IMG/VR virus record: IMGVR_UViG_3300042945_003702
Span: 1-52,564 of that record
DNA length: 52,564 nt
Origin: a virus
Reading direction: 5' to 3' (one strand)
Shown here: positions 1 through 52,564 of the stretch, one piece after another
How the letters are laid out: each line of letters opens with the position of its first letter
Numbering within the stretch: position 1 is the first letter of the stretch
Notes under the pieces: model-generated
What the model was told of the DNA's origin: nothing
The model's input: only the letters and a program-made list of their open reading frames with translations
The model's database searches: none
Made by a program: the position numbers and the translations under genes

Positions 1-149
1 GTGGTGCCCACGGCCACTGTCATTCCGACGTGTCTTTCCACCCCGGGCACCGAACTCTTCGCCAGCTCCAGCGTGCTGTAGGGCCCGTACTTGTCGTCCA
101 TGATCTTAGGAGCATAGACATGAACGTTGTCGTTGAGTATAATTGCCAT
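1..149 (-). CDS. Partial structural protein, N-terminal end only
   Basis: The reading frame starts with ATG at 149 and runs off the left edge of the window, so only about 49 residues are visible, beginning MAIILNDNVHVYAPKIMDDK. It follows the tail-fibre-like gene after a gap of only four bases, so it is probably co-transcribed with it. The short beta-rich N-terminus is compatible with another virion or tail component. Function is inferred from position only. Confidence 0.6.
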   Translation of the reverse strand, partial: MAIILNDNVHVYAPKIMDDKYGPYSTLELAKSSVPGVERHVGMTVAVGT

Positions 150-153
150 TGTG

Positions 154-1659
154 TTAGTTGTTCCGAAGTTCCATAACACCGCCCGTAGTGGTGGCGTAGT
201 TAGATACGTAGACCCTGTAACTCACCCCGGACCAGTAGGACAACGAGCTATTAAACGCCTGAGTGGCCGATGCGCCGAATAGGTCGGTTGGAGAACCGAT
301 ACTTCCGTTGTTTATCACCGTATTGTACCACTTTGTCTTGGTTGTCGACGAAGTTGGGTGGGCGAACCACAAGTACTGAGCCGAGGCTCCGAAAGTAACA
401 GAAAGAGTGTTGGCCGAAGACTCCACGACTTTGTTGGCCGCGACGTCTCCGCTACTCACCAGCACCGCAATCTGCGCTGCGGTCAGCGATGTGCTGGAGA
501 CTCCCCAGAAGTACGGGTATACGCCGGTCACGGTCGGCGAGCTGGTTGTGTCCGCCACACTTCCCGCGACTCTCAGCGAATCAAGGTTGGTGGCTGGGAC
601 CAGGCCGGAGTCGTAGTAGACGCCCGTACCAACTCCGTGAAAAGCCGTCACCGCCCAGTTATTCGTCCCGCTCTGAACCGTATTGGTGACGGAAAGCGTA
701 TTGCCGGGCTGATCGGTCTGGGAAATTCCGGTTCCCGTAAAGCTATACGAAGTGGCCGCACCGACCAGAACAGGGCCGGGGCTACCATCTCCGTTTACTA
801 TCTGACCCTGACCAAACGTCGCGGTCAGCACACGGGATACAGTACGTCCGATTTCCAGAGTTCCGGAGTCTCCGCTGACTGTCAGATTCACCGACTTACC
901 CGACCCGACCGTGGCGGGTGAGACCGGGAAAAGTATGGCATCCAAGACCTCAACAATGTTCCGGGTTTTCCAAGTCGAGGCAAGGGTGGCCGGAGCTCCG
1001 CCAACCGGAACGGAGAGCCGGTTATCAGCGACAAGCGTATTGTACGCCGTACTCAACACGCTACTGTTCAGTACAAGGCCGTGGTTTTGTAAAATGCTAA
1101 TTGCCTGGCCATTCCCCTCCACATAAGACTGCAGGAATGAATACGGCACAGCGTCGGAATCATCGACCGGGTCGGCTACGCCGCTTATTCTTCTACTCTG
1201 CACGTCCAGAGCCACTGATCCGGCCAATGTAAGCTGCCCGATAGTGACTTTGTTCTCAAACGTAGCGTTTCCGTTACTACCGATGTACGCAACCGTGCTG
1301 CCCGAGCTATTCAACCACTCCGAAATTAGGAGGTTTGTAGCCGAACCTCTTATCGTAAGTGCGACGGTGTTGTTGTTACCCGGATTTATTATATTCGGCT
1401 GCAGAGTGGTTGGAACTTTGCGCAAATAGTTATTAAAATTCTGATTTATCGCACTAACTAACGAATTTACTTCGGACTTCGTATATGTATTTGCCAGAGT
1501 CGCATACAGAGCGAACTGGTTGTCCAGATAAGTCCGGGTGTATACCTGGCTCAGGTTAGCTTTGGCATTTAAAAGCTGATTTATCTCAGCCTTGGTGTAT
1601 AAATCGCTTATTCCGCCCAAGTTCGGGGTACAAGACTTGCTGAAATTTTTAGACGACAT
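154..1659 (-). CDS. Tail-fibre-like structural protein
   Basis: The protein has 501 residues. The N-terminal 70 residues contain repeated YTKxExN-type units (LYTKAEINQLLNAKAN, TYTKSEVNSLV), a pattern common in trimeric phage tail-fibre shafts. The rest is rich in Thr, Ser, Gly and Val, as expected for beta-structured fibre or adhesin domains. Its start codon overlaps the stop of the upstream gene (TAATG), implying translational coupling. A GTTGAAAG element lies 27 nt before the start, inside the end of the upstream gene. The likely role is host attachment at the tail tip; the receptor cannot be told from sequence. Confidence 0.65.
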   Translation of the reverse strand: MSSKNFSKSCTPNLGGISDLYTKAEINQLLNAKANLSQVYTRTYLDNQFALYATLANTYTKSEVNSLVSAINQNFNNYLRKVPTTLQPNIINPGNNNTVALTIRGSATNLLISEWLNSSGSTVAYIGSNGNATFENKVTIGQLTLAGSVALDVQSRRISGVADPVDDSDAVPYSFLQSYVEGNGQAISILQNHGLVLNSSVLSTAYNTLVADNRLSVPVGGAPATLASTWKTRNIVEVLDAILFPVSPATVGSGKSVNLTVSGDSGTLEIGRTVSRVLTATFGQGQIVNGDGSPGPVLVGAATSYSFTGTGISQTDQPGNTLSVTNTVQSGTNNWAVTAFHGVGTGVYYDSGLVPATNLDSLRVAGSVADTTSSPTVTGVYPYFWGVSSTSLTAAQIAVLVSSGDVAANKVVESSANTLSVTFGASAQYLWFAHPTSSTTKTKWYNTVINNGSIGSPTDLFGASATQAFNSSLSYWSGVSYRVYVSNYATTTGGVMELRNN

Positions 1660-2540
1660 TACGCGCTCGGCCCCGCTCCTAATCTGCTTTCAACTGGCGC
1701 GCAGATCAAATCATTGTTTCCCGAGCTAAGTGATACTTTGACCCGGCCCGGGCGATTACAGAGTGCGGATTCGGACAAACACTTGTTGGGTTTGCCATTG
1801 ACCACACAGTACAGCTTTTCCCAATACTGACGAGGGGGCGGACTATTGATCGACTGGGGCGGAACATCTTCGGTCGCCACATAGACGCAGGTATAGTCTC
1901 CGCAGCCTGAGTCGTACAGTACGACCGAGCCGACTTCGTAGACATACGGCTTTTCGATCTTCGCATCCGACCACATATCCGAGTCCGGGTCAGTCAGGTC
2001 GGACCCCCAAGCCGAATCAAACTCTTTCCAACGTGTCAGGAACGGGCGCGGTTCGTAATACTCGTAATCAGCCAGAACCTGGTCGATTGTTGGCAGACCG
2101 ACCGGCTCGGTCGTACTGACCGAGCACACAACTTCCCACTGTGCAGGGTTAAATGCTCCGGCCGGCGGAGCTATGTTTACCAGTGCGCGGTAGACCACGG
2201 TACGATAGCCGTCATTCTCCGATCTGACTATCTCGTCTCCGACTCTGTACGCGTACTGGTCAATATATTTTGCTACACCCCACTTCTCATCGCTCAGCGA
2301 GTTTTCGTAACCCCAAGCAATATCGATATTGCCCCATTTCCTAAATATCCCGTTTGTCGGATCGTAAGACCGGTAGGTCTGAAACAACTCGTTAGCGTCT
2401 CGTTCGCACGTATTTAGGTACGCCGAAGTACACGAGGTGTCGACAATATCGGACACCTCAATACCCTTCGACGCCAAGGCCTGAAGCTGCGACGCAGTAA
2501 AGCAGCTAGGAGGCTGCCCTCCAAAAGCCTTGGCCGCCAC
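1659..2540 (-). CDS. Structural protein with two tandem carbohydrate-binding-like units
   Basis: The 293-residue protein contains a unit repeated twice, roughly residues 56-139 and 159-245. Each copy starts with a YxxYxP..F..W...D.AWG segment (ending DIAWG and DSAWG). It continues into a module with Y.VGD/S.V, a central Y-rich strand, a Pro pair and a final W (QWEVVC, YWEKLYC). That pattern resembles small CBM5/12 (chitin-binding type 3) modules. Several cysteines occur near the C-terminus. The gene lies in the fibre/tube/portal block and overlaps the next gene by one base. I infer a tail adhesin that recognises surface glycans; similarity to CBM5/12 is by pattern only. Confidence 0.55.
   Translation of the reverse strand: MAAKAFGGQPPSCFTASQLQALASKGIEVSDIVDTSCTSAYLNTCERDANELFQTYRSYDPTNGIFRKWGNIDIAWGYENSLSDEKWGVAKYIDQYAYRVGDEIVRSENDGYRTVVYRALVNIAPPAGAFNPAQWEVVCSVSTTEPVGLPTIDQVLADYEYYEPRPFLTRWKEFDSAWGSDLTDPDSDMWSDAKIEKPYVYEVGSVVLYDSGCGDYTCVYVATEDVPPQSINSPPPRQYWEKLYCVVNGKPNKCLSESALCNRPGRVKVSLSSGNNDLICAPVESRLGAGPSA
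1687..1694 (-). promoter_or_regulatory. GTTGAAAG late-promoter-like element
   Basis: GTTGAAAG on the minus strand, 27 nt before the fibre gene start at 1659. It lies inside the 3' end of the upstream coding region. The role is inferred from recurrence of the octamer at similar spacing elsewhere in the window. Confidence 0.4.
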
Positions 2541-2550
2541 TTTTTAGACC

Positions 2551-2982
2551 TCAGGAGAACCGGAAGTTGTCGGAAACCAGAGTTAATTCGAGCGTGCTCG
2601 GGTTACCACTGGTCCGGTCGACTTGACCGAAAGTGAGCGAAGAAAGCTGAGCGTCGAGCAGCAGAAGCTGACGGCTACCGAGACGCTGCGGGTTTTCACC
2701 ACAGGTGACCGGAGTCACACTGACAGTGATGAAATCGCAATTTCCCGTAGTCCAGAAGTCGACGATGTCGGTGTGCTTTGTAGGATCGAAAGGAGTGGAC
2801 AGAGTCATTTCCTTGATCACTTTGGGGCCGCGGAGATTGTAGATCCGCTGTCTAACACCATCAGCGTACTGAGTGGTGGTCGCGGTATCAGACAGCCCGG
2901 TAAACGAAGTGAAGTAAAGGGACATCCACGGAGAAGCCTGGACCAGATACTGTGACTGGGTAATCGGACGAATCTGTAGCAT
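2551..2982 (-). CDS. Tail tube protein (probable)
   Basis: The 143-residue protein has the size and feel of contractile-tail tube proteins: an early YFTSFTGLSDT segment, then GPKVIKEMTLSTPFDPTKH, then alternating beta strands to the C-terminus. The PFDP..H element resembles T4 gp19-type tube proteins. It sits between the portal and adhesin genes. The tail sheath is encoded elsewhere, at 17271-20363. The start has no alternative nearby. A GTTGAAAG element and an adjoining GTTTAGGC lie 30-50 nt upstream. Confidence 0.55.
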   Translation of the reverse strand: MLQIRPITQSQYLVQASPWMSLYFTSFTGLSDTATTTQYADGVRQRIYNLRGPKVIKEMTLSTPFDPTKHTDIVDFWTTGNCDFITVSVTPVTCGENPQRLGSRQLLLLDAQLSSLTFGQVDRTSGNPSTLELTLVSDNFRFS

Positions 2983-3027
2983 TTTAATAACGAGGTTTTA
3001 TGGAGTTGTGTATCTCCGCCTAAACTG

Positions 3028-3035
3028 CTTTCAAC
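3028..3035 (-). promoter_or_regulatory. GTTGAAAG late-promoter-like element
   Basis: GTTGAAAGCAGTTTAGGC begins in the stop region of the portal gene and precedes the tail tube start by 45 nt, longer than the usual 21-29. The same extended string, with one change, recurs at about 11939-11956. Confidence 0.4.
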
Positions 3036-4944
3036 TATAGTACGGAGCGAAATGTGACCAGTACCCTGTTGACTCGGGGTTCAGTACTACGCACTCATGA
3101 TGTACGTGATGACGGTTGAGACGGTAAGAGAGCAGGTAGATAGAAATGAGTCGGGACACCTGGTCAGGTGTAAAGTCCTCGCTACGAATAGCGATGTTCT
3201 CGAATTCCTGCAGATCCCGACGAAGCTCGAAGTGCTCGGACGGAATTATACGATGAGACCCTCTGATCTCGTCGAGTAAACGCTTAGTAACAAAGACGAT
3301 GTCGCCTGGCGACGTATACTCGTCTATATCTATCCGTGAAGACTCGGCATTCGTACTACTTATACCCGTAGCAATACGGTCCCAGCCGACTTCATCAATA
3401 CCGCCTTGCGAGAAACGCTCGGCGATAATCTTGGAAACCTTGTCCTTCGTAGTTTTGTCCTTGAGGTCGCCGTTCTCATCAAACTCGGTAAAGTCGAGGT
3501 TCTCGGCCGAAACCGGGACCACACTGGACACCATTCGACCAATCGCGCTTTCTCCCAGAACCGGCCCGGTTTCCTTGCTCTCCGACATACCCGGCATGCC
3601 CGCATCCATCGCGGGCATTTCCGATTTCTCAAGCGACGGGATCTCCAGCTTGTCTCTGACCCAATCCAGGTCGGTGACCGTATAGCCGATAGCCTGAAGC
3701 TGAGTCAGCATCTGGACCACTTTGACCGGGTCTTCGCGCTGCTCAAGGTCTTCGAAGTTACGGCGAAGGCGGGGAACCGAAGCGCCGGGGTAATTGAGCT
3801 CGACAATCCATCGTATCAGCGTGGCGTTAAGAGTTTCGTCGAGTTCTTCGCTAAAAGCCTTGGCCTTTCTCATCCTCACGCTGTCGGCCACGGAGTCACG
3901 CGCATACGACCCGGTCGAGCCGGTATCCTGGCCCACAGTCGACTCGCCGTTGACAAGAAAACTGATCTGCTGGTCGATGTAGGTTACCAGGCTTTGGTAG
4001 ATTTCCGGCTTACCCGCACCGCCTTCCAGCCACTTCACATCCATTTCATCAGGCAAGACGATCGATGTCTCTTGCCCCAACCTCTGCAGCGCGGTCAAGA
4101 GCGAATTGATCTCTTCTTCCGGCGTACCCAGGCTAAACTTGCCCACCGCGGTCGGTGTGGTGTGTTTGTCGGCGTACTGGAGCCAAAAACTCATCAGCGT
4201 ACGGCGAAACTCTACGAGGCTGTAGAGCTGACGGCCCAGACCGGTGCCGTACGGGTCCATGTTGTTGCTGTAGGCCCAGTGCCGATGGATCACCATGCTC
4301 CGGAGCGGAACAGGCAGACCTTCTACGGCAGACTGAATCGTAATAACCCGCGGACTGATCGAACCGTCTTCGTTCAAAATGAACTGGATACGGCGAGGGT
4401 CTCGAATCTTGATTTCTGAAGGCACGATGTAGCTTCCCTGCCTCATCCAGCAGATTTCGCCAATGCTGATTCCGAGAATCAGCGATTCGCACATTCCGCG
4501 TACAAAAGCATCGAAGCCGGAGTTCGAACTGACCAGCATGTCACGACCCCGGCTTTGCCTGGTGTTCGAACCCATGTGATAAATGGCCTGACGAACAAAC
4601 TCGGCCACTTCTTCGTCACGGTCGGTATCTGAAGCCGGAAATACTTCCCATTTACGCTGAATTATCTCGCCAACCAGCTTTTCCCAAGCCGCTATGACCG
4701 AACTGTCATTGAACAACCGAGTATAGTGCTCGATTGCACGCGGACCGCCGCCAGCCTCTTCGATGAGAATGTCATCGCGCCGAGGCAGAATCGCTCCGGT
4801 CAGTACGGTCGGCAGTCCGCCCCAGGTGTACGGGTCGGATTTATAACCGGCCAGATTACCCTGACTTACCCCGAGCGAGTAAAGACGGTCGTTATATCCA
4901 GTCTTTACGACACGTTTAGGGGTCTGATCTTCATCGGACGACAT
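3031..4944 (-). CDS. Portal protein, Mu gp29 / DUF935 family
   Basis: This 637-residue protein forms the dodecameric head-tail vertex through which DNA is packaged and ejected. Family features are clear. There is an N-terminal helical part, RKWEVFPAS followed by a helix, and SEIKIRDPRRIQF. Next come HTTPTAVGKF, the region around LEGGAGKPEIYQSL, and a hallmark STVGQDTGSTGSYARDSV segment, followed by a long helix and NFEDLEQREDP. Residues after about 470 extend beyond the part I recognise. T4-like cyanophages use a different portal (gp20), so this links the capsid module to Mu-like phages. A GTTGAAAG element lies 24 nt before the ATG, and GGAAGAG serves as ribosome-binding site. Confidence 0.85.
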   Translation of the reverse strand: MSSDEDQTPKRVVKTGYNDRLYSLGVSQGNLAGYKSDPYTWGGLPTVLTGAILPRRDDILIEEAGGGPRAIEHYTRLFNDSSVIAAWEKLVGEIIQRKWEVFPASDTDRDEEVAEFVRQAIYHMGSNTRQSRGRDMLVSSNSGFDAFVRGMCESLILGISIGEICWMRQGSYIVPSEIKIRDPRRIQFILNEDGSISPRVITIQSAVEGLPVPLRSMVIHRHWAYSNNMDPYGTGLGRQLYSLVEFRRTLMSFWLQYADKHTTPTAVGKFSLGTPEEEINSLLTALQRLGQETSIVLPDEMDVKWLEGGAGKPEIYQSLVTYIDQQISFLVNGESTVGQDTGSTGSYARDSVADSVRMRKAKAFSEELDETLNATLIRWIVELNYPGASVPRLRRNFEDLEQREDPVKVVQMLTQLQAIGYTVTDLDWVRDKLEIPSLEKSEMPAMDAGMPGMSESKETGPVLGESAIGRMVSSVVPVSAENLDFTEFDENGDLKDKTTKDKVSKIIAERFSQGGIDEVGWDRIATGISSTNAESSRIDIDEYTSPGDIVFVTKRLLDEIRGSHRIIPSEHFELRRDLQEFENIAIRSEDFTPDQVSRLISIYLLSYRLNRHHVHHECVVLNPESTGYWSHFAPYYS

Positions 4945-4955
4945 GGGTAATGCTA

Positions 4956-5180
4956 CTACTCTTCCGAGCTTTCAACGCGAGAATGGTACACGACGTCGAG
5001 ATTTAGTATGGTGTCGTACAATTGTTCGCGACTTATCTGGCCGTTTTCGTACATTTCAATTGTTTCTTCCGCACCCTCGACACAGACTCCGTACTTCGAG
5101 TCGGTCAGCAGATTGACGCCCTCCATGATCTCTGTGCTGTTCGGAGACGGAGCTCCATCCTTTTTAAGTCGTCTCGCCAT
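4956..5180 (-). CDS. Small protein of unknown function upstream of portal
   Basis: From ATG at 5180 the product has 74 residues, beginning MARRLKKDGAPSPNSTEIME and ending in an acidic helical tail. In-frame TTG or GTG codons up to 5225 would add about 15 residues but lengthen the overlap with the upstream gene. The ATG start still overlaps that gene's 3' end by about 75 nt. The gene lies just ahead of the portal gene. No recognised domain. Confidence 0.5.
   Translation of the reverse strand: MARRLKKDGAPSPNSTEIMEGVNLLTDSKYGVCVEGAEETIEMYENGQISREQLYDTILNLDVVYHSRVESSEE
4969..4976 (-). promoter_or_regulatory. GTTGAAAG late-promoter-like element before portal
   Basis: GTTGAAAG on the minus strand, 24 nt before the portal start, within the 3' end of the preceding small gene. 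A GGAAGAG ribosome-binding site follows it. Confidence 0.5.
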
Positions 5181-5956
5181 TGGACTAGATAAGTAGGTAG
5201 GTGTTGTTGCCACCTTTGCTGCCAACCCTCAACATGGCTGAGTTCGGTAGGCGGGTGGTTCTTGAACTCTCTTCGTAGCAAGTAAATCGCCGCTTCAACG
5301 AACTGTTCGTTGTTCTGTTCGAACGAACGAGCAAACGCAGACGGTTCGATGTGTGCGTAGTGCTTTTGAAGCTCGACGAATAACGGCGAGCTCGTTACGC
5401 ACTGAGTCTTTATTGTATCACAATCGAGCCGTAATGCGTCGAGTTGTTCGTAAATAAGGCGTTGGTCCCAAGTGTCCTCGGACTCTCTGACCATGTCTGC
5501 CGCTTTCATGACCCTCAACTTCCCGTGCTTCTCGACCATCTTGGCCAGCTCGTCGGCGAAGCCGAGCGTGGTCTTGGAGTCCTTGGCTTTAGGCCAACGC
5601 CCCATACGCCGTCCACACCACGAAGCGGAGATGAAAAACGCAAGGATCTGGATTGAAACTTGATCGGGATTATCGATCTGTTTCGCCCGTATCAACGCGC
5701 CGCTGCTGACCCGCGACTTCGCAATCAAACCGATATGGTTAGGATCGCACTGTCCGGCCGATGTGTCCGAGTTGAAGTCCAGGTCGTCGTTCGGATTAAC
5801 CTCTGACGACCCGGTCTCCAAAGCTTTCATCTCCCTCTCATGTCTGTGATTCTCCCGAGTCTTCCACTTGTCGTGCTCGAGCACTTCTTTCAACATTTCT
5901 GGAGTCAGATTTAGCCGACTTAGGTCGGCTAGCTGCTTTAGCAGATCCGGTGTCAT
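5105..5956 (-). CDS. Protein of unknown function in portal block
   Basis: The 283-residue product starts MTPDLLKQLADLSRLNLTPE, which looks helical, followed by a charged segment and a mostly helical, Trp-rich C-terminus. It overlaps the upstream gene by about 119 nt and the downstream gene by about 75 nt, unusually long overlaps for this genome. Both reading frames look protein-like through the overlap. Position next to the portal suggests a packaging or head-assembly role, but no motif (no Walker box, no nuclease triad) supports a specific call. Confidence 0.6.
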   Translation of the reverse strand: MTPDLLKQLADLSRLNLTPEMLKEVLEHDKWKTRENHRHEREMKALETGSSEVNPNDDLDFNSDTSAGQCDPNHIGLIAKSRVSSGALIRAKQIDNPDQVSIQILAFFISASWCGRRMGRWPKAKDSKTTLGFADELAKMVEKHGKLRVMKAADMVRESEDTWDQRLIYEQLDALRLDCDTIKTQCVTSSPLFVELQKHYAHIEPSAFARSFEQNNEQFVEAAIYLLRREFKNHPPTELSHVEGWQQRWQQHLPTYLVQWRDDLKRMELRLRTAQRSWRASIC

Positions 5957-6368
5957 CTTTCAATCTTAGTGGGTCGTTCTGGGCCATGATGAGCACATCG
6001 CGGTAAGTCCAGGAAAAAATAAGACGAGTCACAGAATGGGCGGGCAGCCTGGCCGAGTCGACTCCGCGGAACATCAGGCTGTTCAGTTCGAACTGGGGCG
6101 AAGCGCCGGGTTCGTCGTACAGGATGATTCGGGTTGACTGGGGGTCCGTAACCGCCATAGCAGCGTGGAGATGGGACAGAACGGCGTGGTCGTAGCCGCA
6201 GAACACGATGTACGCGTAATTGCCGTAGACCACGGGCTGACCGGGCAGAAGGTCGACCCTGACCACTTCGACTTTTTCGATTTGTTCCAGAGTTGTGTAG
6301 AGATGGTCGGTCATTCGAGTCAGATCGGGACTCCGATCTGCTGTAGACATAAGAGCGATACGGATCAT
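5838..6368 (-). CDS. Protein of unknown function with possible Rossmann-like core
   Basis: The 176-residue product alternates hydrophobic strands and helices (MIRIALMST; YAYIVFCGYDHAV; TRIILYDEPGASP; DVLIMAQNDP) in a pattern like a small alpha/beta fold. The last 40 residues are basic, Ser/Ala-rich and probably disordered; they are read from DNA that also encodes the N-terminus of the next gene. The gene is divergent from the 1057-residue gene at 6424. No functional motif recognised. Confidence 0.6.
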   Translation of the reverse strand: MIRIALMSTADRSPDLTRMTDHLYTTLEQIEKVEVVRVDLLPGQPVVYGNYAYIVFCGYDHAVLSHLHAAMAVTDPQSTRIILYDEPGASPQFELNSLMFRGVDSARLPAHSVTRLIFSWTYRDVLIMAQNDPLRLKDDTGSAKAASRPKSAKSDSRNVERSARARQVEDSGESQT

Positions 6369-6386
6369 GGTGTAAACAGGCTGGTC

Positions 6387-6394
6387 GTTGAAAG
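6387..6394 (+). promoter_or_regulatory. GTTGAAAG late-promoter-like element
   Basis: GTTGAAAG on the plus strand, 29 nt before the GTG start at 6424, followed by TATTATAG at 6406. It sits in the short divergent gap between two operons. Confidence 0.5.
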
Positions 6395-6423
6395 CCCTGT
6401 AGTAGTATTATAGCACGAGCCTT

Positions 6424-9400
6424 GTGGATCAAGTAACCGAACTGGTGCGCGAACGTATCGGTATTATCGTGACTCGCGGACTAGATTCTTATGGTTACTT
6501 TTCCGTAGAGACGGAGAAAAGAAAGTTTTACGACTTCGCGAGGTGGTTGGTACTGGAGATTACGGGTCGCATAGACCGTGGCGAAGTTGTCACTCTGACT
6601 CCGTTAAAAAATAAGGTAATCATCGACCTTTTTACTACGGGTTTCGGACCGGCCTTCGCTTCCGAACTGTTCGGACTGATCTGGTCAAAGCTGTACGCCG
6701 AAGTAGAATTTGAGGAAATAAGAGACAATCTGACCGTATCGAAATACAGACGGTACGAAGCTCTGCTGACCGAGCTGTTGGCCGATCCGATCAACCTGTA
6801 CAGGCAGAGTATAGCGGAGTATCTGGGCACGATAACCGAATACAGTGAGGCCGATGTGGCGATTGATCTGGGTCCGAGTAAGTCTAGACTGCTGAAATCG
6901 AACCGTACGGCGTCGTATCCCGAGCTCTTTAGGTCGCGGATACGTAGACCATTTGCACAAGTATTCAAATCGAACGTAGAAAGTCGAGCGAAAGTGGTAA
7001 AAACAGCGGCCACCGACGTCAATTCGATAATCTCGGACTCTAAATTAAATACCGAACTGCCCGAAGTAAACGAAGACCTACTCGTTGCGACTTTTTCGGG
7101 GGAGGGAAGGAAAATATACGCGGACATCAAGAATCTGTACAACTATTTTCTCGATTTTGGCGGGTATGGCGGGTCGATTAACGACTCGATAGAGTATCAA
7201 TTCAAGTACTACGAGTACTTTATGGCTATGTGCTACGGACGCACGTTGAGTAATACGGCGCTAGGCGGAGATTTTGGCAACTTTGAACAAATTTACGGGT
7301 CCCGTACCACAGAGCTTAAGATACACGGACTGAAATTTTTAGAGAACCTGTATTATACGAGGTCGGCCAATCAATCTGACTCTCCGATCAACCCGGTGGC
7401 GTCTAAATATCTGAACGGAATTGCTGATCGCTATGTCGCAGAACAAACTGCGCGTACAGACATAATCTCGCTCGTGCTCGAATCGGTATACGTGGAGTGT
7501 TTGAAAGTTGGAGACGGGATCAAGGGTATACTGAACTTCCCACCTGAGGGTATCGGAGACACCACGCTGCATTTTGAGTCGTTGGCCCGAATATTTCCCG
7601 AATCCTTCGACATGGGTACGAGGTCGAGCGGTCTGACCGGGTCGATTAAGATGCTACTTAGCGCGTATAATTCACTATACGCACTGCTGCAGAAACAGCC
7701 CGATATATCTGTGTTGTCCGGTAAACTCGAGGGCATTGCGGGTTTACTGCAGAGTTTCACAAAAACAATACGGACCGCAGGGTTTAAACCTGGCGGATAT
7801 GTCGGATCGCTAAGGCTAACAAGCTACGAACCTCAGTCTGACAAAATACTGGAAAGATTGAAAAAACTAGGATTTAATGACTACGAGGCTCAGCAGATCA
7901 TGAGTATAACCGACTTCAACGATCTCTTGGCCAAATTCGCACCGATTACTGACTCTCAAGACGTAATTTCTTTCTTCCGATCCTACGATCTGACCAAACT
8001 GATCTACGAGTTTGGCGGACAAACCGCAATAGACCAGTATGTCGACTTTCTGTACGGAGTAGACGCGGAGAGTTCGTTGTTAAGGGTTCTTAAATTCCTC
8101 AATGTCAACCGGTCTGCTGCGTCGAAGATCCGAAGCAGAGAGTATCAAAGACTAATAGGCTACTTAATCACTCTGACCTACGCGGTTGATGCCAATCAAC
8201 TCGTTCTGCTCGAATCGGTATTGAATAAAAACGACCTTGACATATTCGACTCGATCACGCAGATCGTTCAGCGCGGCATACCTACTATTTTGAAGAAAAA
8301 AGAAGATATCGACGTGTTGTCCGGCGTGGTCGCTCAGATCGTAGTACCGGATAACTCGGGATATGAGTACCAAAAACCTATCTGGAACAAGTTAATCGAG
8401 CAATCGGCCGGAAACGCAAAGCACGAAGATCTGAGCGGAATGTATGACCGCATGGAAGGTATTACACCGGTCGAACTGTACGAGATTCTCGGTCGACCCA
8501 GTCCGACTTCACCGCTCGGTAAGATTTTGGACGGTGTGCGGGGCGGACGGCTCAGCTCGCTAATACGCTACTGCAATCTGTTCGGACTTCTTTATTCAGT
8601 TTCCCCGTATAAAAACTCCGGACAACTTGTTAACGAGTCGGCCGACTCGTATGTTTCTATTCTCAACCTTGTCGACAATATTGACAAGCTGGTCGACCAG
8701 CTTAACGTGGCCAGTTTGGTTATTGCGGAAACATCGAGTAACGAACGCACAGAGTCTACGTATTCCGACCCCCTTATCAAAGCGCAGAACAAAGAGTTTG
8801 CCGCACTAATCGACCTGGTAACCGGAGAGTCGACCAATCCGGGGATAGCGGAGTCTCCGGGGATCGGAAACTCCAGAGTACCGAATGGCGTGAAAATCTC
8901 CAACTCACTAACACCCGAAGAAGCCGCGGTGATAAGTCAGACCGGTAAGACTCTGGGGATTTTTACGTCTAAGGGGTCTGATAGTGCGGATGCAGGCAGT
9001 TATATCCGGATCTCCGTCTCCAACCTACTCTCAAACGGAGTATTGGGGCTGCCAAGTAGTGCGGTTACGAGTGGTGAGAACGTATCCGAGTCAATGCAGC
9101 CGGTACCGGACTATTCGGTAACCCATACTGTTCCGACCACGACGGTACAGAACGATAAATCGTCATTCGATCCGGTCGAATCGTGCAAAAAGTTTGGCAG
9201 TACGGATTGCACGGAGCGAGGGTATGATGCGTCGCTACTGTGTAATACAGGGTTCAATAAATCGCTGTACCCGGAAGTCGGGTATGGCCCGGATAGCCCG
9301 GACGCATCGGTTCTGCCGGTTGACCGGCCAGTCGGGTCGAAGCTTGAGCGTAACACTACGTATAATGCGGTTAAGCCGGTTCATCCGCAGTACGGGTTCA

Positions 9401-9597
9401 GTTCGTACGGATTATCCGAACTGAGCCGTAGCAATGTACTTAAGGATAGCGAGATGATGTGTGCGACACTGAAAAACCCGCTCGAATACGGCGCGTGTAT
9501 GTCAATGCTGAAGTGTAAAAAGTTCAATCCACCGTACGAGAAAAAATACTCTTTCGCCTTCTGTCCTTCTACGCTGCATGGGGGTAGATTAAGATGA
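6424..9597 (+). CDS. Large protein of unknown function (1057 aa), probable virion component
   Basis: Translation starts at GTG 6424; no ATG lies near. Residues 1 to about 800 are mostly helical with many charged residues. Residues about 800-930 are Ser/Thr/Pro-rich and look like a linker. The last 120 residues carry a cluster of Cys residues (SCKKFGSTDC, CNTG, CATLK, GACMSMLKCK, AFCPS), suggesting a disulfide or metal-binding C-terminal domain. It is the first gene of a three-gene plus-strand operon flanked by minus-strand tail and fibre genes. I do not recognise the family. It is not an obvious tape measure, because there are no long hydrophobic segments. Confidence 0.7.
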   Translation: MDQVTELVRERIGIIVTRGLDSYGYFSVETEKRKFYDFARWLVLEITGRIDRGEVVTLTPLKNKVIIDLFTTGFGPAFASELFGLIWSKLYAEVEFEEIRDNLTVSKYRRYEALLTELLADPINLYRQSIAEYLGTITEYSEADVAIDLGPSKSRLLKSNRTASYPELFRSRIRRPFAQVFKSNVESRAKVVKTAATDVNSIISDSKLNTELPEVNEDLLVATFSGEGRKIYADIKNLYNYFLDFGGYGGSINDSIEYQFKYYEYFMAMCYGRTLSNTALGGDFGNFEQIYGSRTTELKIHGLKFLENLYYTRSANQSDSPINPVASKYLNGIADRYVAEQTARTDIISLVLESVYVECLKVGDGIKGILNFPPEGIGDTTLHFESLARIFPESFDMGTRSSGLTGSIKMLLSAYNSLYALLQKQPDISVLSGKLEGIAGLLQSFTKTIRTAGFKPGGYVGSLRLTSYEPQSDKILERLKKLGFNDYEAQQIMSITDFNDLLAKFAPITDSQDVISFFRSYDLTKLIYEFGGQTAIDQYVDFLYGVDAESSLLRVLKFLNVNRSAASKIRSREYQRLIGYLITLTYAVDANQLVLLESVLNKNDLDIFDSITQIVQRGIPTILKKKEDIDVLSGVVAQIVVPDNSGYEYQKPIWNKLIEQSAGNAKHEDLSGMYDRMEGITPVELYEILGRPSPTSPLGKILDGVRGGRLSSLIRYCNLFGLLYSVSPYKNSGQLVNESADSYVSILNLVDNIDKLVDQLNVASLVIAETSSNERTESTYSDPLIKAQNKEFAALIDLVTGESTNPGIAESPGIGNSRVPNGVKISNSLTPEEAAVISQTGKTLGIFTSKGSDSADAGSYIRISVSNLLSNGVLGLPSSAVTSGENVSESMQPVPDYSVTHTVPTTTVQNDKSSFDPVESCKKFGSTDCTERGYDASLLCNTGFNKSLYPEVGYGPDSPDASVLPVDRPVGSKLERNTTYNAVKPVHPQYGFSSYGLSELSRSNVLKDSEMMCATLKNPLEYGACMSMLKCKKFNPPYEKKYSFAFCPSTLHGGRLR

Positions 9598-10370
9598 ACC
9601 GCACTCTTTTGTCTTACGCTAAGATGGTGGCGAACTCGGCTATTATAGAGTTCGGAGCTCAGCCCGGGTATTTTAACGGAACTCGCTGCGAGTCGATAGA
9701 CCGAGCCAGTATACGGAAACAGCTAATCGATTCGATAGAGATCGAGCTGGCTCAATCGGGCAATATTCGTCCGATTCAGGAGTTCAAATTGACGAATCAG
9801 TCGATTACTACGTGGGATGACTACTGGCTGGATAAGGAAGGAAGCTTCATAGTCGATCCGCTGATCGTTCGGGTAAATCTGCAGCGAAATAAGCTGGTCT
9901 ACGTTAACATGAATACGCCGAGATCGGAGTTGACCGACCTAAACCTAGAAGGGAACACCGAACTTCAGCATTTGTATATCCACGAAGCTCCGAAGCTCGA
10001 ACGGCTCGATCTATCCGGCTGCACCGGCCTGCAGTACGTGAGTCTGGGCATAAACCGGTCCATAAAAGAGCTGATTGTAAAAGACTGCGGGATGAGTACG
10101 GAAACTCTGCAGCAATTACTACGAGACTTCACACCGACCATGACGGCCAACGCGAATCTTAGAGGGGTCGGGGCTTTTCGCAAGACTCATAACACTCTGC
10201 TTGACCTGCGAGGGAACCAGATAGACTGGAATAACAGAAAAATTGCGAGTAAAATTCGCCTTCTGCTGACCAATAACTGGGTAGTCAAGTGGGACAATAA
10301 TCCGCCTACCGAAATCATACCGATCCAGATGTACGGGTTTTTTGTTGAAAGCCGTATAGGAAGAAATTGA
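9594..10370 (+). CDS. Leucine-rich-repeat protein
   Basis: The 258-residue product overlaps the preceding gene by four bases (ATGA). Residues about 88-180 carry consecutive LRR-like units: LIVRVNLQRNKLVYVNM, ELTDLNLEGNTELQHL, KLERLDLSGCTGLQYV and SIKELIVKDCGMS, then another helix. Repeats are about 21-22 residues long, as in bacterial LRRs. There is no signal peptide or membrane segment. LRRs mediate protein binding, so in a virion operon the protein may be a receptor-binding or assembly factor. That role is inference. Confidence 0.65.
   Translation: MNRTLLSYAKMVANSAIIEFGAQPGYFNGTRCESIDRASIRKQLIDSIEIELAQSGNIRPIQEFKLTNQSITTWDDYWLDKEGSFIVDPLIVRVNLQRNKLVYVNMNTPRSELTDLNLEGNTELQHLYIHEAPKLERLDLSGCTGLQYVSLGINRSIKELIVKDCGMSTETLQQLLRDFTPTMTANANLRGVGAFRKTHNTLLDLRGNQIDWNNRKIASKIRLLLTNNWVVKWDNNPPTEIIPIQMYGFFVESRIGRN
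10344..10351 (+). promoter_or_regulatory. GTTGAAAG late-promoter-like element
   Basis: GTTGAAAG, 23 nt before the GTG start at 10375, placed within the 3' end of the LRR gene. An AGGA ribosome-binding site lies between. It may give the third gene of the operon its own transcript. Confidence 0.5.
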
Positions 10371-10374
10371 ATTT

Positions 10375-11289
10375 GTGGCCGACCTAAGAACCAGATTTAT
10401 AGAGGACTATGCGGGCGGTCTGCTGAATATCGCACGTCAAGAACTCTCGAGTACGGGTGAAGTCTTGGCCCAGGACGGGTTTGTAGACAACACCGCGTTG
10501 TTTGTTGAAGATGGTCGGGGCGTAAAAAGCGGACTGAGACTGGGTAGTTCGTTGGCCGAATGTATCGACCCGACTACGGAGACCGGACTGCTGAATGTCC
10601 GGACTGCTGACCGAACCTATGCGAAGATCAAGGATCTTAAGATCTTCGCTACCGCGGTCGCATCGGCTCAGAGTGCGCTGACCGATTCGGTATCCGAGTC
10701 GGTTAGTAATTTTGAAGGTGCGTTTGAGTCGTTAGAGGTTGATTTTCAGTCGTTCCGGTCAGAAATCAATCTGTCAATTGAACAGATAAACAAGTCGCTA
10801 GAAGACCAGAGCTCGCTGATAAGCAAAATCAACACTGAAACGGTTCTGCGTATTGATTCGGACGCCGCATCGTTGTCGAACAGGGTCGATATTCTCGAAG
10901 AAACCGTAAAAGGCGTACAGATCGTGACCTCTGAACTTAAGTCGTCCGGTTCGACCTTTAAGCTCGAAGATGACGAACTACAGCGGTTCGATATTGAATC
11001 GAAATCAAAGTACTATGCGATAACAGAGATTTCAACCAACGTGCCAGCCTGGGTCACGCTGTATACCGATGCGGGGTCGCAAGGTAATGACATCAGAGCA
11101 CAAGGCGACCCGGCCGCTGTTAACAGCGGAATTATAGTCGATGTGATCACAACGACAGATAACTACGTTCGTAAGTTCATGCCGCTGCTGATTGCGGGAT
11201 CGGATGAACCGAAATTCTATATCCGCGCAGTTAACCGGTCCAACGTTACGGTTCAGGTCGCCGTAGTTATCAAATATATTCCGCTCTAA
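10375..11289 (+). CDS. Coiled-coil structural protein (probable virion component)
   Basis: The 304-residue product starts at GTG. Residues about 95-190 form a predicted long coiled coil (heptads in SVSNFEGAFESLEVDFQSF, INLSIEQINKSLEDQ, SNRVDILEETVKGVQ). A beta-rich C-terminal domain ends VQVAVVIKYIPL. This layout, a trimeric stalk followed by a small beta domain, is common in phage fibres and head decorations. The gene is convergent with the next and overlaps it by four bases. Confidence 0.55.
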   Translation: MADLRTRFIEDYAGGLLNIARQELSSTGEVLAQDGFVDNTALFVEDGRGVKSGLRLGSSLAECIDPTTETGLLNVRTADRTYAKIKDLKIFATAVASAQSALTDSVSESVSNFEGAFESLEVDFQSFRSEINLSIEQINKSLEDQSSLISKINTETVLRIDSDAASLSNRVDILEETVKGVQIVTSELKSSGSTFKLEDDELQRFDIESKSKYYAITEISTNVPAWVTLYTDAGSQGNDIRAQGDPAAVNSGIIVDVITTTDNYVRKFMPLLIAGSDEPKFYIRAVNRSNVTVQVAVVIKYIPL

Positions 11290-11645
11290 ATCCCCAACTC
11301 CAGCGAGTCGATAACCGACTGTATCGTCTCCGCTGACACTCTGATCACAACGGCCGGACCTATTTTTCTGAGAACGTAGAACAGAATACCTTCGCGTCTT
11401 TCTATGTCGTCGACAAACACGCTGCGGAAGGTTTTGTCGTGAATGTCCTGTCCACCCAGCAACTCGTACACTGAGTTGGGATCAAAGACCCACATACAAT
11501 TCGACTGATCGGCCGTAGCAATGTAGAGGGCGAAAGGTGTGTGATTTTTCTCTATATAGTACAAAGACTCCAGTACACCGGCAGGGTCGCCGGACCGCCT
11601 GAGCGAATCGACCAGGGTTTTCTTCTCGTTCTCTGTATTAAACAC
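11286..11645 (-). CDS. Small protein of unknown function
   Basis: The 119-residue product begins at GTG 11645, two bases after the stop of the upstream gene, so the two are likely coupled. It shows alternating beta and alpha segments (PFALYIATADQSNCMW, RREGILFYVLRKIGP, VVIRVSAETIQSVID). No motif recognised. Its 3' end overlaps the plus-strand gene by four bases. Confidence 0.6.
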   Translation of the reverse strand: MFNTENEKKTLVDSLRRSGDPAGVLESLYYIEKNHTPFALYIATADQSNCMWVFDPNSVYELLGGQDIHDKTFRSVFVDDIERREGILFYVLRKIGPAVVIRVSAETIQSVIDSLELGI

Positions 11646-11647
11646 GT

Positions 11648-11920
11648 TCAGATCCGAACAGACCGGGATTTACCAGAAAGTCCGAGATTCTTCGCAATAG
11701 CTTGGCTCATTTTCTCAGCCAGCTTGCGATCCGACTCGGACAGAGCGGGCCGAGGCTTAACGGATTCGGCGACAGGCTTGACAACCTCGGCGCGGGTTTG
11801 GATAGTCGGCGGGAGCGCTAACTTCTCGGAGGGGCTGGGATTCTCGAGTTCCGTCTCCAGATTTTTGTCTTTTTGCCCACTCGTGCCAGGCTGCGATTTG
11901 GGCTTTGCTGAAGTTTCCAT
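11648..11920 (-). CDS. Small Pro/Lys-rich, probably disordered protein
   Basis: From ATG at 11920 the product has 90 residues beginning METSAKPKSQ. It is dominated by Pro, Ser, Lys and Glu, with a short C-terminal helix (KLAEKMSQAIAKNLG). A non-ATG start at 11932 would add four residues. A GGTGAAAG element lies 28 nt before the ATG. Function unknown. Confidence 0.55.
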   Translation of the reverse strand: METSAKPKSQPGTSGQKDKNLETELENPSPSEKLALPPTIQTRAEVVKPVAESVKPRPALSESDRKLAEKMSQAIAKNLGLSGKSRSVRI

Positions 11921-11948
11921 TGTGCATGACAATTAGTTGCCTAAACTG

Positions 11949-11956
11949 CTTTCACC
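11949..11956 (-). promoter_or_regulatory. Late-promoter-like element (GGTGAAAG variant)
   Basis: GGTGAAAGCAGTTTAGGC matches the element before the tail tube gene except for one base in its first positions. It lies 28 nt before the ATG at 11920. A short hairpin (ACCGG-GATT-CCGGT) overlaps its upstream side. Confidence 0.4.
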
Positions 11957-12000
11957 GGAATCCCGGTCTACGTTGATTTTTACTTAAATCACAAAGCGTG

Positions 12001-13110
12001 TCAGTAGTCAGTCTCTAAGTAGCAGCTCATCAGGGCGATGCCGATGACGCTGCTGGTACCGCCAACGCTCATCCAGCCACGCTGGGTCAGGAGCGTGGTG
12101 TTGGTTGGCATGTTGGTGTTGATCGTGCCAGAGGCTGTGGCTCCGGTGCCGAGATCGGTCACGGTGTAGTTCACCGATTGCGTACTGCCGGGGGGTGAGA
12201 ACATCACCAGCTCATAAGCCTTGGTGCGGTCTGTTGTTGGCACGGGGAAGCTGGCGCCGAGGTTGACCTTGGTGATTGCAGCAGTGCCGCGGTGCATGAT
12301 CTGGATGTTGGCGTCTGCTGCGTCCCAGCCCATGCCGACGATGTTGGTGATCGTGCTCGGCTCAACGTCGGTCGGCGCAGCAGTGGTGTTGGTCATGCCG
12401 ACAAAGGCACGGTTCGTGGTTGTTGCGACGCCGGTGGCTGGCCCCCAGCGGCAGACGTAAAAAAAGCCGCCCTCACCCGCAGTAGCGCCGCCGACCGTCC
12501 AGCCCAGGTTGGGGTAGCGCCAGCCGGCAACCGCTGTAGTGGCTGCGCTGGTGACGAGATACTCAAGGCGCTGCGTTCGCGTCTGCCTGTTGGTGGTGGC
12601 GATGTTGGCGGATGTTGCGGTGCCTGTTGAGGTCAGCGTGGCAATGCCCAAGGCGACAGGAGCGTTCGATCCACTGGCTCCCTGCCAGATGCAGATGCGG
12701 TTCCGAGCAAATGTCGGCTGCAGTACAGCAGCGGCCGATGTAGAGCTGTTCTTGAAGCTCGGCATGGAGCGGCCTCCGATTGACAGCGCCGCGAGCTTGC
12801 TGCCTGCTCCCGGTGCGGTCGCTGTAGCGTTGTCCGCAAGAACCAGATCGCCCTCGTGGATAGTGACATCACTCGCACCACCAAACGCACCGGCATTGTT
12901 AAATTGGATCTGACCGCTACTGCCCCCAGGACTGCCACCGCCACCACCACCCGCTCCGACCTCAACAATGCTCTCCACTCCCGAAACGTCTTTCTTCAGA
13001 AAGAGTTTTCCATCGTTCGTGTTAATGGCCAGTTCGCCCAGAGCGAGCTGCGTGGTTGTCGGAACTGCCGACGCAACCGAACTGCGCCGTATTCGTATTG
13101 TATTTGCCAT
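12001..13110 (-). CDS. Tail fibre / adhesin with MANxxRI N-terminal domain
   Basis: The 369-residue protein starts with MANTIRIRRSSVA and has ELAINTNDGKLFLKK, a virion-attachment domain seen at the N-terminus of many phage fibres. A Gly-rich stretch (about residues 54-64) leads to SGQIQFNNAGAFGG, a typical fibre motif. The C-terminal 250 residues are a beta-rich, Thr/Ala-rich domain with several Trp, a candidate receptor-binding head. Base composition is richer in G+C than in neighbouring genes. It is paralogous at the N-terminus to the larger fibre at 13173-15248. GGGGAG precedes the ATG. Confidence 0.7.
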   Translation of the reverse strand: MANTIRIRRSSVASAVPTTTQLALGELAINTNDGKLFLKKDVSGVESIVEVGAGGGGGGSPGGSSGQIQFNNAGAFGGASDVTIHEGDLVLADNATATAPGAGSKLAALSIGGRSMPSFKNSSTSAAAVLQPTFARNRICIWQGASGSNAPVALGIATLTSTGTATSANIATTNRQTRTQRLEYLVTSAATTAVAGWRYPNLGWTVGGATAGEGGFFYVCRWGPATGVATTTNRAFVGMTNTTAAPTDVEPSTITNIVGMGWDAADANIQIMHRGTAAITKVNLGASFPVPTTDRTKAYELVMFSPPGSTQSVNYTVTDLGTGATASGTINTNMPTNTTLLTQRGWMSVGGTSSVIGIALMSCYLETDY

Positions 13111-13145
13111 TTGGCTCCCCGTTGATTTCTATGTAGAAGGGTTAA

Positions 13146-13163
13146 GCCCCGTATGTACGGGGC
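13146..13163. terminator. Perfect hairpin between two tail-fibre genes
   Basis: GCCCCGTA-TG-TACGGGGC forms an eight-pair stem downstream of the 691-residue fibre gene on the minus strand. There is no real T-run after it, so it may act as an attenuator or RNA stabiliser rather than a strong terminator. Confidence 0.35.
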
Positions 13164-13172
13164 GATTTGGTC

Positions 13173-15248
13173 TTAGAATGTTCCGCCGTCCAGATCGAAG
13201 CCGGAAGCTGCGCCGTCTTCAAGGAAGGTGACGAGGTCGCTGAGGGCGACCTGGACCATCGTTCCTGCGTCGTTGATAACCATGCGGTCGGCCAGGACCA
13301 GGGTCGTCGCAGTCGCGGTGGTCGAGCCGTCGATCACCGAGGCCTCAGTCGAGGTCAGAGCGGCGAGCGAAGTGGCCGTGCCACTGGCCATACCGGCCAG
13401 AGTGGCCAGTTCGGCGTCGTAGGCCTGCACGTTCGTCCCGATCACCAGACCGAGGTTTGTACGAGCACCCGCCGCGTCAGTCGCACCCGTACCGCCATTA
13501 GCCAGAGCGAGCGTGCCGGCCAGAGTGACCGCACCGGTCGTGGCGGTGCTGGGGGTCAGGCCTGTCGTCCCGGCGGAGAACGAACTAACCCCGGTCCCGG
13601 AGACGGACGAGTTGAACGAGCTGTACCACTGCGTCGTGCTTGACGCGTTGAACTCCATCACGCCGTTGACGGCGAGCTGGATGCTGGCGTTGGTGCCTAG
13701 AGCATCGATAGTTGCGCCGGATGCCGGAAATATATTGACCGGGTTGGCGCCTTTGTTAACGACGATCACGCGCCGGCCGGTCGTAGCGGTGGGCAGAGTC
13801 ACGCCGCTCGGGTTCGCCGCCGCTGTGGTGATAACGCTAAGGTCGCTGGTCAGAGCGCCCTGGCCCTGGGCGTTGGTCCCCGCAGTTACGTTGGCCGTTG
13901 TGCTGAATGTCTCCCCGCTCAGAGAAGGCGTGGTCAGGGACGGTGACGTACCGAACACCAGAGCGCCAGAGCCCGTCTCGTCGGTGATCGCCGAGGCCAA
14001 GTTTGCCGATGTATCGGAGATACCGTACCCAGAGAAAGTTGTCGGGGATGTGCCTGCGGTAACCCGGCCGTAAGTGTCAACAGTGACAGAGCGGTATGTG
14101 CCCGCCGTTGCGATACCCGATGTCAGGTTGATCGAATCGACCCCGATTGTCAGCGAACCTCCGCCCGTCGAGGCCACATCGAGAGTGTTACCGGTCTTGG
14201 TCAGACCGGCCCCTGCCGTGATCTGGCCAGCCCCGGAGAACTGGGCGAATGTCAGCGCCGTAGTACCGAGAACAATGGGGTCGTTGGTCGTCAGTACCCA
14301 GCCGCTGTCCGCGTTAACCGTACCCTCCGTCACGAAGGTGAACATACCGCCTGTCACTTCGGAACCAGGCGTGTTGTCCGCGTCAAGTGCGCGGGTCCAG
14401 GCCCCAGCGGCAACAACGTAGATACCGTTGCCAGACGCGGTGGTCTGATCCTTCACCAACACGCGGTCATTGGCCACCAGGACCACACCGTCAACGGTCT
14501 GAGTGCCGCTCAGCGTGATGTTAGCGGTCGTCGCAGCCCTTACGCTGTCCTTGACATCCAGACCGGTCTTAAGCGCATCGACATACGCCTTCGTTGCCGC
14601 GTCCTGGGCCCCCGACGGATCGGCCAGGCCAGTAATCCGCTGGTTGTTCAAAGCCACCGACGCCGTCGGCGCCGTCATCTGATCTAGGCGGTTAGTCCGT
14701 ACTTGCGTATCGAAGTCGCTGATCTTCGCCGCTGTCAGAGTGGGAATATCCGCAGCGACAAGGGAGCGGAAAGTCGGGGCGCCTGCAGAACCGTCAGGCG
14801 CGATGAATACTGTATTTGCTGTCTGGCTGGCCAAAGTGCCGGTGAGTGTGCCAGTTGTGGTAACTGGAGAGCCACTGACTGTGATAAAACTCGGTAGCGA
14901 TAACGCAACGCTGGTCACTCCAGTCGCGCTCGTTAGATACCCCTGCCCCTTGACAAAAGCCGTGCTCGCCGCTTTCGTGCTGTTGTCGGACAGTGTCTGA
15001 GTGGTGACGATTACGTCGCCGGTGAACGTCTTGTTGCCCGAAACGGTCTGCGCGCCGCTAAGGCTGAGGAACGCGCCTGAGCCGCCAATCGCCGGAATTG
15101 TGGTGGCCGTACCACCAGCACCGCCCGTACCCTTACCATAGTACAGGATGTCGTCGACTTCGTTAAAGGCCAACTCCGCGTTGGCTAAGCTGGCCGGTGC
15201 GCCAGCGTTACCACTGGCCCGGCGCTTGATGCGCAGAACGTTAGCCAT
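13173..15248 (-). CDS. Large tail fibre protein
   Basis: The 691-residue protein begins [16 protein letters not shown] and has [16 protein letters not shown], the same attachment domain as the 369-residue fibre. The body contains repeats common to phage fibres: [56 protein letters not shown] and [20 protein letters not shown]. The C-terminus ends [19 protein letters not shown]. The domain order (attachment, shaft, beta repeats) fits a long side-tail fibre that recognises the host. G+C content appears higher than in the neighbouring 15251-16104 genes. Confidence 0.75.
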
Positions 15249-15250
15249 AA

Positions 15251-15499
15251 CTAGAAATTGCCCCCGTCGGTTAAGGTGAGTTTGGTATTAGTAGAGTCGG
15301 ATAGGAACTTGCCCTGTCCAGCGTTATAGACCGGAATGCTTCCGTCCACAGAAGTAGAGGTGTCAAAAATTTCTACTCTATCCTCTAGAGCTTTCAACAT
15401 ACCGAAAGTTACCGGCTCCGAGTCATCCAGGGGTGTGGGTAGGTTGAGAACCCTACTAGCACCCTTAAAATCCATGTTTACGTAGACTTCTTTGCTCAT
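15251..15499 (-). CDS. Small fibre-associated protein
   Basis: The 82-residue product ([20 protein letters not shown]...) contains [21 protein letters not shown], a string that often appears in the shaft of cyanophage fibres. It ends LTLTDGGNF, much like the end of the 691-residue fibre (DLDGGTF). It lies between a fibre gene and another structural gene and overlaps the latter by one base. Probably a short fibre or connector subunit. Confidence 0.55.
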
Positions 15500-16104
15500 T
15501 ATATTAGCCTAGCATGGCCACTAAGTGGCAGAGTAAACTCCACCCGGACAGTGTTTTTAGTCAGGTGGTTTACGTACCCGTCGATCTCATTCCACTCATT
15601 ATTAAACAGTTCTACGGAAGGATAGTAGCCCAGATTGTGAGTGATGGTCCAGGTTGCGCGGGGCTCGATCTGGTCGTACTGGACGGATTTTAGGTTGGTT
15701 CGTGTGGTCAGGACGCTGGCCGGCGACTCAGGAACCACGGGCTCGGGTGGTGCGATCACCGGAGGAACGTAGTTGGTGGGTTGGTTGGGATCTAGAACAG
15801 TATTCTGCTCCAGAAGGATGTCCGCCACTGTGGATTCGGAGAGTTGGTTACTTGCCTCGGCCCATGCCTGCCAACCCCACATCTCCTCATTATACGTATT
15901 ATGCGCCAACTGATCCTTCGAGTCGGCCTGCCCGGCGCGAAAGTTACGCAGGGGGCCGGGATTCACGCGGTTGGAGTTTGAGAGGTACTCAGGCTGGGAG
16001 AGTTGCTGGCGGACTAGCGATGTCGCCTGCGTGTCGGTGCTCCTGTAGTCGCTGGAGGCCCTGAGCCTCTCCCACTCCTCGAATGGGTTCTTCGCTACGG
16101 CCAC
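15499..16104 (-). CDS. Tail-associated structural protein with ITHNLGYYP motif
   Basis: I place the start at GTG 16104, preceded by a strong GAGGAGGGGGAGG ribosome-binding site, giving 201 residues beginning MAVAKNPFEEWERLR. The longer TTG frame would include the promoter. The C-terminus carries RATWTITHNLGYYPSVELFN and VNHLTKNTVRVEFTLPLSGH, a domain repeatedly found at the ends of phage baseplate and fibre proteins. The N-terminal half is polar and Pro-rich. A baseplate or fibre-attachment role is likely. Confidence 0.6.
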   Translation of the reverse strand: MAVAKNPFEEWERLRASSDYRSTDTQATSLVRQQLSQPEYLSNSNRVNPGPLRNFRAGQADSKDQLAHNTYNEEMWGWQAWAEASNQLSESTVADILLEQNTVLDPNQPTNYVPPVIAPPEPVVPESPASVLTTRTNLKSVQYDQIEPRATWTITHNLGYYPSVELFNNEWNEIDGYVNHLTKNTVRVEFTLPLSGHARLI

Positions 16105-16127
16105 AACCTCCCCCTCCTCTATACTAA

Positions 16128-16135
16128 TTTTAAAC
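16128..16135 (-). promoter_or_regulatory. GTTTAAAA promoter-like element, minus strand
   Basis: GTTTAAAATTAGTATAG lies 23 nt before the GTG at 16104. It is a one-base variant of the recurrent octamer and supports the internal GTG as the real start. Confidence 0.45.
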
Positions 16136-16141
16136 AAAGGG

Positions 16142-16149
16142 GTTTAAAG
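16142..16149 (+). promoter_or_regulatory. GTTTAAAG late-promoter-like element, plus strand
   Basis: GTTTAAAG, 22 nt before the ATG at 16172. Together with the element at 16128 it forms a compact divergent promoter pair for the fibre and tail-sheath operons. Confidence 0.55.
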
Positions 16150-16171
16150 GATTTGACATCAGACAAACACT

Positions 16172-16546
16172 ATGGCTGTAAGCAAGATGGCGCGAGATGC
16201 GGCCTCAGGAGCCGCCGTTGAGGCGGAGGACGACTACTTTGATTTTGGCGATCCGGAGATCGTGATTGTAGAGATCTCCGAGGGAAAGTTTCTGACACTC
16301 CGGGAACCCTCCGCGAGCGATCTTATAGAGATCTCCAAGATCTCGGATAATAAGAACATTTCGGATGTGGAAGCCACTCTCCAGACGATCTGCATCCTCC
16401 ACGCTCCCGAGCAGGGCCGGAGAAGACTGTCTCTCAAGGACGCTAAGAGACTCACCGCTCGTCAGCTGAAGGCTCTTGGAGGAGCCATCAACAGTCTTCT
16501 GGGCCTTGGCGGAAAGGGGGAAGGGAGTGAGGAAGAGGGTGAGTAA
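16172..16546 (+). CDS. Tail assembly chaperone-like protein
   Basis: The 124-residue product has an acidic N-terminus, then IVIVEISEGKFLTLREPSASDLIEISK, and a helical part (ATLQTICILHAPEQGRRRL, LTARQLKALGGAINSLLG). The strand-Gly-strand-REPSASDL pattern is typical of small tail assembly chaperones that bind the tape measure. The next gene has the same arrangement, so the two may be paralogues. They lie just before the sheath gene. No programmed-frameshift fusion is needed, because each has its own start. Confidence 0.5.
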   Translation: MAVSKMARDAASGAAVEAEDDYFDFGDPEIVIVEISEGKFLTLREPSASDLIEISKISDNKNISDVEATLQTICILHAPEQGRRRLSLKDAKRLTARQLKALGGAINSLLGLGGKGEGSEEEGE

Positions 16547-16548
16547 CG

Positions 16549-16968
16549 GTGTCGCTCTCGGCGCGAAAGAACAGCAACTACACCGTGTCGGTGTTTGACT
16601 CCAGATCCCGAGAGATCCGCTTCAGGGACATAAAAGGTTCCGATCTGGAGTACCTGGATTCCATGTTCGCGGAGGAGAATAGCGAACTCTCCTTCGATCA
16701 GGTTGTCGAACTTCTCTCCACTCTCTGCACGAGAGACCTGGATTTTAGGTCCCTGACCCAGAGAACCATCATGCAGATTTTTGATATTGTCAAGGAGCAC
16801 ATACTCTGCAACTACATGACTAAGATTGACTGGCTGAGACGGTGTTACGGAGTGCAGAATGGTTCGTTTGCTGGAGTCTCGGATATGGAGCAGATTCCGC
16901 TTAGCAAATTCACCGTGATGTCCCAGATCCACCTGGAGGCAATAGAGAACATAAAGACTCCTACATGA
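16549..16968 (+). CDS. Tail assembly chaperone-like protein, second copy
   Basis: Translation starts at GTG 16549, two bases after the previous stop. The 139-residue product shows TVSVFDSRSREIRFRDIKGS, followed by DLEYLDSMF and VVELLSTLCTRDLDF. This order matches the preceding chaperone-like protein. A basic helical C-terminus (TKIDWLRRCYGV) follows. I infer a role with the tail tape measure or tube; similarity is by pattern only. Confidence 0.45.
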   Translation: MSLSARKNSNYTVSVFDSRSREIRFRDIKGSDLEYLDSMFAEENSELSFDQVVELLSTLCTRDLDFRSLTQRTIMQIFDIVKEHILCNYMTKIDWLRRCYGVQNGSFAGVSDMEQIPLSKFTVMSQIHLEAIENIKTPT

Positions 16969-17207
16969 CAGATACGGAACGACTGAAACTGATCCTTATC
17001 CTGTGCTCGATATGCCTCAGGAGCGACGTACCCGAACTGAAGTCGTTTGTCAGCGTAAACTCGAGGTACGTCACCACCAACGACTTCAACAAGATCCTGA
17101 GGAAGTCGATGAAGATACTGGAGTTTAAGAGGTGCGGAGCGATCTCCTGCCCCGACTGGCTGATGAACGAGCTCTTCCAACTCTACAAGGTAGACTCGAC
17201 CAACTAA
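16965..17207 (+). CDS. Small helical protein in tail operon
   Basis: The 80-residue product overlaps the previous gene by four bases (ATGA). It is mostly helical and contains four Cys residues, starting MTDTERLKLILILCSICLRS. No motif recognised. Tight coupling suggests it works with the two chaperone-like proteins. Confidence 0.6.
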   Translation: MTDTERLKLILILCSICLRSDVPELKSFVSVNSRYVTTNDFNKILRKSMKILEFKRCGAISCPDWLMNELFQLYKVDSTN

Positions 17208-17228
17208 ACAGGTCAAAATCAGCCATTT

Positions 17229-17236
17229 GTTTAAGG
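17229..17236 (+). promoter_or_regulatory. GTTTAAGG promoter-like element before sheath
   Basis: GTTTAAGG lies 34 nt before the sheath ATG, and a second variant, AGTGAAAG, ends 21 nt before it. One of the two is probably the active element. Confidence 0.35.
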
Positions 17237-17270
17237 ATAATAGTGAAAGATATAGTGTCTTCAAATCTCT

Positions 17271-20200
17271 ATGGCCAATCCAATTAGAATCAATGCTGCG
17301 ACATTGAATCGGCCCGGCGTGTTCGTAACACAAGCCTCGACAGGTGGCCTACCCCAACCCATCGCTACTCACGCGGTAGGCTACCTTTTCGGCAGCACGC
17401 CCACCGAGGACTACTACGAGGGCAATGCTCTCAACAAGTACTCCGTACTCGAGCCTTACAAACCCACACAGATAGGCTCGGTGGACGACTTTGTCGAGAA
17501 GATCGGGGGCAAACCACCGACCTCTAATAAGGGTGCCCTGGCTTCCTACGACGCCGTTAAAGCCTTCTTCGACAACGTCGGGGTAAATGGTATCCTCTAC
17601 TTCACCCGCGTTTCCCCGACTCCGGAGACAGTGGTTGATCTGGGAGCCTCCGTGGCGGGTGCTGGGTACAATGCCTTCGCCCTCAAGATCAACGGTCGTT
17701 ACTTCGGAACTCCTATCGGAGTGAATGATGCTGATGGCGACGAGATCCGCGTTATCACCACCACCGCCCTTGACCAAGTAGATAATTCAAGGGACATCTA
17801 CTCGTTCCTCGCTGGCAACGGTGATAATTTCTCCGACTTCTATCGCATCGAGCAGAACGCAACCGAAGCCATTGCCGGTAAGTTCAGAATCTTCTCGAAG
17901 GACACCAGAAATCTTCCTGAGGTCGAGAGATTCGTGGCTTACCAGTTCAGCGATACGAACTACGCTACTCCGCTCGACCTCAACAACCAGTTCGTGGTCA
18001 AGTTCTACACCTCGGTGAAAGAGCTGGATTTCCGCTGCGTGGCGAGAGACATCACCACCGGTGAACCCATCCTCCACCTATCAGGTAGCGCTCTGAGTGC
18101 TTTCGTGCTGAAGAGTTCTACGGAGTACACCGCCACCCCGGCCAATTTCAATCCCACGGCCAATACCATCACGCTAAACTCCTCGGTAGGACTTGCCGAT
18201 GACGACCGTGTGGTACTGGAGGGTACCGACGACGGAGATCTGGGTTCCATCGGTTTTGGCACGGTGTACTTCGTGGTCAATAAGTCAGGCGACGATATCC
18301 AGCTCTCCGGCTCCTTGGGTGGAGCGGTTATCAACTTCTCTGGTACCCCCGGCGCCAACGTCACGGTGAGAAAGCTCGCCTATGATGTTTCGACCGATCA
18401 GTCGAACATTGTCAAGAACTTCCTGATCAATCAGGAGTACTACGCCTCCGCATCCGCAATCCCCTCGAGCAAGATTGTGGGCGTGTCGAAGGACCTCACC
18501 TCCGCTCCCGCCTCGTACGTGCGGTGGGCAGACGCTGACGCCAACTACTGGAAGTACAACTCCGTATCCCAGGAATTCTCGCTGTTCCAGAACTCCGCCG
18601 AGGTTGCGGGCACAGAAGTCCCCTCGGGAACAGTGACTACCTCCGGAGGAGTTACAGATCGCCTCGGATACCTTCCTGATTCCGTCCAGGTCTTCTACGT
18701 TGAGGTTGCCGGTGAGAACCGTGCCATCATCGTGAACGGAGCTACCCCTGACGAACTGACAACCAACCTGGTTGCCGAGATCAACAGCATCCTGCAGGAG
18801 AAGGAGCTAGATGGCTACTACTCCGTCGAAGCTGTAAACTCCGGCTCGCAGATCGGATCGACCGACGAGTACGCCCCCAATAACGGCCACCAACTAAGCA
18901 CCAAACTGATCTCGGATGCTGGGACCCCCTACATCCGTCCAGAGCTGGAGGATATCGCTCTCTCCGGCCTCTTGGGTATCAGCGTAGATGGAGTGGTCAC
19001 AGGTGTAGGAACCAAGTTCCTCACAGAGTTGGCGATCGGCGACACCATCATGGCTAATGGCATCAGATTCGTGGTTGGTTCGGTGGCTTCGAACACATCG
19101 GCTACCGTAACTCCTACAGGGACAGGCATCCCGGCCGGTACCCCAGCCACCCTGGACAAGTCCATACCCAACGGCTTCTATTCTCACGACTACGTTCTGA
19201 GAGTGAAGATCACCTCCAAGAACGGAGTATCCTCCCCGATCTACCCCGGCCGTAATAGATTCGGTGTGCTGGATGGTAATGTTGTCAAACTCAACTCCAT
19301 CGACCAGAACGCTGGCTACGAGTCCTACAAGCTCACGGTGACGGCTAAGTCAAACGACTTCATGTACGCCATCGAGCAGGGCATGGGATCTAGAGTCCTC
19401 TCACCTGGCTTCCTATTCGCTCCCGAGGCTTACACCGTGCTCTCCTACGAGGTAGGGGCGGGTGATTTCGCCAGCAAGAACGAAGCTCGCCAGGAGCGCC
19501 TCAAGATCACCCAGACGCTTACCAAAGCCGCCGAGGGTAAACTTGGCACCACTGAGGGTATCGTGGGCACCCAGCATATCGCCTACATCGACTGCGGTGC
19601 GGACGAGATGTCTCTCAACGAGGCCCAGGACGAACTCTACGGCATCAAAGCCGCCGTGGGAGTGCCTTTCGGCCACGCGGCCTTCTACGCTCCCTACGTA
19701 AAGAACGATAACGATCGCTACATTGCCCCTTCCAGCTACATGGTGGGCATTGCCTGCTCGAGATACACCAACGAGGGCTTCCAGCAGCCTCCCGCCGGCG
19801 CTCGCTACCCACTGAGAGGAGCCATCGGACTCAAGTTCGACATCTCCGCCCAGCAACAGGAAGTGACCTACGCCCTGGGACTCAACCCTATCCGCTCGCT
19901 TCCCAACCGTGGAATCGTGGCCTGGGGTGCCAGAACCCTCTCCCCCAACCCGCTCTTCAGATTCATCAACACACGTGCCATCCTTAACGTCCTCATCGAT
20001 GTTATGGGTCGTAGCTTCGACGACATCCTCTTCGAGCAGATCGACTCAGCGGGTACCGTGTACGCTAGAGTGAAGTCTATCGCCTCTCAGATTCTGGGTC
20101 AGTTCTTCCGTCAGGGAGCGCTATTCGGATCGAGACCCGAGCAAGCCTACCTGGTCGTGTGCTCGTCAGCGAATAACAATACCACCGACCTGGAAAATGG

Positions 20201-20363
20201 CACGGTGAGATTGGACGTTTACGTGGCTACAAGTCCAACACTCGAGCGTCTGCTTGTGACCATCGTCAGAACTCCGGCTGGTCAAGTTGCTCAACTGAGC
20301 GATAGCTTCTCCAGAAACGAGGCAAGATTCAGTTCTCTGCTTAACTCCACAAACGTATTCTGA
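17271..20363 (+). CDS. Contractile tail sheath protein
   Basis: The 1030-residue protein opens with NRPGVFVTQASTGG, the sheath N-terminus that links neighbouring subunits. It ends with a conserved C-terminal domain (SLPNRGIVAWGARTLSP, FINTRAILNVLIDVMG, VYVATSPTLERLLVTIVRTP). It is much larger than T4 gp18 (about 660 residues). The extra residues, roughly 130-650, form one or more beta-rich insertions likely to project from the tail surface. It contracts on infection to drive the tube into the cell. Its 3' neighbour starts three bases later. Confidence 0.9.
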   Translation: MANPIRINAATLNRPGVFVTQASTGGLPQPIATHAVGYLFGSTPTEDYYEGNALNKYSVLEPYKPTQIGSVDDFVEKIGGKPPTSNKGALASYDAVKAFFDNVGVNGILYFTRVSPTPETVVDLGASVAGAGYNAFALKINGRYFGTPIGVNDADGDEIRVITTTALDQVDNSRDIYSFLAGNGDNFSDFYRIEQNATEAIAGKFRIFSKDTRNLPEVERFVAYQFSDTNYATPLDLNNQFVVKFYTSVKELDFRCVARDITTGEPILHLSGSALSAFVLKSSTEYTATPANFNPTANTITLNSSVGLADDDRVVLEGTDDGDLGSIGFGTVYFVVNKSGDDIQLSGSLGGAVINFSGTPGANVTVRKLAYDVSTDQSNIVKNFLINQEYYASASAIPSSKIVGVSKDLTSAPASYVRWADADANYWKYNSVSQEFSLFQNSAEVAGTEVPSGTVTTSGGVTDRLGYLPDSVQVFYVEVAGENRAIIVNGATPDELTTNLVAEINSILQEKELDGYYSVEAVNSGSQIGSTDEYAPNNGHQLSTKLISDAGTPYIRPELEDIALSGLLGISVDGVVTGVGTKFLTELAIGDTIMANGIRFVVGSVASNTSATVTPTGTGIPAGTPATLDKSIPNGFYSHDYVLRVKITSKNGVSSPIYPGRNRFGVLDGNVVKLNSIDQNAGYESYKLTVTAKSNDFMYAIEQGMGSRVLSPGFLFAPEAYTVLSYEVGAGDFASKNEARQERLKITQTLTKAAEGKLGTTEGIVGTQHIAYIDCGADEMSLNEAQDELYGIKAAVGVPFGHAAFYAPYVKNDNDRYIAPSSYMVGIACSRYTNEGFQQPPAGARYPLRGAIGLKFDISAQQQEVTYALGLNPIRSLPNRGIVAWGARTLSPNPLFRFINTRAILNVLIDVMGRSFDDILFEQIDSAGTVYARVKSIASQILGQFFRQGALFGSRPEQAYLVVCSSANNNTTDLENGTVRLDVYVATSPTLERLLVTIVRTPAGQVAQLSDSFSRNEARFSSLLNSTNVF

Positions 20364-20366
20364 TAG

Positions 20367-22322
20367 ATGAAAGAGCACGTACTCAACCACAAAGAACCTC
20401 TCTCTTCCCAGCAGCCTAAAAAGGTTGTATTCATAGAGATGTTCAGAGCAGGTCCCCAGATCTCCTCCACCGGTCAGAAGTTAGTCTTTACGGAGAGTGA
20501 CCTCGATCAGGTGGTGGGGTCTTACAACCCCGATACTCACGAGGCTCCTCTGATAATCGGTCACGACCAGCAGGACGATACTCCGGCTCTAGGTTGGGTA
20601 CGTAAGATCTGGAAGAAAGGTCAAGAACTTTGGGGTAAGGTGGAGCTTACCCCTAAAGCCGAACAACTCATCAAAGATGGGGTGTTTAAGAAAGTAAGTA
20701 GCTCATTTTACCTGCCTGAAGCTGAAACGAATCCTACACCTGGGAAACTTTCCCTACGCCATCTTGGTTTAGTTTCTATTCCGGCAGTCAAAGGACTAAC
20801 TGCTTTTTCGGAGTTATCCGAACAAGAAACGATCACAATTACCCCCTCCGAAGGGGAGTCTTCTATTTCGTTTAAAGAACACTTAGGAAAAAATCAAACT
20901 ATGGCTAGGAAGAAAACCAAACCAGAAACTCCCACTTCGGTTGCTTCGGTTGTCGAGCACAACGAGGGTGGGGGAATGACCGTGAATATCAACATTGGTG
21001 GTGGTGATAAGCCCAAAGCCAATGTGTACGATGATAGCGGCAATAGGATTTCCGAGACCGGTGCTCCTGCGGAGTACGACATGGACTACGGTATGGAGTC
21101 CGACTCCGAGGACGACGCCTCGGCTATGGATCCGGGCGACGGAGCATCCGACAGCCTAGGGCTGGAAGATGGCGCCGACGAAGGTGCTGATGCCGACCCC
21201 ACCGCTGACGGTGACATGCCTTCTCAGGATGGTGAGGCACCCGACGCGGAAGCCGGCATGGATTCCGGTGATGATGCTACCGATGGCGGGACCGATGACG
21301 GATCCGCCGGGCCTTCTACTGATGGCGACACGGGTTCCGGCATGGAAACCGAGGATATCTCGGGAGATATGCAAGGAGATGATCAGAAGATCGCCCAACT
21401 CGCGTCTAATTACGAGATAGACGAGCTGATCAAGGCCCTGGCTCTTAAAACTGATGCTGCCTCCATGATGGAGGGTGAGGGAATGTCTTATGGCGAGATG
21501 CCAGAGGGACTCAAGAAGGCTATGGAAGCTAAGAAGGGTGGTGAGAGTGAGAAGGACGACGAGGAGGAAGAGGACAGCAAGGACATGGGAGAAGCTGTGA
21601 AGGAAGGTGAGAAGCCCTCCGACGCTGGCCAACCGCCCTCCGAGGACGTGAAAGGCGCTGACGAACCCAAGGGAGAGCAGGTTTACTCCGAGGAGGAAGC
21701 TACCGAGGAAGACGAGGAAGTTTCCGAGCACGGGGAAGGCTGCAAGGACTACGAGGAGGATGAGGAAGAGAAGAAGAAAAAGGAGATGATGAAGGGAGAC
21801 ATGTCGGAAGAGACCGTTTCAAAAGAGGCTACAGGAACTCTGGATCATAGCGAAACCGCTATGGGAGTTCGGGGACAGAATGACCTTCAGGCCCGGGTAG
21901 CCGAATTGGAAGAGGAACTTGCCAGACAGAAAAAACTCATGAGAGAGAAGGAAATCTCTGATTTCTGCGAGACTCTATACGATGGTGGTAAACTGACCCA
22001 GCAGATCGTCTCTAAGACGGATCTCGTCCGGTTCATGGAGACCCTCAATAACAAGAACTCGGTGAACTTCTCTGAGACAGGCAAAGCCTCTCAATTTGAC
22101 TTCTTCAAAGGTGTCCTGGAGAACCTACCCTCCATGGTCAGCTTCGAGGAATTCGCGACCCCAGCTTCGGCTCCACCAGCCAAGAAGCAAGTCACGCCTT
22201 CGGCTGATGGGTACGTCTACGATCCCGCCACAGCGGACCTTCACGCGCAAGCTCTGGAGTACTCCGAAGCGAAGGGTGTCGAGTACACCATCGCTCTGAA
22301 GGCTGTTCTATCTAACTCTTAA
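20367..22322 (+). CDS. Head maturation protease-scaffold (Mu I/Z-like)
   Basis: The 651-residue protein has three parts. Residues 1 to about 160 resemble the Mu gpI protease: VFIEMFRAGPQ, PLIIGHDQQDDTPALGWV, FKKVSSSFYLP and LSLRHLGLVSIPAVKGL. Residues about 180-490 are extremely acidic (Asp/Glu/Gly/Ser), as in phage scaffolds. The C-terminal 150 residues have a coiled coil (ARVAELEEELARQKKLMREK) and a folded end. It would direct capsid assembly and then digest itself and the scaffold. The next genes encode decoration and capsid proteins, as in Mu-like phages. An internal start at 20901 probably yields free scaffold. Confidence 0.8.
   Translation: MKEHVLNHKEPLSSQQPKKVVFIEMFRAGPQISSTGQKLVFTESDLDQVVGSYNPDTHEAPLIIGHDQQDDTPALGWVRKIWKKGQELWGKVELTPKAEQLIKDGVFKKVSSSFYLPEAETNPTPGKLSLRHLGLVSIPAVKGLTAFSELSEQETITITPSEGESSISFKEHLGKNQTMARKKTKPETPTSVASVVEHNEGGGMTVNINIGGGDKPKANVYDDSGNRISETGAPAEYDMDYGMESDSEDDASAMDPGDGASDSLGLEDGADEGADADPTADGDMPSQDGEAPDAEAGMDSGDDATDGGTDDGSAGPSTDGDTGSGMETEDISGDMQGDDQKIAQLASNYEIDELIKALALKTDAASMMEGEGMSYGEMPEGLKKAMEAKKGGESEKDDEEEEDSKDMGEAVKEGEKPSDAGQPPSEDVKGADEPKGEQVYSEEEATEEDEEVSEHGEGCKDYEEDEEEKKKKEMMKGDMSEETVSKEATGTLDHSETAMGVRGQNDLQARVAELEEELARQKKLMREKEISDFCETLYDGGKLTQQIVSKTDLVRFMETLNNKNSVNFSETGKASQFDFFKGVLENLPSMVSFEEFATPASAPPAKKQVTPSADGYVYDPATADLHAQALEYSEAKGVEYTIALKAVLSNS
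20870..20877 (+). promoter_or_regulatory. Internal GTTTAAAG element within protease gene
   Basis: GTTTAAAG, 23 nt before an in-frame ATG at 20901, with TTAGGA as a possible ribosome-binding site between. The spacing matches that found before other late genes, so an internal promoter for scaffold is plausible. Confidence 0.5.
20901..22322 (+). CDS. Internal in-frame scaffold protein (predicted)
   Basis: An ATG at codon 179 of the protease gene (MARKKTKPETPTS) would give a 473-residue product lacking the protease domain but keeping the acidic region and the C-terminal coiled coil. In Mu, scaffold gpZ is made from an internal start in gene I, so this arrangement has precedent. The start has its own GTTTAAAG element at the usual spacing. 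No direct proof of expression. Confidence 0.5.
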   Translation: MARKKTKPETPTSVASVVEHNEGGGMTVNINIGGGDKPKANVYDDSGNRISETGAPAEYDMDYGMESDSEDDASAMDPGDGASDSLGLEDGADEGADADPTADGDMPSQDGEAPDAEAGMDSGDDATDGGTDDGSAGPSTDGDTGSGMETEDISGDMQGDDQKIAQLASNYEIDELIKALALKTDAASMMEGEGMSYGEMPEGLKKAMEAKKGGESEKDDEEEEDSKDMGEAVKEGEKPSDAGQPPSEDVKGADEPKGEQVYSEEEATEEDEEVSEHGEGCKDYEEDEEEKKKKEMMKGDMSEETVSKEATGTLDHSETAMGVRGQNDLQARVAELEEELARQKKLMREKEISDFCETLYDGGKLTQQIVSKTDLVRFMETLNNKNSVNFSETGKASQFDFFKGVLENLPSMVSFEEFATPASAPPAKKQVTPSADGYVYDPATADLHAQALEYSEAKGVEYTIALKAVLSNS

Positions 22323-22335
22323 GGAGATCCAAAAC

Positions 22336-22845
22336 ATGGCTAATGACCCACGTTACATGTCCTTCGATCACCAGTATGTGGAGACTGTGACTGTCACCGA
22401 CAGCACCGCTCTCACATCAGGTGTCGACGCACATCGCTTCATCAAGCGCACTGGCGCTTACCCCGTCGCTGGTGGCTACGCCGCTGGCGTGAATGTCTAC
22501 CGCATCTACGGCCAAGGCGAACTGAACGCCAACGGCTACCAGGTGGATGACGGTTCGACTCTGGTCTACGAGGGACAACTGAACCCCTCCACCACTCCGT
22601 ACAAGCCCGGCGTATTCCCCTACCAGGGACTCGCCACCGTCGTTACCTCTGGTATCGTCATTGTCGAGGTGGACGCGGCCGCTGCCGCTTTCGGTGTAGA
22701 TGACGCTGTCTACGCCACTACCGATGGAAAGGCCACCAAAACCGCCGGTGCTGGTGTCGTTCTTGGCCGTGCTCTTGACGCTTCTGCTGCCACAACCGCT
22801 GGTCAGTACATCCGCGTTAAGCTCGGTAACGAAGCCGGCGCTTGA
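22336..22845 (+). CDS. Head decoration protein (DUF2190-like)
   Basis: The 169-residue protein has the Gly/Ala/Val-rich beta composition and the end GVDDAVYATTDGKATKT ... VVLGRALDASAATTAGQYIR that I associate with DUF2190 capsid-decorating proteins. It stabilises the mature shell. AAGGAGAT is a strong ribosome-binding site for its ATG. It lies between the protease-scaffold and major capsid genes. Confidence 0.7.
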   Translation: MANDPRYMSFDHQYVETVTVTDSTALTSGVDAHRFIKRTGAYPVAGGYAAGVNVYRIYGQGELNANGYQVDDGSTLVYEGQLNPSTTPYKPGVFPYQGLATVVTSGIVIVEVDAAAAAFGVDDAVYATTDGKATKTAGAGVVLGRALDASAATTAGQYIRVKLGNEAGA

Positions 22846-22871
22846 TAGATACTAAAGGAGAGTAACCAACT

Positions 22872-23855
22872 ATGATGAATCTTGATCAGGTACGCGTAAT
22901 TGACCCCATTCTTACGCAACTAGCTCAAGGGTACAAGAACGCTGAGGGTGTGGCTACCTTCTTCGCTCCCGCGGTATCTATGAATACTCGCGCTGGACGT
23001 ACCCTGGTATTCGGTAAGGAGGCTTTTGCGGCTCAGTCGTTCCTCCGCGCTCCCGGAACCAACATCCAGAAGATCCAGAACCAATTCGGAACTCGCTCGT
23101 TCGCCCTCCGTCAGGAAGCGATCAGCTGGGAGATCGCCGAAGAGGTCGCTGCTGAGGCCAAGAACGGCGCCGCTCAGATCGATCTTCGCCAGTTCGCTGC
23201 TAAGGACGCCGCCAACCGTCTGATGCAGTCCTGGGAAGTTCAAGTCGCTGACCAGGTGACCGACGCCGCTCAGTACGAGACCAACAACGTGCTGGACCTC
23301 GCCACCTACAACGGTGGTGCCGACCAATTCAACAGCCCTACCGCTGACGTGGAAGTGCTGATGGACGACGCCAAGGAGCAGGTGCGTAGCCAGATCGGTG
23401 TGTATCCGAACAAACTGGTGCTTTCACCTGACGCCTTCAACGCTCTGAAGCGTAACAAGAGAATCCGTGACTTCATGCAGCGCGGTGTGCTTGTCGACGA
23501 GAAGACTCTGGCCCAGATCTTTGGTCTGGACGAGCTTCGCGTGGCTCGCAGATTGAAGCTGAATCAGGCCACCGGTGCGCTGGAGAACATCTACAACAAC
23601 ACCGCGATCCTCTTCTACCATCCTTCATCCTCCACCGACGGCTTCATGCCCGCCCTGGACGCCAACTACGGCAACCCCGCCTTCGCCTACACCTACACTC
23701 TGAGTGGTTATCCCATCTCCACTCCTGAGCGCTTCAACATCGAGCGCAGAGTGTTCACCGGAGACATCCTTGTCGAGCGTAGCTTCGAGCTCGTCGGCAT
23801 GGGTGAGAACGGAAAGTGTGGCGCTGGTTTCATCTTCCAGAACCCCGTCGCTTGA
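22872..23855 (+). CDS. Major capsid protein
   Basis: The 327-residue protein forms the icosahedral shell, probably with the HK97 fold. Visible features are an N-terminal FFAPAVSMNTRAGRTLVFG arm, SFALRQEAISWEIAEEVAAE on the presumed spine helix, LVLSPDAFNALKRNKRIRDF and a beta-rich C-terminus (FNIERRVFTGDILVERSFEL). Length and gene order (protease, decoration, capsid) match Mu-like and related phages. It is not the T4 gp23 type. AAGGAGAG precedes tandem ATG codons, so the start may be at 22872 or 22875. Confidence 0.85.
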   Translation: MMNLDQVRVIDPILTQLAQGYKNAEGVATFFAPAVSMNTRAGRTLVFGKEAFAAQSFLRAPGTNIQKIQNQFGTRSFALRQEAISWEIAEEVAAEAKNGAAQIDLRQFAAKDAANRLMQSWEVQVADQVTDAAQYETNNVLDLATYNGGADQFNSPTADVEVLMDDAKEQVRSQIGVYPNKLVLSPDAFNALKRNKRIRDFMQRGVLVDEKTLAQIFGLDELRVARRLKLNQATGALENIYNNTAILFYHPSSSTDGFMPALDANYGNPAFAYTYTLSGYPISTPERFNIERRVFTGDILVERSFELVGMGENGKCGAGFIFQNPVA

Positions 23856-24221
23856 GCCATCTGGCTCCGACTCCTTGGAGGCCTCCGGGCCTCCTTTTTT
23901 TGTGCCTACCAACTCCGCGAGTTCCTTCCTAAACTCCGAGAGTGCTCTGATATTGGAGTTGTAGATGCTACTCTGCTTGCTATCCACGAACAGCACCTCT
24001 AACTGTAGCGCCAGGTGGCGTTCGGACGAGAGGAAGGCGTCCAGCTCCTCGAGCATTGTCTCCAGGATCCCGGGCTCGATGCCCCCGATCGCCACTATGG
24101 CTTTTTTCAAGTACGATATGCTCTTCTTCAGCACGAAGGTGTCCGAGGTGGGATCTCGCTTGAGGGCCAGTCTGAACGAGGTCAGATACGCGTTCATCAG
24201 AGTCTTGACGCTTTTTCCCAT
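23625..24221 (-). CDS. Uncertain small helical protein, convergent with capsid gene
   Basis: The frame opens at ATG 24221 and encodes a helical N-terminal 108 residues (MGKSVKTLMNAYLTSFRLAL...) that look like a real protein. It then reads through the capsid terminator and 230 nt of antisense capsid DNA to 23625, where the sequence looks non-biological (Gly/Val/Ser-rich). Either the true 3' end is altered by a frameshift near the A7 run opposite the terminator, or the gene really overlaps. This is the only candidate gene between 23856 and 24282. Confidence 0.4.
   Translation of the reverse strand: MGKSVKTLMNAYLTSFRLALKRDPTSDTFVLKKSISYLKKAIVAIGGIEPGILETMLEELDAFLSSERHLALQLEVLFVDSKQSSIYNSNIRALSEFRKELAELVGTKKGGPEASKESEPDGSSDGVLEDETSATLSVLTHADELEATLDKDVSGEHSALDVEALRSGDGITTQSVGVGEGGVAVVGVQGGHEAVGGG
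23877..23901 (+). terminator. Terminator after major capsid gene
   Basis: GGAGGCC-TCCG-GGCCTCC followed by seven T is a clear intrinsic terminator. A second hairpin, GAGCC-ATCT-GGCTC, overlaps the capsid stop codon just upstream. Confidence 0.9.
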
Positions 24222-24246
24222 GGATTTTTGTTCCTATCATACCATA

Positions 24247-24254
24247 GTTTAAGG
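24247..24254 (+). promoter_or_regulatory. GTTTAAGG promoter-like element
   Basis: GTTTAAGG, 28 nt before the GTG start at 24283. It follows the capsid terminator, so the connector genes probably need this promoter. Confidence 0.45.
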
Positions 24255-24282
24255 TTAGTACAGAAGCAATGGGATCTGGATC

Positions 24283-25077
24283 GTGCCAAATTCTCCATAT
24301 CCGGATAAGTTCGGAATAGCCGATAACTGCAATCCAGCCACGGTGGATTATTTTGTGGAGGCTTTTGGCTACCAGGAGGCCATAGAACTCTCCAACATAG
24401 ACAATCCTACCGGAAATAGCATAAACGGCGATAAGATCCAGGTGGCTCTGAATGACGCGGCCGTGCTGATAAACAACTACATTGTCACGGCACCGCCTCA
24501 GGGCAAGATCCTCATCGCGGGTTCGTACCGCCGCACGCAGGCGATCCTTGCCAGATGGTACCTCGACGTTCTGAGACCTAGACAGCAGGTCATAGACGCC
24601 GCGGAGAAGGCGATGGAGCAACTCGAGCTCTGGGCGTCCAAATCCTCCCCATCCACCGGACTCAAGTGGCAGGAGGCCTACCGCTACTGGGGTAGTGGAT
24701 GCACGATGACCAAGAGCTCCTACAGAAGAGGCAGGAGCTTCACCGAGCCTTCTCTCAACAGGTGGGTGCTCCGCGAGGGAGGCAATAACCGCTGGTGGCC
24801 CTTCCCGCGCAAGGAGGCGATGTCCGCCAACCGGGTCAGTTCCGAGCACCTCTCCGACAGTTCCATGCAGGTGTCGTCGCTCCTCCCAGAGTCCACTCTG
24901 GAGGTCAACGAGCTATTCGACGCGCTCGAGACGACGAGAGGTCTGGCGTCCTTCACAAACACTCTGGATGCCGTTGATCCAGAAGGCGGAGACACCATCA
25001 TCGCCACCAACTCCACAGAGAGCGCCGACGGCAACTTCGACAACTACAGCGGCCTTCAGGAAGGCAATACATTCTAA
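24283..25077 (+). CDS. Head-tail connector, Mu gp36 / DUF1320-like
   Basis: Translation starts at GTG 24283. The 264-residue product has an N-terminal helical domain of about 115 residues matching the DUF1320 plan: DKFG...FGYQEAIELSNIDN, VALNDAAVLINNYIV, YRRTQAILARWYLDVLRPRQ and a last helix KAMEQLELWA. The remaining 150 residues are Arg/Ser-rich and then acidic, an extension not typical of the family. It would form a ring beneath the portal. Next in order comes a small gene, then a gp37-like gene, as in Mu. Confidence 0.6.
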   Translation: MPNSPYPDKFGIADNCNPATVDYFVEAFGYQEAIELSNIDNPTGNSINGDKIQVALNDAAVLINNYIVTAPPQGKILIAGSYRRTQAILARWYLDVLRPRQQVIDAAEKAMEQLELWASKSSPSTGLKWQEAYRYWGSGCTMTKSSYRRGRSFTEPSLNRWVLREGGNNRWWPFPRKEAMSANRVSSEHLSDSSMQVSSLLPESTLEVNELFDALETTRGLASFTNTLDAVDPEGGDTIIATNSTESADGNFDNYSGLQEGNTF

Positions 25078-25079
25078 CC

Positions 25080-25415
25080 ATGAGCAACCAACCCTACGGA
25101 TACGACCCCTTTAACCCCGGTCCTGCGGACGGAAACGCTTTCATGCTCCTGGAAGGAGCCGGCAATGACTGCTACTACGGATCCAACTACGGTGGGTTGG
25201 GTGGTAGGATCGGGGTGTTCCCGGATGGCACGGTGTATAAGTTGAGTGCCGCCGAACTCCGCCAGTACATTATGGGACTGGAGGCCACTAGGAAGCTCCA
25301 AGATCTAGCGGACGTCAGCTTCACCAGGAACGTGAGGCCGGGGGACGCTCTTCTCTACAACCACATGACCGGCAACTGGGAGCTTCAGAGTTTTATCAGC
25401 GGCGGGGGATTCTGA
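25080..25415 (+). CDS. Small structural protein
   Basis: The 111-residue product begins with a Gly/Tyr/Asn-rich stretch (MSNQPYGYDPFNPGPADGN). It ends KLQDLADVSFTRNVRPGDAL followed by LYNHMTGNWELQ. The LxDVxF..PGDALLYN..TGNWE end is a motif often seen in phage fibre and neck proteins. It starts two bases after the previous stop. Probably a virion part, but the exact place is unknown. Confidence 0.5.
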   Translation: MSNQPYGYDPFNPGPADGNAFMLLEGAGNDCYYGSNYGGLGGRIGVFPDGTVYKLSAAELRQYIMGLEATRKLQDLADVSFTRNVRPGDALLYNHMTGNWELQSFISGGGF

Positions 25416-25418
25416 CCG

Positions 25419-26354
25419 ATGCTCCTAGAGATAGAGAATCAACTCCACAGGAGGGTGCATAACGCCCTAGGTCAGAGCGCTGTGGTGATAAGACTGGCCG
25501 AGGAGATCGACGAGTCCGGCCGAGTCGCCGAGCAGGCGATGATTATTGTGAGTTGGGCGGCTGGAAGCACCACCAATCCCAACAAGGGAGCCTACATCCC
25601 CACCGTCAGGAACAGAAAGCTAAATTACACCATAACTCTGGTACAGAAGCAGACCCAGAGGGAGGGGCATAGCTTCTCCCTGCCCATCCTCGACCTCATA
25701 GCCGACTCCGTGACGGGGTGGGTGCCGGAAGTGCCGGGGTTGGAGTTCCAGACGGGGTTTGAGTTGGGGCCGGAGAGGTTCGTCCAGGTAACCGAGGCCT
25801 CCCAATTCATCTACGAGCAGACCTACAGCATAGAGGTTCTCATACCTGACGGCAGGTTCTACAGTCAGCCCTGCGCGGCCTTCGACCCCATCTCTGTAGA
25901 GGACTTCCTACCCAAGAGAAAGTGCCTATTCACCCCCGATCAGAAGGGCACCGGCCTGGCCGTCTGGAGGAGAGTGATCAACTCCGACACCACAGAGGAG
26001 TACGTTGTCGAGGACCCCAGATGCGAAAGGGAGATCTCCGACAACCTTGAGATCACCTGCAATGAGGCCTTCGACGGCAGCGCTACTTACGTCTTCACAC
26101 CCAGAGCCGCTCTCTCCTTCGACGAGAATGGCGATAGGGTTATCGACGAGGACAGAATCGTCACTGGCACCCTGAGCAAGGTGTGGAAATGCTACAGAGA
26201 CCGCACCCAACCCTACCCACCCTGGTTTAAGTTAAATATAGACTCCTCGCTGTGGAGGAATAGTGTGGACACGGTTCCTAACACCAAACCTGGCACCTCA
26301 GCAAGACAGGATCTCAATATCAAACTCAATCCAGCTTACGACACACTTACATGA
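25419..26354 (+). CDS. Neck/tail terminator-like protein, Mu gp37-like
   Basis: The 311-residue product has an N-terminal domain (about 1-150) with the order expected for the gp37/DUF1834 family: helix LEIENQLHRRVHNAL, strand AMIIVSWAAGS, VRNRKLNYTITLVQK, helix LPILDLIADSVTGW and strand IYEQTYSIEVLI. The C-terminal half is acidic, beta-rich and unlike Mu. It would cap the tail or join it to the connector. It overlaps the Dps-like gene by four bases. Confidence 0.55.
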   Translation: MLLEIENQLHRRVHNALGQSAVVIRLAEEIDESGRVAEQAMIIVSWAAGSTTNPNKGAYIPTVRNRKLNYTITLVQKQTQREGHSFSLPILDLIADSVTGWVPEVPGLEFQTGFELGPERFVQVTEASQFIYEQTYSIEVLIPDGRFYSQPCAAFDPISVEDFLPKRKCLFTPDQKGTGLAVWRRVINSDTTEEYVVEDPRCEREISDNLEITCNEAFDGSATYVFTPRAALSFDENGDRVIDEDRIVTGTLSKVWKCYRDRTQPYPPWFKLNIDSSLWRNSVDTVPNTKPGTSARQDLNIKLNPAYDTLT

Positions 26355-26761
26355 ACTCCCTATTCCACTCGGTTTTTGCCTCGCACCTAGCGTTCAAGGG
26401 GGCTTCCCAACTCGCGCACTGGAACGTGGTGGGCAAGGACTTCTACCAGATGCACCTCCTCTTCGGAAAGATCTACGAGATACTGGAAGGCCAGACAGAT
26501 ACGTTTGCTGAGCAGGCCCGCGGACTGGGTGTAGAGATCCCCGCGAGGGCATTTAACCAGGTCCCAGATATCGAGTGGAGTATGAATATAGAGCTTGTGG
26601 AGTGGTTACTGACACTGTGCGTGCGCTACCGATCCGACCTGGAGCTTCTCAGGAACGTACTGGAGGACGAGAAGCAGTACGGGTTCGTGAACGTGGTCGA
26701 GGGATTCCTTACGGACAGTAACACCATCTGCTACCTGCTCAAATCCACGCTGGAAGTCTGA
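26351..26761 (+). CDS. Dps-like ferritin-fold protein
   Basis: The 136-residue product matches the Dps core: AHWNVVGKDFYQMH, then a long helix with GQTDTFAEQARGLGVEIPA. The four ferroxidase ligands of E. coli Dps (His51, His63, Asp78, Glu82) correspond to His23, His35, Asp50 and Glu54 here, with identical spacing (+12, +15, +4). It lacks the Lys-rich DNA-binding N-terminal tail of E. coli Dps. It is coupled (ATGA) to the gp37-like neck gene. It may protect DNA from oxidation late in infection, or the fold may have been adapted for virion use. Confidence 0.8.
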   Translation: MNSLFHSVFASHLAFKGASQLAHWNVVGKDFYQMHLLFGKIYEILEGQTDTFAEQARGLGVEIPARAFNQVPDIEWSMNIELVEWLLTLCVRYRSDLELLRNVLEDEKQYGFVNVVEGFLTDSNTICYLLKSTLEV

Positions 26762-26772
26762 CATACTAGAAA

Positions 26773-26793
26773 GCCCCAGCATTTGCTTGGGGC
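26773..26793. terminator. Hairpin terminator between convergent operons
   Basis: GCCCCAGCA-TT-TGCTTGGGGC forms a stem of nine pairs with one bulged T. It lies between the Dps-like gene (plus) and the RlpA-like gene (minus), so it may stop both transcripts. The T-runs are short on both sides. Confidence 0.6.
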
Positions 26794-26819
26794 CACTTTC
26801 TATTCAGTTGTCTATGTTC

Positions 26820-27173
26820 TCAGTTCCAGCTAATACACACGTTGTGTACACCGCGGGAGATGGGGCCAAGGGCGCTAAAGGATTTCGCCGACAAATCGAT
26901 GACTCTTCCGTGGACGAATGGTCCGCGGTCTGTGATCACCGCTTTCGTGCTACGGCCATTAGCAGTCACTGTGACAACTGTTCCAAAAGGTAGCCACTTG
27001 TGCGCTGCTTGATTCGACCAGGTGTCGAATCTCCGACCAGATGCAGTAATTCCTCCCTGGTATCCGTCCCCTAGACCGTAGTAGCTTGCTCCTCCGCATT
27101 GTTGTCCTGCTTTTGCAGAAAGAGGGAAAGCTGAAAGAGCGGCAATGGCCAGGGTAACAATCGTTTTCTTCAT
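26820..27173 (-). CDS. Secreted RlpA-like double-psi beta-barrel protein
   Basis: I start at ATG 27173 (GGAGCTC immediately upstream), giving 117 residues. A signal peptide (MKKTIVTLAIAALSAFPLSA, cleavage near AKA-G) is followed by an RlpA-type domain: GGASYYGLGDG, ITASGRRFD, AHKWLPFGTVVTVT, TDRGPFVHGRVIDLS and GVHNVCI. RlpA proteins bind or cleave peptidoglycan strands lacking stem peptides. A secreted phage version could act in lysis or wall remodelling, but standard phage lysis genes are not seen nearby. A longer TTG/ATG start at 27194 is less likely. Confidence 0.75.
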   Translation of the reverse strand: MKKTIVTLAIAALSAFPLSAKAGQQCGGASYYGLGDGYQGGITASGRRFDTWSNQAAHKWLPFGTVVTVTANGRSTKAVITDRGPFVHGRVIDLSAKSFSALGPISRGVHNVCISWN

Positions 27174-27331
27174 GAGCTCCGAGATAAGGAACATAACACT
27201 CCAGGGTCATCTTTGCAATCTGCAATTGTTTATAGACGAGTTAGAGATGCTATGACAGACGCCCGGCAATACGTGGTGATAGCACCAGATCGAAAAACGT
27301 CTGAATTTTACTTTAAACTAGTTCGGTAGGG
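27174..27331. other. Intergenic region with distant GTTTAAAG element
   Basis: A minus-strand GTTTAAAG at 27311-27318 lies 137 nt before the RlpA-like start. No convincing gene lies between, apart from an 11-codon frame. Confidence 0.4.
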
Positions 27332-27619
27332 TTATTGTAACCGTACGAACAATTCTCTTCCTTCCTTGATATTGGAGAGGAGAGTGGAGAGGGATACAGG
27401 TCTGTGTCCCCCATTACTAATTATACCATGGGACTTGGGGTACTTGGTGGTGGGGTAGCCAGTTCGGCGAAGTAGCACAACGTCGGGGGAGTTGGCCCCG
27501 ACCCATCGAGTGGGTTTTTTGGCTTTGCTCATGAGCGTAGGCTCTTCCTTGAGGAAGAGGGAGAAGCCGTAGGTCGCTCTGAAATGGTCGTTAAGATCCT
27601 CAAATGTTTGTGGTGTCAT
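27332..27619 (-). CDS. Small basic protein of unknown function
   Basis: The 95-residue product (MTPQTFEDLNDHFRATYGFS...) has a helical N-terminus and a basic middle (SKAKKPTRWVGANSPDVVLL). It ends with a helix (VSLSTLLSNIKEGRELFVRL). It is the last gene of the DNA polymerase cluster. No motif recognised. Confidence 0.6.
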   Translation of the reverse strand: MTPQTFEDLNDHFRATYGFSLFLKEEPTLMSKAKKPTRWVGANSPDVVLLRRTGYPTTKYPKSHGIISNGGHRPVSLSTLLSNIKEGRELFVRLQ

Positions 27620-27630
27620 GGAGATGGTTT

Positions 27631-27885
27631 TTACTCAGTTTCTAAAGATAGAATCCAGTCTTCGGTGGGAACAAAGTTCAACTCAAATAACTGATTGTCC
27701 TGGTTGCAGTAGATCAGTTTGGGGTCTTGGTTGTCGGGATAAAACCATAGCAACTGGTTCTTAAAATCCTCCCTGCGTGGGTCGGGAATGGTTTTGCCCC
27801 TCTTCAGTTTGAAAATAGACCGATGAGGACCTTCCCCCACACTTAACCCTTTGGCCCCATCAAATCCTACTTCGCTTGGTTTCAT
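27631..27885 (-). CDS. Small protein of unknown function
   Basis: The 84-residue product starts eight bases after the DNA polymerase stop, so the two are probably co-expressed. It contains KLKRGKTIPDPRREDFKNQL and then alternating aromatic and charged residues (LLWFYPDNQDPKLIYCNQDN). Function unknown; a polymerase accessory role is only a guess from position. Confidence 0.6.
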   Translation of the reverse strand: MKPSEVGFDGAKGLSVGEGPHRSIFKLKRGKTIPDPRREDFKNQLLWFYPDNQDPKLIYCNQDNQLFELNFVPTEDWILSLETE

Positions 27886-27893
27886 GATCTTGT

Positions 27894-30581
27894 CTAAAAC
27901 ATCGAGTTGAATACCGGAACTAGATCCTGGATGGTGACAGACCGCCCGTCTTCCTCGTCCTTCTGCTGCGAGACCGTCTTGGTACTCGAGTCGGCTGACT
28001 TTCTGAAGACGCTGTCAATCTCGATAGAGGAGAGCCAGGCATTGGCCACCGGAAGCTCGTAGATGCCGTAATTATACCGCATCCAGGCCCAACACCAAGC
28101 ATGAGCCACCTGGAAAAGCGTAGCGACTTTCTCGGCCTGGTCTTCCGGGCAGAGGTAGAGGATGCTGTCGTGGACCGACATGCAGAACTCCGCCTCCAGC
28201 TCGTATTTGTCGATGAGCCACTCCATCGCTGTCATGAAGGCGTGGAGCATCGCGCTCCCGGTGGACTGGATGCACCAGTTGTTACGCATCGTCCAGAAGT
28301 CGGTTCCGACGCTCGAGGGGCGGAAAGCCGTGGACATCTTGGTGCCACTGAGTGGGTTGATAGGGCAGGGCATGTTAGCGATCCGGGCCATCTCGTTGTA
28401 GGCGTAGGAGTCGGATCCGCCGATGAGGGTCTGGGAGAGCCTGGAGGCTTTCTCACCCTTCTTGATCTTGATGAGCTTTCGTCCCATCTCCATGGCCTCC
28501 TTCATCGGGATGCTCTTATTGCCCTTGCGGATGGTATTGGCCAGAGTCTTCGCCCCGCACCCGTACAACATACCGTAATTACAACCTTTGGCAATGGCCC
28601 TGGTAATGCTGATGGCCTTGGCGGTCATCGAGTGCATGTCGGTACCGTCGTCTTTCGACCCCGCAAGAATCGAGTGGGAGAACTGAGTACTCCCAGCGAT
28701 CTTGTGGAAGGAGTCGGCGAAGATCGAGGCAACGACCGCTTCCTGAGCGTCAAAGTCCGATTCCACAAACACGTAACCCTTAGGCGCCTGAACGCGGGTC
28801 TTGATCTCGCTACCGATCTTGTCGTACTTGGGGTCGGGGACGGTAAGCCACAGATTCTCACCGGCTCGATTGGTAGAGGTGTTATGCGGGACGGTGGCGG
28901 GGATGATGAGGGAGAACTCCTCGCCCTTAGGGGTCTTCACCACCTCCACGTTCTGCTCCCTCACCCTCGAGCGGACACTCGTCCAGTAGGCGACATTGAT
29001 CGCAAGCTTGATGAGCTCGCGGGCCTGCGCGAGGTCGGAACTTAGCATTCCCGACTCGAAGTCCTCAACGTAGTCCTTCGTCAGAACACCGCCAACATTC
29101 ACCCCCTCACCGTCCGTGTGCGGGAGCCGCTCGTAATTACCACTGTCCGGGTCTTTGAAACACCAACCCTTGTCCTTGAGGAACACGATCGGCTGATTAT
29201 CCCACTTCAGGCGGAGCAGGAGGTGGGAGATGCGGTTTTTGGTGGAGATGCCCTCGATGTGGGGTTTGCCATCCACCAGGTCCTTGGAAGATACGCCCCT
29301 CACCCACTTGGGCACTCCGTACCACTTCGAGCTGGGTTTTCCAGCCTTGGTGAGTTTGAAGTTGGCGCCCCAGTCGAGTTGAGAGAGCCACGGATCCCCC
29401 TGTATATCCTCGTCGGTCAGTTCGCCCTCATTCCAGGCCTCGTAGACCTCCACGGCCATCTTACTCAGGATCTCCTCCTGCCGGTCGATGGACCCCCTCC
29501 ACTGCTTCTCGCAGTTGGAGAACCACTCGTCCCAGTCGGAGACAACGGGAAGTTTGGCGGAGGCGATGCCGAAGTGAGCGGCCAGGGTGGTGGGGGACGG
29601 GTTATTCTGGAGGTACTTGAGCACTACAATCGAGTACAACTCGAAGGTGATCTTTACGTCCTTCAGGGCGTACTCGATAAGCTCGTCGCGCAGGGGCACG
29701 AAGTCGTCCATGGATGAGGAGTCCACGAACACATTCCTGATCTCCTTGTCCTCGTGCTCAAGAGGGATGGCTGGCCGGCAGTGGAAGTTGTAGCAGTCGA
29801 CGAGGTTATTCATCGAGCCCTTATCCGCCCATACCGGATCGGCTTTGTACATCACCTTCTTTGCCTGCTTCTGAACATACCACCATCGTTGGCCCGAGGC
29901 GAGGCCGGAAACGTTGATGTGGGCGGACATCGTGTCAAACCACGAGTTGGTCTTTCCGAGGACGTAGGATTCCTGCGTCCGAGGGCGGTCGTAGGCTACG
30001 TTGTGAGCGATGAACACTCCGTCCTTGCGACCCAACGGCACAAGCTTCGGCTCGTACGGCACTCTGGAATCCACAAAGCTCTCGTGCATCCAGACGTAGT
30101 AGGCTTTATCGGTAACAGCGGTGGCGAGGATCGGGTGGGAGAAGTCGCTGCCCTTGACGAAGGTCTCGCAGTCGAATACGCCAATCCTCTCTTCGATTCC
30201 GGAGACACGCCGGGCGGGACCATCGAACGGGTACTTAACCCACCCAGTCGCTAGGAAGAACTTTGTCCGGTCCGGGTAATCGGGGATGTCAGTGTAGGCG
30301 AAGTCCTTCATCAACCTCACGCGGTCCGAAGTCACCTCCTTGGAGATACGGTCGAAGTGCCCGTGGATGGTGGAGTCGCGCAACTCGGGCAGTTTGAAGT
30401 CGTCGATGAAGAAACTAGAGGGGTTCTTGACAGGAAAGTCCACACCGAACCGCTCCATCTCCTCCTTCACTTCGGAGATCTTTCTGGTCTCGGGGCGCTT
30501 AGCTTTGATGCCTTCGCCAAACACCCTGGAGTTCATCGAGTCGGAGAGGACGGCGTAACCGAGGGAATTGAGCTTGGACAT
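27894..30581 (-). CDS. Family A DNA polymerase, mitochondrial Pol-gamma type
   Basis: The 895-residue enzyme has a 3'-5' exonuclease and a polymerase domain. Exo I is VFDCETF (D137, E139), Exo II IAHNVAYDR (N194, D198), Exo III EYALKDVKIT (Y304, D308). Pol A is VESDFDAQE (D609), Pol B RAIAKGCNYGMLYG (R661, K665, Y669), Pol C MSVHDSILYL (D805). Beyond these, several blocks match human POLG: WFDTMSAHINVSGLASGQR, a PxPxTLA..LPV segment, GDPWLSQLDW, GSEIKTRVQAPKGY and a C-terminal LPVANAWLSSIEIDSVFRKS. Motif C has Ser where HDE is usual. It should replicate the phage genome. A small gene follows closely. Confidence 0.9.
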   Translation of the reverse strand: MSKLNSLGYAVLSDSMNSRVFGEGIKAKRPETRKISEVKEEMERFGVDFPVKNPSSFFIDDFKLPELRDSTIHGHFDRISKEVTSDRVRLMKDFAYTDIPDYPDRTKFFLATGWVKYPFDGPARRVSGIEERIGVFDCETFVKGSDFSHPILATAVTDKAYYVWMHESFVDSRVPYEPKLVPLGRKDGVFIAHNVAYDRPRTQESYVLGKTNSWFDTMSAHINVSGLASGQRWWYVQKQAKKVMYKADPVWADKGSMNNLVDCYNFHCRPAIPLEHEDKEIRNVFVDSSSMDDFVPLRDELIEYALKDVKITFELYSIVVLKYLQNNPSPTTLAAHFGIASAKLPVVSDWDEWFSNCEKQWRGSIDRQEEILSKMAVEVYEAWNEGELTDEDIQGDPWLSQLDWGANFKLTKAGKPSSKWYGVPKWVRGVSSKDLVDGKPHIEGISTKNRISHLLLRLKWDNQPIVFLKDKGWCFKDPDSGNYERLPHTDGEGVNVGGVLTKDYVEDFESGMLSSDLAQARELIKLAINVAYWTSVRSRVREQNVEVVKTPKGEEFSLIIPATVPHNTSTNRAGENLWLTVPDPKYDKIGSEIKTRVQAPKGYVFVESDFDAQEAVVASIFADSFHKIAGSTQFSHSILAGSKDDGTDMHSMTAKAISITRAIAKGCNYGMLYGCGAKTLANTIRKGNKSIPMKEAMEMGRKLIKIKKGEKASRLSQTLIGGSDSYAYNEMARIANMPCPINPLSGTKMSTAFRPSSVGTDFWTMRNNWCIQSTGSAMLHAFMTAMEWLIDKYELEAEFCMSVHDSILYLCPEDQAEKVATLFQVAHAWCWAWMRYNYGIYELPVANAWLSSIEIDSVFRKSADSSTKTVSQQKDEEDGRSVTIQDLVPVFNSMF

Positions 30582-30665
30582 ATACCACCGAGTAGATACT
30601 GCTATCTTATCATGGAAACGGGCCTTGGGTCAAGGCCTTAGCCACCTAGTCGTCCGTCCACCGAC

Positions 30666-31313
30666 TCAGTAGTAGATGAGAAACTCGTCCCGGTCGGTGT
30701 AGTACACCCCAACCCCCTCGAAGTTTGTGGCGTCTATGATGCGGAGATTCTTCCTGAAGTAGGGGTACCCGTAGTGCCCGAAGAAGTACTTAGCGTCATC
30801 GCGGATGTGGTCCTCGAGCGGGTCGTTTCTGAACCAGGGGTAGCCGATGCCCGTGAGTACGTTGTTCCTGGTGGAGTCGTCGTAATCAGGATCGTAGTAA
30901 GCGTGAGCGCAGCGGTAGATCTGCCCCTCCGCCTCAAATTCCAGAGTGAGGGGCGTTACGAGGAGCCAGTGGAGGAGCTCAAGCTGGGTCTTTAGAGGTA
31001 GGCTTTTCACCAACTCAAGGGTATACCTGACTTCCCTCTGCTTGATCTGGGGCTTGGGTAGCGCGAGGTTTTTCAGGATGTAGTTCTCGTTGTTTCCGAT
31101 TATCAGCGTTGCCTTGCCCTGGTCCACGAGGTTTTTGACCTTCAGCAACATCTTCACCGGGGACGTACGCTTAGACCTCCGGAAGAATGACTTGTGGTGG
31201 ATGACGTCGCCTAGGAACACGTAGTGGTAGTCCGGGGATTTCTGCAGGATGCGGTCGAGGGTGTCAATACGGCCGTGCAGATCGCCGATCAAGCAGTATC
31301 TCTCAGTACTCAC
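30666..31313 (-). CDS. Calcineurin-like metallophosphoesterase
   Basis: I start at GTG 31313, overlapping the upstream stop, giving 215 residues (MSTERYCLIGDLHGRIDTLD). Metal-binding motifs are GDLHG (residues 10-14), GDVIHH (35-40) and GNNE (73-76), the last replacing the usual GNHE, followed by His-containing segments (CAHAYY, FFGHYG). The PPP-like order suggests a Ser/Thr protein phosphatase or nucleotide phosphoesterase. A longer frame to 31379 adds no domain. The missing His could lower or change activity. Confidence 0.75.
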   Translation of the reverse strand: MSTERYCLIGDLHGRIDTLDRILQKSPDYHYVFLGDVIHHKSFFRRSKRTSPVKMLLKVKNLVDQGKATLIIGNNENYILKNLALPKPQIKQREVRYTLELVKSLPLKTQLELLHWLLVTPLTLEFEAEGQIYRCAHAYYDPDYDDSTRNNVLTGIGYPWFRNDPLEDHIRDDAKYFFGHYGYPYFRKNLRIIDATNFEGVGVYYTDRDEFLIYY

Positions 31314-31845
31314 CTCTCGCCTCCAGGCAGCAGCCAGGTGCCCACCAGTCCGGGGCAGGGACTTTTGCCCACTTGGCAAATCTCCACTTCGTCCAGTTGT
31401 AGTAATTGCGGTAGGCTTGGATGGGATCCTCGTAGACTCTGCAGAAGGAGGGCATCGCTTGCACGGGGTCAGTAAGACCTCGGTGGGGATAGACGTTCTC
31501 GACCACCAGCTTTGACACAGTGCCGTAGTAAAAAGACAGAAGACTTGTCAATCCGGCGTGCTTCTTGCCAAATCTTTTGCTAAACTCAGCGCATAGGTGG
31601 TATGTCATTTCAAACAACCACAAAAAATTACCCGAGGACTCCTGGACCCACTTCGTGCACGGGTGGTTCTTATACGCCCTGGTAGAGTAGTAATTGCCAT
31701 CTTTTTTCTTCGCTGGGAGGTAACCGTAATGCACCGCGGCAACGCTCATCATCTGAAGATGCTCGATAATCATCTTGTTGACGTGCTTGTCGCAGTGAGC
31801 CGCTGCGCATTCCTTCGTGTTGGCGGAAAGGAAAAAGATGTTCAT
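31303..31845 (-). CDS. Conserved T4-family phage protein (sometimes named pyrimidine-dimer glycosylase)
   Basis: The 180-residue protein shows the pattern of a family found in many T4-like phages: MNIFFLSANTKECAAAHCDK, HVNKMIIEHLQM, YKNHPCTKWVQES, NFLWLFEMTYHLC, and near the end PIQAYRNYYNWTKW and VPAPDWW. The CDKHVxKM and NHPCxxWVxES blocks are the best marks. Databases sometimes call it a pyrimidine-dimer DNA glycosylase; I do not see evidence for that activity. GGGAGG precedes the ATG, and TGATAGAAT upstream looks like an extended -10. Confidence 0.7.
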   Translation of the reverse strand: MNIFFLSANTKECAAAHCDKHVNKMIIEHLQMMSVAAVHYGYLPAKKKDGNYYSTRAYKNHPCTKWVQESSGNFLWLFEMTYHLCAEFSKRFGKKHAGLTSLLSFYYGTVSKLVVENVYPHRGLTDPVQAMPSFCRVYEDPIQAYRNYYNWTKWRFAKWAKVPAPDWWAPGCCLEARGEY

Positions 31846-31914
31846 ACTAAAAACCTCCCTGGATAGTCTGATTCTATCACAGAGAAGGGGAGGGGGTGGG
31901 GTGGTAGTGGACGG

Positions 31915-32064
31915 TTAGACGTCGTACTCCCGGCACTCAAGAGCGCTGGGGTTCTTCCTGCAGTACTCCTCTAGCGAGAGGATAGGAGCCCCGGTGCTCT
32001 GATCGATGGGTAGAGTGAAGTCCTCGGAGGACTTTACGTTGTCGGAGAAGGTTACGTGTTCCAT
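31915..32064 (-). CDS. Mini CP12-like protein (Calvin-cycle inhibitor motif)
   Basis: From ATG 32064 the product has 49 residues ending SLEEYCRKNPSALECREYDV. This matches the C-terminal loop of CP12 (C-x8-C, NPxxxEC, xYD), which in cyanobacteria binds GAPDH and, with PRK, shuts down the Calvin cycle. C35 and C44 would form the redox disulfide. The N-terminal CP12 half (central AWD_VEEL and first Cys pair) is absent. Phage CP12 is known to redirect carbon to the pentose phosphate pathway; this would be a minimal form. The gene follows the tRNA-Val gene directly. Confidence 0.65.
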   Translation of the reverse strand: MEHVTFSDNVKSSEDFTLPIDQSTGAPILSLEEYCRKNPSALECREYDV

Positions 32065-32080
32065 TGCTGTGGTGTGATAT

Positions 32081-32141
<61 letters not shown>

Positions 32142-32151
<10 letters not shown>

Positions 32152-32267
32152 TCTTCGGGCTCGTCCTCGTAGCTACTAGGTTCCTCGAAGAGCTCGCGCA
32201 ACTTGAGTCTGTTAGCCAGTTCTAGTAACTGCGAGAAATCCTCTTCCTTGGTTAGTTGTTCAGCCAT
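32142..32267 (-). CDS. Short acidic peptide between tRNA genes
   Basis: A 41-residue frame (MAEQLTKEEDFSQLLELANR...) that is helical and then acidic (SSYEDEPEEGG). Its last codons overlap the 5' end of tRNA-Val, so the two transcripts interfere or are processed apart. A GTTTAAAG at 32275-32282 lies only seven nt upstream, too close for the usual promoter spacing. Unknown function. Confidence 0.5.
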
Positions 32268-32290
32268 CGGAAAGCTTTAAACTGTTTTAT

Positions 32291-32373
32291 GCGCGAGAGA
32301 GGACTTGAACCTCCACGGGGTTGCCCCCACGGGTATCTAAAACCCGGGCGTCTACCAATTCCGCCACTTGCGC
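32291..32373 (-). tRNA. tRNA-Leu (UAG)
   Basis: Class II tRNA with anticodon loop TTTAGAT and a long variable arm (GTGGGGGCAACCCCGT). The acceptor GCGCAAG/CTCGCGC has one A-C mismatch. Confidence 0.93.
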
Positions 32374-32378
32374 GAGGT

Positions 32379-32450
32379 GCTCGATGCGAGGATCGAACTC
32401 GCCTATATCCGATTATGAGTCGGGTGCTTTCACCAGATAGCTAATCGAGC
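32379..32450 (-). tRNA. tRNA-Met/Ile2 (CAU)
   Basis: Cloverleaf with anticodon loop CTCATAA. The CAU anticodon could be elongator Met or a lysidine-modified Ile tRNA; sequence alone does not decide. Confidence 0.93.
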
Positions 32451-32454
32451 GAGT

Positions 32455-32525
32455 AGGACCGCGGAGACTCGGACTCCGTTCACTCCGTTATAAGCAGAGG
32501 GCCTTAACCCATAGGCGACGGTCCC
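32455..32525 (-). tRNA. tRNA-Ile (UAU)
   Basis: Anticodon loop CTTATAA, stem CTCTG/CGGAG. The T-loop is TCCGAGT, slightly unusual. This tRNA would read the rare AUA codon. It is the first tRNA downstream of the sigma70-like promoter. Confidence 0.88.
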
Positions 32526-32558
32526 AAAGCTCACCGACCGTGTCTCCGGTGTATGTAC

Positions 32559-32587
32559 ATTATACCATATGTTGGGACAACAATCAA
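32559..32587 (-). promoter_or_regulatory. Sigma70-like promoter for tRNA segment
   Basis: On the minus strand TTGATT, then exactly 17 nt, then TATAAT preceded by TGG (extended -10). It points into the Ile-Met-Leu-Val tRNA segment and the CP12-like gene. It looks suited to the host RNA polymerase, so these genes may be early. Confidence 0.7.
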
Positions 32588-32618
32588 TAGGAGGCTTAGC
32601 GTACCGGCTATCTGAAGG

Positions 32619-32780
32619 TCATAGGTACGCAATGTCTCGCGAATCGACAGGAATAAATGATCCATCGGTGGTTCTGACAATAAATACGGCGTAGTACCCC
32701 GGAAAGTCCGCCGATACCCCCTGTATTATACCCGTTCTCCAGAGTTTGTAGTAGGTAAAGCCTACGCGTCTCCCCCTCAT
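32619..32780 (-). CDS. Small basic protein, 53 residues
   Basis: The frame (MRGRRVGFTYYKLWRTGIIQ...) overlaps the stop of the upstream gene by ATGA, which supports translation. It is beta-rich in character (YYAVFIVRTTDGSFIPVDS). Function unknown. Confidence 0.55.
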   Translation of the reverse strand: MRGRRVGFTYYKLWRTGIIQGVSADFPGYYAVFIVRTTDGSFIPVDSRDIAYL

Positions 32781-33229
32781 TTGCCGCCGGAGTGGACGGA
32801 TGGTAGGTTGGGGAACACGGACTCTAGGACGTTAATCTGGCCCACCAGCACCCCCACAACTAGCAAAGCCCCACCTAACAACCACTTGAATCTCGATAAG
32901 TCGTCTATGCGAGAGCCCAGTACCTTCACCTCCTTATCCACCTTCGTATCGAGGTCACTTATCTCGTCGGTGGTGGACTTTATCTCCCGGGCGTGATTGG
33001 ACTTTAGCTCATCTAGGAGCTTTATTATCGCTGTGTCTGACTGTATGCTCTGGTCCAGGCGTTCCTCGTGTCTTACGAGGATCTTCGCCACGTTCTGATT
33101 GGCTTCTGAGATCTTGTCTACAGCCGTCTCGAGTTTGGAGAGCATCTCTCTGGAGAGATCCTCGTAGACGTTTAGTTTTTCCTCTAGAACGGCGAGTCTT
33201 ACGTTTGAGGAGCCAAATAAGTTAGCCAT
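32777..33229 (-). CDS. Membrane-anchored coiled-coil protein
   Basis: The 150-residue protein has a long N-terminal coiled coil (residues about 12-112; RLAVLEEKLNVYEDL, ISDLDTKVDKEVKVLGSRID). A single transmembrane helix (WLLGGALLVVGVLVGQI, about 115-131) follows, and then a short polar end. The order resembles XhlA-type phage proteins that help lysis, but those are shorter. It may also tether a complex to the membrane. GTTTAAAG lies 42 nt upstream of the start. Confidence 0.65.
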   Translation of the reverse strand: MANLFGSSNVRLAVLEEKLNVYEDLSREMLSKLETAVDKISEANQNVAKILVRHEERLDQSIQSDTAIIKLLDELKSNHAREIKSTTDEISDLDTKVDKEVKVLGSRIDDLSRFKWLLGGALLVVGVLVGQINVLESVFPNLPSVHSGGK

Positions 33230-33271
33230 ACGGGATCGGATATGCGTAACGAATCGTACTACCAGTTATTA

Positions 33272-33279
33272 CTTTAAAC
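33272..33279 (-). promoter_or_regulatory. GTTTAAAG promoter-like element
   Basis: GTTTAAAG on the minus strand between tRNA-Thr and the coiled-coil gene, 42 nt before its ATG. Confidence 0.4.
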
Positions 33280-33282
33280 AAA

Positions 33283-33355
33283 GCCCCCTGTCGGACTCGA
33301 ACCGACGACCTACGGTTTACAAAACCGGTGCTCTATCCAGCTGAGCTAAGGAGGC
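33283..33355 (-). tRNA. tRNA-Thr (UGU)
   Basis: Complete cloverleaf, acceptor GCCTCCT/AGGGGGC, anticodon loop TTTGTAA, T-loop TTCGAGT. Confidence 0.95.
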
Positions 33356-33358
33356 GGG

Positions 33359-33431
33359 GTGTAGGACGGGACTTGAACCCGCATAAACTAGAATCACAAT
33401 CTAGTGCATTAGCCAATTATGCTACCTACAC
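33359..33431 (-). tRNA. tRNA-His (GUG)
   Basis: Acceptor GTGTAGG/CCTACAC with anticodon loop TTGTGAT. Stems are well paired. Confidence 0.95.
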
Positions 33432-33433
33432 AT

Positions 33434-33504
33434 GGCAGTAATGGGATTTGAACCCATAATTCCGTCGTTATGAATGACGGGCTTTACCGTTAAGCTATAC
33501 TGCC
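33434..33504 (-). tRNA. tRNA-Met/Ile2 (CAU), second
   Basis: Anticodon loop TTCATAA; acceptor GGCAGTA/TACTGCC. The anticodon stem CGTCA/CGACG has one mismatch next to the loop. This is the second CAU tRNA, so one of the two may be Ile2. Confidence 0.9.
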
Positions 33505-33508
33505 TGGC

Positions 33509-33597
33509 GGAAGATGTTGGATTTGAACCAACGGAGCCGGGTGTACCGACTCGGCGGTTTAGCAAACCGCTGCCTTAAGCCTCTCGGCCAATCTTCC
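33509..33597 (-). tRNA. tRNA-Ser (GCU)
   Basis: Class II tRNA, anticodon loop TTGCTAA, long variable arm, acceptor GGAAGAT/ATCTTCC. Confidence 0.95.
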
Positions 33598-33616
33598 AAT
33601 GTTGCCCGAAGGCAAT

Positions 33617-33697
33617 GCTCATGAAGGGACTTGAACCCCTACGCCTTACGGCACGTGCACCTCAAGCATGCGTGTCTACCAATTCCACCACACGAGC
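33617..33697 (-). tRNA. tRNA-Leu (GAG)
   Basis: Class II tRNA, anticodon loop TTGAGGT with one A-C mismatch in the stem, variable arm TGCCGTAAGGCG. A TTGCC-CGAA-GGCAA hairpin lies in the adjacent spacer at 33602-33615. Confidence 0.92.
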
Positions 33698-33701
33698 TGG
33701 A

Positions 33702-33771
33702 GTTTCAGGTCAGAATCGAACTGACGATAGAGGCTTTGCAGGCCTCCGCCTTACCACTTGGCCACTGAAAC
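33702..33771 (-). tRNA. tRNA-Cys (GCA)
   Basis: Anticodon loop CTGCAAA; acceptor GTTTCAG/CTGAAAC. It is followed by TCCA, that is U73 plus an encoded CCA end, extending the gene to 33698. Confidence 0.95.
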
Positions 33772-33789
33772 ATTTGCCTTTTGGCAAGC

Positions 33790-33862
33790 GCTCTCTGAGA
33801 GATTTGAACTCCCGACACCCTGGTCCGTAGCCAGGTGCTCTAGTCCGCTGAGCTAAGAGAGC
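33790..33862 (-). tRNA. tRNA-Arg (ACG)
   Basis: Acceptor GCTCTCT/AGAGAGC, anticodon loop CTACGGA. A34 would need conversion to inosine by host TadA. A TTGCC-TTTT-GGCAA hairpin lies in the 3' spacer. Confidence 0.95.
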
Positions 33863-33867
33863 ATGGC

Positions 33868-33937
33868 ACCGAAACAAGGACTTGAACCTTGGATAACAGT
33901 TTTGGAGACTGTCGTGTTACCACTACACTATTTCGGT
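33868..33937 (-). tRNA. tRNA-Trp (CCA)
   Basis: Anticodon loop CTCCAAA; acceptor ACCGAAA/TTTCGGT, followed by an encoded GCCA end (to 33864). Confidence 0.95.
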
Positions 33938-33955
33938 ATGTTGCCCGAAGGCGAT

Positions 33956-34027
33956 TGGAACGACGAGGTTTGAACTCGTGACCTCACGATTATCGGTCGT
34001 GTGCTCTACCAACTGAGCTACGTTCCA
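33956..34027 (-). tRNA. tRNA-Ile (GAU)
   Basis: Anticodon loop CCGATAA, acceptor TGGAACG/CGTTCCA. The spacer next to it has a TTGCC-CGAA-GGCGA hairpin. Confidence 0.94.
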
Positions 34028-34192
34028 TTATGTGCCCGTGGTGGGGAATGATCCCACTCTCAATAGACTTGAGGTTTCGTACAAGAAGAACTCTTATGAG
34101 GGAGAATCTTATCAGTGTGGGTTCAGCACACCTATCTAAAACTACTTTGTCAAGTTGAACCCTATTTTACCGTCCCAACGGCAAAGGCAAGC
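34028..34192. other. Spacer with tRNA-like remnant
   Basis: About 165 nt without a complete tRNA. On the minus strand a variable-arm-like hairpin (CTCAA-GTCTA-TTGAG) is followed by GTGGG-ATCATTC-CCCAC and CACGGGC. This looks like the 3' half of a class II tRNA, but no matching 5' half is seen. A second hairpin GTGTG-GGTTCAG-CACAC lies at 34117-34133. Confidence 0.3.
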
Positions 34193-34264
34193 GGGAACAG
34201 TCGGAATCGAACCGACAACACCACGATCTTCAATCGTGTGCTCTACCGTTGGAGCTACGTTCCC
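34193..34264 (-). tRNA. tRNA-Phe (GAA)
   Basis: Anticodon loop TTGAAGA; acceptor GGGAACG/TGTTCCC. All arms are present. Confidence 0.95.
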
Positions 34265-34268
34265 TGGC

Positions 34269-34341
<73 letters not shown>

Positions 34342-34375
34342 ATATACGCCGGCGCGGGCGAGGGTATCCACCTAC

Positions 34376-34392
34376 GGAAACGGGAACCGTTT
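34376..34392. other. Spacer hairpin in tRNA cluster
   Basis: GAAACGG-GAA-CCGTTTC forms a perfect seven-pair stem in the spacer between tRNA-Arg and tRNA-Ala. A CCCCC-GCGA-GGGGG tetraloop hairpin lies nearer tRNA-Ala. Confidence 0.6.
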
Positions 34393-34468
34393 CTCTACGA
34401 TGTGGCTTAGGGGACCCTTCGTTTAAGCCTCCGTTCCTTGGAGGCCCCGAACCCCCGCGAGGGGGCAT

Positions 34469-34540
34469 GGAGAGTAGGAGGCTCGAACTCCTGACAGCCT
34501 GCTTGCAAAGCAGGTGCTCTACCAGCTGAGCTAACCCCCC
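34469..34540 (-). tRNA. tRNA-Ala (UGC)
   Basis: Anticodon loop TTTGCAA; acceptor GGGGGGT/ACTCTCC with two G-T pairs. Confidence 0.94.
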
Positions 34541-34558
34541 TGGCGGCCCTTTTGTTAA

Positions 34559-34605
34559 AGCGGTAGAGCCGAACCGCATCAATGGAGAACGTTTGGACCG
34601 TTCTC
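34559..34605. other. Two spacer hairpins between tRNA-Ala and tRNA-Pro
   Basis: GCGGT-AGAGCCGA-ACCGC and GAGAACG-TTTGGAC-CGTTCTC follow one another. They may guide tRNA precursor processing. Confidence 0.55.
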
Positions 34606-34609
34606 GAGT

Positions 34610-34680
34610 CGGGGTGAGAGGGATCGAACCTCCGACATCCTGCTCCCAAAGCAGGCGCGCTACCGCTGCGCTACACCCCG
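34610..34680 (-). tRNA. tRNA-Pro (UGG)
   Basis: Anticodon loop TTTGGGA; acceptor CGGGGTG/CACCCCG, the Pro-typical C1-G72 pair. Confidence 0.95.
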
Positions 34681-34740
34681 TGATGGCCCCATTTAACACG
34701 TTAGAACACGGCTCAAGACCGGCCAGAGGTGGGGGCTAGG

Positions 34741-34764
34741 GGCTCCGGTAGTGACCCCGGAGCC
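34741..34764. other. Perfect 8-bp hairpin
   Basis: GGCTCCGG-TAGTGACC-CCGGAGCC. There is no T-run, so a terminator is unlikely. It is the strongest local structure in the long tRNA-cluster gap. Confidence 0.6.
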
Positions 34765-34825
34765 GCCTGTCACTAGGCTGCCCGATGCTTACGCAGAGCG
34801 GGAACGAGGCAGGTGTCTCTACGCT

Positions 34826-34877
34826 GTACGTTCCTTACGTGTCACCAGCTCTGTCGTACGTTCCCTACGTGTCACCA
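34826..34877. repeat. Tandem 22-nt direct repeat, 30-nt period
   Basis: GTACGTTCCYTACGTGTCAC plus CA occurs at 34826-34847 and 34856-34877, with a single difference (T or C). Each unit contains two ACGT palindromes, so it may be a protein-binding site. Confidence 0.7.
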
Positions 34878-35201
34878 ACAGTTCAACTCCTTTTGCTTTC
34901 CTTACCTCGGCAGGGTGCCGCTACCTCCCTTTTTTGCGGCGTGTGTGTACGTTTCGTTTATCTGGGTACGTTACTAGACCCAGGATACTGCTTACTGTAC
35001 CCGCATCAAGTCGTGAGTGTCGTTAACGCTTGAGCATGGAATGGGAGTTCACCCATTCATCACTTATTTGGGAGCCTGAACTATGACTCTTACAGGCAGT
35101 TTGGCATTTTTCTCGCTCCCAGACTACGCAAACTGCCAAATGGCATCTGGGCACAAGCCTACTTCCCCCTCGTCTAGTAGGCGTCGCATGGACGAGGGAA
35201 C

Positions 35202-35272
35202 TGGCCCGGCAGGGATCGAACCTGCGACAACTTGATTAACAGTCAAGCGTTCTACCGCTGAACTACAGGCCA
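35202..35272 (-). tRNA. tRNA-Asn (GUU)
   Basis: Anticodon loop CTGTTAA; acceptor TGGCCTG/CGGGCCA. Confidence 0.95.
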
Positions 35273-35278
35273 TTGAGC

Positions 35279-35360
35279 GGAGAGGAAGGGACTCGAACCC
35301 CCGAGGCTTTTACACCCAACAGTTTTCAAGACTGCGCCCTCGACCAACCGGACCCTCTCC
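35279..35360 (-). tRNA. tRNA-Ser (UGA)
   Basis: Class II tRNA, anticodon loop CTTGAAA, long variable arm, acceptor GGAGAGG/CCTCTCC. Confidence 0.93.
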
Positions 35361-35413
35361 GTGAGGTTTGCCACCGGCATTCCGGATTATCAGCTCCGGC
35401 GCGAAGTGGCGAC

Positions 35414-35486
35414 GACCCATACGGGATTTGAACCCGTGATCTCCACCGTGACAGGGTGGCGTGATAGACCGCTACACTAATGGGTC
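35414..35486 (-). tRNA. tRNA-Asp (GUC)
   Basis: Anticodon loop CTGTCAC; acceptor GACCCAT/ATGGGTC. The spacer before it contains a GCCAC...GTGGC inverted repeat. Confidence 0.95.
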
Positions 35487-35491
35487 AAGGT

Positions 35492-35572
35492 GGGTAGGGG
35501 TGGATTTGAACCACCGATGGCAGAGCCGCCTGATTTACAGTCAGGTTCCTTAAACCACTCGGACACCTACCC
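35492..35572 (-). tRNA. tRNA-Tyr (GUA)
   Basis: Class II tRNA with anticodon loop CTGTAAA; acceptor GGGTAGG/CCTACCC. Confidence 0.95.
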
Positions 35573-35591
35573 AAAACAGTTTATGTTTGCC

Positions 35592-35609
35592 GACCGAGCT
35601 GAAACGGTC
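35592..35609. other. Spacer hairpin in tRNA cluster
   Basis: GACCG-AGCTGAAA-CGGTC between tRNA-Tyr and tRNA-Lys. Confidence 0.5.
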
Positions 35610-35612
35610 AAT

Positions 35613-35683
35613 GGGTCTGGTGGGGCTCGAACCCACAACTTCCAGGTTAAAAGCCCGTTACTCTGCCATTGAGTTACAGACCC
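35613..35683 (-). tRNA. tRNA-Lys (UUU)
   Basis: Anticodon loop CTTTTAA; acceptor GGGTCTG/CAGACCC. The outermost pair of the anticodon stem is mismatched. It is the 5'-most tRNA of the dense cluster on the minus strand. Confidence 0.92.
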
Positions 35684-35994
35684 ATAAAAGGTTTAGATTG
35701 TCAAGGTTCGGGGGTCGTGGGGGGGCCGGAGAAGTCCGTCTCCCTTGACCATGAGACTAATATATCAGAGACGGGAGGCTTTGGGAATGGCCTGGTGGAC
35801 GGTTGGTAAGCTGTCCACTTCGGTCTCCGCGCAAAAGAAAAGAGGGGAGAAGTCTTTTTGACCTCTGCCCCTCCTGTAATTTGCTTATAGAGTTTCCCGT
35901 ATTAGCAAACAAGAGGGGCCAGCACCGCATCTCTCGGTGAGGGGTTCTTAAATGCAATATACGAGAAGTTAGTCATACTAGTCTATAAACACTG
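35684..35994. other. Non-coding region with strong stem-loop
   Basis: No convincing gene. It contains a GTCAAGG...CCTTGAC inverted repeat (about 35699-35748) and a long imperfect hairpin at 35842-35873. Confidence 0.5.
35842..35873. other. Long stem-loop, possible RNA structure
   Basis: GAGGGG-AGAAGTC with loop TTTTT pairs with GACCTCT-G-CCCCTC in a stem of about 12-13 pairs with one bulge. It could be a small RNA or a terminator for the hli operon. Confidence 0.45.
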
Positions 35995-36012
35995 TCAGTA
36001 TGTTTCTGACAG
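35992..36012 (-). terminator. Inverted repeat at end of hli operon
   Basis: CTGTCAG-AAACATA-CTGACAG on the minus strand overlaps the end of the 28-codon gene and is followed by TGTTTATAG. The T-run is weak. Confidence 0.4.
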
Positions 36013-36081
36013 TTGATTGATCGAGTGAAAGAGAAGCACCAGAAAAGCCACGGAGGTGACGGTGAAGATAACCTCTCCCAT
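35995..36081 (-). CDS. 28-residue single-span membrane peptide
   Basis: MGEVIFTVTSVAFLVLLFHS then INQLSETY. Its ATG overlaps the stop of the hli gene (TGATG), which argues for coupled translation. Length and one hydrophobic helix resemble small photosystem or cytochrome b6f subunits, but I cannot match it to a named one. It may act in the thylakoid membrane with the Hli protein. Confidence 0.5.
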   Translation of the reverse strand: MGEVIFTVTSVAFLVLLFHSINQLSETY

Positions 36082-36200
36082 CACCACACGCCAGGGATGA
36101 CCTGGCCAGTCACGAAGTACGCACCTACAGCGGCCACGAAGCCGAGCATTGCCAGCCGGCCATTGAGCTTTTCGGCCTTCTCAGTAAAGATCTTGTCCAT
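36081..36200 (-). CDS. hli: High-light-inducible protein (Hli), short form
   Basis: The 39-residue product contains the chlorophyll-binding Hli signature EKLNGRLAMLGFVAAVGAYF and ends TGQVIPGVW. It has one transmembrane helix with the conserved E..NGR.AM motif. Hli proteins bind chlorophyll and carotenoid, dissipate excess light energy and help photosystem repair; phages use them to keep photosynthesis going. A 28-residue membrane peptide is coupled downstream. Confidence 0.92.
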   Translation of the reverse strand: MDKIFTEKAEKLNGRLAMLGFVAAVGAYFVTGQVIPGVW

Positions 36201-36255
36201 TGTTACCTAGTTGGTTTGTAGAGGTAGGAGGGGGGAGGAAACGCTTCAGTCGTCG

Positions 36256-36450
36256 TCAGAAGACTCCGAAGAAGAGCTTACCAGTGAGAGCGTAAGAAAC
36301 AGCACCAGCAATAATACCGACCATAGCCCAGCGTCCATTAGTGCGTTCCTTCACCTGGTTGGGGGTGAGCATGCCGTAGTTTTCGTAGTACATGACAGGC
36401 TCTTTGGCCCACATGTTCTGCTGGCCACGCTCGTTAGTTGTAACCGTCAT
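36256..36450 (-). CDS. hli: High-light-inducible protein (Hli), second
   Basis: From ATG 36450 (GGAG ribosome-binding site) the product has 64 residues: a polar N-terminus (MTVTTNERGQQNMWAKEPV), then ERTNGRWAMVGIIAGAVSYA and LTGKLFFGVF. The NGRWAM..G motif marks it as Hli. A longer frame from 36483 is less likely. Along with the neighbouring Hli, it should protect photosystem II during infection. Confidence 0.9.
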   Translation of the reverse strand: MTVTTNERGQQNMWAKEPVMYYENYGMLTPNQVKERTNGRWAMVGIIAGAVSYALTGKLFFGVF

Positions 36451-36488
36451 AGAGAAGTCTCTCCACATTTCCTTAACCATCATATCAT

Positions 36489-36513
36489 AAAAATGGGGGG
36501 CTTGTGGCCCCCC
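36489..36513 (-). terminator. Terminator after porin gene
   Basis: On the minus strand GGGGGGC-CACAA-GCCCCCC is followed by ATTTTTAT. It is a strong intrinsic terminator downstream of the SLH porin gene. Confidence 0.9.
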
Positions 36514-36539
36514 GTAGCCAGTTTGTCAGGAGACCCTGA

Positions 36540-37415
36540 TCAGAACTTGATGCCCAAGCCGGTCGTGAAGACGGGGCTGTAGGAGGATCCGGTAACGCCG
36601 GAGTTTGTCGTGGGGAACTTCAGGTCGGCAAAGCCGATCAGTGAGTTGGTCAGACGACCCTCGACGCCCAGAGCGAATACCACCTGACCCTTATTCCCAA
36701 CCGCGGACTGGAAGTTGGAGGTGGTGTTATTCACAAAGGGAATCTGGTAACCGACACCGGCATACAGATTGGCCTTGCTAACACCACTGGAGGCTTTGGC
36801 CAAGCTCATATCGTAGGAGATGAGGCCACCACCACCGGCCCCGATCTGGCCCGAAGGACTCCCGACCAGGTTGGCGTAGGGGCGCACCGAGATGGCGTTC
36901 TGGTTGGAGAAGGTCTTGGCGGAGTAACGGGCCTGGATCGTGGCACCAGAGACGGTGCGATTAGCCCCGTAGCCATTGCCATTGACACCCTGGCGATCCA
37001 ACAGAACACCGGCACCCAGGTAATTACCCACACCCTGAGCTTTTTGCGCTGCTGCGACTTCCAAAGCAGTTACACGGGAGTTGGTCTGAGCGATCTCTCT
37101 GCCGAACTCGGCCCGGAGAGCAGCGGCAGTCTGGGCGTCAGCGGCGGAGTAGAATTCGGTGATACGATCGAGACAGGCATTTGTCAGAGCGGCAAGCTCA
37201 GCACGGGTGGCGGGCTGACCTGGCTTAAAGGTGCCGTTCGGGTACCCGGCCACGCAACCGTAACGGGAGATTAGGTTGGAGACGGCTTGGTACGACCACT
37301 CGGTGGGCTGAACGTCGCGCAGTTGACCAACGCTTGTTACTTGAGCCATGGCGGCCATCGGAGCAATCATGGTAACAGCGCTGATGGCACCAATTGCAGA
37401 GACGAGCTTTTTCAT
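36540..37415 (-). CDS. Cyanobacterial-type SLH porin, shortened
   Basis: The 291-residue protein has a signal peptide (MKKLVSAIGAISAVTMIAPM, cleavage near AMA-Q). An SLH domain follows (about 25-85; DVQPTEWSYQAVSNLISRYG, VAGYPNGTFKPGQPATRAEL, LTNACLDRI). Next is a short coiled coil (AQTNSRVTALEVAAAQKAQ), then a beta-barrel-like part ending in Phe (TTGLGIKF), which suits outer-membrane insertion. Host porins of this type usually have about 500 residues, so the barrel is much reduced. It probably inserts in the host outer membrane or binds the wall. A phage role in nutrient uptake or superinfection exclusion is speculation. Confidence 0.85.
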   Translation of the reverse strand: MKKLVSAIGAISAVTMIAPMAAMAQVTSVGQLRDVQPTEWSYQAVSNLISRYGCVAGYPNGTFKPGQPATRAELAALTNACLDRITEFYSAADAQTAAALRAEFGREIAQTNSRVTALEVAAAQKAQGVGNYLGAGVLLDRQGVNGNGYGANRTVSGATIQARYSAKTFSNQNAISVRPYANLVGSPSGQIGAGGGGLISYDMSLAKASSGVSKANLYAGVGYQIPFVNNTTSNFQSAVGNKGQVVFALGVEGRLTNSLIGFADLKFPTTNSGVTGSSYSPVFTTGLGIKF

Positions 37416-37500
37416 ACTTTCTTAAGAATGTTTGGAACGTGAAGGGGTTACGCGTCTCTCTAGGCTATTTGCCTAGCAACTACGTTGTTATCCCCTAAGA

Positions 37501-37571
37501 GCGGAATAGGGGATTTGAACCCCTGACATCCTACTTGGAAGGAAGGCGCTCTACCGCTGAGCTAATTCCGC
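37501..37571 (-). tRNA. tRNA-Gly (UCC)
   Basis: Anticodon loop CTTCCAA; acceptor GCGGAAT/ATTCCGC. It lies apart from the main cluster, just upstream of the porin gene. Confidence 0.95.
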
Positions 37572-37725
37572 AGTGACTCCTCTGTTTGAGCTCCGAGATG
37601 GTTATGCTTGAGGAGTGTTCATGTATCTATTATATCAGGTTTATCGACTTCAGTGGGGGTTTTGTAGCCAGTACAAAAAGTGGCTGAAGCAACTGAACTG
37701 CATTTTTAAACTTGGATTTGGGTAG

Positions 37726-38619
37726 TCACCCGAATAGGATGTGGTACCAATGCTCCTCGTCCCCTTCCAAGGAATCCGATTCGGAGAAGTAGGACATGTA
37801 AACTTCATCTGACTCTTTTTGAGCCCTATACGCTTTTTCTGTGGCAGGTTTCATGGAACCGTCCGGCATTTTAATAGAAAACATTTTACCTCCTAATTTT
37901 CTTGGTTTAGAGAATCCGATAGCTACGTAGGCATTTGTTCTTCCTTCTCCCTTTCCGTCCTCCGTGTAGGCCTTAACTTTTACAACGGATCCTTCAGGTA
38001 GAGCTTTTACAAGGGCCTTGAACGCGCGCCGGACTGTAAAAGCGACTTCAATTTGAGCCCTCCTATCAGTCACGGAACCCGCTGCCATAGAGCCATTAAC
38101 ATTAAAACCAAATCCAGTACTTGGGGAATAACTTACATTTACGGCGTCGCCGTGGGAAGTTAAGGACTGGATCCTTAACGTAGCTCCTCCAAAGTCTTCT
38201 TTCCACGAAATTTTGTCTTTGTCTGTTAAAGAATTGCTTAGCGCCTGTACAATTTTAGAGAGCGCTTTTTTCTTGGACGGCCCGTACTTTGAATCTCCGT
38301 TTATTTGTTCTAACACTTCTTTAGCGTCTTCGCTATTTCGTTGCGGTTCTGCTGGTTGCTTAGCTTTTGGTAACTCGGCATTAGGTTCTTTTACTTTTAG
38401 GGCATCTGGGCGGGGCGATGAAGAGGTGCTGTTAGGCCTCTCCATTCTATCATTTTCGCCCGTTAGTTTCCATCTGCCATTAGCCTGTTTTTGAAGTGTA
38501 TGACCGGTCTGCGGATTACGGTAGACTTGTCCGGGCACTGCCGTGTTTCTAATGTTTTCGGGCACCACCTCATCAGAGTAAGAGATTGCCCTCCAGCCCT
38601 CAGGACAACAACTAGCCAT
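37726..38619 (-). CDS. Protein with shared N-terminal domain and unknown C-terminal domain
   Basis: The 297-residue product begins with a domain of about 58 residues (PEGWRAISYSDEVVPENI, PGQVYRNPQTGHTLQKQANG) that is nearly identical in plan to that of the kinase-like neighbour. Residues about 60-110 are a charged linker. A 150-residue alpha/beta domain follows (ISWKEDFGGATLRIQSL, RRAQIEVAFTVRRAFKALVK, VVKVKAYTEDGKG) and an acidic tail. I do not recognise the C-terminal domain. GTTTAAAG lies 25 nt before the ATG. The shared domain may be a targeting or packaging tag for two different effectors. Confidence 0.75.
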   Translation of the reverse strand: MASCCPEGWRAISYSDEVVPENIRNTAVPGQVYRNPQTGHTLQKQANGRWKLTGENDRMERPNSTSSSPRPDALKVKEPNAELPKAKQPAEPQRNSEDAKEVLEQINGDSKYGPSKKKALSKIVQALSNSLTDKDKISWKEDFGGATLRIQSLTSHGDAVNVSYSPSTGFGFNVNGSMAAGSVTDRRAQIEVAFTVRRAFKALVKALPEGSVVKVKAYTEDGKGEGRTNAYVAIGFSKPRKLGGKMFSIKMPDGSMKPATEKAYRAQKESDEVYMSYFSESDSLEGDEEHWYHILFG

Positions 38620-38644
38620 AACAAAAAAGTATAGTTATAGGATT

Positions 38645-38652
38645 CTTTAAAC
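38645..38652 (-). promoter_or_regulatory. GTTTAAAG late-promoter-like element
   Basis: GTTTAAAG, 25 nt before the ATG at 38619, followed by TATAACTATAC. GTTGAAG lies further upstream. Confidence 0.5.
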
Positions 38653-38686
38653 TGTTCAGTTAAATCTTCAACCGTTTTTGCGCGAA

Positions 38687-39541
38687 CTAGAGACTCTGGA
38701 CTTCTTTCGCGTAGTTAAGGCCGATCTCCGCTCTCTTGGCCACCGCGGCTTTAGATTGGCCCTTGGCCGCTTTGTACTCATCCACGGACTTCCTAACCAG
38801 GTTAACGTACGAATCCTTGTCAAATTCCGGCCTGTAGATATCGATGAGTTTCCCCACCTTATTGAAGTCAACGATGGCTTTCTGAGGATCGTCCTGGATC
38901 TTACCGGAGAGGCCGTAGTCGATGAGGGTGGCGTCCTTGCCCCCCTCACCGTCGGTAAGGAACTGCTCGTTGTGCATGTCGCCATGATAGAAGCCCATCT
39001 TATGGAGGTCCTTGATGGCCGATAGGGCCTTGGAGGCCTGTTCGGTGGTCATCTTGACGTCCCGCTCCTTCTCGTCGTCGGTCCGGTTGAAACCGCCCGA
39101 CCAGAGGGGCTTGCCCTTGGAAAAATCCATCTCGATATGGTCCTTGGAGGCGGAGTAGATCTTAGGGGAGTGGCCAAGCTCTCCCATCTTCCGCCCCAGC
39201 TCCACCTCGTGGGGTCCCCACTCCTTACCCTCCTTGAGGGTCTTGACAACGTGGCCGGTCTGTGGATCCTGGTAGACCACACCGTAGTTGCCCTCGGCAA
39301 GCTTTTTCATCTTGGAGATGTCTGGCATACCGGAGGAGCCGGGGGACTTCTGCTGCCCTCCTACTCTATCATCGCCACCCACCAGCTTCCATCGCCCATT
39401 AGCCTGTTTCTGAAGTGTATGGCCGGACTGGGGATTGCGATAAACCTGCCCAGGCGTAGCGGTCTTCTTGATGGACTCCGGGACCATCTCGTCGGAGTAG
39501 GAGGCCTGCCTCCAGCCCTCAGGCCACCATCCAAGCGTCAT
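38687..39541 (-). CDS. Protein-kinase-like protein with shared N-terminal domain
   Basis: The 284-residue product has the shared domain at residues 1-58. A kinase-like fold follows: LAEGNYGVVYQDPQTG (Gly-loop), VVKTL (K100), HEVEL (possible E for the salt bridge), then FYHGDMHNEQFL (H186, D188) and ATLIDYGLS (DYG for DFG, D208). The catalytic loop has Gln193 where HGDLHPGN-type kinases have Asn. The first domain repeats the Gly-loop region in outline (VYRNPQSGHTLQK versus VYQDPQTGHVVK). It may phosphorylate host proteins or be a pseudokinase. GTTGAAAG lies 25 nt before the ATG. Confidence 0.75.
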   Translation of the reverse strand: MTLGWWPEGWRQASYSDEMVPESIKKTATPGQVYRNPQSGHTLQKQANGRWKLVGGDDRVGGQQKSPGSSGMPDISKMKKLAEGNYGVVYQDPQTGHVVKTLKEGKEWGPHEVELGRKMGELGHSPKIYSASKDHIEMDFSKGKPLWSGGFNRTDDEKERDVKMTTEQASKALSAIKDLHKMGFYHGDMHNEQFLTDGEGGKDATLIDYGLSGKIQDDPQKAIVDFNKVGKLIDIYRPEFDKDSYVNLVRKSVDEYKAAKGQSKAAVAKRAEIGLNYAKEVQSL

Positions 39542-39566
39542 GGGTTAGTCAAACTGCACTGGTTAG

Positions 39567-39574
39567 CTTTCAAC
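39567..39574 (-). promoter_or_regulatory. GTTGAAAG late-promoter-like element
   Basis: GTTGAAAG, 25 nt before the kinase-like start at 39541 and just past the stop of the 46-residue gene. Confidence 0.5.
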
Positions 39575-39577
39575 TAC

Positions 39578-39718
39578 TCAACCCTGGCCCCTGTACCTCT
39601 TCCTAGCGCCATTGCGGCTAGTGGCCGCTAGTTTGGTGTTTCTGGATTTACCCTGGCGAGTGATTTTGGGATTAGACAGGATGAGCTTTGTGCCGTTCTT
39701 GGTTGTGATTTTTGCCAT
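39578..39718 (-). CDS. Small basic conserved cyanophage protein
   Basis: The 46-residue product (MAKITTKNGTKLILSNPKIT, then RQGKSRNTKLAATSRNGARK, then RYRGQG) is strongly basic. The SNPKxTRQGKSRNT...RxGARKRYRGQG pattern is one I recall from T4-like cyanophages. It likely binds nucleic acid. The specific role is unknown. Confidence 0.7.
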   Translation of the reverse strand: MAKITTKNGTKLILSNPKITRQGKSRNTKLAATSRNGARKRYRGQG

Positions 39719-39746
39719 CGGTTTGCGTGCGGACGGTCCTATTATA

Positions 39747-40076
39747 TCACCTATTGACCATTTTCAGGTTGTAGGAGTTGGGGGAGAAGTACCGGATAAC
39801 GTACGAGATCAGGGCGTCGGATTTGATCTCACCGCACGAGAACATGTCTATCGCACAGCAGTTAGTCTCCGGCCAAGTATGTATGGAGAAGTGGGAGGTG
39901 GATAGGAGGGCGAGGTAGGTGTAACCTCCAGCGCCTGGGAATTTATGCGCGGACTCATCCAGAACCTCGGCCATGCAGTCCTTCAACTCCGGACCTATAA
40001 ACGCCATGAACTCCTCCATCTCCTGCAGTAGGAGGGTGTCAACGCCAAATAGATCAAGTAGAAGGTGCTTTCCCAT
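39747..40076 (-). CDS. speD: S-adenosylmethionine decarboxylase proenzyme
   Basis: The 109-residue protein shows LALLSTSHFSIHTWPE, with Ser61 as the likely self-cleavage and pyruvoyl site (the residue before it is Thr, usually Glu), then CCAIDMFSCG with the catalytic Cys81. It makes decarboxylated SAM for spermidine synthesis and is common in cyanophages. It overlaps the upstream gene by one base. A GTTTAAAG at 40114-40121, inside that gene, lies 37 nt upstream. Confidence 0.9.
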   Translation of the reverse strand: MGKHLLLDLFGVDTLLLQEMEEFMAFIGPELKDCMAEVLDESAHKFPGAGGYTYLALLSTSHFSIHTWPETNCCAIDMFSCGEIKSDALISYVIRYFSPNSYNLKMVNR

Positions 40077-40876
40077 CAGAAGTTAAAAAAGTGCATTTCC
40101 GAGAACTCAAGAACTTTAAACCCCGGTACTACGAGGTGGTGGAAATTGGGGAAGGAGGCTCTGTAGTCCCTGAAGATCCTACCTCGCCGCTCGAATAACG
40201 CCGATACGCATACCTTGTACCCGAGCGCTCCGAACTCGTTCATCACTCTCACGTGCCTTTCCAGAGCGCTCTCGTTCCAGACAAACCCGCTTCCGTAGGT
40301 CCCGAACTCCGTGGGTAGGTAGAGGTGAAGGAAGACGTTGTCATTTATGATGCTCTCGGACATACTGGACAGATCCTCCCTCCTGAAGAGGAGGTTTTTC
40401 TCCCGGCTTTGCCGGGACGCTTCTGCCAAACCACCGTAATCTGGAGTGGTTGGGGAGTACTGGGCGTCGTAACCCCTTCCCCTATACCTCTGCTTAAACC
40501 CCGCTCCCGCCCACAGCATGTAGAGCGTAGCCATCCTCCCACTCCACGGATCGTTGTTAAACCTCTCACGCGCAGCAAGATAACTCCTTCTACTCCACTT
40601 CCCGCCAAAATCCGCCTCGAGCGAAGAGTCTAAAGCCCCCAGAACGGTGGAAGTACCTATGAACCTGTGCATGTCCACCATATAGGGTTCCTTTGTGACT
40701 CCTATGCCGCCGGCGCAGGAGTAGAGGAGGGTGCCGGTTGTCAGGTTTACGTCGTAGACGTAGAGGTTGCGAAGGTCGGGTCTCTGCAGGAGCAGTTTGT
40801 CAGTTGTTAGGAGCTCCCTCCCGGCATAGGGGAAGGTGAATGGGTTAGGGATCGAGTTTTCTCCAGGTCTTTCCAT
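40076..40876 (-). CDS. D12-class DNA methyltransferase-like protein, probably inactive
   Basis: The 266-residue product resembles D12 (Dam-type) N6-adenine methyltransferases in layout: PYAGRELLTTDKLLL, AARERFNNDPWSGRMATLYM, then FLHLYLPTEFGTYGSG and LGYKVCVSALFERR. The catalytic (D/N)PPY motif expected at about residue 190 is replaced by LYLPTEFG, and the N-terminal SAM-binding FxGxG is not clear. It may bind DNA without methylating it, or act on a different substrate. Assignment is tentative. Confidence 0.45.
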   Translation of the reverse strand: MERPGENSIPNPFTFPYAGRELLTTDKLLLQRPDLRNLYVYDVNLTTGTLLYSCAGGIGVTKEPYMVDMHRFIGTSTVLGALDSSLEADFGGKWSRRSYLAARERFNNDPWSGRMATLYMLWAGAGFKQRYRGRGYDAQYSPTTPDYGGLAEASRQSREKNLLFRREDLSSMSESIINDNVFLHLYLPTEFGTYGSGFVWNESALERHVRVMNEFGALGYKVCVSALFERRGRIFRDYRASFPNFHHLVVPGFKVLEFSEMHFFNF

Positions 40877-41237
40877 TGTAGAAGGAGATAAGGTCCTGGG
40901 CGAATATCCTCACGGTGCCGGGTGGTGTGGAGTACGGGGTTTTACTACCTGTGGAGAAGAGCTCCTCGAGTTGGTAGGATGTAAACTCCTCGGTGTTTTT
41001 AACGATATTGCTCGCCTTCAGCAGCAGGTTTTGGGCGTCGAGGTTAGTAAATGATAGCTTGGAGAGAGCGTAGGTCCCGTCGTAATAAGCGTTGTAATCG
41101 CGTGGAAGCGGGGATCTTGTCAGAGCGCAGGGAGAATACCCCGACCCCCTCTCCACCAGCATATTCAGCTCCAAAAGCCTGGCGGGTTTTAACTGAATGT
41201 ACATGTCCGACCGAACTACTACCTTTTGAGTCTTCAT
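40845..41237 (-). CDS. Protein of unknown function
   Basis: The 130-residue product (MKTQKVVVRSDMYIQLKPAR...) ends IFAQDLISFYNGKTWRKLDP, a pattern resembling short beta ends of fibre proteins. It overlaps the methylase-like gene by 32 nt and the bilin reductase by four. Unknown role. Confidence 0.6.
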   Translation of the reverse strand: MKTQKVVVRSDMYIQLKPARLLELNMLVERGSGYSPCALTRSPLPRDYNAYYDGTYALSKLSFTNLDAQNLLLKASNIVKNTEEFTSYQLEELFSTGSKTPYSTPPGTVRIFAQDLISFYNGKTWRKLDP

Positions 41238-41893
41238 CCTTCTGAGAGATCGAATAGGAACCTGTGAACGTAAAAATCCGCGAATCCGGCGCCAAAGTAG
41301 GACTTGAGGATGCCGTGGGCGGGGTCGTTAAGCGCCATGTGCCTGTCGTAGTCGACGTGGAGGGGCCTATTGCTCTCACCCACGTCCCCGTCCATCAACG
41401 CCATCCGGTACCTTCCAATATACCTGTCCGCCCAGTCCGCGTACTCCTCCGAGAAGTCCTCGGCGGATTTTTTCGTCCAGAACCTTGACGAGAAGTACTT
41501 GGATAGGTCGTAGAACTTGGAGGTCTCGGTCTGGCGCTCGGGGAAGTCGTAGAGGTACTCCTCCACCCATCTCTCCAAGTACTCCGGTGTCTGCAGGAGC
41601 GGGTGGAAGTCAATGGCCCCGAAGAACTTCTTGTTGGCGATGGTGATGTACTCCGTGCCAAGTATAGGGGTCTGCGTACGCCAGTCGGGGTAGATTACAA
41701 GCGTTTCCGCCGTAAATTTGCCCGGGATGCTTAACTCGCAGACCCGAGCACGGCGAATAGTCTCGCCCTCCCAGACGTAGGAGCGGATCTCGGAGCCTTC
41801 GGCCGTGGTGGTGAGGTGCTCCAGGCCCTCGGGGAGCCTGTTAGTCTCCTCCCACTCCGGAAACCTGGTTCTAACGCTCTCAGCTAGGGACAT
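41234..41893 (-). CDS. Ferredoxin-dependent bilin reductase (PebA/PebS-like)
   Basis: The 219-residue enzyme matches the family in order: IRSYVWEGETIRRARVCEL, TPILGTEYITIANKKFFGAI, DFHPLLQTPEYLERW, KYFSSRFW, and YDRHMALNDPAHGILKSYFG with VHRFLFD. The two key acids fall at D95 (AIDFHP) and D190 (NDPAHG), the places of the catalytic Asp residues in PebA/PebS. It reduces biliverdin or dihydrobiliverdin to make phycobilin chromophores. Which product (PebA, PebS, PcyA or PcyX type) cannot be fixed here. It overlaps both neighbours. Confidence 0.75.
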   Translation of the reverse strand: MSLAESVRTRFPEWEETNRLPEGLEHLTTTAEGSEIRSYVWEGETIRRARVCELSIPGKFTAETLVIYPDWRTQTPILGTEYITIANKKFFGAIDFHPLLQTPEYLERWVEEYLYDFPERQTETSKFYDLSKYFSSRFWTKKSAEDFSEEYADWADRYIGRYRMALMDGDVGESNRPLHVDYDRHMALNDPAHGILKSYFGAGFADFYVHRFLFDLSEG

Positions 41894-42137
41894 CTCGGTT
41901 CTTAAGGAAGTTGGTCATTCGGTCCACGGCCTCCCCGTCCAGGCAAAGCTCAGAGAACTCGATGTGGTCTGAGATACCAAAAATGTACTTGGTTCCTGAG
42001 ATCAAGCGGTCTAGGAAGTGGGTTTGGGGCAGATGGACGGAGAGGTAAGTGTAGTCGTCGTCGGGTTCGGTGGAGCTACTCAGCACCACGAGATGCTCGT
42101 TAAGCCCACACGAGCAGAAGAAGGCTTCCTTACGCAT
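41880..42137 (-). CDS. Small conserved phage protein
   Basis: The 85-residue product has a CSCGLNEHLVVLS N-terminus and YLSVHLPQTHFLDRL, KYIFG and FSELCLDGEAV later. The pattern looks like a small beta-rich protein I recall from T4-like cyanophages, without known function. Cys pairs could bind metal. It overlaps both neighbours by a few bases. Confidence 0.6.
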   Translation of the reverse strand: MRKEAFFCSCGLNEHLVVLSSSTEPDDDYTYLSVHLPQTHFLDRLISGTKYIFGISDHIEFSELCLDGEAVDRMTNFLKNRDVPS

Positions 42138-42549
42138 CGTCGTCTCCCACGCCCCAAACTCTGCTAACTACGATGGTGCCATCGGCCTCATTTACGTACA
42201 CGTCCACAAGATCCCACTCCTCCAACCCGACCTGCTTGACGAGGTCGTCGGGGAAGGTGATGAGGCCATCCTCCCCAACCTCTACGGTCCAGGTTTTCCT
42301 TGGTAAGTAGGTTTGCTGGTGAGCTGGTACCATAAACTCGCTCCAGGCTTTCTGGAAAAGGTGGTAAAGGGCGCCTTCCTTGCTCTCAAGGATAAGTTTG
42401 AGAGCGATGAGAAGGTTCGTGGCGGCATCGACCTCTAGAGCCTCGATGTGATTGCAGGCGAGGTCGATGATCTTATTCACCGAGCTGATATCCACGATCT
42501 CCTGCTCGAAATCGTTCATGAATGAGGCCGCGGAACGAAAATCAGTCAT
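42130..42549 (-). CDS. Helical protein with C-terminal AbrB-like domain
   Basis: Residues 1-85 of the 139-residue product are helical and acidic. Residues about 85-132 follow the swapped-hairpin AbrB plan: KTWTVEVGEDGLITFPDDLV, KQVGLEEWDLVDVYVNEADG and TIVVSRV, where G-LITFP and W-D replace the usual GRItiP and GD. AbrB proteins are DNA-binding transition-state regulators. Here the helical part is N-terminal. It may regulate phage or host genes. Confidence 0.6.
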   Translation of the reverse strand: MTDFRSAASFMNDFEQEIVDISSVNKIIDLACNHIEALEVDAATNLLIALKLILESKEGALYHLFQKAWSEFMVPAHQQTYLPRKTWTVEVGEDGLITFPDDLVKQVGLEEWDLVDVYVNEADGTIVVSRVWGVGDDDA

Positions 42550-42739
42550 TCTGTGGGTCCTCGGACTGGACTCTGCGCTCGACTTTACGAAGGGATTTCA
42601 ACTCCTTGTAAAGGAATTTGATCTCCTTGTAGGCTTCCTCGGGAGTGATCTTTCCCCCGACCTCGAGTCCGGCGATCAGCCCGACCTTGTCCCCGAAGCG
42701 GGCGAGGGCCCTCTCAAACTCGCTTAAATGCTCGTACAT
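42542..42739 (-). CDS. Small helical protein
   Basis: The 65-residue product (MYEHLSEFERALARFGDKVG, then GGKITPEEAYKEIKFLYKEL) is probably two helices with a charged tail. It overlaps the AbrB-like gene by eight nt. A TATAAT (minus strand, near 42770) lies upstream. Unknown function. Confidence 0.6.
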   Translation of the reverse strand: MYEHLSEFERALARFGDKVGLIAGLEVGGKITPEEAYKEIKFLYKELKSLRKVERRVQSEDPQND

Positions 42740-42740
42740 G

Positions 42741-42908
42741 CTACTTTCCTAGGTTGTAGGTGTTAAGACTATTATACTCGGAAGGTTCGAGCCTGTCAAT
42801 CCTCTGTTCCAGTTCCCGAATCGTATCCTCCAGCACTGTGATTCTGTCCTCAAGGACGTCGATAAGCCACTTATGGGACTCTAGTAAGTCGCGAAGTTCC
42901 TCACTCAT
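42741..42908 (-). CDS. Small coiled-coil protein, 55 residues
   Basis: MSEELRDLLESHKWLIDVLE followed by DRITVLEDTIRELEQRIDRL shows perfect heptads, so it is a short coiled coil. It starts by overlapping the stop of the upstream frame (CATGAGTGA) and stops one nt before the next gene. Such small coiled coils are common in cyanophages. Role unknown. Confidence 0.65.
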   Translation of the reverse strand: MSEELRDLLESHKWLIDVLEDRITVLEDTIRELEQRIDRLEPSEYNSLNTYNLGK

Positions 42909-43074
42909 GTGTTACGCTCCTGTAGTAAGCATTGTATCGCATAAACCTAGACAGAGATGGCCTCGCCCCGAGACTCTGGCAGCACTCCTCGTACGACAAC
43001 CACTCATACCATGGTGTCGTGGGATCAAGGGAGTGGAGTTCGCTCGAAGCACTGGCCTTCCCCCTTCCCCTCAA
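42901..43074 (-). CDS. Small protein with uncertain start
   Basis: The frame encodes a sensible C-terminus (HSLDPTTPWYEWLSYEECCQ, then RPSLSRFMRYNAYYRSVTHE) ending in the ATGA overlap with the next gene. No ATG is present at a sensible place. TTG at 43074 gives 57 residues, but the frame may instead be reached by a +1 shift from the 55-residue frame starting at 43192, within a G-rich run. Confidence 0.5.
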   Translation of the reverse strand: MRGRGKASASSELHSLDPTTPWYEWLSYEECCQSLGARPSLSRFMRYNAYYRSVTHE

Positions 43075-43192
43075 GGGATTGGGTGAGAAGCTCCGTGTAG
43101 CGCTCGAGATAAGCCGAGTCAAAAGCCGCCACGCCCGACTCTGAGATCTGGCGATGCATCTTCTCGAGTTGGGTCCAGTCATTGGGGTCCAT
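43025..43192 (-). CDS. Small conserved cyanophage-like protein, 55 residues
   Basis: MDPNDWTQLEKMHRQISESG followed by VAAFDSAYLERYTELLTQSL is a helical peptide with a clean ATG start, followed by a low-complexity end (EGKGEGQCFERTPLP). I recall similar peptides from T4-like cyanophages. Its 3' end overlaps another frame; the two could form one protein by frameshift. Confidence 0.6.
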   Translation of the reverse strand: MDPNDWTQLEKMHRQISESGVAAFDSAYLERYTELLTQSLEGKGEGQCFERTPLP

Positions 43193-43231
43193 AGGCAGGG
43201 GGGATTTGTGTTCGTCTATTCTAAGCCCATC

Positions 43232-43474
43232 CTACTCCCTCTCGCGTTCCTTTAAGAGTTTCTTAACAATTTGGCGCGATCTCCACTTCAGCACGAGCGT
43301 GTCAAACCGCAGTCGTGGGTAGAATTTTAGCCAGAAGATGCCTCTGGAGATGTTAACACGACCCATCTTCGCGAGAAGAACGATGAATTTGCTTACGTTA
43401 GGATCAACGGCCATCATGTAGAGAACCACCGCGAAAACGGAGAGCAGTGAGAGGTAATAGAATTGGAGGTCCAT
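43232..43474 (-). CDS. Small membrane protein
   Basis: The 80-residue product has an N-terminal transmembrane segment (FYYLSLLSVFAVVLYMMAV), a possible second weak hydrophobic part (SKFIVLLAKM) and a basic C-terminal tail (RSRQIVKKLLKERERE). It starts three bases after the upstream stop. Function unknown. Confidence 0.65.
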   Translation of the reverse strand: MDLQFYYLSLLSVFAVVLYMMAVDPNVSKFIVLLAKMGRVNISRGIFWLKFYPRLRFDTLVLKWRSRQIVKKLLKERERE

Positions 43475-43477
43475 AGG

Positions 43478-43990
43478 TCAATCCCAGAAGGTATTTAGGG
43501 TGTCGATGCAGCGTGTGAGGGTGCTGAAGGGAACGAACCTTGTACCACCGCCCCTTCCCTCCTTTAGTTCGGATAGCATGGATAGAGCGGCTCTAGTGAC
43601 AAAGTTGTCCTCGACATAGTCCCTGTAGACGAAAACGTTAAACTTCTCCAAGTGCTCTAGGGTGTAGAACGGGTTGAGGGACAGACCGACGCGTTTCTTG
43701 TCTGATATATCGAACTTGGGGTCCGTGGAGTAGGATTCCAGTCGGCTAAGACTCGAGCCCTCCACCGGCTTAAAGTCGAGACGGGTGTTAAGGAAGTGGC
43801 TGTGGATCTGCTCCTTATCCTCGACCTCGTAGATGACGTTCTTCGACCACTCCTCGCATCTACCCTTGCAGGCGATGATGTCGAACTCTTCGGTAACTCT
43901 GAACACCAGGTTTACGTAGAGCCACCGGTTCTCGTTTTCCGGCTTTGACTCCCTGTAAGAGAGGTGGAGGATCTGCGGGTAATGTTCCAT
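43478..43990 (-). CDS. Protein of unknown function near psbA
   Basis: The 170-residue product (MEHYPQILHLSYRESKPENE...) has alternating beta strands (RWLYVNLVFRVTEEFDIIAC) and a C-terminal helix after a Gly-rich loop. No motif is recognised. It is expressed downstream of psbA but separated from it by a terminator. Confidence 0.6.
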   Translation of the reverse strand: MEHYPQILHLSYRESKPENENRWLYVNLVFRVTEEFDIIACKGRCEEWSKNVIYEVEDKEQIHSHFLNTRLDFKPVEGSSLSRLESYSTDPKFDISDKKRVGLSLNPFYTLEHLEKFNVFVYRDYVEDNFVTRAALSMLSELKEGRGGGTRFVPFSTLTRCIDTLNTFWD

Positions 43991-44025
43991 GGTTCTATCC
44001 TACTCCATCAGGAGAACTTTATACT

Positions 44026-44052
44026 AAAAAACCCCGGTGTAGAGCCGGGGTT
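44026..44052 (-). terminator. Terminator after psbA
   Basis: On the minus strand AACCCCGG-CTCTACA-CCGGGGTT followed by TTTT. The stem is eight pairs, a classic intrinsic terminator. Confidence 0.92.
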
Positions 44053-44074
44053 GAGTGGGTTATAGGGCTGATGA

Positions 44075-45154
44075 TTAGCCGATAGCCGGAGCCTTAAGCG
44101 CCACCGGAGTGGTCTCGGCGGCGGCCAGATCGAGGGGGAAGTTGTGAGCGTTGCGCTCGTGCATCACCTCGAAGCCAAGGCCCGCGCGGTTGAGGATGTC
44201 GGCCCAGGTATTGATCACGTGGCCATCTGAGGAGAGCAACGACTGGTTGAAGTTGAATCCGTTCAGATTAAACGCCATAGTGCTAACACCCAGAGCAGCA
44301 AACCAAATGCCAACAACCGGCCAAGCAGCAAGAAAGAAGTGAAGAGAACGACTGTTGTTAAAACTAGCATACTGGAAGATAAGACGTCCGAAATAACCGT
44401 GAGCAGCTACAATGTTGTAGGTCTCTTCCTCCTGACCGAACTTGTATCCGTAGTTCTGCGACTCTGTCTCTGTCGTCTCGCGAACAAGACTAGAGGTGAC
44501 GAGAGATCCGTGCATAGCAGAGAAAAGAGAACCACCGAAGACCCCAGCAACTCCCAACATGTGGAAAGGATGCATGAGAATGTTGTGTTCGGCTTGGAAA
44601 ACAAGCATGTAGTTGAAAGTTCCCGAAATCCCCAGAGGCATCGCGTCAGAGAAGGATCCTTGACCGAAGGGATAGACCAGAAAAACTGCGCTAGCAGCAG
44701 CAACGGGTGCGCTGTAGGCAACCATAATCCAAGGACGCATGCCCAGACGATAAGACAGTTCCCATTCACGGCCCATGTAGGCATAGATTCCGATGAGGAA
44801 GTGGAAGACCACCAGTTGGAAAGGACCGCCATTGTACAGCCACTCGTCGAGGCTGGCAGCTTCCCAGATGGGGTAGAAGTGCAGGCCGATGGCATTGCTG
44901 GAGGGAACAACAGCACCTGAGATGATGTTGTTGCCATACATCAGCGACCCGGCGACTGGCTCACGGATGCCGTCGATGTCGACGGGGGGAGCTGCGATGA
45001 AAGCAACGATGAAGCAGATTGCTGCTGCCAGGAGCGTGGGGATCATCAGGGTACCAAACCAACCAACATAGAGTCGGTTGTCGGTGGATGTGACCCACTG
45101 GCAGAACTGCTCCCATGTGTTACTCCGCTCGCGTTGGGCGATTGAAGCTACCAT
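44075..45154 (-). CDS. psbA: Photosystem II D1 protein
   Basis: The 359-residue protein is full-length D1, the reaction-centre subunit that turns over fastest in high light. Familiar segments are [57 protein letters not shown] and the C-terminal [20 protein letters not shown]. Residue 130 is Glu (GRE-WEL), the form linked to high-light D1 in cyanobacteria, rather than Gln. Phage psbA keeps photosynthesis running as host D1 decays. No intron is seen. GTTTAAAG lies 76 nt before the ATG, and CTATAGT is nearer. Confidence 0.98.
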
Positions 45155-45230
45155 AGTAGTAATTCGGATGTTTGTATGAATGAGCGGGGGACTTGCCTCG
45201 CCCCTACCACTATAGGATAGTTAGCGGAGA

Positions 45231-45238
45231 CTTTAAAC
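45231..45238 (-). promoter_or_regulatory. GTTTAAAG element upstream of psbA
   Basis: GTTTAAAG, 76 nt before the psbA start, with TATCCTATAGT between. The leader is longer than for other genes, leaving room for RNA-level control. Confidence 0.4.
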
Positions 45239-45272
45239 CCGACTCCATGAACCTTAACCTAATGTTAGGAAG

Positions 45273-46547
45273 CTATGACAGAGCGCCGAGGAGCTTCGGA
45301 ACCACCACGTCCGACGAGTAGTAAGCACGGACCAGCTCCACCGAATTTTTCCTCATGCGGTGGTATGAGGAGAAGTCGTTCCAGATCTCGTCGAGGTTCT
45401 TGGCCAGCTCGTCCGCACCTAGGACCTGAGGCCCTCCCTGGCTGAGGTGGCGGTTGTCGTCGTCGACGGACAGGAAGACTCCCGTCTGCGCGAGAGTCCC
45501 CCAACCGTCCGGGAGGACCACGGTGTCCAGGAAGTGGCGGTGGAAGATCGGGACGGAGAGCAGAGCGGCCTCCAGGCCCTGGTACTCGAAGTTGTTACCG
45601 TAATCGAGGTTGTTGTGCTCGAAGGAGCGTGGGTGGGTGGCGAAAGCGCTCTGGGAGATGCGCTGAAGCCCGCGCTTGTAGTCGTAGGAGCCGATCACGT
45701 ACATCAGGTTGGGGTCTTGGCCCGCCCTATCGATGTGGTCGAAGAGCTCGTTGTTTATGCGGGCCGAGGAGAAAGCCGACGGGCCTTTGATAGGCTTGTA
45801 GAAGGTGCTGTCGGTGAACCAGTTCAGCTTCCCCTCGTAGTTCTTGAGCTGGGAGTAGCCGGCGATGGAGCGCTCGAAGCCAATCATCTCCGTCACGAAG
45901 CCACGCCGGGCCAGAGCGCTGTGGAGGTTGAGGACGATGCTACCACGCTTCCACGCCACGGCCCTGGCCGCGTTGATCAAGCGCTTCCGCCTCTCCTCGC
46001 CCCTATCCAGGTCGATGAGATGCTCCACGAAGGGGATGTGGAAGAACACGTCCATCTTCTTCACCACCTTAGAGATATTTCTCTTCTCCAACCACGAGAT
46101 AAACCCGGACTTTGTCTTTGTCAGGGAGTGGCACAGTAGTCCGTCGCAGGCCTCGATGGCGTTGGCGTAGTCCGCGTTGCGATTTATGCTCAGGAAGTGG
46201 TGGTCGTGGTTGATCATCCACTTCGGCACCCGGATCGGCTCGATTATGTCCGAGACGTAGCTATCAACGACCGCCGTGGGGGCGTTCTTGGCGGGAACGC
46301 TGAACACCAGTACCAGATCGTAGGAGTTATTGATCTTACTGACAAGCGTAGGGGCCTCGGAGAGTGTGAATATCTTTACGTCTATGTCTGTTGAGGTATC
46401 TGGCCTTCCAACGTTGAGGTTTAGGGCAAAGATATCGCAGGTGGCCTGATTCTCGTCGAAAAAAGCTTTGAAGTGGCGGGCGTAGGTACTCACCCCACAC
46501 CCCTCCACTCCACGGAGCATCAGTACGGCCGTTCTTGGCAATTTCAT
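45273..46547 (-). CDS. DNA alpha-glucosyltransferase-like (T4 Agt-like)
   Basis: The 424-residue protein follows the T4 alpha-glucosyltransferase plan from the N-terminus: VLMLRGVEGCGVSTYARHFK, then LVLVFSVPAKNAP, IEPIRVPKWMINHDHHFLSI, and YANAIEACDGLLCHS. A long C-terminal GT-B half follows (HPRSFEHNNLDYG, FEYQGLEAALLSVPIFHRHF). T4 Agt adds glucose to hydroxymethylcytosine in phage DNA, protecting it from restriction. A dCMP hydroxymethylase should then exist elsewhere in the genome. GTTTAAAG lies 23 nt before the ATG. Confidence 0.7.
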   Translation of the reverse strand: MKLPRTAVLMLRGVEGCGVSTYARHFKAFFDENQATCDIFALNLNVGRPDTSTDIDVKIFTLSEAPTLVSKINNSYDLVLVFSVPAKNAPTAVVDSYVSDIIEPIRVPKWMINHDHHFLSINRNADYANAIEACDGLLCHSLTKTKSGFISWLEKRNISKVVKKMDVFFHIPFVEHLIDLDRGEERRKRLINAARAVAWKRGSIVLNLHSALARRGFVTEMIGFERSIAGYSQLKNYEGKLNWFTDSTFYKPIKGPSAFSSARINNELFDHIDRAGQDPNLMYVIGSYDYKRGLQRISQSAFATHPRSFEHNNLDYGNNFEYQGLEAALLSVPIFHRHFLDTVVLPDGWGTLAQTGVFLSVDDDNRHLSQGGPQVLGADELAKNLDEIWNDFSSYHRMRKNSVELVRAYYSSDVVVPKLLGALS

Positions 46548-46570
46548 CCGGTATGTTAGCGTACGCTATG

Positions 46571-46578
46571 CTTTAAAC
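46571..46578 (-). promoter_or_regulatory. GTTTAAAG late-promoter-like element
   Basis: GTTTAAAG, 23 nt before the glucosyltransferase ATG. Confidence 0.5.
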
Positions 46579-46581
46579 CGC

Positions 46582-48501
46582 TTAGATAGCGGTTATGTTA
46601 TCCATCCACTCCTTCAGAGCCACCTCCAGGTCTTTGATGCGGTCCTTCTCGTGGCTTTCGATGAACTTATTCCAGCAGTACTGCCCTCTTTTAGGCAATC
46701 CACGCTTAATAGCGGCGGATTTGATCTCCTCTAGCTTGGTTTTGCGTTCCGCTCGGCCAGCGCGGGTGTTAAGTGACCGGTCATGCTTCCAATCCCCGAC
46801 AAAAACCTCCCATTTTGCCTTTAGGTCCGTCGATCCGGCATTATCGCCAAGGAATTTTGACACCTCGGTCCTCTTCATGCCGATTTTCTTCCCTTCCTCC
46901 TTGATTCGGTCCTTCGCCGAGGGCAGTTTGACCCTGCGGGTACCACTCTTGGTGGTGGTTTTGGCTTTCTCGGCGCCGATAGAGGCCTTCTCCACGATCT
47001 GAGTGCGGCGTTTGTCGGCGAACTCCTTCATCAGCTCGATCTGGGAGATGATATGTGAGCTCATCTGGGCCTGGTCCTCGATAATCCCGAGGAGGAGGGC
47101 CATCTGCGTCTCCAGGTCGGTCTTCTGGGACTGCAATTCGAGCTTTTCCGCGCTCACCAGCCGGCTGAGTGGCATCGCGAGCACCGCGGAGGTCTGAGCA
47201 TCGCTCAACTTCCAGCGTTTTTTAAGGCCCTCGGCGGCTTTCTCCTTGGTCTTGGAGGAGCGGATCAGCTTCACCACCTCGTCGATGTCCGCCAGGATGG
47301 TCAGAAGGCCCTCTAGGATGTGGATCTTGTCCTTGAGCCGCTCGCACTCGGCCCTGTAGCGGTTGCGTAGGGCCTCGCACCGGGCCACGTACCACTCGGC
47401 GATGATGTCCTTGACCCCCATAACGGTGGGGAGGCCTCCGGAGATCGCCGTGGCGTTCACACCGATGGTATCGTAGAGGTTGGTGAAGGCCAGCAACTGC
47501 CCTACCACCTCCTGTGGGTCGGCACCCGTCTTCAGGATGACTTGGATTTCAATACCGTCGCGGGATGAGTGGTCCTGGGCATCAATGACACCCACGATTC
47601 GTTCGCTTTCGACTCCTTCCTTGAGCCGCTCGAGGAAGCGTTCGGAACTTCCCGAAGCCAGAGAGGTAATAGTAATAGCATCGCGGGTCGATCGTTTTCC
47701 GTGCGGGACCTTTCTGAACTCCCATGTTCCGTAGACTTTCAACGATCCGGAGCCTTTCTCAAAGGCTTGGAAGATCGCGTCGTCGTTGAGGATCCTGGCG
47801 CCGTTGGCGAGGTCGGGGCCTTTGATGAACGAGAAGAGTTTTTTGGTCGTGATGCTTGGGTTCTTTACGTACTCCGCGGTTCCCTTCACCACCTCTGTGA
47901 GGTTGTATGGGATGTGGTGGCAGGCGTAGCCGGCCGCGATGCCCTGAGCTCCGTTGATGAGCAGGCTGGGGATCGCTGGGACGATCTCAACCACCTCTTG
48001 TGTAGAGCCGTCGTAATTATCCCTCCACTGGCACGAGTGGTGATCGATCTCGTTCACCAGCATGCTCTGAGTCAGCGCTGTGGACTTGACCTCGAGGTAC
48101 CTAGCAGCGGCGGGTGCGTCCTCCGACGTAGACTGGCCAACGCTCGGGCCAGACTGGATGCTCCCTCCCACATTCCCGTGGATATCGGTGAGGGGGTAGC
48201 GGAAGGCCGTAGCCTGACCCATATTGATCGCCGTGCCGGCACATCCACCCTGCGGGTGGTAGGAGCCGAGAACGTGCCCCTCCAACCTTGACACCTTCTT
48301 GTACTGACCCTCGGGGCGCAGGTGTAGATCCTTGAGGCCTAGGACGATGCGGCGCTGAGCGGACTTCAGACCATCGACGGCGCTGGGCAGCGCTCTGTTG
48401 AAGATAGCGACCGAGTACGAGAGGTAGCTAGTTGTTAGTTCCCTGGTGAGGGAGACCGGGAGGGCCTCTGTGGGGTCCTTCTGTGGAGCTTTTACCGGCA
48501 C
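46582..48501 (-). CDS. Type IIA topoisomerase, subunit A (T4 gp52/GyrA-like)
   Basis: The 639-residue protein has the breakage-reunion domain: SVAIFNRALPSAVDGLKSAQ, GSYHPQGGCAGTAI and AAARYLEVKST (Arg134-Tyr135, the catalytic Tyr). Further on are PAIPSLLINGAQGIAAGYAC and the coiled coil. After residue about 490, instead of the GyrA beta-pinwheel, there is a basic segment and a small domain (TKSGTRRVKLPSAKDR, KWEVFVGDWKHDRSLN). T4 gp52 is shorter (about 440 residues). It would relieve supercoils in replication together with an ATPase subunit encoded elsewhere. No GyrA box is seen. Confidence 0.88.
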   Translation of the reverse strand: MPVKAPQKDPTEALPVSLTRELTTSYLSYSVAIFNRALPSAVDGLKSAQRRIVLGLKDLHLRPEGQYKKVSRLEGHVLGSYHPQGGCAGTAINMGQATAFRYPLTDIHGNVGGSIQSGPSVGQSTSEDAPAAARYLEVKSTALTQSMLVNEIDHHSCQWRDNYDGSTQEVVEIVPAIPSLLINGAQGIAAGYACHHIPYNLTEVVKGTAEYVKNPSITTKKLFSFIKGPDLANGARILNDDAIFQAFEKGSGSLKVYGTWEFRKVPHGKRSTRDAITITSLASGSSERFLERLKEGVESERIVGVIDAQDHSSRDGIEIQVILKTGADPQEVVGQLLAFTNLYDTIGVNATAISGGLPTVMGVKDIIAEWYVARCEALRNRYRAECERLKDKIHILEGLLTILADIDEVVKLIRSSKTKEKAAEGLKKRWKLSDAQTSAVLAMPLSRLVSAEKLELQSQKTDLETQMALLLGIIEDQAQMSSHIISQIELMKEFADKRRTQIVEKASIGAEKAKTTTKSGTRRVKLPSAKDRIKEEGKKIGMKRTEVSKFLGDNAGSTDLKAKWEVFVGDWKHDRSLNTRAGRAERKTKLEEIKSAAIKRGLPKRGQYCWNKFIESHEKDRIKDLEVALKEWMDNITAI

Positions 48502-48551
48502 AACGGGGCAGCCTCTTACTATATCTGTACCAATCCTACCACAGCCTCCCC

Positions 48552-48899
48552 CTAGCTGTCAAGGGATTTAACATTTCGTGATAGTAGGAAGTACCCGACC
48601 TCCGGATTGTAGTACTCGAGGTAGGTCTCCTGCCCATCGAGGAGGTAGTTGTTGTAGTAGTCCTTGGCGATGTCGATCTGCTCGTGGTCATCCTGCATCT
48701 CCACCGGATAGACGGACTTGAGGCACAGGGTGTCGCCACTCACGATCGAGTACACCTCGATGACCTGGCCTAGGACCGGGTGTTCGAAGTTGACGTTGTA
48801 GGTATCCCTGTCGACTCTCAGCACCTTATTGACGATGTCGTCGCGCTTCAGAAAGTCCACGTCCACGTAAACCTCGGGCCACTGCCTTTCTTTTTTCAT
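48552..48899 (-). CDS. Protein of unknown function
   Basis: The 115-residue product (MKKERQWPEVYVDVDFLKRD...) has beta strands first (YNVNFEHPVLGQVIEVYSIV) and a helical, acidic, Tyr-rich second half. It is divergent from the gene at 48965 across a promoter palindrome. No motif. Confidence 0.6.
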   Translation of the reverse strand: MKKERQWPEVYVDVDFLKRDDIVNKVLRVDRDTYNVNFEHPVLGQVIEVYSIVSGDTLCLKSVYPVEMQDDHEQIDIAKDYYNNYLLDGQETYLEYYNPEVGYFLLSRNVKSLDS

Positions 48900-48919
48900 A
48901 TTCGCGGGTTAAAGTAGAC

Positions 48920-48938
48920 TATGGTGTATAATACCATA
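48920..48938. promoter_or_regulatory. Divergent promoter with palindromic operator
   Basis: TATGGT-GTATAAT-ACCATA is a perfect inverted repeat with six-base arms. TATAAT on the plus strand is a -10 for the gene at 48965; TATTAT on the minus strand can serve the gene at 48899. The overlap of both -10 boxes with the palindrome suggests a repressor site. Confidence 0.6.
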
Positions 48939-48964
48939 AACCGTTTGCTCGCAACAGATTTCCA

Positions 48965-49231
48965 GTGCTTTCCCTAAAAGACTCCAATCAGAAACCGATC
49001 AAGTACAGGACCATCCGCATCCGCGAGGAGGTCGCCCAGCAACTCGATGAGTGGAGGGACCTGTTCGAGGACGCCTCCATGTCCGAGGTGATGTGGAGGG
49101 TGTTCGCGCTGGCGCGCAGGGAGCTGAAGAGGGTGAGGGATAAGAAACGCAAAGCGAGGGAGAGATTCGTTACAGAACGCAAACCGGCCGAGAAGCTGGT
49201 TGACTTAGTGGACAAGGATGTGGTAGAATAA
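48965..49231 (+). CDS. Small ribbon-helix-helix-like protein
   Basis: Starts at GTG 48965. The 88-residue product has YRTIRIREEVAQQLDEWRDL followed by MSEVMWRVFALARRELKRVR, the strand-helix-helix pattern of Arc/CopG DNA-binding proteins, then a basic tail (KKRKARERFVTERKP). It could bind the palindrome just upstream and regulate its own promoter, which is inference. Confidence 0.55.
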   Translation: MLSLKDSNQKPIKYRTIRIREEVAQQLDEWRDLFEDASMSEVMWRVFALARRELKRVRDKKRKARERFVTERKPAEKLVDLVDKDVVE

Positions 49232-49252
49232 GGGCAGAATCAGCCTAATACA

Positions 49253-49477
49253 ATGGCCCAACAGACAAAGAACTTCTTCCGCAACAGGTCCTGGGTGGAG
49301 TACCAGGGGGACGTGTACCGCCAGCAGGAACGGACCGGGTACTGTGGAGTCTGTGGTAAGAAGACGAACTACAAGTCCGTGTTCGCGGTGGAGTACTGCT
49401 GCAGCGAGGAGTGCTCGAGGGAGTTGTGGTACAGCATCTTCCTCAAGCTGATGACGGACCGTAAGCGGAGCCGGTGA
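49253..49477 (+). CDS. Small zinc-finger-like protein
   Basis: The 74-residue product has CGVCGKKTNYKS followed by YCCSEECSRELW, two Cys pairs that could bind one zinc ion. A basic end (KLMTDRKRSR) follows. It lies between the RHH-like and the 424-residue gene. Function unknown. Confidence 0.65.
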   Translation: MAQQTKNFFRNRSWVEYQGDVYRQQERTGYCGVCGKKTNYKSVFAVEYCCSEECSRELWYSIFLKLMTDRKRSR

Positions 49478-49478
49478 T

Positions 49479-50753
49479 ATGAAAACCAACTCGGTAACAG
49501 CGGATATGGCAGCGGCGTTGGATCCAGAGACCTCGGAGAAGAAACTGCTCGAGATCTGGAATAAATCCAAGTCGGTGAGGGTTCGGAAGGCTGTAGCATC
49601 CAACCCCAACGCCTCGCCGCTGGTGCTTACCGAGGGATCCAGACTGTACCTGAAGGAGGTCCTGGAAAACCCGGGATTCGCTCTGCTCGAGATTTTTTCC
49701 GACGATCCGGACATCAGGGAACTCTCCGAAGCTTTCAATGACCCGATGAAGTGGGTGGTTACTCGCGGAGGGCCTTACATCACCAGGCCCAAAAGCCATG
49801 CGAAAGCCCTGGCCTGGGACCGAGTGAGGTGGGCGGTTCTTCTTAGCCCCCACTTAGGGTGGGTGGGTTTGAACGCTGTCCTAGATACGATAAGACTGGA
49901 GACTTTCAGGAGAGCTATGAAGTGCGAGGAGACTAGGAAGAAGGTCAGATCCATTTTCCTAGAGGCAATGGTGGTAGGCCAAGCATCTCCGGACAAGATC
50001 ATGCTCATGAATAAGGAGCTAATGATCACCACCGAGGAAGCTCGGTGGGGGTTTAAGTGCCACGCGGTGGTTAGTTCCTACTCTAGCCCTCGCGCGTTGC
50101 TAAGTTCCTACTCCAAAGTGCTTCATAAAACCTACAGAGATGACAAGGAGCAGAGAGATGCTATAGTTGAGACGCTGTTCTACTTGTGTCTCATGCAAAG
50201 ACCCTACAGCATGCGCCACCTGCTACCGAGAAGCTTTTATCATCTGGACGATGGCGTGGAGAGTCTGTACATCTCCCTCCTCAAAATGGTAAGGGAGAAA
50301 GCCTCGATGGATAAGTCTAAGTCAGTTCTTAAAAAGAAGCTGGAGAAGATCTGTAAGCACTTAGAAGACGCGTTTGGCGAGACCGCCACAAACAAGTATC
50401 TTTTCAAAACAAAAGGTGAGGTAACCAAAGAGGATATTCAAAACTTATACAACTACGTTCAGCGCTCTGGCCTAAACCCGCAAAACTCGCAGACCCACCT
50501 CGTCCGCCACTTTAACGATTTACTCAGGCCTCACACCAAGGCGTTAGGGGAGTGCAGTATGGAGATCAAGGAGTGGGCGTGTAAGAATAAGCTTTTAGGG
50601 TGGGTAGTCTCACGTGCTCCTTACCACGAGGAAATAGTGAAGATCCTAGACGAAGTCAACTACGCCATCTACCAGCGAGATGGGGAAGTAAACCGTGACA
50701 ACCTTCTCTTCGTCTCTGAGGAGATACCCGGGGGCATCATCCGGCTTCACTGA
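49479..50753 (+). CDS. Helical-repeat protein (LRV-like N-terminus)
   Basis: The 424-residue protein starts one nt after the preceding stop. Residues about 15-90 have short helical repeats (VRVRKAVASNPNASPLVL, LKEVLENPGFALLEIFSDDP) like leucine-rich-variant or HEAT-type repeats. The remainder is helical, basic and lacks recognised motifs. It overlaps the gene at 50737 (opposite strand) by 17 nt. A scaffold or host-interaction role is possible but unproven. Confidence 0.6.
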   Translation: MKTNSVTADMAAALDPETSEKKLLEIWNKSKSVRVRKAVASNPNASPLVLTEGSRLYLKEVLENPGFALLEIFSDDPDIRELSEAFNDPMKWVVTRGGPYITRPKSHAKALAWDRVRWAVLLSPHLGWVGLNAVLDTIRLETFRRAMKCEETRKKVRSIFLEAMVVGQASPDKIMLMNKELMITTEEARWGFKCHAVVSSYSSPRALLSSYSKVLHKTYRDDKEQRDAIVETLFYLCLMQRPYSMRHLLPRSFYHLDDGVESLYISLLKMVREKASMDKSKSVLKKKLEKICKHLEDAFGETATNKYLFKTKGEVTKEDIQNLYNYVQRSGLNPQNSQTHLVRHFNDLLRPHTKALGECSMEIKEWACKNKLLGWVVSRAPYHEEIVKILDEVNYAIYQRDGEVNRDNLLFVSEEIPGGIIRLH

Positions 50754-51834
50754 CTACAAACTTAACAACAAAGCTCTCCAGCTGCTCGTCGTAGCAGCCG
50801 GCCTGGAGCGAGTACAATCTCTCCGTATCCGAACCGTCCTCATCGCTCCAGCGCACAAAAGCTGGGAGGATGGACTTGGATACGGTTTTTTTGATGGCTG
50901 AGATGGCCTGCTCCACCGTGCTTAAAACCTTCGTTTTAAACCTGTTTTCTATGTCCGTTATATCCTCTACAGGTAGGTGGTAAAAAGCGGCCAAAGTGAG
51001 GTTTTTAACGTCGAATATCCCCTGTTGCGGGGATTCGGACGCGGAGAGTTTCTCACCGTAGAGTTTGACGGCTCGTTGGTAGCAGTTGAACACAGAGAGG
51101 GTCTTGCGCTCCGGCAGGAGCGCGCCTAATTCCCGCTCGAGTAACATAAGCGCGCCGGCCACCGCCCCCGCTCCCACTCTGGCTATGTAGGCTTTGTCGA
51201 GAACCTGCTCCATCGCCATCCCCTCCACCTCGCAGAACTGATTCTCCCACTCCTCCAGCACCTCAAGTTGCTTGGAGGCCTTACTCGGTACTCTGTTATT
51301 CTGATTCCACTTAAACCCGTTCTGCTGAGCGAACTCCAGTCTGTTGGTAAAATCGCTTGGTAGTTTTGTAGTATCCAGCTTAGCAACTTCACTACCAACT
51401 CTGGACTGGGAGCCCATAACCCCCTCGACCAGCGACTTAACAGCGTAGGGGGCATAGGCATTACCACGGAGCGCTTTGGCCACCTTCACGATCTGCTCTA
51501 TCCTCCCCCTGCTCAACCTCACCTCCGTGATCTCAGCTCTCAACTCCTGGATCTCGAGTTGGGCCTTCAGGTACATAGATTCCATGCGACTCTCCGCCGC
51601 CACCTGGTCCCTTCTCAGGTCGCGGATATCCAGCTCCAGTAGGGTGACTCTCTGTATAAAAGCACCCATGGCTAGCCTTAGCCCCTCGAAGTAGCGCCGC
51701 AGCTCCAGCTCGGTAAGCTGCCTCTGGTCCAGCTCCAGCAGGGTTCTACCCAGCCTCTCCCTAGACTCAGGGGAGGTTATGTCACCCAGGGCGTAGCTGT
51801 CCCGCAGTAGTACTATCTCCGAGTTCTTAGCCAT
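50737..51834 (-). CDS. Coiled-coil protein of unknown function
   Basis: From ATG 51834 (MAKNSEIVLLRDSYALGD) the product has 365 residues; an upstream ATG at 51906 is less likely, because GTTTAAAG then lies inside the gene. Residues about 30-110 form a coiled coil (LDQRQLTELELRRYFEGL; RDQVAAESRMESMYLKAQLE). A helical middle and a beta-rich end (VVKFVVSEAG) follow. Probably a virion or assembly protein, judged from the late-type element 21 nt upstream. Family not recognised. Confidence 0.6.
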   Translation of the reverse strand: MAKNSEIVLLRDSYALGDITSPESRERLGRTLLELDQRQLTELELRRYFEGLRLAMGAFIQRVTLLELDIRDLRRDQVAAESRMESMYLKAQLEIQELRAEITEVRLSRGRIEQIVKVAKALRGNAYAPYAVKSLVEGVMGSQSRVGSEVAKLDTTKLPSDFTNRLEFAQQNGFKWNQNNRVPSKASKQLEVLEEWENQFCEVEGMAMEQVLDKAYIARVGAGAVAGALMLLERELGALLPERKTLSVFNCYQRAVKLYGEKLSASESPQQGIFDVKNLTLAAFYHLPVEDITDIENRFKTKVLSTVEQAISAIKKTVSKSILPAFVRWSDEDGSDTERLYSLQAGCYDEQLESFVVKFVVSEAG

Positions 51835-51855
51835 GTGGTTTAGCCGTTCAGTAAG

Positions 51856-51863
51856 CTTTAAAC
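51856..51863 (-). promoter_or_regulatory. GTTTAAAG late-promoter-like element
   Basis: GTTTAAAG, 21 nt before the ATG at 51834. It helps set the start of that gene. Confidence 0.55.
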
Positions 51864-51975
51864 TGTGGACATAAAAACACGATTTGTCCACCTCACCGAG
51901 TACCATTTGCGGCCCGATTCCAAACCCGAATAGCCCCCCACCCCCCCTTCACAAAAATAGCTAAAAAGAATGTGA

Positions 51976-51990
51976 AGAGGGGGGGTCCCC
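51976..51990. repeat. G-run/C-run palindrome
   Basis: A run of G, one T, then a run of C forms a self-complementary hairpin with almost no loop. Just upstream is AATGTGAAGAG, a minus-orientation copy of the TTCACA element. Confidence 0.6.
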
Positions 51991-52111
51991 CCGCGCACCG
52001 GAATGCGCGCAGCGCCGATTTCACGCGAGTTGGAGCCAGACGCCGCAATGGCCGCCACCACGCACCGGGACGTTTTTGGCCCTATCATACCCCCTTCACA
52101 TCGTAAAAAGG

Positions 52112-52178
52112 GACCCCCCTTCACATTTTTAGCCGCATTTTTGCACTGTTTTTGGGCCAAAAAATGTGAGGGGGGGTC
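52112..52178. repeat. 19-nt inverted repeat with C-run and TTCACATTTTT
   Basis: GACCCCCCTTCACATTTTT (52112-52130) and its reverse complement with one mismatch (52160-52178) flank 29 nt. Related single elements lie near 51943, 51969 and 52090. Confidence 0.75.
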
Positions 52179-52205
52179 TGTGGGCCGCATCGCGGGGCCA
52201 AAAGC

Positions 52206-52260
52206 TGTGACAATCCGCTGTGACAATAACTCCCCAAAAATGTGTCAATATTGTGACAAT
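52206..52260 (+). repeat. TGTGACAAT iteron-like repeats
   Basis: TGTGACAAT at 52206, 52219 and 52252, and a one-mismatch copy (TGTGTCAAT) at 52241. Further copies are at 52342-52350 (inverted) and 52458-52466. Spacings of 13, 22 and 11 nt are near whole or double helical turns. Confidence 0.7.
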
Positions 52261-52564
52261 GCCATGGCCACTTCACGAGGTGGTTTTGGGTGCCACGAAG
52301 TGGCTACCCGCCCATTGACAGGCCGCGCTTCCCATGATATGATTGTCACAGTTCAGCAGTCATCGTTTAAAGACATGAAGATCTACAATTAACCCCGACT
52401 AGTTTAGCACAGCGTTATCACATTTGCCACTACGCTGTGTAACCCCCACCCCCGAACTGTGACAATCGACGCCCCACGTACGCTCGTAGAGCGCGTTGTG
52501 CCCGCCGGCCCGCCACGACCCCGGTGGCCCGGCCTCGACGCGTGGGCGCCGGATAAAAACCCAG

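Follow-up and report, generated by a model that had tools for sequence, protein, structure and literature searches.

The window, by which the whole analysed stretch of 52,564 bases from an IMG/VR virus record is meant, carries on its minus strand an intact open reading frame with an ATG start, delimited by ORF calling and translation (Table 1), and reading of the plus strand over positions 27894-30581 is interrupted by stops. The same gene run includes a calcineurin-like metallophosphoesterase and a pyrimidine-dimer DNA glycosylase-like or DNA-binding protein, the product of the latter gene having a counterpart in the cyanophage S-TIM5. The window also carries psbA (phrog_182), a tail sheath gene, and 23 tRNA genes arranged as an array.

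Table 1. Positions of the polymerase gene, its domains and motifs, and the neighbouring genes in the window
Feature	Position	Strand	Basis
Pol-gamma-type family A DNA polymerase, 895 aa plus stop	27894..30581	-	ORF, Pfam, PHROG, PDB, model, trees
3'-5' exonuclease domain, residues 61-321	29619..30401	-	PF18136; five residues the same in all 130 distinct phage relatives
Exonuclease residues ExoI D137/E139, ExoII D198, ExoIII Y304/D308	within 29619..30401	-	residue counts
Polymerase domain core, residues 587-824	28110..28823	-	PF00476
Motif A D609, Q613, E614; motif B R661, K665, Y669, Y673; motif C H804, D805, S806	within 28110..28823	-	
Motif C codons H804-D805-S806 (HDS, not HDE)	28164..28172	-	translation and residue counts
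Calcineurin-like metallophosphoesterase, directly upstream of the polymerase	30666..31379	-	PF00149, 36.9 bits
Pyrimidine-dimer DNA glycosylase-like / DNA-binding protein, same gene run	31303..31845	-	PF03013, 36.4 bits; phrog_624, 177.5 bits

Matches to the polymerase were found in 15 of 50,697 phage records, 11 of them extending over at least 80% of its length and all 11 belonging to cyanophages; the remaining four records, all of Microbacterium phages, match partially at 25%. Identity amounts to 71-72% for the polymerases of S-TIM5, S-TIM54, S-TIM61 and S-TIM66, 34% for S-CBWM1, 32% for Mic1, and 28-31% for A-HIS1 and A-HIS2. Gene order in the window follows that of S-TIM5 from the portal gene through to the gene for the DNA-binding protein, the individual proteins being about 20-85% identical, and this gives the window the collinear portal-head-polymerase region that marks the S-TIM5-like lineage. 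The window comes from an S-TIM5-like phage of marine cyanobacteria, and the cyanophage origin that an earlier reading had claimed from the letters alone (the sequence-only reading) is upheld by the collinear genes and the identity of the polymerases. The S-TIM5 enzyme (AEZ65654; Aurunvirus) matches that of the window over its full length at 71% identity and shares the HDS motif, an upstream phosphoesterase homologue and head-gene neighbours, but about 29% of residues differ, few window matches lie outside the collinear region, and the tRNA array sets the window apart. As S-TIM5 is already published, the novelty of the locus is limited, and the window adds one member to a known branch of phage Pol gammas. 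Such enzymes have been reported in A-HIS1 and A-HIS2 (2011), S-TIM5 (2012), S-CBWM1 (2018), and Mic1 (2020), according to PMC7156551 and PMC4928673.

Domain content and predicted structure

Within the ORF, Pfam recognises PF18136, 'DNA mitochondrial polymerase exonuclease domain', at 171.1 bits (E 3.6e-50, cut-off 26.7) and PF00476 at 54.9 bits, and the PHROG family phrog_22619 matches at 1177 bits. Among the PDB matches listed by phmmer (E up to 1), 14 of 17 are Pol gamma; yeast Mip1 (9c51) is the best at 411 bits (5.8e-122), mouse POLG (9g74) comes second at 327 bits, and outside Pol gamma no listed polymerase scores above the 20.5 bits of a bacterial Pol I. Judged from these comparisons of sequence, the resemblance to Pol gamma is far beyond chance. 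A Pol-gamma-type polymerase with a likeness to animal POLG is what the sequence-only reading had proposed. The stretches it quoted (WFDTMSAHINVSGLASGQR, PSPTTLA...LPV, GSEIKTRVQAPKGY, and IEIDSVFRKS) are all present in the translation, and the type is borne out by sequence, predicted structure and trees; the likeness holds for Pol gamma, with the yeast rather than the mouse enzyme as the best PDB match.

Residue counts were made on 130 distinct phage relatives, drawn from a set of 232 loci, of which the 202 covering more than 85% of a query were used (many of the 232 being repeat fetches of the same contigs), and excluding the window's own copy, L006, and the Mic1-like contigs found later. Invariant in all 130 are D137/E139, D198, Y304/D308, D609, Q613-E614, K665, Y673, and H804-D805; R661 is kept in 129, the one gap falling in a row split by an insertion, and the variable positions among the listed exonuclease and polymerase residues are position 806 of motif C and position 669 of motif B. 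The ORF combines PF18136 with the DEDDy residues of a Pol-gamma exonuclease, and it has the motif A and motif C aspartates (D609, D805) and the motif B R..K..Y pattern (R661, K665, Y673) of family A. Mitochondrial location and mtDNA replication belong to the eukaryotic Pol gammas only, the present enzyme being a phage protein.

An AlphaFold2 model built from 37 aligned window and IMG/VR proteins reached a mean pLDDT of 85.2 and a pTM of 0.84. Comparison of predicted structures had been suggested along with the original claim, and in it the best 35 of 50 PDB matches are all Pol gamma, with Z 29.3-45.2 over 757-869 aligned residues, followed by Pol theta, T7 and Pol I at Z of 17.2 or less; no fold other than Pol gamma or other family A polymerases appears among the best 50. 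G0KYA6 (E 1e-66, 30% identity over 971 columns) leads the matches in the viral structure library, far above the rest. The predicted fold is that of Pol gamma across the full length, spacer included.

By sequence and model, the polypeptide links a 3'-5' proofreading exonuclease of DEDDy type to a family A polymerase domain by way of a spacer of the Pol gamma type, and it retains the exonuclease residues and the motif A and motif C aspartates. It would extend primers on phage DNA and proofread as one polypeptide, in analogy to yeast Mip1, and would probably act without a POLG2-like accessory subunit. It is very probably the replicative polymerase of an S-TIM5-like cyanophage and, judged by sequence, tree and model, lies on the Pol gamma branch of family A. 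A replicase is favoured over a repair enzyme because the relative of the ORF is the annotated DNA polymerase of S-TIM5, and no second DNA polymerase is annotated in the S-TIM5 record outside positions 1-16049 and 159112-172474.

A manual count on the numbered phmmer alignments puts the distance from the ExoIII to the motif A aspartate at 301 residues in the phage enzyme, 346 in yeast Mip1 and 487 in the mouse enzyme, which leaves no room in the phage protein for the extra mammalian spacer segments. Residues 467-531 and 590-709 of mouse POLG are unaligned to the phage enzyme, and residues 532-589 align at an insignificant score only. The accessory-interacting determinant of metazoan POLG presumably lies in the mouse segments 467-531 and 590-709, and by the length of its spacer the phage enzyme lacks the metazoan accessory-interacting segment. 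The role of this determinant is described in PMC4419789, according to which single-subunit Pol gamma is normal outside Metazoa and yeast Mip1 is a single-subunit enzyme. Mip1 shares a short spacer with the phage protein, differing in the longer distance between ExoIII and motif A, in its HDE motif, and in a model Z of 30.8. Mouse and human POLG (9g74, 8d3r) share the fold, at a model Z of 38, and the blocks DTMS, TLA..LPV, GSE[IL]K, and ID...RK; the mouse enzyme, in contrast, is longer by about 186 residues from ExoIII to motif A, acts together with an accessory subunit, and carries HDE. The POLG2-type domain HGTP_anticodon was found in none of four complete genomes of phages with Pol gamma (S-TIM5, S-CBWM1, Mic1, A-HIS1) and in none of 26 large POLG contigs, with a control that was positive in 14 of 14 genomes. 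The search, keyed on that domain in relatives of the window (the window record itself being a fragment), would let an accessory protein of another fold escape.

The motif C serine and the upstream phosphoesterase

The residue following the motif C aspartate is serine in all 62 distinct sequences of the S-TIM5 clade and glutamate in every one of the remaining 68 phage enzymes, of which 65 belong to the S-CBWM1 clade, one to Mic1 and two to A-HIS; the glutamate is also present in both eukaryotic sequences. The HDS of the window, claimed at the outset, reads SVHDSI in the translation, and a sequencing or assembly error is ruled out because the motif is common to every one of the 62 clade members. 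Within Pol gamma, the S-TIM5 clade is thus fixed for serine in place of the glutamate. The motif is not unique to the window's enzyme, three of six outgroups in the panel also lacking glutamate: Pajaza has HDS, AikoCarson and YenP744 have HDA, while T7, HTVC041P, and Escherichia coli Pol I have HDE. On alignment evidence HDS is therefore distinctive within Pol gamma only, and since other family A polymerases do without the glutamate it is not counted as defining Pol gamma. Its loss makes ordinary kinetics less than certain, even though the glutamate is also absent from several further phage polymerases of family A, and a Pol gamma clade without it offers a natural experiment on the role of this residue.

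The Pol gammas of Mic1, A-HIS1, A-HIS2, and S-CBWM1 share domain order, catalytic residues and a common clade with the window's enzyme, from which they differ in their identity of 28-34% and in their HDE motif. The aromatic residue of the O-helix divides the phages differently, being tyrosine in the S-TIM5 clade (the window included), Mic1, and both eukaryotic sequences, and phenylalanine in 64 of 65 S-CBWM1-clade sequences and both A-HIS phages.

The gene directly upstream of the polymerase encodes the phosphoesterase in 48 of the 49 distinct loci of the S-TIM5 clade that include 1.5 kb or more ahead of the polymerase, compared with none of 48 S-CBWM1-clade loci, the single Mic1 locus and the single A-HIS1 locus, as judged with a profile grown from the window protein, which remote homologues could escape. 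That the phosphoesterase is a partner of the polymerase is possible, though this is only a guess. The stronger proposal, that it is an obligate partner which modifies the HDS polymerase or compensates for it, for instance through removal of a product or cleaning of 3' ends, gains from this distribution and from the GNNE box kept in 55 of 58 distinct homologues. Against it, the support is that of neighbourhood alone, no fusion was seen, and the profile may have overlooked remote homologues in the S-CBWM1 clade; moreover, HDS and the phosphoesterase both mark one clade, and the association may therefore go back to a single evolutionary event. An obligate partnership is thus very doubtful. Neither the motif C change of S-TIM5 nor the upstream phosphoesterase appeared in titles or abstracts in literature searches, which is no proof that they are unpublished.

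Phylogenetic placement and the origin of mitochondrial Pol gamma

An unrooted tree of 33 phage representatives and two eukaryotic sequences, both opisthokont and both incomplete and the only eukaryotes sampled in the trees, resolved over 874 columns into the S-TIM5, S-CBWM1, A-HIS, and Mic1-plus-eukaryote groups, the last with support of 100/100. When 11 outgroups were included (46 rows, 755 columns), Pol gamma formed one clade at 100/100, Mic1 and the eukaryotes again grouped at 100/100, and A-HIS joined them at 99.5/99. In a reduced set of 27 rows, to which a second Mic1-like contig was added, the Pol gamma clade received 100, and the grouping of Mic1-like phages with eukaryotes 97 over 729 columns, 89 over the 490 columns shared with T7 and Pol I, and 95 under a site-profile model (LG+C10). 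The attachment of the outgroup, on a stem of 2.1-3.2 substitutions per site, had support of 21/62 in the 46-row tree, 56 in the 27-row tree and 66 in the LG+C10 tree, and in the 490-column tree the outgroup fell on the stem of Mic1 plus eukaryotes (55) and not beside the S-CBWM1 clade.

Constraint tests were run on two column sets, with constrained trees searched in fast mode. A constraint for Pol gamma monophyly, with which the best tree agrees, nevertheless lost 7.2 and 0.2 log units, and differences up to about 7 log units are therefore regarded as search noise; the rejected constraints, at 43 log units or more, are far above it. Grouping the window clade with T7-type enzymes is 107 and 100 log units worse (p-AU 2e-10 and 8e-31). 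Also rejected were a grouping that unites every phage Pol gamma with T7 and leaves the eukaryotes out (p-AU 3e-60 and 9e-6), a sister relationship between the window clade and eukaryotic Pol gamma (p-AU 6e-7 and 5e-4), and eukaryotes with A-HIS (p-AU 0.006 and 0.001), although for this last grouping an SH value of 0.0635 on 490 columns does not reject. Placing the eukaryotes outside all phages costs 11.2 and 4.9 log units and is not rejected (p-AU 0.143 and 0.091). The family A tree that the sequence-only reading had named as a check thus came out in its favour, Pol gamma standing apart as one clade from 11 other family A polymerases and the T7 grouping failing.

An ordinary T7-type or Pol I-type phage polymerase with a superficial likeness to Pol gamma would account for a polymerase core of family A, to which PF00476 and the Pol I-type models of NCBIfam show weak matches. 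The seven NCBIfam models listed, however, reach 14-39 bits against cut-offs of 350-871, and a Pol I or DpoZ identity is rejected at 38.8 bits for the best of them against a cut-off of 601; the trees reject the T7 grouping, and in the predicted structure Z falls from 29-45 to 17 outside Pol gamma. Such an identity is extremely improbable. The link between phage and eukaryotic Pol gamma is firm, and the phage branch nearest to the eukaryotic enzyme is the Mic1-like one and not the S-TIM5 lineage of the window. The earlier suggestion that this enzyme bears on the origin of POLG accordingly holds in so far as phages and eukaryotes share a Pol gamma clade, the closest relatives of the eukaryotes being found in another phage lineage.

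Mitochondria are descendants of bacteria and, to our knowledge, cyanobacterial phages are the only other reported home of the Pol gamma type. There is about an even chance that animal and fungal Pol gamma is a captured phage polymerase, sister to that of Mic1-like cyanophages, with the S-TIM5 lineage as a cousin apart, in which the motif C glutamate has been lost. Transfer from eukaryotes to phages, or descent of both from an unsampled source, would agree with the long outgroup stem and its weak attachment and with the unrejected trees in which phages are monophyletic and eukaryotes lie outside; but the best trees nest the eukaryotes beside Mic1-like phages (ultrafast bootstrap 100, 97, 89, 95), A-HIS joins next in three of four trees (99, 73, 82), and the phage lineages are deep and many. 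These alternatives to a passage from phage to mitochondrion are rather unlikely. According to PMC7156551, which cites Chan et al. 2011, no bacterial Pol gamma has been reported, and PMC7156551 and PMC4928673 present the phage enzymes as having been taken to favour either an origin of the mitochondrial polymerase from phage or a common ancestor. The S-TIM5 enzyme in particular is presented as a mitochondrial-like polymerase supporting a phage origin in PMC4928673, a 2016 review citing Sabehi et al. 2012. The present material widens the sampling to 130 distinct phage Pol gammas together with Mic1-like contigs and turns attention to Mic1-like rather than S-TIM5-like phages as nearest to the eukaryotes, the direction of transfer being left unfixed by the data.

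Distribution among phages

Relatives of this Pol gamma are abundant in IMG/VR, where pattern scans recovered 39, 65, 58, at least 80, 6, and 3 loci and one scan with A-HIS2 recovered none. Two pattern scans of one genome per species, across 84,980 bacterial and archaeal species, found no relatives; one used two short peptide patterns, and the pattern of the other recovered only S-TIM5-clade loci when applied to the viral collection, so that other Pol gamma types could have escaped these scans.

The idea that a full mitochondrial replication set of Pol gamma, Twinkle-type helicase and single-subunit RNA polymerase travels together in phages was rejected: neither RNA_pol (PF00940) nor DnaB_C (PF03796) matched in S-TIM5, S-CBWM1, Mic1, or A-HIS1, T7 being positive for both in the same kind of search, and PF00940 matched in none of the 26 large POLG contigs, the positive T7 control belonging to a separate search.

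In Mic1 a stretch resembling a group I intron splits the polymerase gene at motif A; this insertion scores 45.5 bits (E 2e-10) against RF00028, under the gathering score of 50; the insertions in two further loci, L094 and L097, gave no intron match, and none of the three reached gathering. Mic1-like contigs are found in IMG/VR as well, one of them (L245) being included in the trees and two similar ones (L246, L248) being 62-64% identical to Mic1 in the first part. The flanks fetched with the loci gave no match to psbA. A Photo_RC match was found in eight of the 26 large POLG contigs, three of the S-TIM5 clade and five of the S-CBWM1 clade, two of the matches being short fragments, and this fits cyanobacterial hosts.

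Interruptions and breaks in phage Pol gamma genes

In several phages, the catalytic motifs of the polymerase domain are sites of interruption in the Pol gamma gene. The two insertions in locus L094 each contain an ORF whose product, judged by visual inspection, resembles a GIY-YIG endonuclease, and the insertion in Mic1 matches a group I intron at 45.5 bits, below the gathering threshold.

Four further loci (L216, L222, L223 and L224) have a Pol gamma made up of two ORFs, separated by about 0.7–1.7 kb, with the break at the boundary between spacer and polymerase domain (about residue 488 of S-CBWM1); L223 and L224 carry a second break near residue 684. This two-ORF arrangement may reflect either introns or a natural split between exonuclease and polymerase genes.

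Neighbouring genes in the window and its relatives

Throughout the S-TIM5 clade, the lineage of the window's polymerase, a metallophosphoesterase with a GNNE box is kept directly upstream of the polymerase. S-TIM5 also has a counterpart, 64% identical, of the weakly kinase-like protein, and S-CBWM1, like the window with its gyrase/topoisomerase IV subunit A-like protein, encodes a DNA topoisomerase II, near its polymerase.

Positions of Pol gamma interruptions, polymerase starts and window features
Feature	Location	Strand	Detail
L094 interruptions	about 7805-9860		two: motif A and motif B
Mic1 (L003) interruption	9815-10087		motif A
L097 interruption	about 3180-3430		near motif B
L216 polymerase start	approx. 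6001
L222 polymerase start	approx. 6001
L223 polymerase start	approx. 2401
L224 polymerase start	approx. 6001
Metallophosphoesterase	window 30666-31379	-	GNNE box present
tRNA gene array	window 32080-37571	-	23 genes by ARAGORN, 22 by Rfam
S-layer homology domain protein	window 36540-37415	-	PF00395, 43.6 bits
Protein kinase-like, weak match	window 38687-39541	-	PF00069, 23 bits, below cut-off of 31.7
Gyrase/topoisomerase IV subunit A-like protein	window 46582-48501	-	PF00521, 317.5 bits

Follow-up and report, generated by a model that had tools for sequence, protein, structure and literature searches.

An SLH-domain gene in a cyanophage genome

Does a cyanophage that encodes an SLH-domain outer-membrane protein thereby install its own porin in the host, and if not, what would such a protein do? 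The gene at issue lies on the minus strand (36540..37415) of a 52.6-kb virus record, the whole of which (52,564 nucleotides) was analyzed and is referred to here as the window. A sequence-only reading of this DNA had proposed a phage-encoded SLH porin with a reduced barrel, laid out like the longer host porins. The viral origin of the gene is borne out by its surroundings. The window carries psbA, speD, hli, 23 tRNA genes and a tail sheath gene. Its capsid protein and that of S-TIM5 are 85% identical, on which ground we assign the window to an S-TIM5-like cyanomyovirus, of a different lineage from the T4-like S-PM2. These flanking genes, together with the capsid, rule out host DNA misbinned as viral, and relatives of the gene are encoded on at least 115 IMG/VR contigs.

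Directly upstream on the same strand is a tRNA-Gly(TCC) gene (37499..37571, minus strand), and downstream is an hli gene (36256..36483, minus strand) with a weak Chloroa_b-bind match, which is a neighbor in many relatives. The same-strand pairing with tRNA-Gly(TCC) is also seen in S-PM2, where hli likewise lies downstream, and is kept in 26 of the 55 distinct relatives; a tRNA-Gly/hli-linked gene is common to T4-like S-PM2 and to the S-TIM5-like phage of the window. Across the family, the gene is found with tRNA-Gly(TCC) upstream, with hli and then psbA downstream, or in a replication cluster near gp46/47 and gp44/45. These are not the neighborhoods of virion genes, in agreement with the outer-membrane rather than virion placement that had been proposed.

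Twenty-two of the tRNA genes form a cluster at 31915-35684, the tRNA-Gly at 37499 bringing the number to 23. In S-TIM5 (L351:3634-4879), PstS occupies the slot upstream of hli where the window has the SLH-domain gene, which suggests that this slot is exchangeable for envelope or uptake genes. Two adjacent minus-strand genes of the window (37726-38619 and 38687-39541) have in common an N-terminal segment of about 55 amino acids (a 165-nt repeat, 73% identical); in the product of the second, a similarity to protein kinases (Pkinase, E 6e-5) is weak and falls under the cut-off.

Domain architecture of the protein

The 291-residue product starts with a signal peptide (residues 1–24, MKKLVSAIGAISAVTMIAPMAAMA|Q; 37344..37415, minus strand), read by eye from the translation, with a putative cleavage site AMA|Q after residue 24. 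The same pattern, AMA or a similar triplet followed by Q, recurs in the phage family. An SLH domain follows at residues 33–75 (37191..37319, minus strand), scoring 43.6 bits with Pfam PF00395 against a cut-off of 20.8, and lies within a match to the porin model por_somb at residues 26–124. In 55 of the 56 members of the family, Cys54 and Cys81, the latter just past the SLH domain, are the sole cysteines, and two conserved cysteines in this region are consistent with an oxidizing periplasm. In the full-length AlphaFold2 model, a long helix spans residues 91–127 (37035..37145, minus strand), also within the por_somb match, and is probably a periplasmic coiled-coil stalk; eight strands across residues 132–290 come next. 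The C-terminal outer-membrane barrel (residues 132–291; 36543..37022, minus strand) ends in GLGIKF. Signal peptide, SLH domain, stalk helix, C-terminal barrel and terminal Phe, all anticipated by the sequence-only reading, were recovered from the translation, Pfam and AlphaFold2, and we hold this overall anatomy to be very probably correct. A chance ORF or a truncation is ruled out by the 56 distinct phage sequences, all of 281–301 amino acids, and by their dN/dS of about 0.07–0.18.

The SLH half resembles cyanobacterial SLH porins. The por_somb model (NCBIfam NF033921) scored 93.8 bits over model positions 1–107 of 485 only; membership in this iron uptake porin family is set at 100 bits for a whole protein over the 485-position model, a threshold that the phage protein did not reach. 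Matches in the PDB were SLH-OMP entries (8bz2, 8bys and 8bym; E 5e-8 to 9e-7), which supports the identity of the N-terminus. By sequence comparison, the SLH domain and stalk are of the kind that cyanobacterial SLH porins carry. Beyond the stalk, host SLH porins continue for a median of 383 amino acids, as against 161–168 in the phage family, so that the protein is indeed shorter than the host porins. The host-like arrangement that had been claimed holds for the SLH domain and stalk; it fails for the barrel, as shown below.

The barrel is predicted to have eight strands and is not a porin barrel

Strands were counted in two AlphaFold2 runs. The full-length model has eight (pLDDT 63, with the N-terminal half at low confidence), and a barrel-only model has the identical eight (pLDDT 72.7, pTM 0.70); model confidence is moderate, in that the strand number agrees across both runs and the loops are uncertain. 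The top Foldseek matches of the predicted barrel were OmpA, OmpW, Ail, OmpX and NspA, and the nearest viral models were the S-PM2 homologue and gp38 of S-CBWM1. Prediction thus gives the eight-strand barrel of the OmpA family.

The ancestry of the barrel points the same way. Small OMP_b-brl proteins of about 180 amino acids, devoid of SLH domain and stalk, occur in 36 of 390 Cyanobacteriia genomes. Aligned by hhalign, the phage barrel matched such a host small outer-membrane protein with 98.7% probability (E 2.4e-16), whereas the probability for the picocyanobacterial porin barrel was 0.2%. An HMM built from the host small barrels matched every one of the 56 phage proteins, with a best E of 9e-18, and gave no match among 534 ORFs from the surroundings of host SLH porins, and when host small barrels served as the query, viral contigs again yielded the SLH fusion family. 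In Pfam, the window barrel had no direct OMP_b-brl (PF13505) match at the 28.7-bit cut-off; the connection is indirect, through host small barrels that score 32–33 bits in PF13505 and align to the phage barrel. We conclude from these profile comparisons that the barrel shares its ancestry with stand-alone OMP_b-brl proteins and is unrelated to the porin barrel. What had been described as a porin with a reduced barrel carries instead, in its C-terminal 165 amino acids, a barrel of another, OmpA/OmpX type.

Barrels of the OmpA/OmpX class, with their eight strands, do not usually act as general diffusion pores, and for this reason 'porin' is probably the wrong name for the phage protein; the same consideration weakens the proposals of a phage-installed porin and of altered nutrient uptake. 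Conductance, or the carriage of small hydrophobic substrates, is possible in certain eight-strand barrels, OmpA and OmpW among them, which is why we infer, rather than assert, that the phage barrel is probably closed.

Distribution, selection and origin of the phage family

Eighty loci were kept from the at least 115 contigs and gave the 56 distinct proteins, the window's own included. Among 50,697 phage records, the only isolates with the gene are S-PM2, whose copy is annotated 'putative S-layer protein' (Q5GQG9; S-PM2d168), and S-CREM1, whose copy is annotated 'iron uptake porin' (SCREM1_199). Both are family members of the same architecture, 70% (S-PM2) and 73% (S-CREM1) identical to the window protein over nearly full length, and their annotations, which rest on the SLH part alone, are misleading and are corrected here. 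Since psbA is carried by 512 records and most psbA-bearing isolates lack the SLH-barrel gene, its function is optional.

In hosts, a search with the barrel profile found no SLH-barrel fusion in either of two genome sets, 390 from across the class and 350 from picocyanobacteria; the same search does recover the phage records. We infer the picocyanobacterial (alpha-cyanobacterial) family assignment, as 54 of 61 genomes contain CsoS2. In 201 picocyanobacterial genomes, the host small barrel gave nothing beyond a single weak partial match, and SLH porins are present in 117 of 121. Across the viral contigs, phage records and host genomes searched, the combination of SLH domain and eight-strand barrel was found in cyanophages only. 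Short host SLH ORFs (L132, L122 and L190) proved to be porins that are frameshifted, rearranged or incomplete, and none has the small barrel. Four viral barrel matches seemed to lack an SLH domain (L323, L340, L343 and L344); three have one and the fourth is cut by the contig end.

The family is under strong purifying selection, with dN/dS of 0.07–0.18 in the informative pairs; the remaining pairs were saturated at synonymous sites, save one near-identical pair that was uninformative. For the barrel alone, dN/dS was 0.09–0.13, with no hypervariability. Predicted loops L1 and L2 are its most variable parts (mean entropy about 1.0, compared to 0.1–0.6 for the strands), and L3, the longest predicted loop, is conserved. 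In a tree of the SLH–stalk region, which has few columns and is uncertain in its details, the short phage family forms one long-branch clade with 100/100 support, apart from host porins and full-length phage porins.

The small barrel also exists unfused in a phage. S-CBWM1 gp38 (A0A3G1L3F6) resembles the family barrel in structure (TM 0.68/0.75) and matches the host small-barrel HMM with E 4e-17 in a one-sequence search; it differs in having only 156 amino acids and no SLH domain, and in being unmatched by the phage-family HMM. A plausible origin of the family is the fusion of a porin stalk to a small outer-membrane barrel, possibly inside phages, because S-CBWM1 has the unfused barrel. The gp38 gene (L352:3764-4234), annotated hypothetical, encodes a signal peptide and adjoins a rare-lipoprotein-A-like gene.

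Expression signals

Upstream of the tRNA-Gly gene we read from the sequence a tentative, extended -10 promoter-like element, TGATATAAT (37629..37637, minus strand), a putative host-polymerase promoter for a unit of tRNA-Gly and the SLH-barrel gene. The default sigma-70 scan of the window did not list it, as it has no -35 match. Directly 3' of the gene, a scan and reading of the sequence identified a strong intrinsic terminator-like hairpin (GGGGGGC-CACAA-GCCCCCC-ATTTTT; 36495..36513, minus strand); of 55 relatives, 36 have a perfect-stem terminator 3' of the gene, against about 0.2 expected from shuffles.

Most relatives carry a further signal. Of 55 relatives, 45 have a T4-type late promoter motif (NATAAATA, the published late motif of S-PM2, or CTAAATA) no more than 80 nt upstream of the gene; for other ORFs the figure is 115 of 548 (Fisher p 2e-19, an optimistic value, as related contigs are not independent). 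Its position is fixed, at -32 to -43 or at -62 to -76. No recognizable T4-type late motif was found upstream of the window copy.

Other elements were seen in passing. The 5' leader of the gene in L005-L079 (e.g., L054, L064 and L077) has a conserved TGTAGTTGTAATTCTTAAC-like sequence, and that of some relatives has an inverted repeat, TTAAGAATT...AATTCTTAA; both are possibly translational or transcriptional control elements. In the window, GTTKAAAG occurs in 21 copies, where 3.2 are expected and none of 100 shuffles had as many. The sites include 6387, 16142, 38645, 39567 and 45231, several of them 15–60 nt 5' of genes, and the motif is possibly the S-TIM5-like phage's own promoter, replacing the T4 late motif.

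A possible tether between outer membrane and cell wall

The reading we favor, and to which we give nearly even confidence, is that the gene product, a chimeric outer-membrane protein specific to cyanophages, serves during infection as a largely pore-less tether of the outer membrane to the wall. It is the simplest reading because the phage protein retains the tether parts of host SLH porins and swaps out the channel, so that the general diffusion pore would be discarded. Once exported, the barrel would insert in the outer membrane via its C-terminal aromatic signal, and, as in proteins of the OmpM/SlpA type, the SLH domain and stalk would extend to the pyruvylated polymer of the cell wall. Made abundantly, the protein would keep the envelope intact at a time when the host no longer synthesizes porins, and it would dilute host porins at the insertion and wall-anchoring sites. 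Such dilution might also lower the porin-based adsorption of a second phage; fewer host porins at the surface, and hence less second adsorption, could be a by-product of tethering or its main benefit.

Two comparisons with known systems bear on this proposal. The host SLH porins (NF033921 por_somb; SomA/SomB; Slr1841/Slr1908) and OmpM/SlpA proteins have, like the phage protein, an N-terminal SLH domain, a linker or stalk and a C-terminal outer-membrane barrel, and by analogy tethering would be expected of both; their barrels are reported to have 16–30 strands (PMC10628300), whereas eight, of another family, are predicted by AlphaFold2 in the phage protein. With OmpA/OprF it has in common an eight-strand barrel and a separate wall-binding part. 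The wall-binding domain of OmpA is C-terminal and of OmpA type, whereas that of the phage protein is an N-terminal SLH domain, the only domain that Pfam found; an OmpA-type C-terminal peptidoglycan-binding domain is absent. The phage protein is, by this comparison, an analogue of OmpA/OprF with reversed domain order and not a member of that family.

The SLH outer-membrane proteins of diderm Terrabacteria, among them the cyanobacteria, act as tethers of the membrane to the wall and at the same time as conduits for solutes (PMC10628300), and in Synechocystis one SLH porin is essential and the loss of another leads to hypervesiculation (PMC8707739). We propose tentatively, with somewhat less than even confidence, that cyanophages make a fusion absent from host gene sets that is a tether without a porin channel, and that tethering is in this way uncoupled from nutrient diffusion. 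If true, this would place envelope stability under phage control during infection, a little-studied aspect of cyanophage biology. Tethering and diffusion reside in the same SLH porins of cyanobacteria, and a widespread phage gene that apparently keeps the one and drops the other would be a natural separation-of-function tool, with which envelope stabilization, the exclusion of rivals or the timing of lysis by phages would be tested.

The cyanophage SLH gene itself is known, being annotated in S-PM2 and S-CREM1, and in 2010 it was suggested to have a protective role (PMC2984593). New are the chimeric architecture and its phage-only distribution. The chimera, its derivation from a small barrel, its restriction to phages and the link to late promoters were all absent from the literature searched, which was poor in subscription journals, and nothing was found there on S-CBWM1 and cyanophage SLH genes.

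Alternative functions

An altered receptor or a block to superinfection, as the sequence-only reading had envisaged, is a possible effect of the SLH-barrel protein, and phage lambda Lom is the comparison case. Here the new barrel and its loops would displace or mask host porins that serve as receptors. Variable loops L1 and L2 and the early-type -10 upstream of the window gene fit such a role, and protection against infection or grazing is what was suggested for the S-PM2 SLH protein (PMC2984593). We nevertheless consider it unlikely as the primary function: the barrel shows no hypervariability, its longest loop is conserved, and an untethered barrel would be enough for exclusion, which leaves the conserved SLH domain unexplained. 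A purely early exclusion factor also fits poorly with the late motif of the relatives.

That late motif would fit a factor for lysis or egress, in which a late SLH-barrel protein would compete for wall sites and insertion machinery and thereby loosen or re-set the envelope. Loss of SLH porins does destabilize the cyanobacterial outer membrane (PMC8707739). Against this, all the parts of a tether are retained and conserved as such, the gene lies apart from the lysis genes in most relatives, and the window copy is without a recognizable late motif. We regard this role, whose expected outcome would be a timed or more complete lysis, as quite unlikely.

Increased nutrient uptake, through a small selective channel for iron or another solute as the S-CREM1 label implies, is very unlikely in our judgment. 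The N-terminus does resemble iron-uptake porins, and the S-TIM5 gene in the slot upstream of hli encodes a phosphate-uptake protein; however, the channel-forming part of the iron uptake porin family is precisely what is missing and replaced, and by a barrel class that usually forms no general pore.

A virion component, such as a tail or capsid decoration with an SLH domain, would be in keeping with the late motif of many relatives, since structural genes use such promoters. The signal peptide, the homology to outer-membrane barrels and the neighborhoods of tRNAs, hli/psbA or replication genes make it highly improbable, and the cyanomyovirus signature structural proteins marked as detected by mass spectrometry in a partial list (S-PM2_043, 163, 165 and 251) do not include the S-PM2 homologue (PMC2984593). 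A decaying or truncated host porin, acquired by chance, would account for the short length, yet has virtually no chance of being correct, as it is refuted by a barrel from another family and contradicted by the constant length, purifying selection, old separate clade and existence in phages of intact full-length porins as a separate class.

This second class of phage SLH porin, of about 486 amino acids, is present on at least 506 viral contigs and clusters with picocyanobacterial porins (L202-L281). The S-SRM01 porin (QPX48248; L084:8016-9473) is likewise a phage-encoded SLH porin and differs from the short family in its full length of 486 amino acids, its por_somb score of 286 bits and its grouping with host porins. 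Judged by these sequence relationships, porins of the S-SRM01 type are an acquisition separate from the short SLH-barrel family.

Follow-up and report, generated by a model that had tools for sequence, protein, structure and literature searches.

A repeat-dense contig end in an uncultured TIM5-like cyanophage and its probable position at the border of a large inverted repeat

What lies behind a viral contig that ends in gene-free DNA crowded with short repeats? The question is raised by IMGVR_UViG_3300042945_003702, a single virus record of 52,564 nt classed as linear, which was analysed over its whole length and is referred to below as the window. In the first-pass annotation, some 700 gene-free nucleotides at its end were thought to be a replication origin, a packaging site or a switch region. 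The region is indeed free of genes: positions 51835-52564 were taken as non-coding because the start of the flanking gene that matches its relatives is 51834, although its open reading frame can open as far as 51906.

Judged from its sequence, the window is a fragment of an uncultured TIM5-like cyanophage (Aurunvirus and relatives). It was placed in the TIM5 lineage because its gyrA-type topoisomerase subunit is 61% identical to that of cyanophage S-TIM5 and its sister isolates S-TIM54, S-TIM61 and S-TIM66 (genus Aurunvirus), and at most 34% to those of the other phages listed, and because its last gene matches S-TIM records only. This last gene (50740-51834, minus strand, 365 aa), the first of the left end of the unique region UL (UL-left), finds 5 of 50,697 phage records at 35-37% identity, and the order of the homologous core genes at UL-left is the same in the window and in TIM5-like cyanophages. 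Its product has no Pfam or PHROG match and no convincing relative among solved structures. The predicted model is mostly helical and of low confidence (pLDDT 68, pTM 0.31), too poor to be used for a fold search. The window also carries a psbA-like gene (44075-45154), named for its likeness to S-TIM5 psbA in position and sequence and coding for a 359-aa D1-type protein, and an alpha-glucosyltransferase-like gene that scores below the Pfam cut-off.

The end of UL and the inverted repeat

The contig end very probably marks the border of UL with a large inverted repeat (IR), in genomes that would be laid out UL-IR-US-IR' with a second unique region, US. No single contig spans both IR copies, so this layout was pieced together from borders in several genomes. 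UL would measure about 160 kb, IR 5.7-6.4 kb and US 5.2-5.4 kb.

In the virus of the window, in the relative G007 and in S-TIM5, the two ends of UL carry the same sequence in inverted orientation. The outermost 127 nt of the IR beside UL-left (52438-52564) are identical at 127/127 positions to the first 127 nt of a UL-right contig, IMGVR_UViG_3300042939_001032 (L056); the two sequences then diverge, and L056 continues into the end of UL opposite to that of the window. Where the first-pass annotation had raised the possibility of a genome end or junction, the junction of UL with a collapsed inverted repeat was located at 52437/52438, the point of this divergence. The same 127 nt match contig G011 at 95% identity where its IR borders on UL-right. 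The first 127 nt of G007 (159,262 nt) are the exact inverse of its last 127, and left and right ends are shared over 106/106 nt by L007 and L061 and over 71/71 nt by L010 and L057, which bear the same metagenome number. In the isolates, positions 1-90 of the S-TIM5 record are the inverse of 161513-161602 (90/90) and positions 1-37 of S-TIM54 behave likewise (37/37); the S-TIM61 and S-TIM66 records begin inside UL and allow no test of UL-end identity.

Three contigs run from UL-left straight into IR sequence: G013 (about 5.6 kb), L124 (1.8 kb) and L004 (1.5 kb). The IR stretch of G013 is homologous to the S-TIM5 IR, found in the S-TIM5 record at UL-right only. The corresponding join of IR to UL-right is seen in the S-TIM records, G011 (6.0 kb) and G012. 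Among the contigs examined, none joined UL-left to anything but IR. For the virus of the window itself, no IR or US sequence came to light. A query with the S-TIM helicase gave no US contigs of relatives in IMG/VR. Of 45 loci from a metallophosphoesterase scan, compared with the border sequences, only one that was already in the set was used.

The arrangement of US can be read in the isolates. In S-TIM5, IR occupies positions 161513-167237 (5,725 nt) and US 167238-172414 (5,177 nt); the record closes with 60 nt that form the inverted start of another IR copy, and its first 90 nt represent the other end of that copy. US is flanked by the same inverted sequence over 60-98 nt in all four S-TIM records, with an identical border directly after GTAGGGCTTGT. 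The S-TIM5 US is the exact inverse of the S-TIM61 and S-TIM66 US over 5177 nt at 99.2% identity, and this opposite orientation may reflect either a real isomer or an arbitrary choice during assembly. Homologous recombination between the IR copies would keep them identical and would flip US relative to UL. The deposited S-TIM records carry one IR copy only. The S-TIM5 'complete genome' (JQ245707.2, L012/L013) seems to lack most of the other copy; if the layout is true, about 5.6 kb are missing and the genome would measure about 178,049 nt against the 172,474 deposited. Proteins encoded beyond 161,453 in this record belong to the UTS accession series and nearly all others to the AEZ series, which suggests that this part was added later.

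The same layout would explain where contigs stop. Short-read assemblers are expected to collapse two IR copies, leaving contigs that end one word inside the IR, and SPAdes assemblies commonly use words of up to 127 nt. The contigs end one such word past the divergence point, as a collapsed repeat would and a physical end would not. Of 22 UL-left sequences (21 IMG/VR loci and the window), 12 stop no more than 113 nt outward of the outermost TGTCACA box; L004, G013 and L124 extend beyond that distance. Four others stop short of the box and two within the gene, and in L114 nothing matches the box where it would be expected. On the UL-right side, six of ten contigs stop within 113 nt of passing the matching box, and the remaining four continue. 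If the layout holds, short reads would not yield a single contig for the uncultured relatives, and the 'linear' fragments in IMG/VR would be accounted for.

The border itself lies close to a short element, the junction box TGTGACAAT (52458-52466, plus strand). In the lineages with a left/right pair, identity ends 20 nt (window), 8 nt (G007), 12 nt (L010) and 10 nt (S-TIM5) past the TGTCACA junction box, distances that were counted by eye on printed borders. Since the lineages compared differ by up to 65% in the neighbouring protein, a border within 8-20 nt of the box indicates that it has kept close to a single short element, held there perhaps by an active mechanism or by selection on the flanking promoters. 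A hairpin at the border was considered as a general feature and rejected: when 16 left and 9 right borders were folded against shuffles preserving letters and not dinucleotides, z was about -3 only in L042 and L056 and otherwise between -2.2 and +1.6.

Repeats and promoters of the control region

On the UL side of the junction, about 600 nt form a conserved non-coding control region. Exact copies of TGTGACAAT number five in the whole window against 0.25 expected, and all of them lie in the contig-end region, on the plus strand at 52206, 52219, 52252 and 52458 and on the minus strand at 52342; at least five copies were reached in 0 of 100 shuffles of the window. With the variant TGTGTCAAT (52241-52249) they make up the six repeats reported initially. 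The near-helical spacing attributed to all six holds for the four of the plus-strand cluster at 52206-52260 (52206, 52219, the variant at 52241, and 52252), which follow one another at steps of 13, 22 and 11 nt, and does not extend to the other two, which follow 52252 by 90 and 206 nt. The repeats are concentrated rather than scattered through the genome: in G007, five of the six TGTGACAAT copies lie at its two ends (four at the same end as in the window, one at the junction of the opposite end) and the sixth at the primase-adjacent place described below. The motif ATTGTCACAATATTG(A/T)CAC at the box cluster is common to ten of ten aligned heads, and the TGTGACAAT cluster is strictly conserved in the window and G007 branches. 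The S-TIM records share with the window the junction box and the outward promoter described below, whereas the S-TIM5 branch differs in having a diverged G-run element and no TGTGACAAT cluster, the junction box being the only copy present there.

A second family of elements occurs in both directions, as had been noticed. Three exact copies of CCCCCTTCACA lie on the plus strand (51943, 52090, 52115) and two copies with one mismatch on the minus strand (51971, 52165), five in all against 1.2 expected and in 0 of 100 shuffles. The element at 52090-52100 (plus strand) stands alone. A C-run/TTCACAT...ATGTGA/G-run inverted repeat spans 52112-52178; its 19-bp stem (arms 52112-52130 and 52160-52178; single-strand fold z -5.9, 0 of 200 shuffles) is the 19-nt inverted repeat of the first reading. 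A second one, C-run/TTCACA...TGTGAAGA/G-run, spans 51940-51986, and both have an invariant core in eight heads. The arms of both stems hardly vary, and as the letters are kept without covariation nothing can be concluded about RNA structure. MicroRNA models found on the 19-bp stem in an RNA-family search were below threshold and were dismissed as chance. Two further inverted repeats were recorded in the window: a perfect 14-nt pair, GATTGTCACAGTTC/GAACTGTGACAATC, at 52341-52354 and 52454-52467, and CACAGCG-N18-CGCTGTG across the junction (52408-52439; arms 52408-52414 and 52433-52439; stem z -3.9), which is present as described and is not conserved in relatives. The resemblance of TGTGA to half of a CRP-type site found no support, TGTGA-N6-TCACA with at most one mismatch being absent from 51864-52564. 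Nucleotide searches of the 701-nt region against phage records and of 52200-52564 against plasmids gave no match.

Facing the IR, a sigma-70 promoter, TTGACA-N17-TATGAT, is found at 52315-52343 on the plus strand. An outward promoter of this kind, reading from UL into IR with 0-1 mismatch to TTGACA, a spacer of 17-18 nt and TATAAT, occurs in 13 of 14 heads, which are related and hence not independent events; the fourteenth (S-TIM61) begins inside the promoter, and S-TIM66 was outside the scan. The hexamers are constant among heads while the letters of the spacer vary. At the same stringency, three sigma-70 sites fall in the window, against none in any of 10 resampled windows, and 13 in G007. 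The minus-strand TGTGACAAT box (52342-52350) lies over the end of the -10 hexamer. The direction of the first IR genes in S-TIM5 is that of the outward promoter; in the window's branch, the first IR ORF is oriented against it. Host RNA polymerase would use this promoter and bring about early expression of the adjacent IR copy. S-TIM5 also encodes a sigma factor annotated SigF.

A promoter-like motif, GTTTAAAG, is present in 11 copies in the window against 1.1 expected. Its sites include 45231, 46571, 51856 and 52365, and several lie just upstream of genes; the copy at 51856-51863 (minus strand) is 22 nt upstream of the UL-left gene and that at 52365-52372 (plus strand) faces the IR. It is likely to be a phage promoter element. 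The control region probably starts early transcription and perhaps replication. What stands of the proposed switch region is the conserved outward sigma-70 promoter with its clustered boxes.

Two relatives show peculiarities within this region. In L005, about 400 additional nt (284-691) separate the promoter from the box cluster of the control region. L014, the S-TIM54 record, has 98-nt tandem repeats with G-runs at UL-left (264-547) and two 10-N gaps, and from these runs of N the UL-left region seems hard to sequence in isolates too.

A second place for the same motifs

The two elements of the control region, TGTGACAAT and TGTGA(A/G)GGGG with its inverse, recur together at one other place in G007. 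In this genome, TGTGARGGGG-type elements occur at 360, 414, 590 and 139945 only, and the two elements lie within 80 nt of each other in the UL-left region and at 139945-139961 only, a pairing seen in 0 of 20 resampled genomes. The latter site is directly upstream of a 329-aa ORF whose S-TIM5 homologue, AEZ65737, follows a gene annotated DNA primase. Elements of the TGTGACAAT type and the G-run type were found upstream of this primase-adjacent ORF in six of six loci, in either orientation, L135 being nearly the same virus as G007. Letter changes occur there: L134 has GTGGGAGGGGG and GTGAAGGGGGG, and L136 has TGTGAGGGGGC. In S-TIM5, the diverged G-run form GGGA(A/C/T)A(A/G)*GGGG is present in five copies, four at UL-left and one upstream of AEZ65737. 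The element thus changed at both places together, which argues for one protein reading both. TGTGARGGGGG is not strictly confined to these places, since an additional copy lies at 35495 in G014, a close relative of the window; single copies are present at the primase-adjacent ORF in G012 and G018 and at UL-left in S-TIM54, and none in G016.

One phage-encoded DNA-binding protein would bind both places. It would most likely be a replication initiator or a regulator controlling its own gene. Among the phages searched, the primase-adjacent ORF is restricted to S-TIM records (5 of 50,697). Its family matches are a PHROG of unknown function and, in the S-TIM5 homologue, one of the two tested, a weak match to a DNA-primase PHROG (E 6e-4); no Pfam family, no meaningful NCBIfam match and no solved structure were found. 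If the reading is true, the two-place motif set points to a candidate, open to testing, for the protein that controls replication or early genes in the lineage. The conserved 328-aa ORF beside the DNA primase in L054 (1482-2465; S-TIM5 145481-146467), lineage-specific and with the weak primase PHROG match, is 61-62% identical to its G014 homologue, the UL-left gene only 35%.

Competing readings and known systems

A further-reaching account of these data can be advanced tentatively. It describes a widespread lineage of tailed cyanophages with a herpesvirus-like UL-IR-US-IR' genome that would isomerise by recombination, and whose junction would be held at the box together with an early promoter and a replication start and would be bound by a primase-adjacent initiator carrying the motif at its own gene, the motif having changed at both places together.

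A possible reading, compatible with the junction and layout described above, is an iteron-type origin where an initiator would bind the TGTGACAAT cluster, open the DNA and start replication, the IR junction being incidental. Plasmid iteron origins and operators feature short direct repeats in clusters, with related elements beside a gene of replication type. The window shares the clustering, with steps of 11-13 nt, its strict conservation in two branches and the recurrence of the same elements at the primase-adjacent gene, and US of S-TIM5 encodes a Dda-like helicase. To this extent the replication origin proposed initially may be right. Against it, the skew comparison gave no origin-like inflection, either in the profile of the window or in the cumulative GC skew of G007 at this end, and the region has no DnaA-type box and no clearly AT-rich unwinding stretch (44-46% GC at the lowest). 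The cluster is also absent in the S-TIM5 branch, and unlike in the plasmid systems the initiator is a candidate only.

It is improbable that the inverted join is a chimera of assembly or library preparation and that the second IR copy does not exist. The two copies are never together in one contig and the evidence for the layout comes from assembled sequences, but the same border recurs in cultured isolates and in several metagenomes, always at the homologous place.

It is also improbable that a recombinase works at the TGTCACA junction box as part of a site-specific inversion switch like those of Mu G and P1 C. The P1 C and Mu G segments lie between inverted repeats and occur in two orientations, and here too inverted repeats flank US and UL, the orientation of US differs between records and the border keeps to 8-20 nt from the box. 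However, a Pfam search for three families (tyrosine recombinase, serine resolvase, telomere resolvase) gave 0 matches in three records (S-TIM5, S-TIM54, and G007, which is without IR and US), the orientation of a record may be an arbitrary assembly choice, and the TIM5-like US differs from P1 C and Mu G in that no invertase was found and its genes encode a helicase and a kinase instead of tail fibres. Such a switch is moreover unneeded, because a kilobase-long repeat lets homologous recombination suffice.

That the contigs end here because the virion DNA does, at a physical terminus or a cos/pac packaging site, is equally improbable: most contigs of relatives and the S-TIM records end near this place, but these ends fall one assembler word beyond a divergence point common to the two ends of UL (127/127), L004, L124, G013, L042, L057, L059 and L043 run 1.5 to about 9.5 kb through it, and TerL is of the T4 type, a lineage with headful cutting and without fixed ends.

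The probable UL-IR-US-IR' layout has counterparts elsewhere. Herpesvirus genomes have UL and US bounded by inverted repeats, and the TIM5-like phages would resemble them in having a pair of unique regions, both enclosed by inverted copies of a single repeat. US occurs in both orientations among the TIM5-like records, as in herpesviruses, from which they differ in that the two orientations are seen between records only and in being a different virus. The chloroplast genome is likewise quadripartite (LSC-IR-SSC-IR'), with identical IR copies that confuse assemblers; the phage IR differs in amounting to about 3% of the genome per copy and in having its border near a short box. We know of no tailed phage with a quadripartite inverted-repeat layout. 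In the literature searched, which took in the TIM5 passages of PMC8975747 but not the original S-TIM5 description, neither a quadripartite tailed-phage genome nor inverted repeats in S-TIM5 were described. The layout is thus familiar from herpesviruses and plastids, and its occurrence in a tailed phage appears to be new. If confirmed, a phage that combines large inverted repeats with a pair of unique regions would provide a laboratory model for the upkeep of such layouts and the reasons behind it. Tailed phages and herpesviruses belong to the same broad virus realm.

Some other features of the window were recorded. It carries 23 tRNA genes within about 5.5 kb (32080-37571), all on the minus strand, and inside this tRNA region, near 35.6-35.7 kb, it is 99% identical over 100 nt to the contig end of G012. 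Positions 21001-22000 show an unusually high GC skew (0.22) and AT skew (0.28) over 1 kb.
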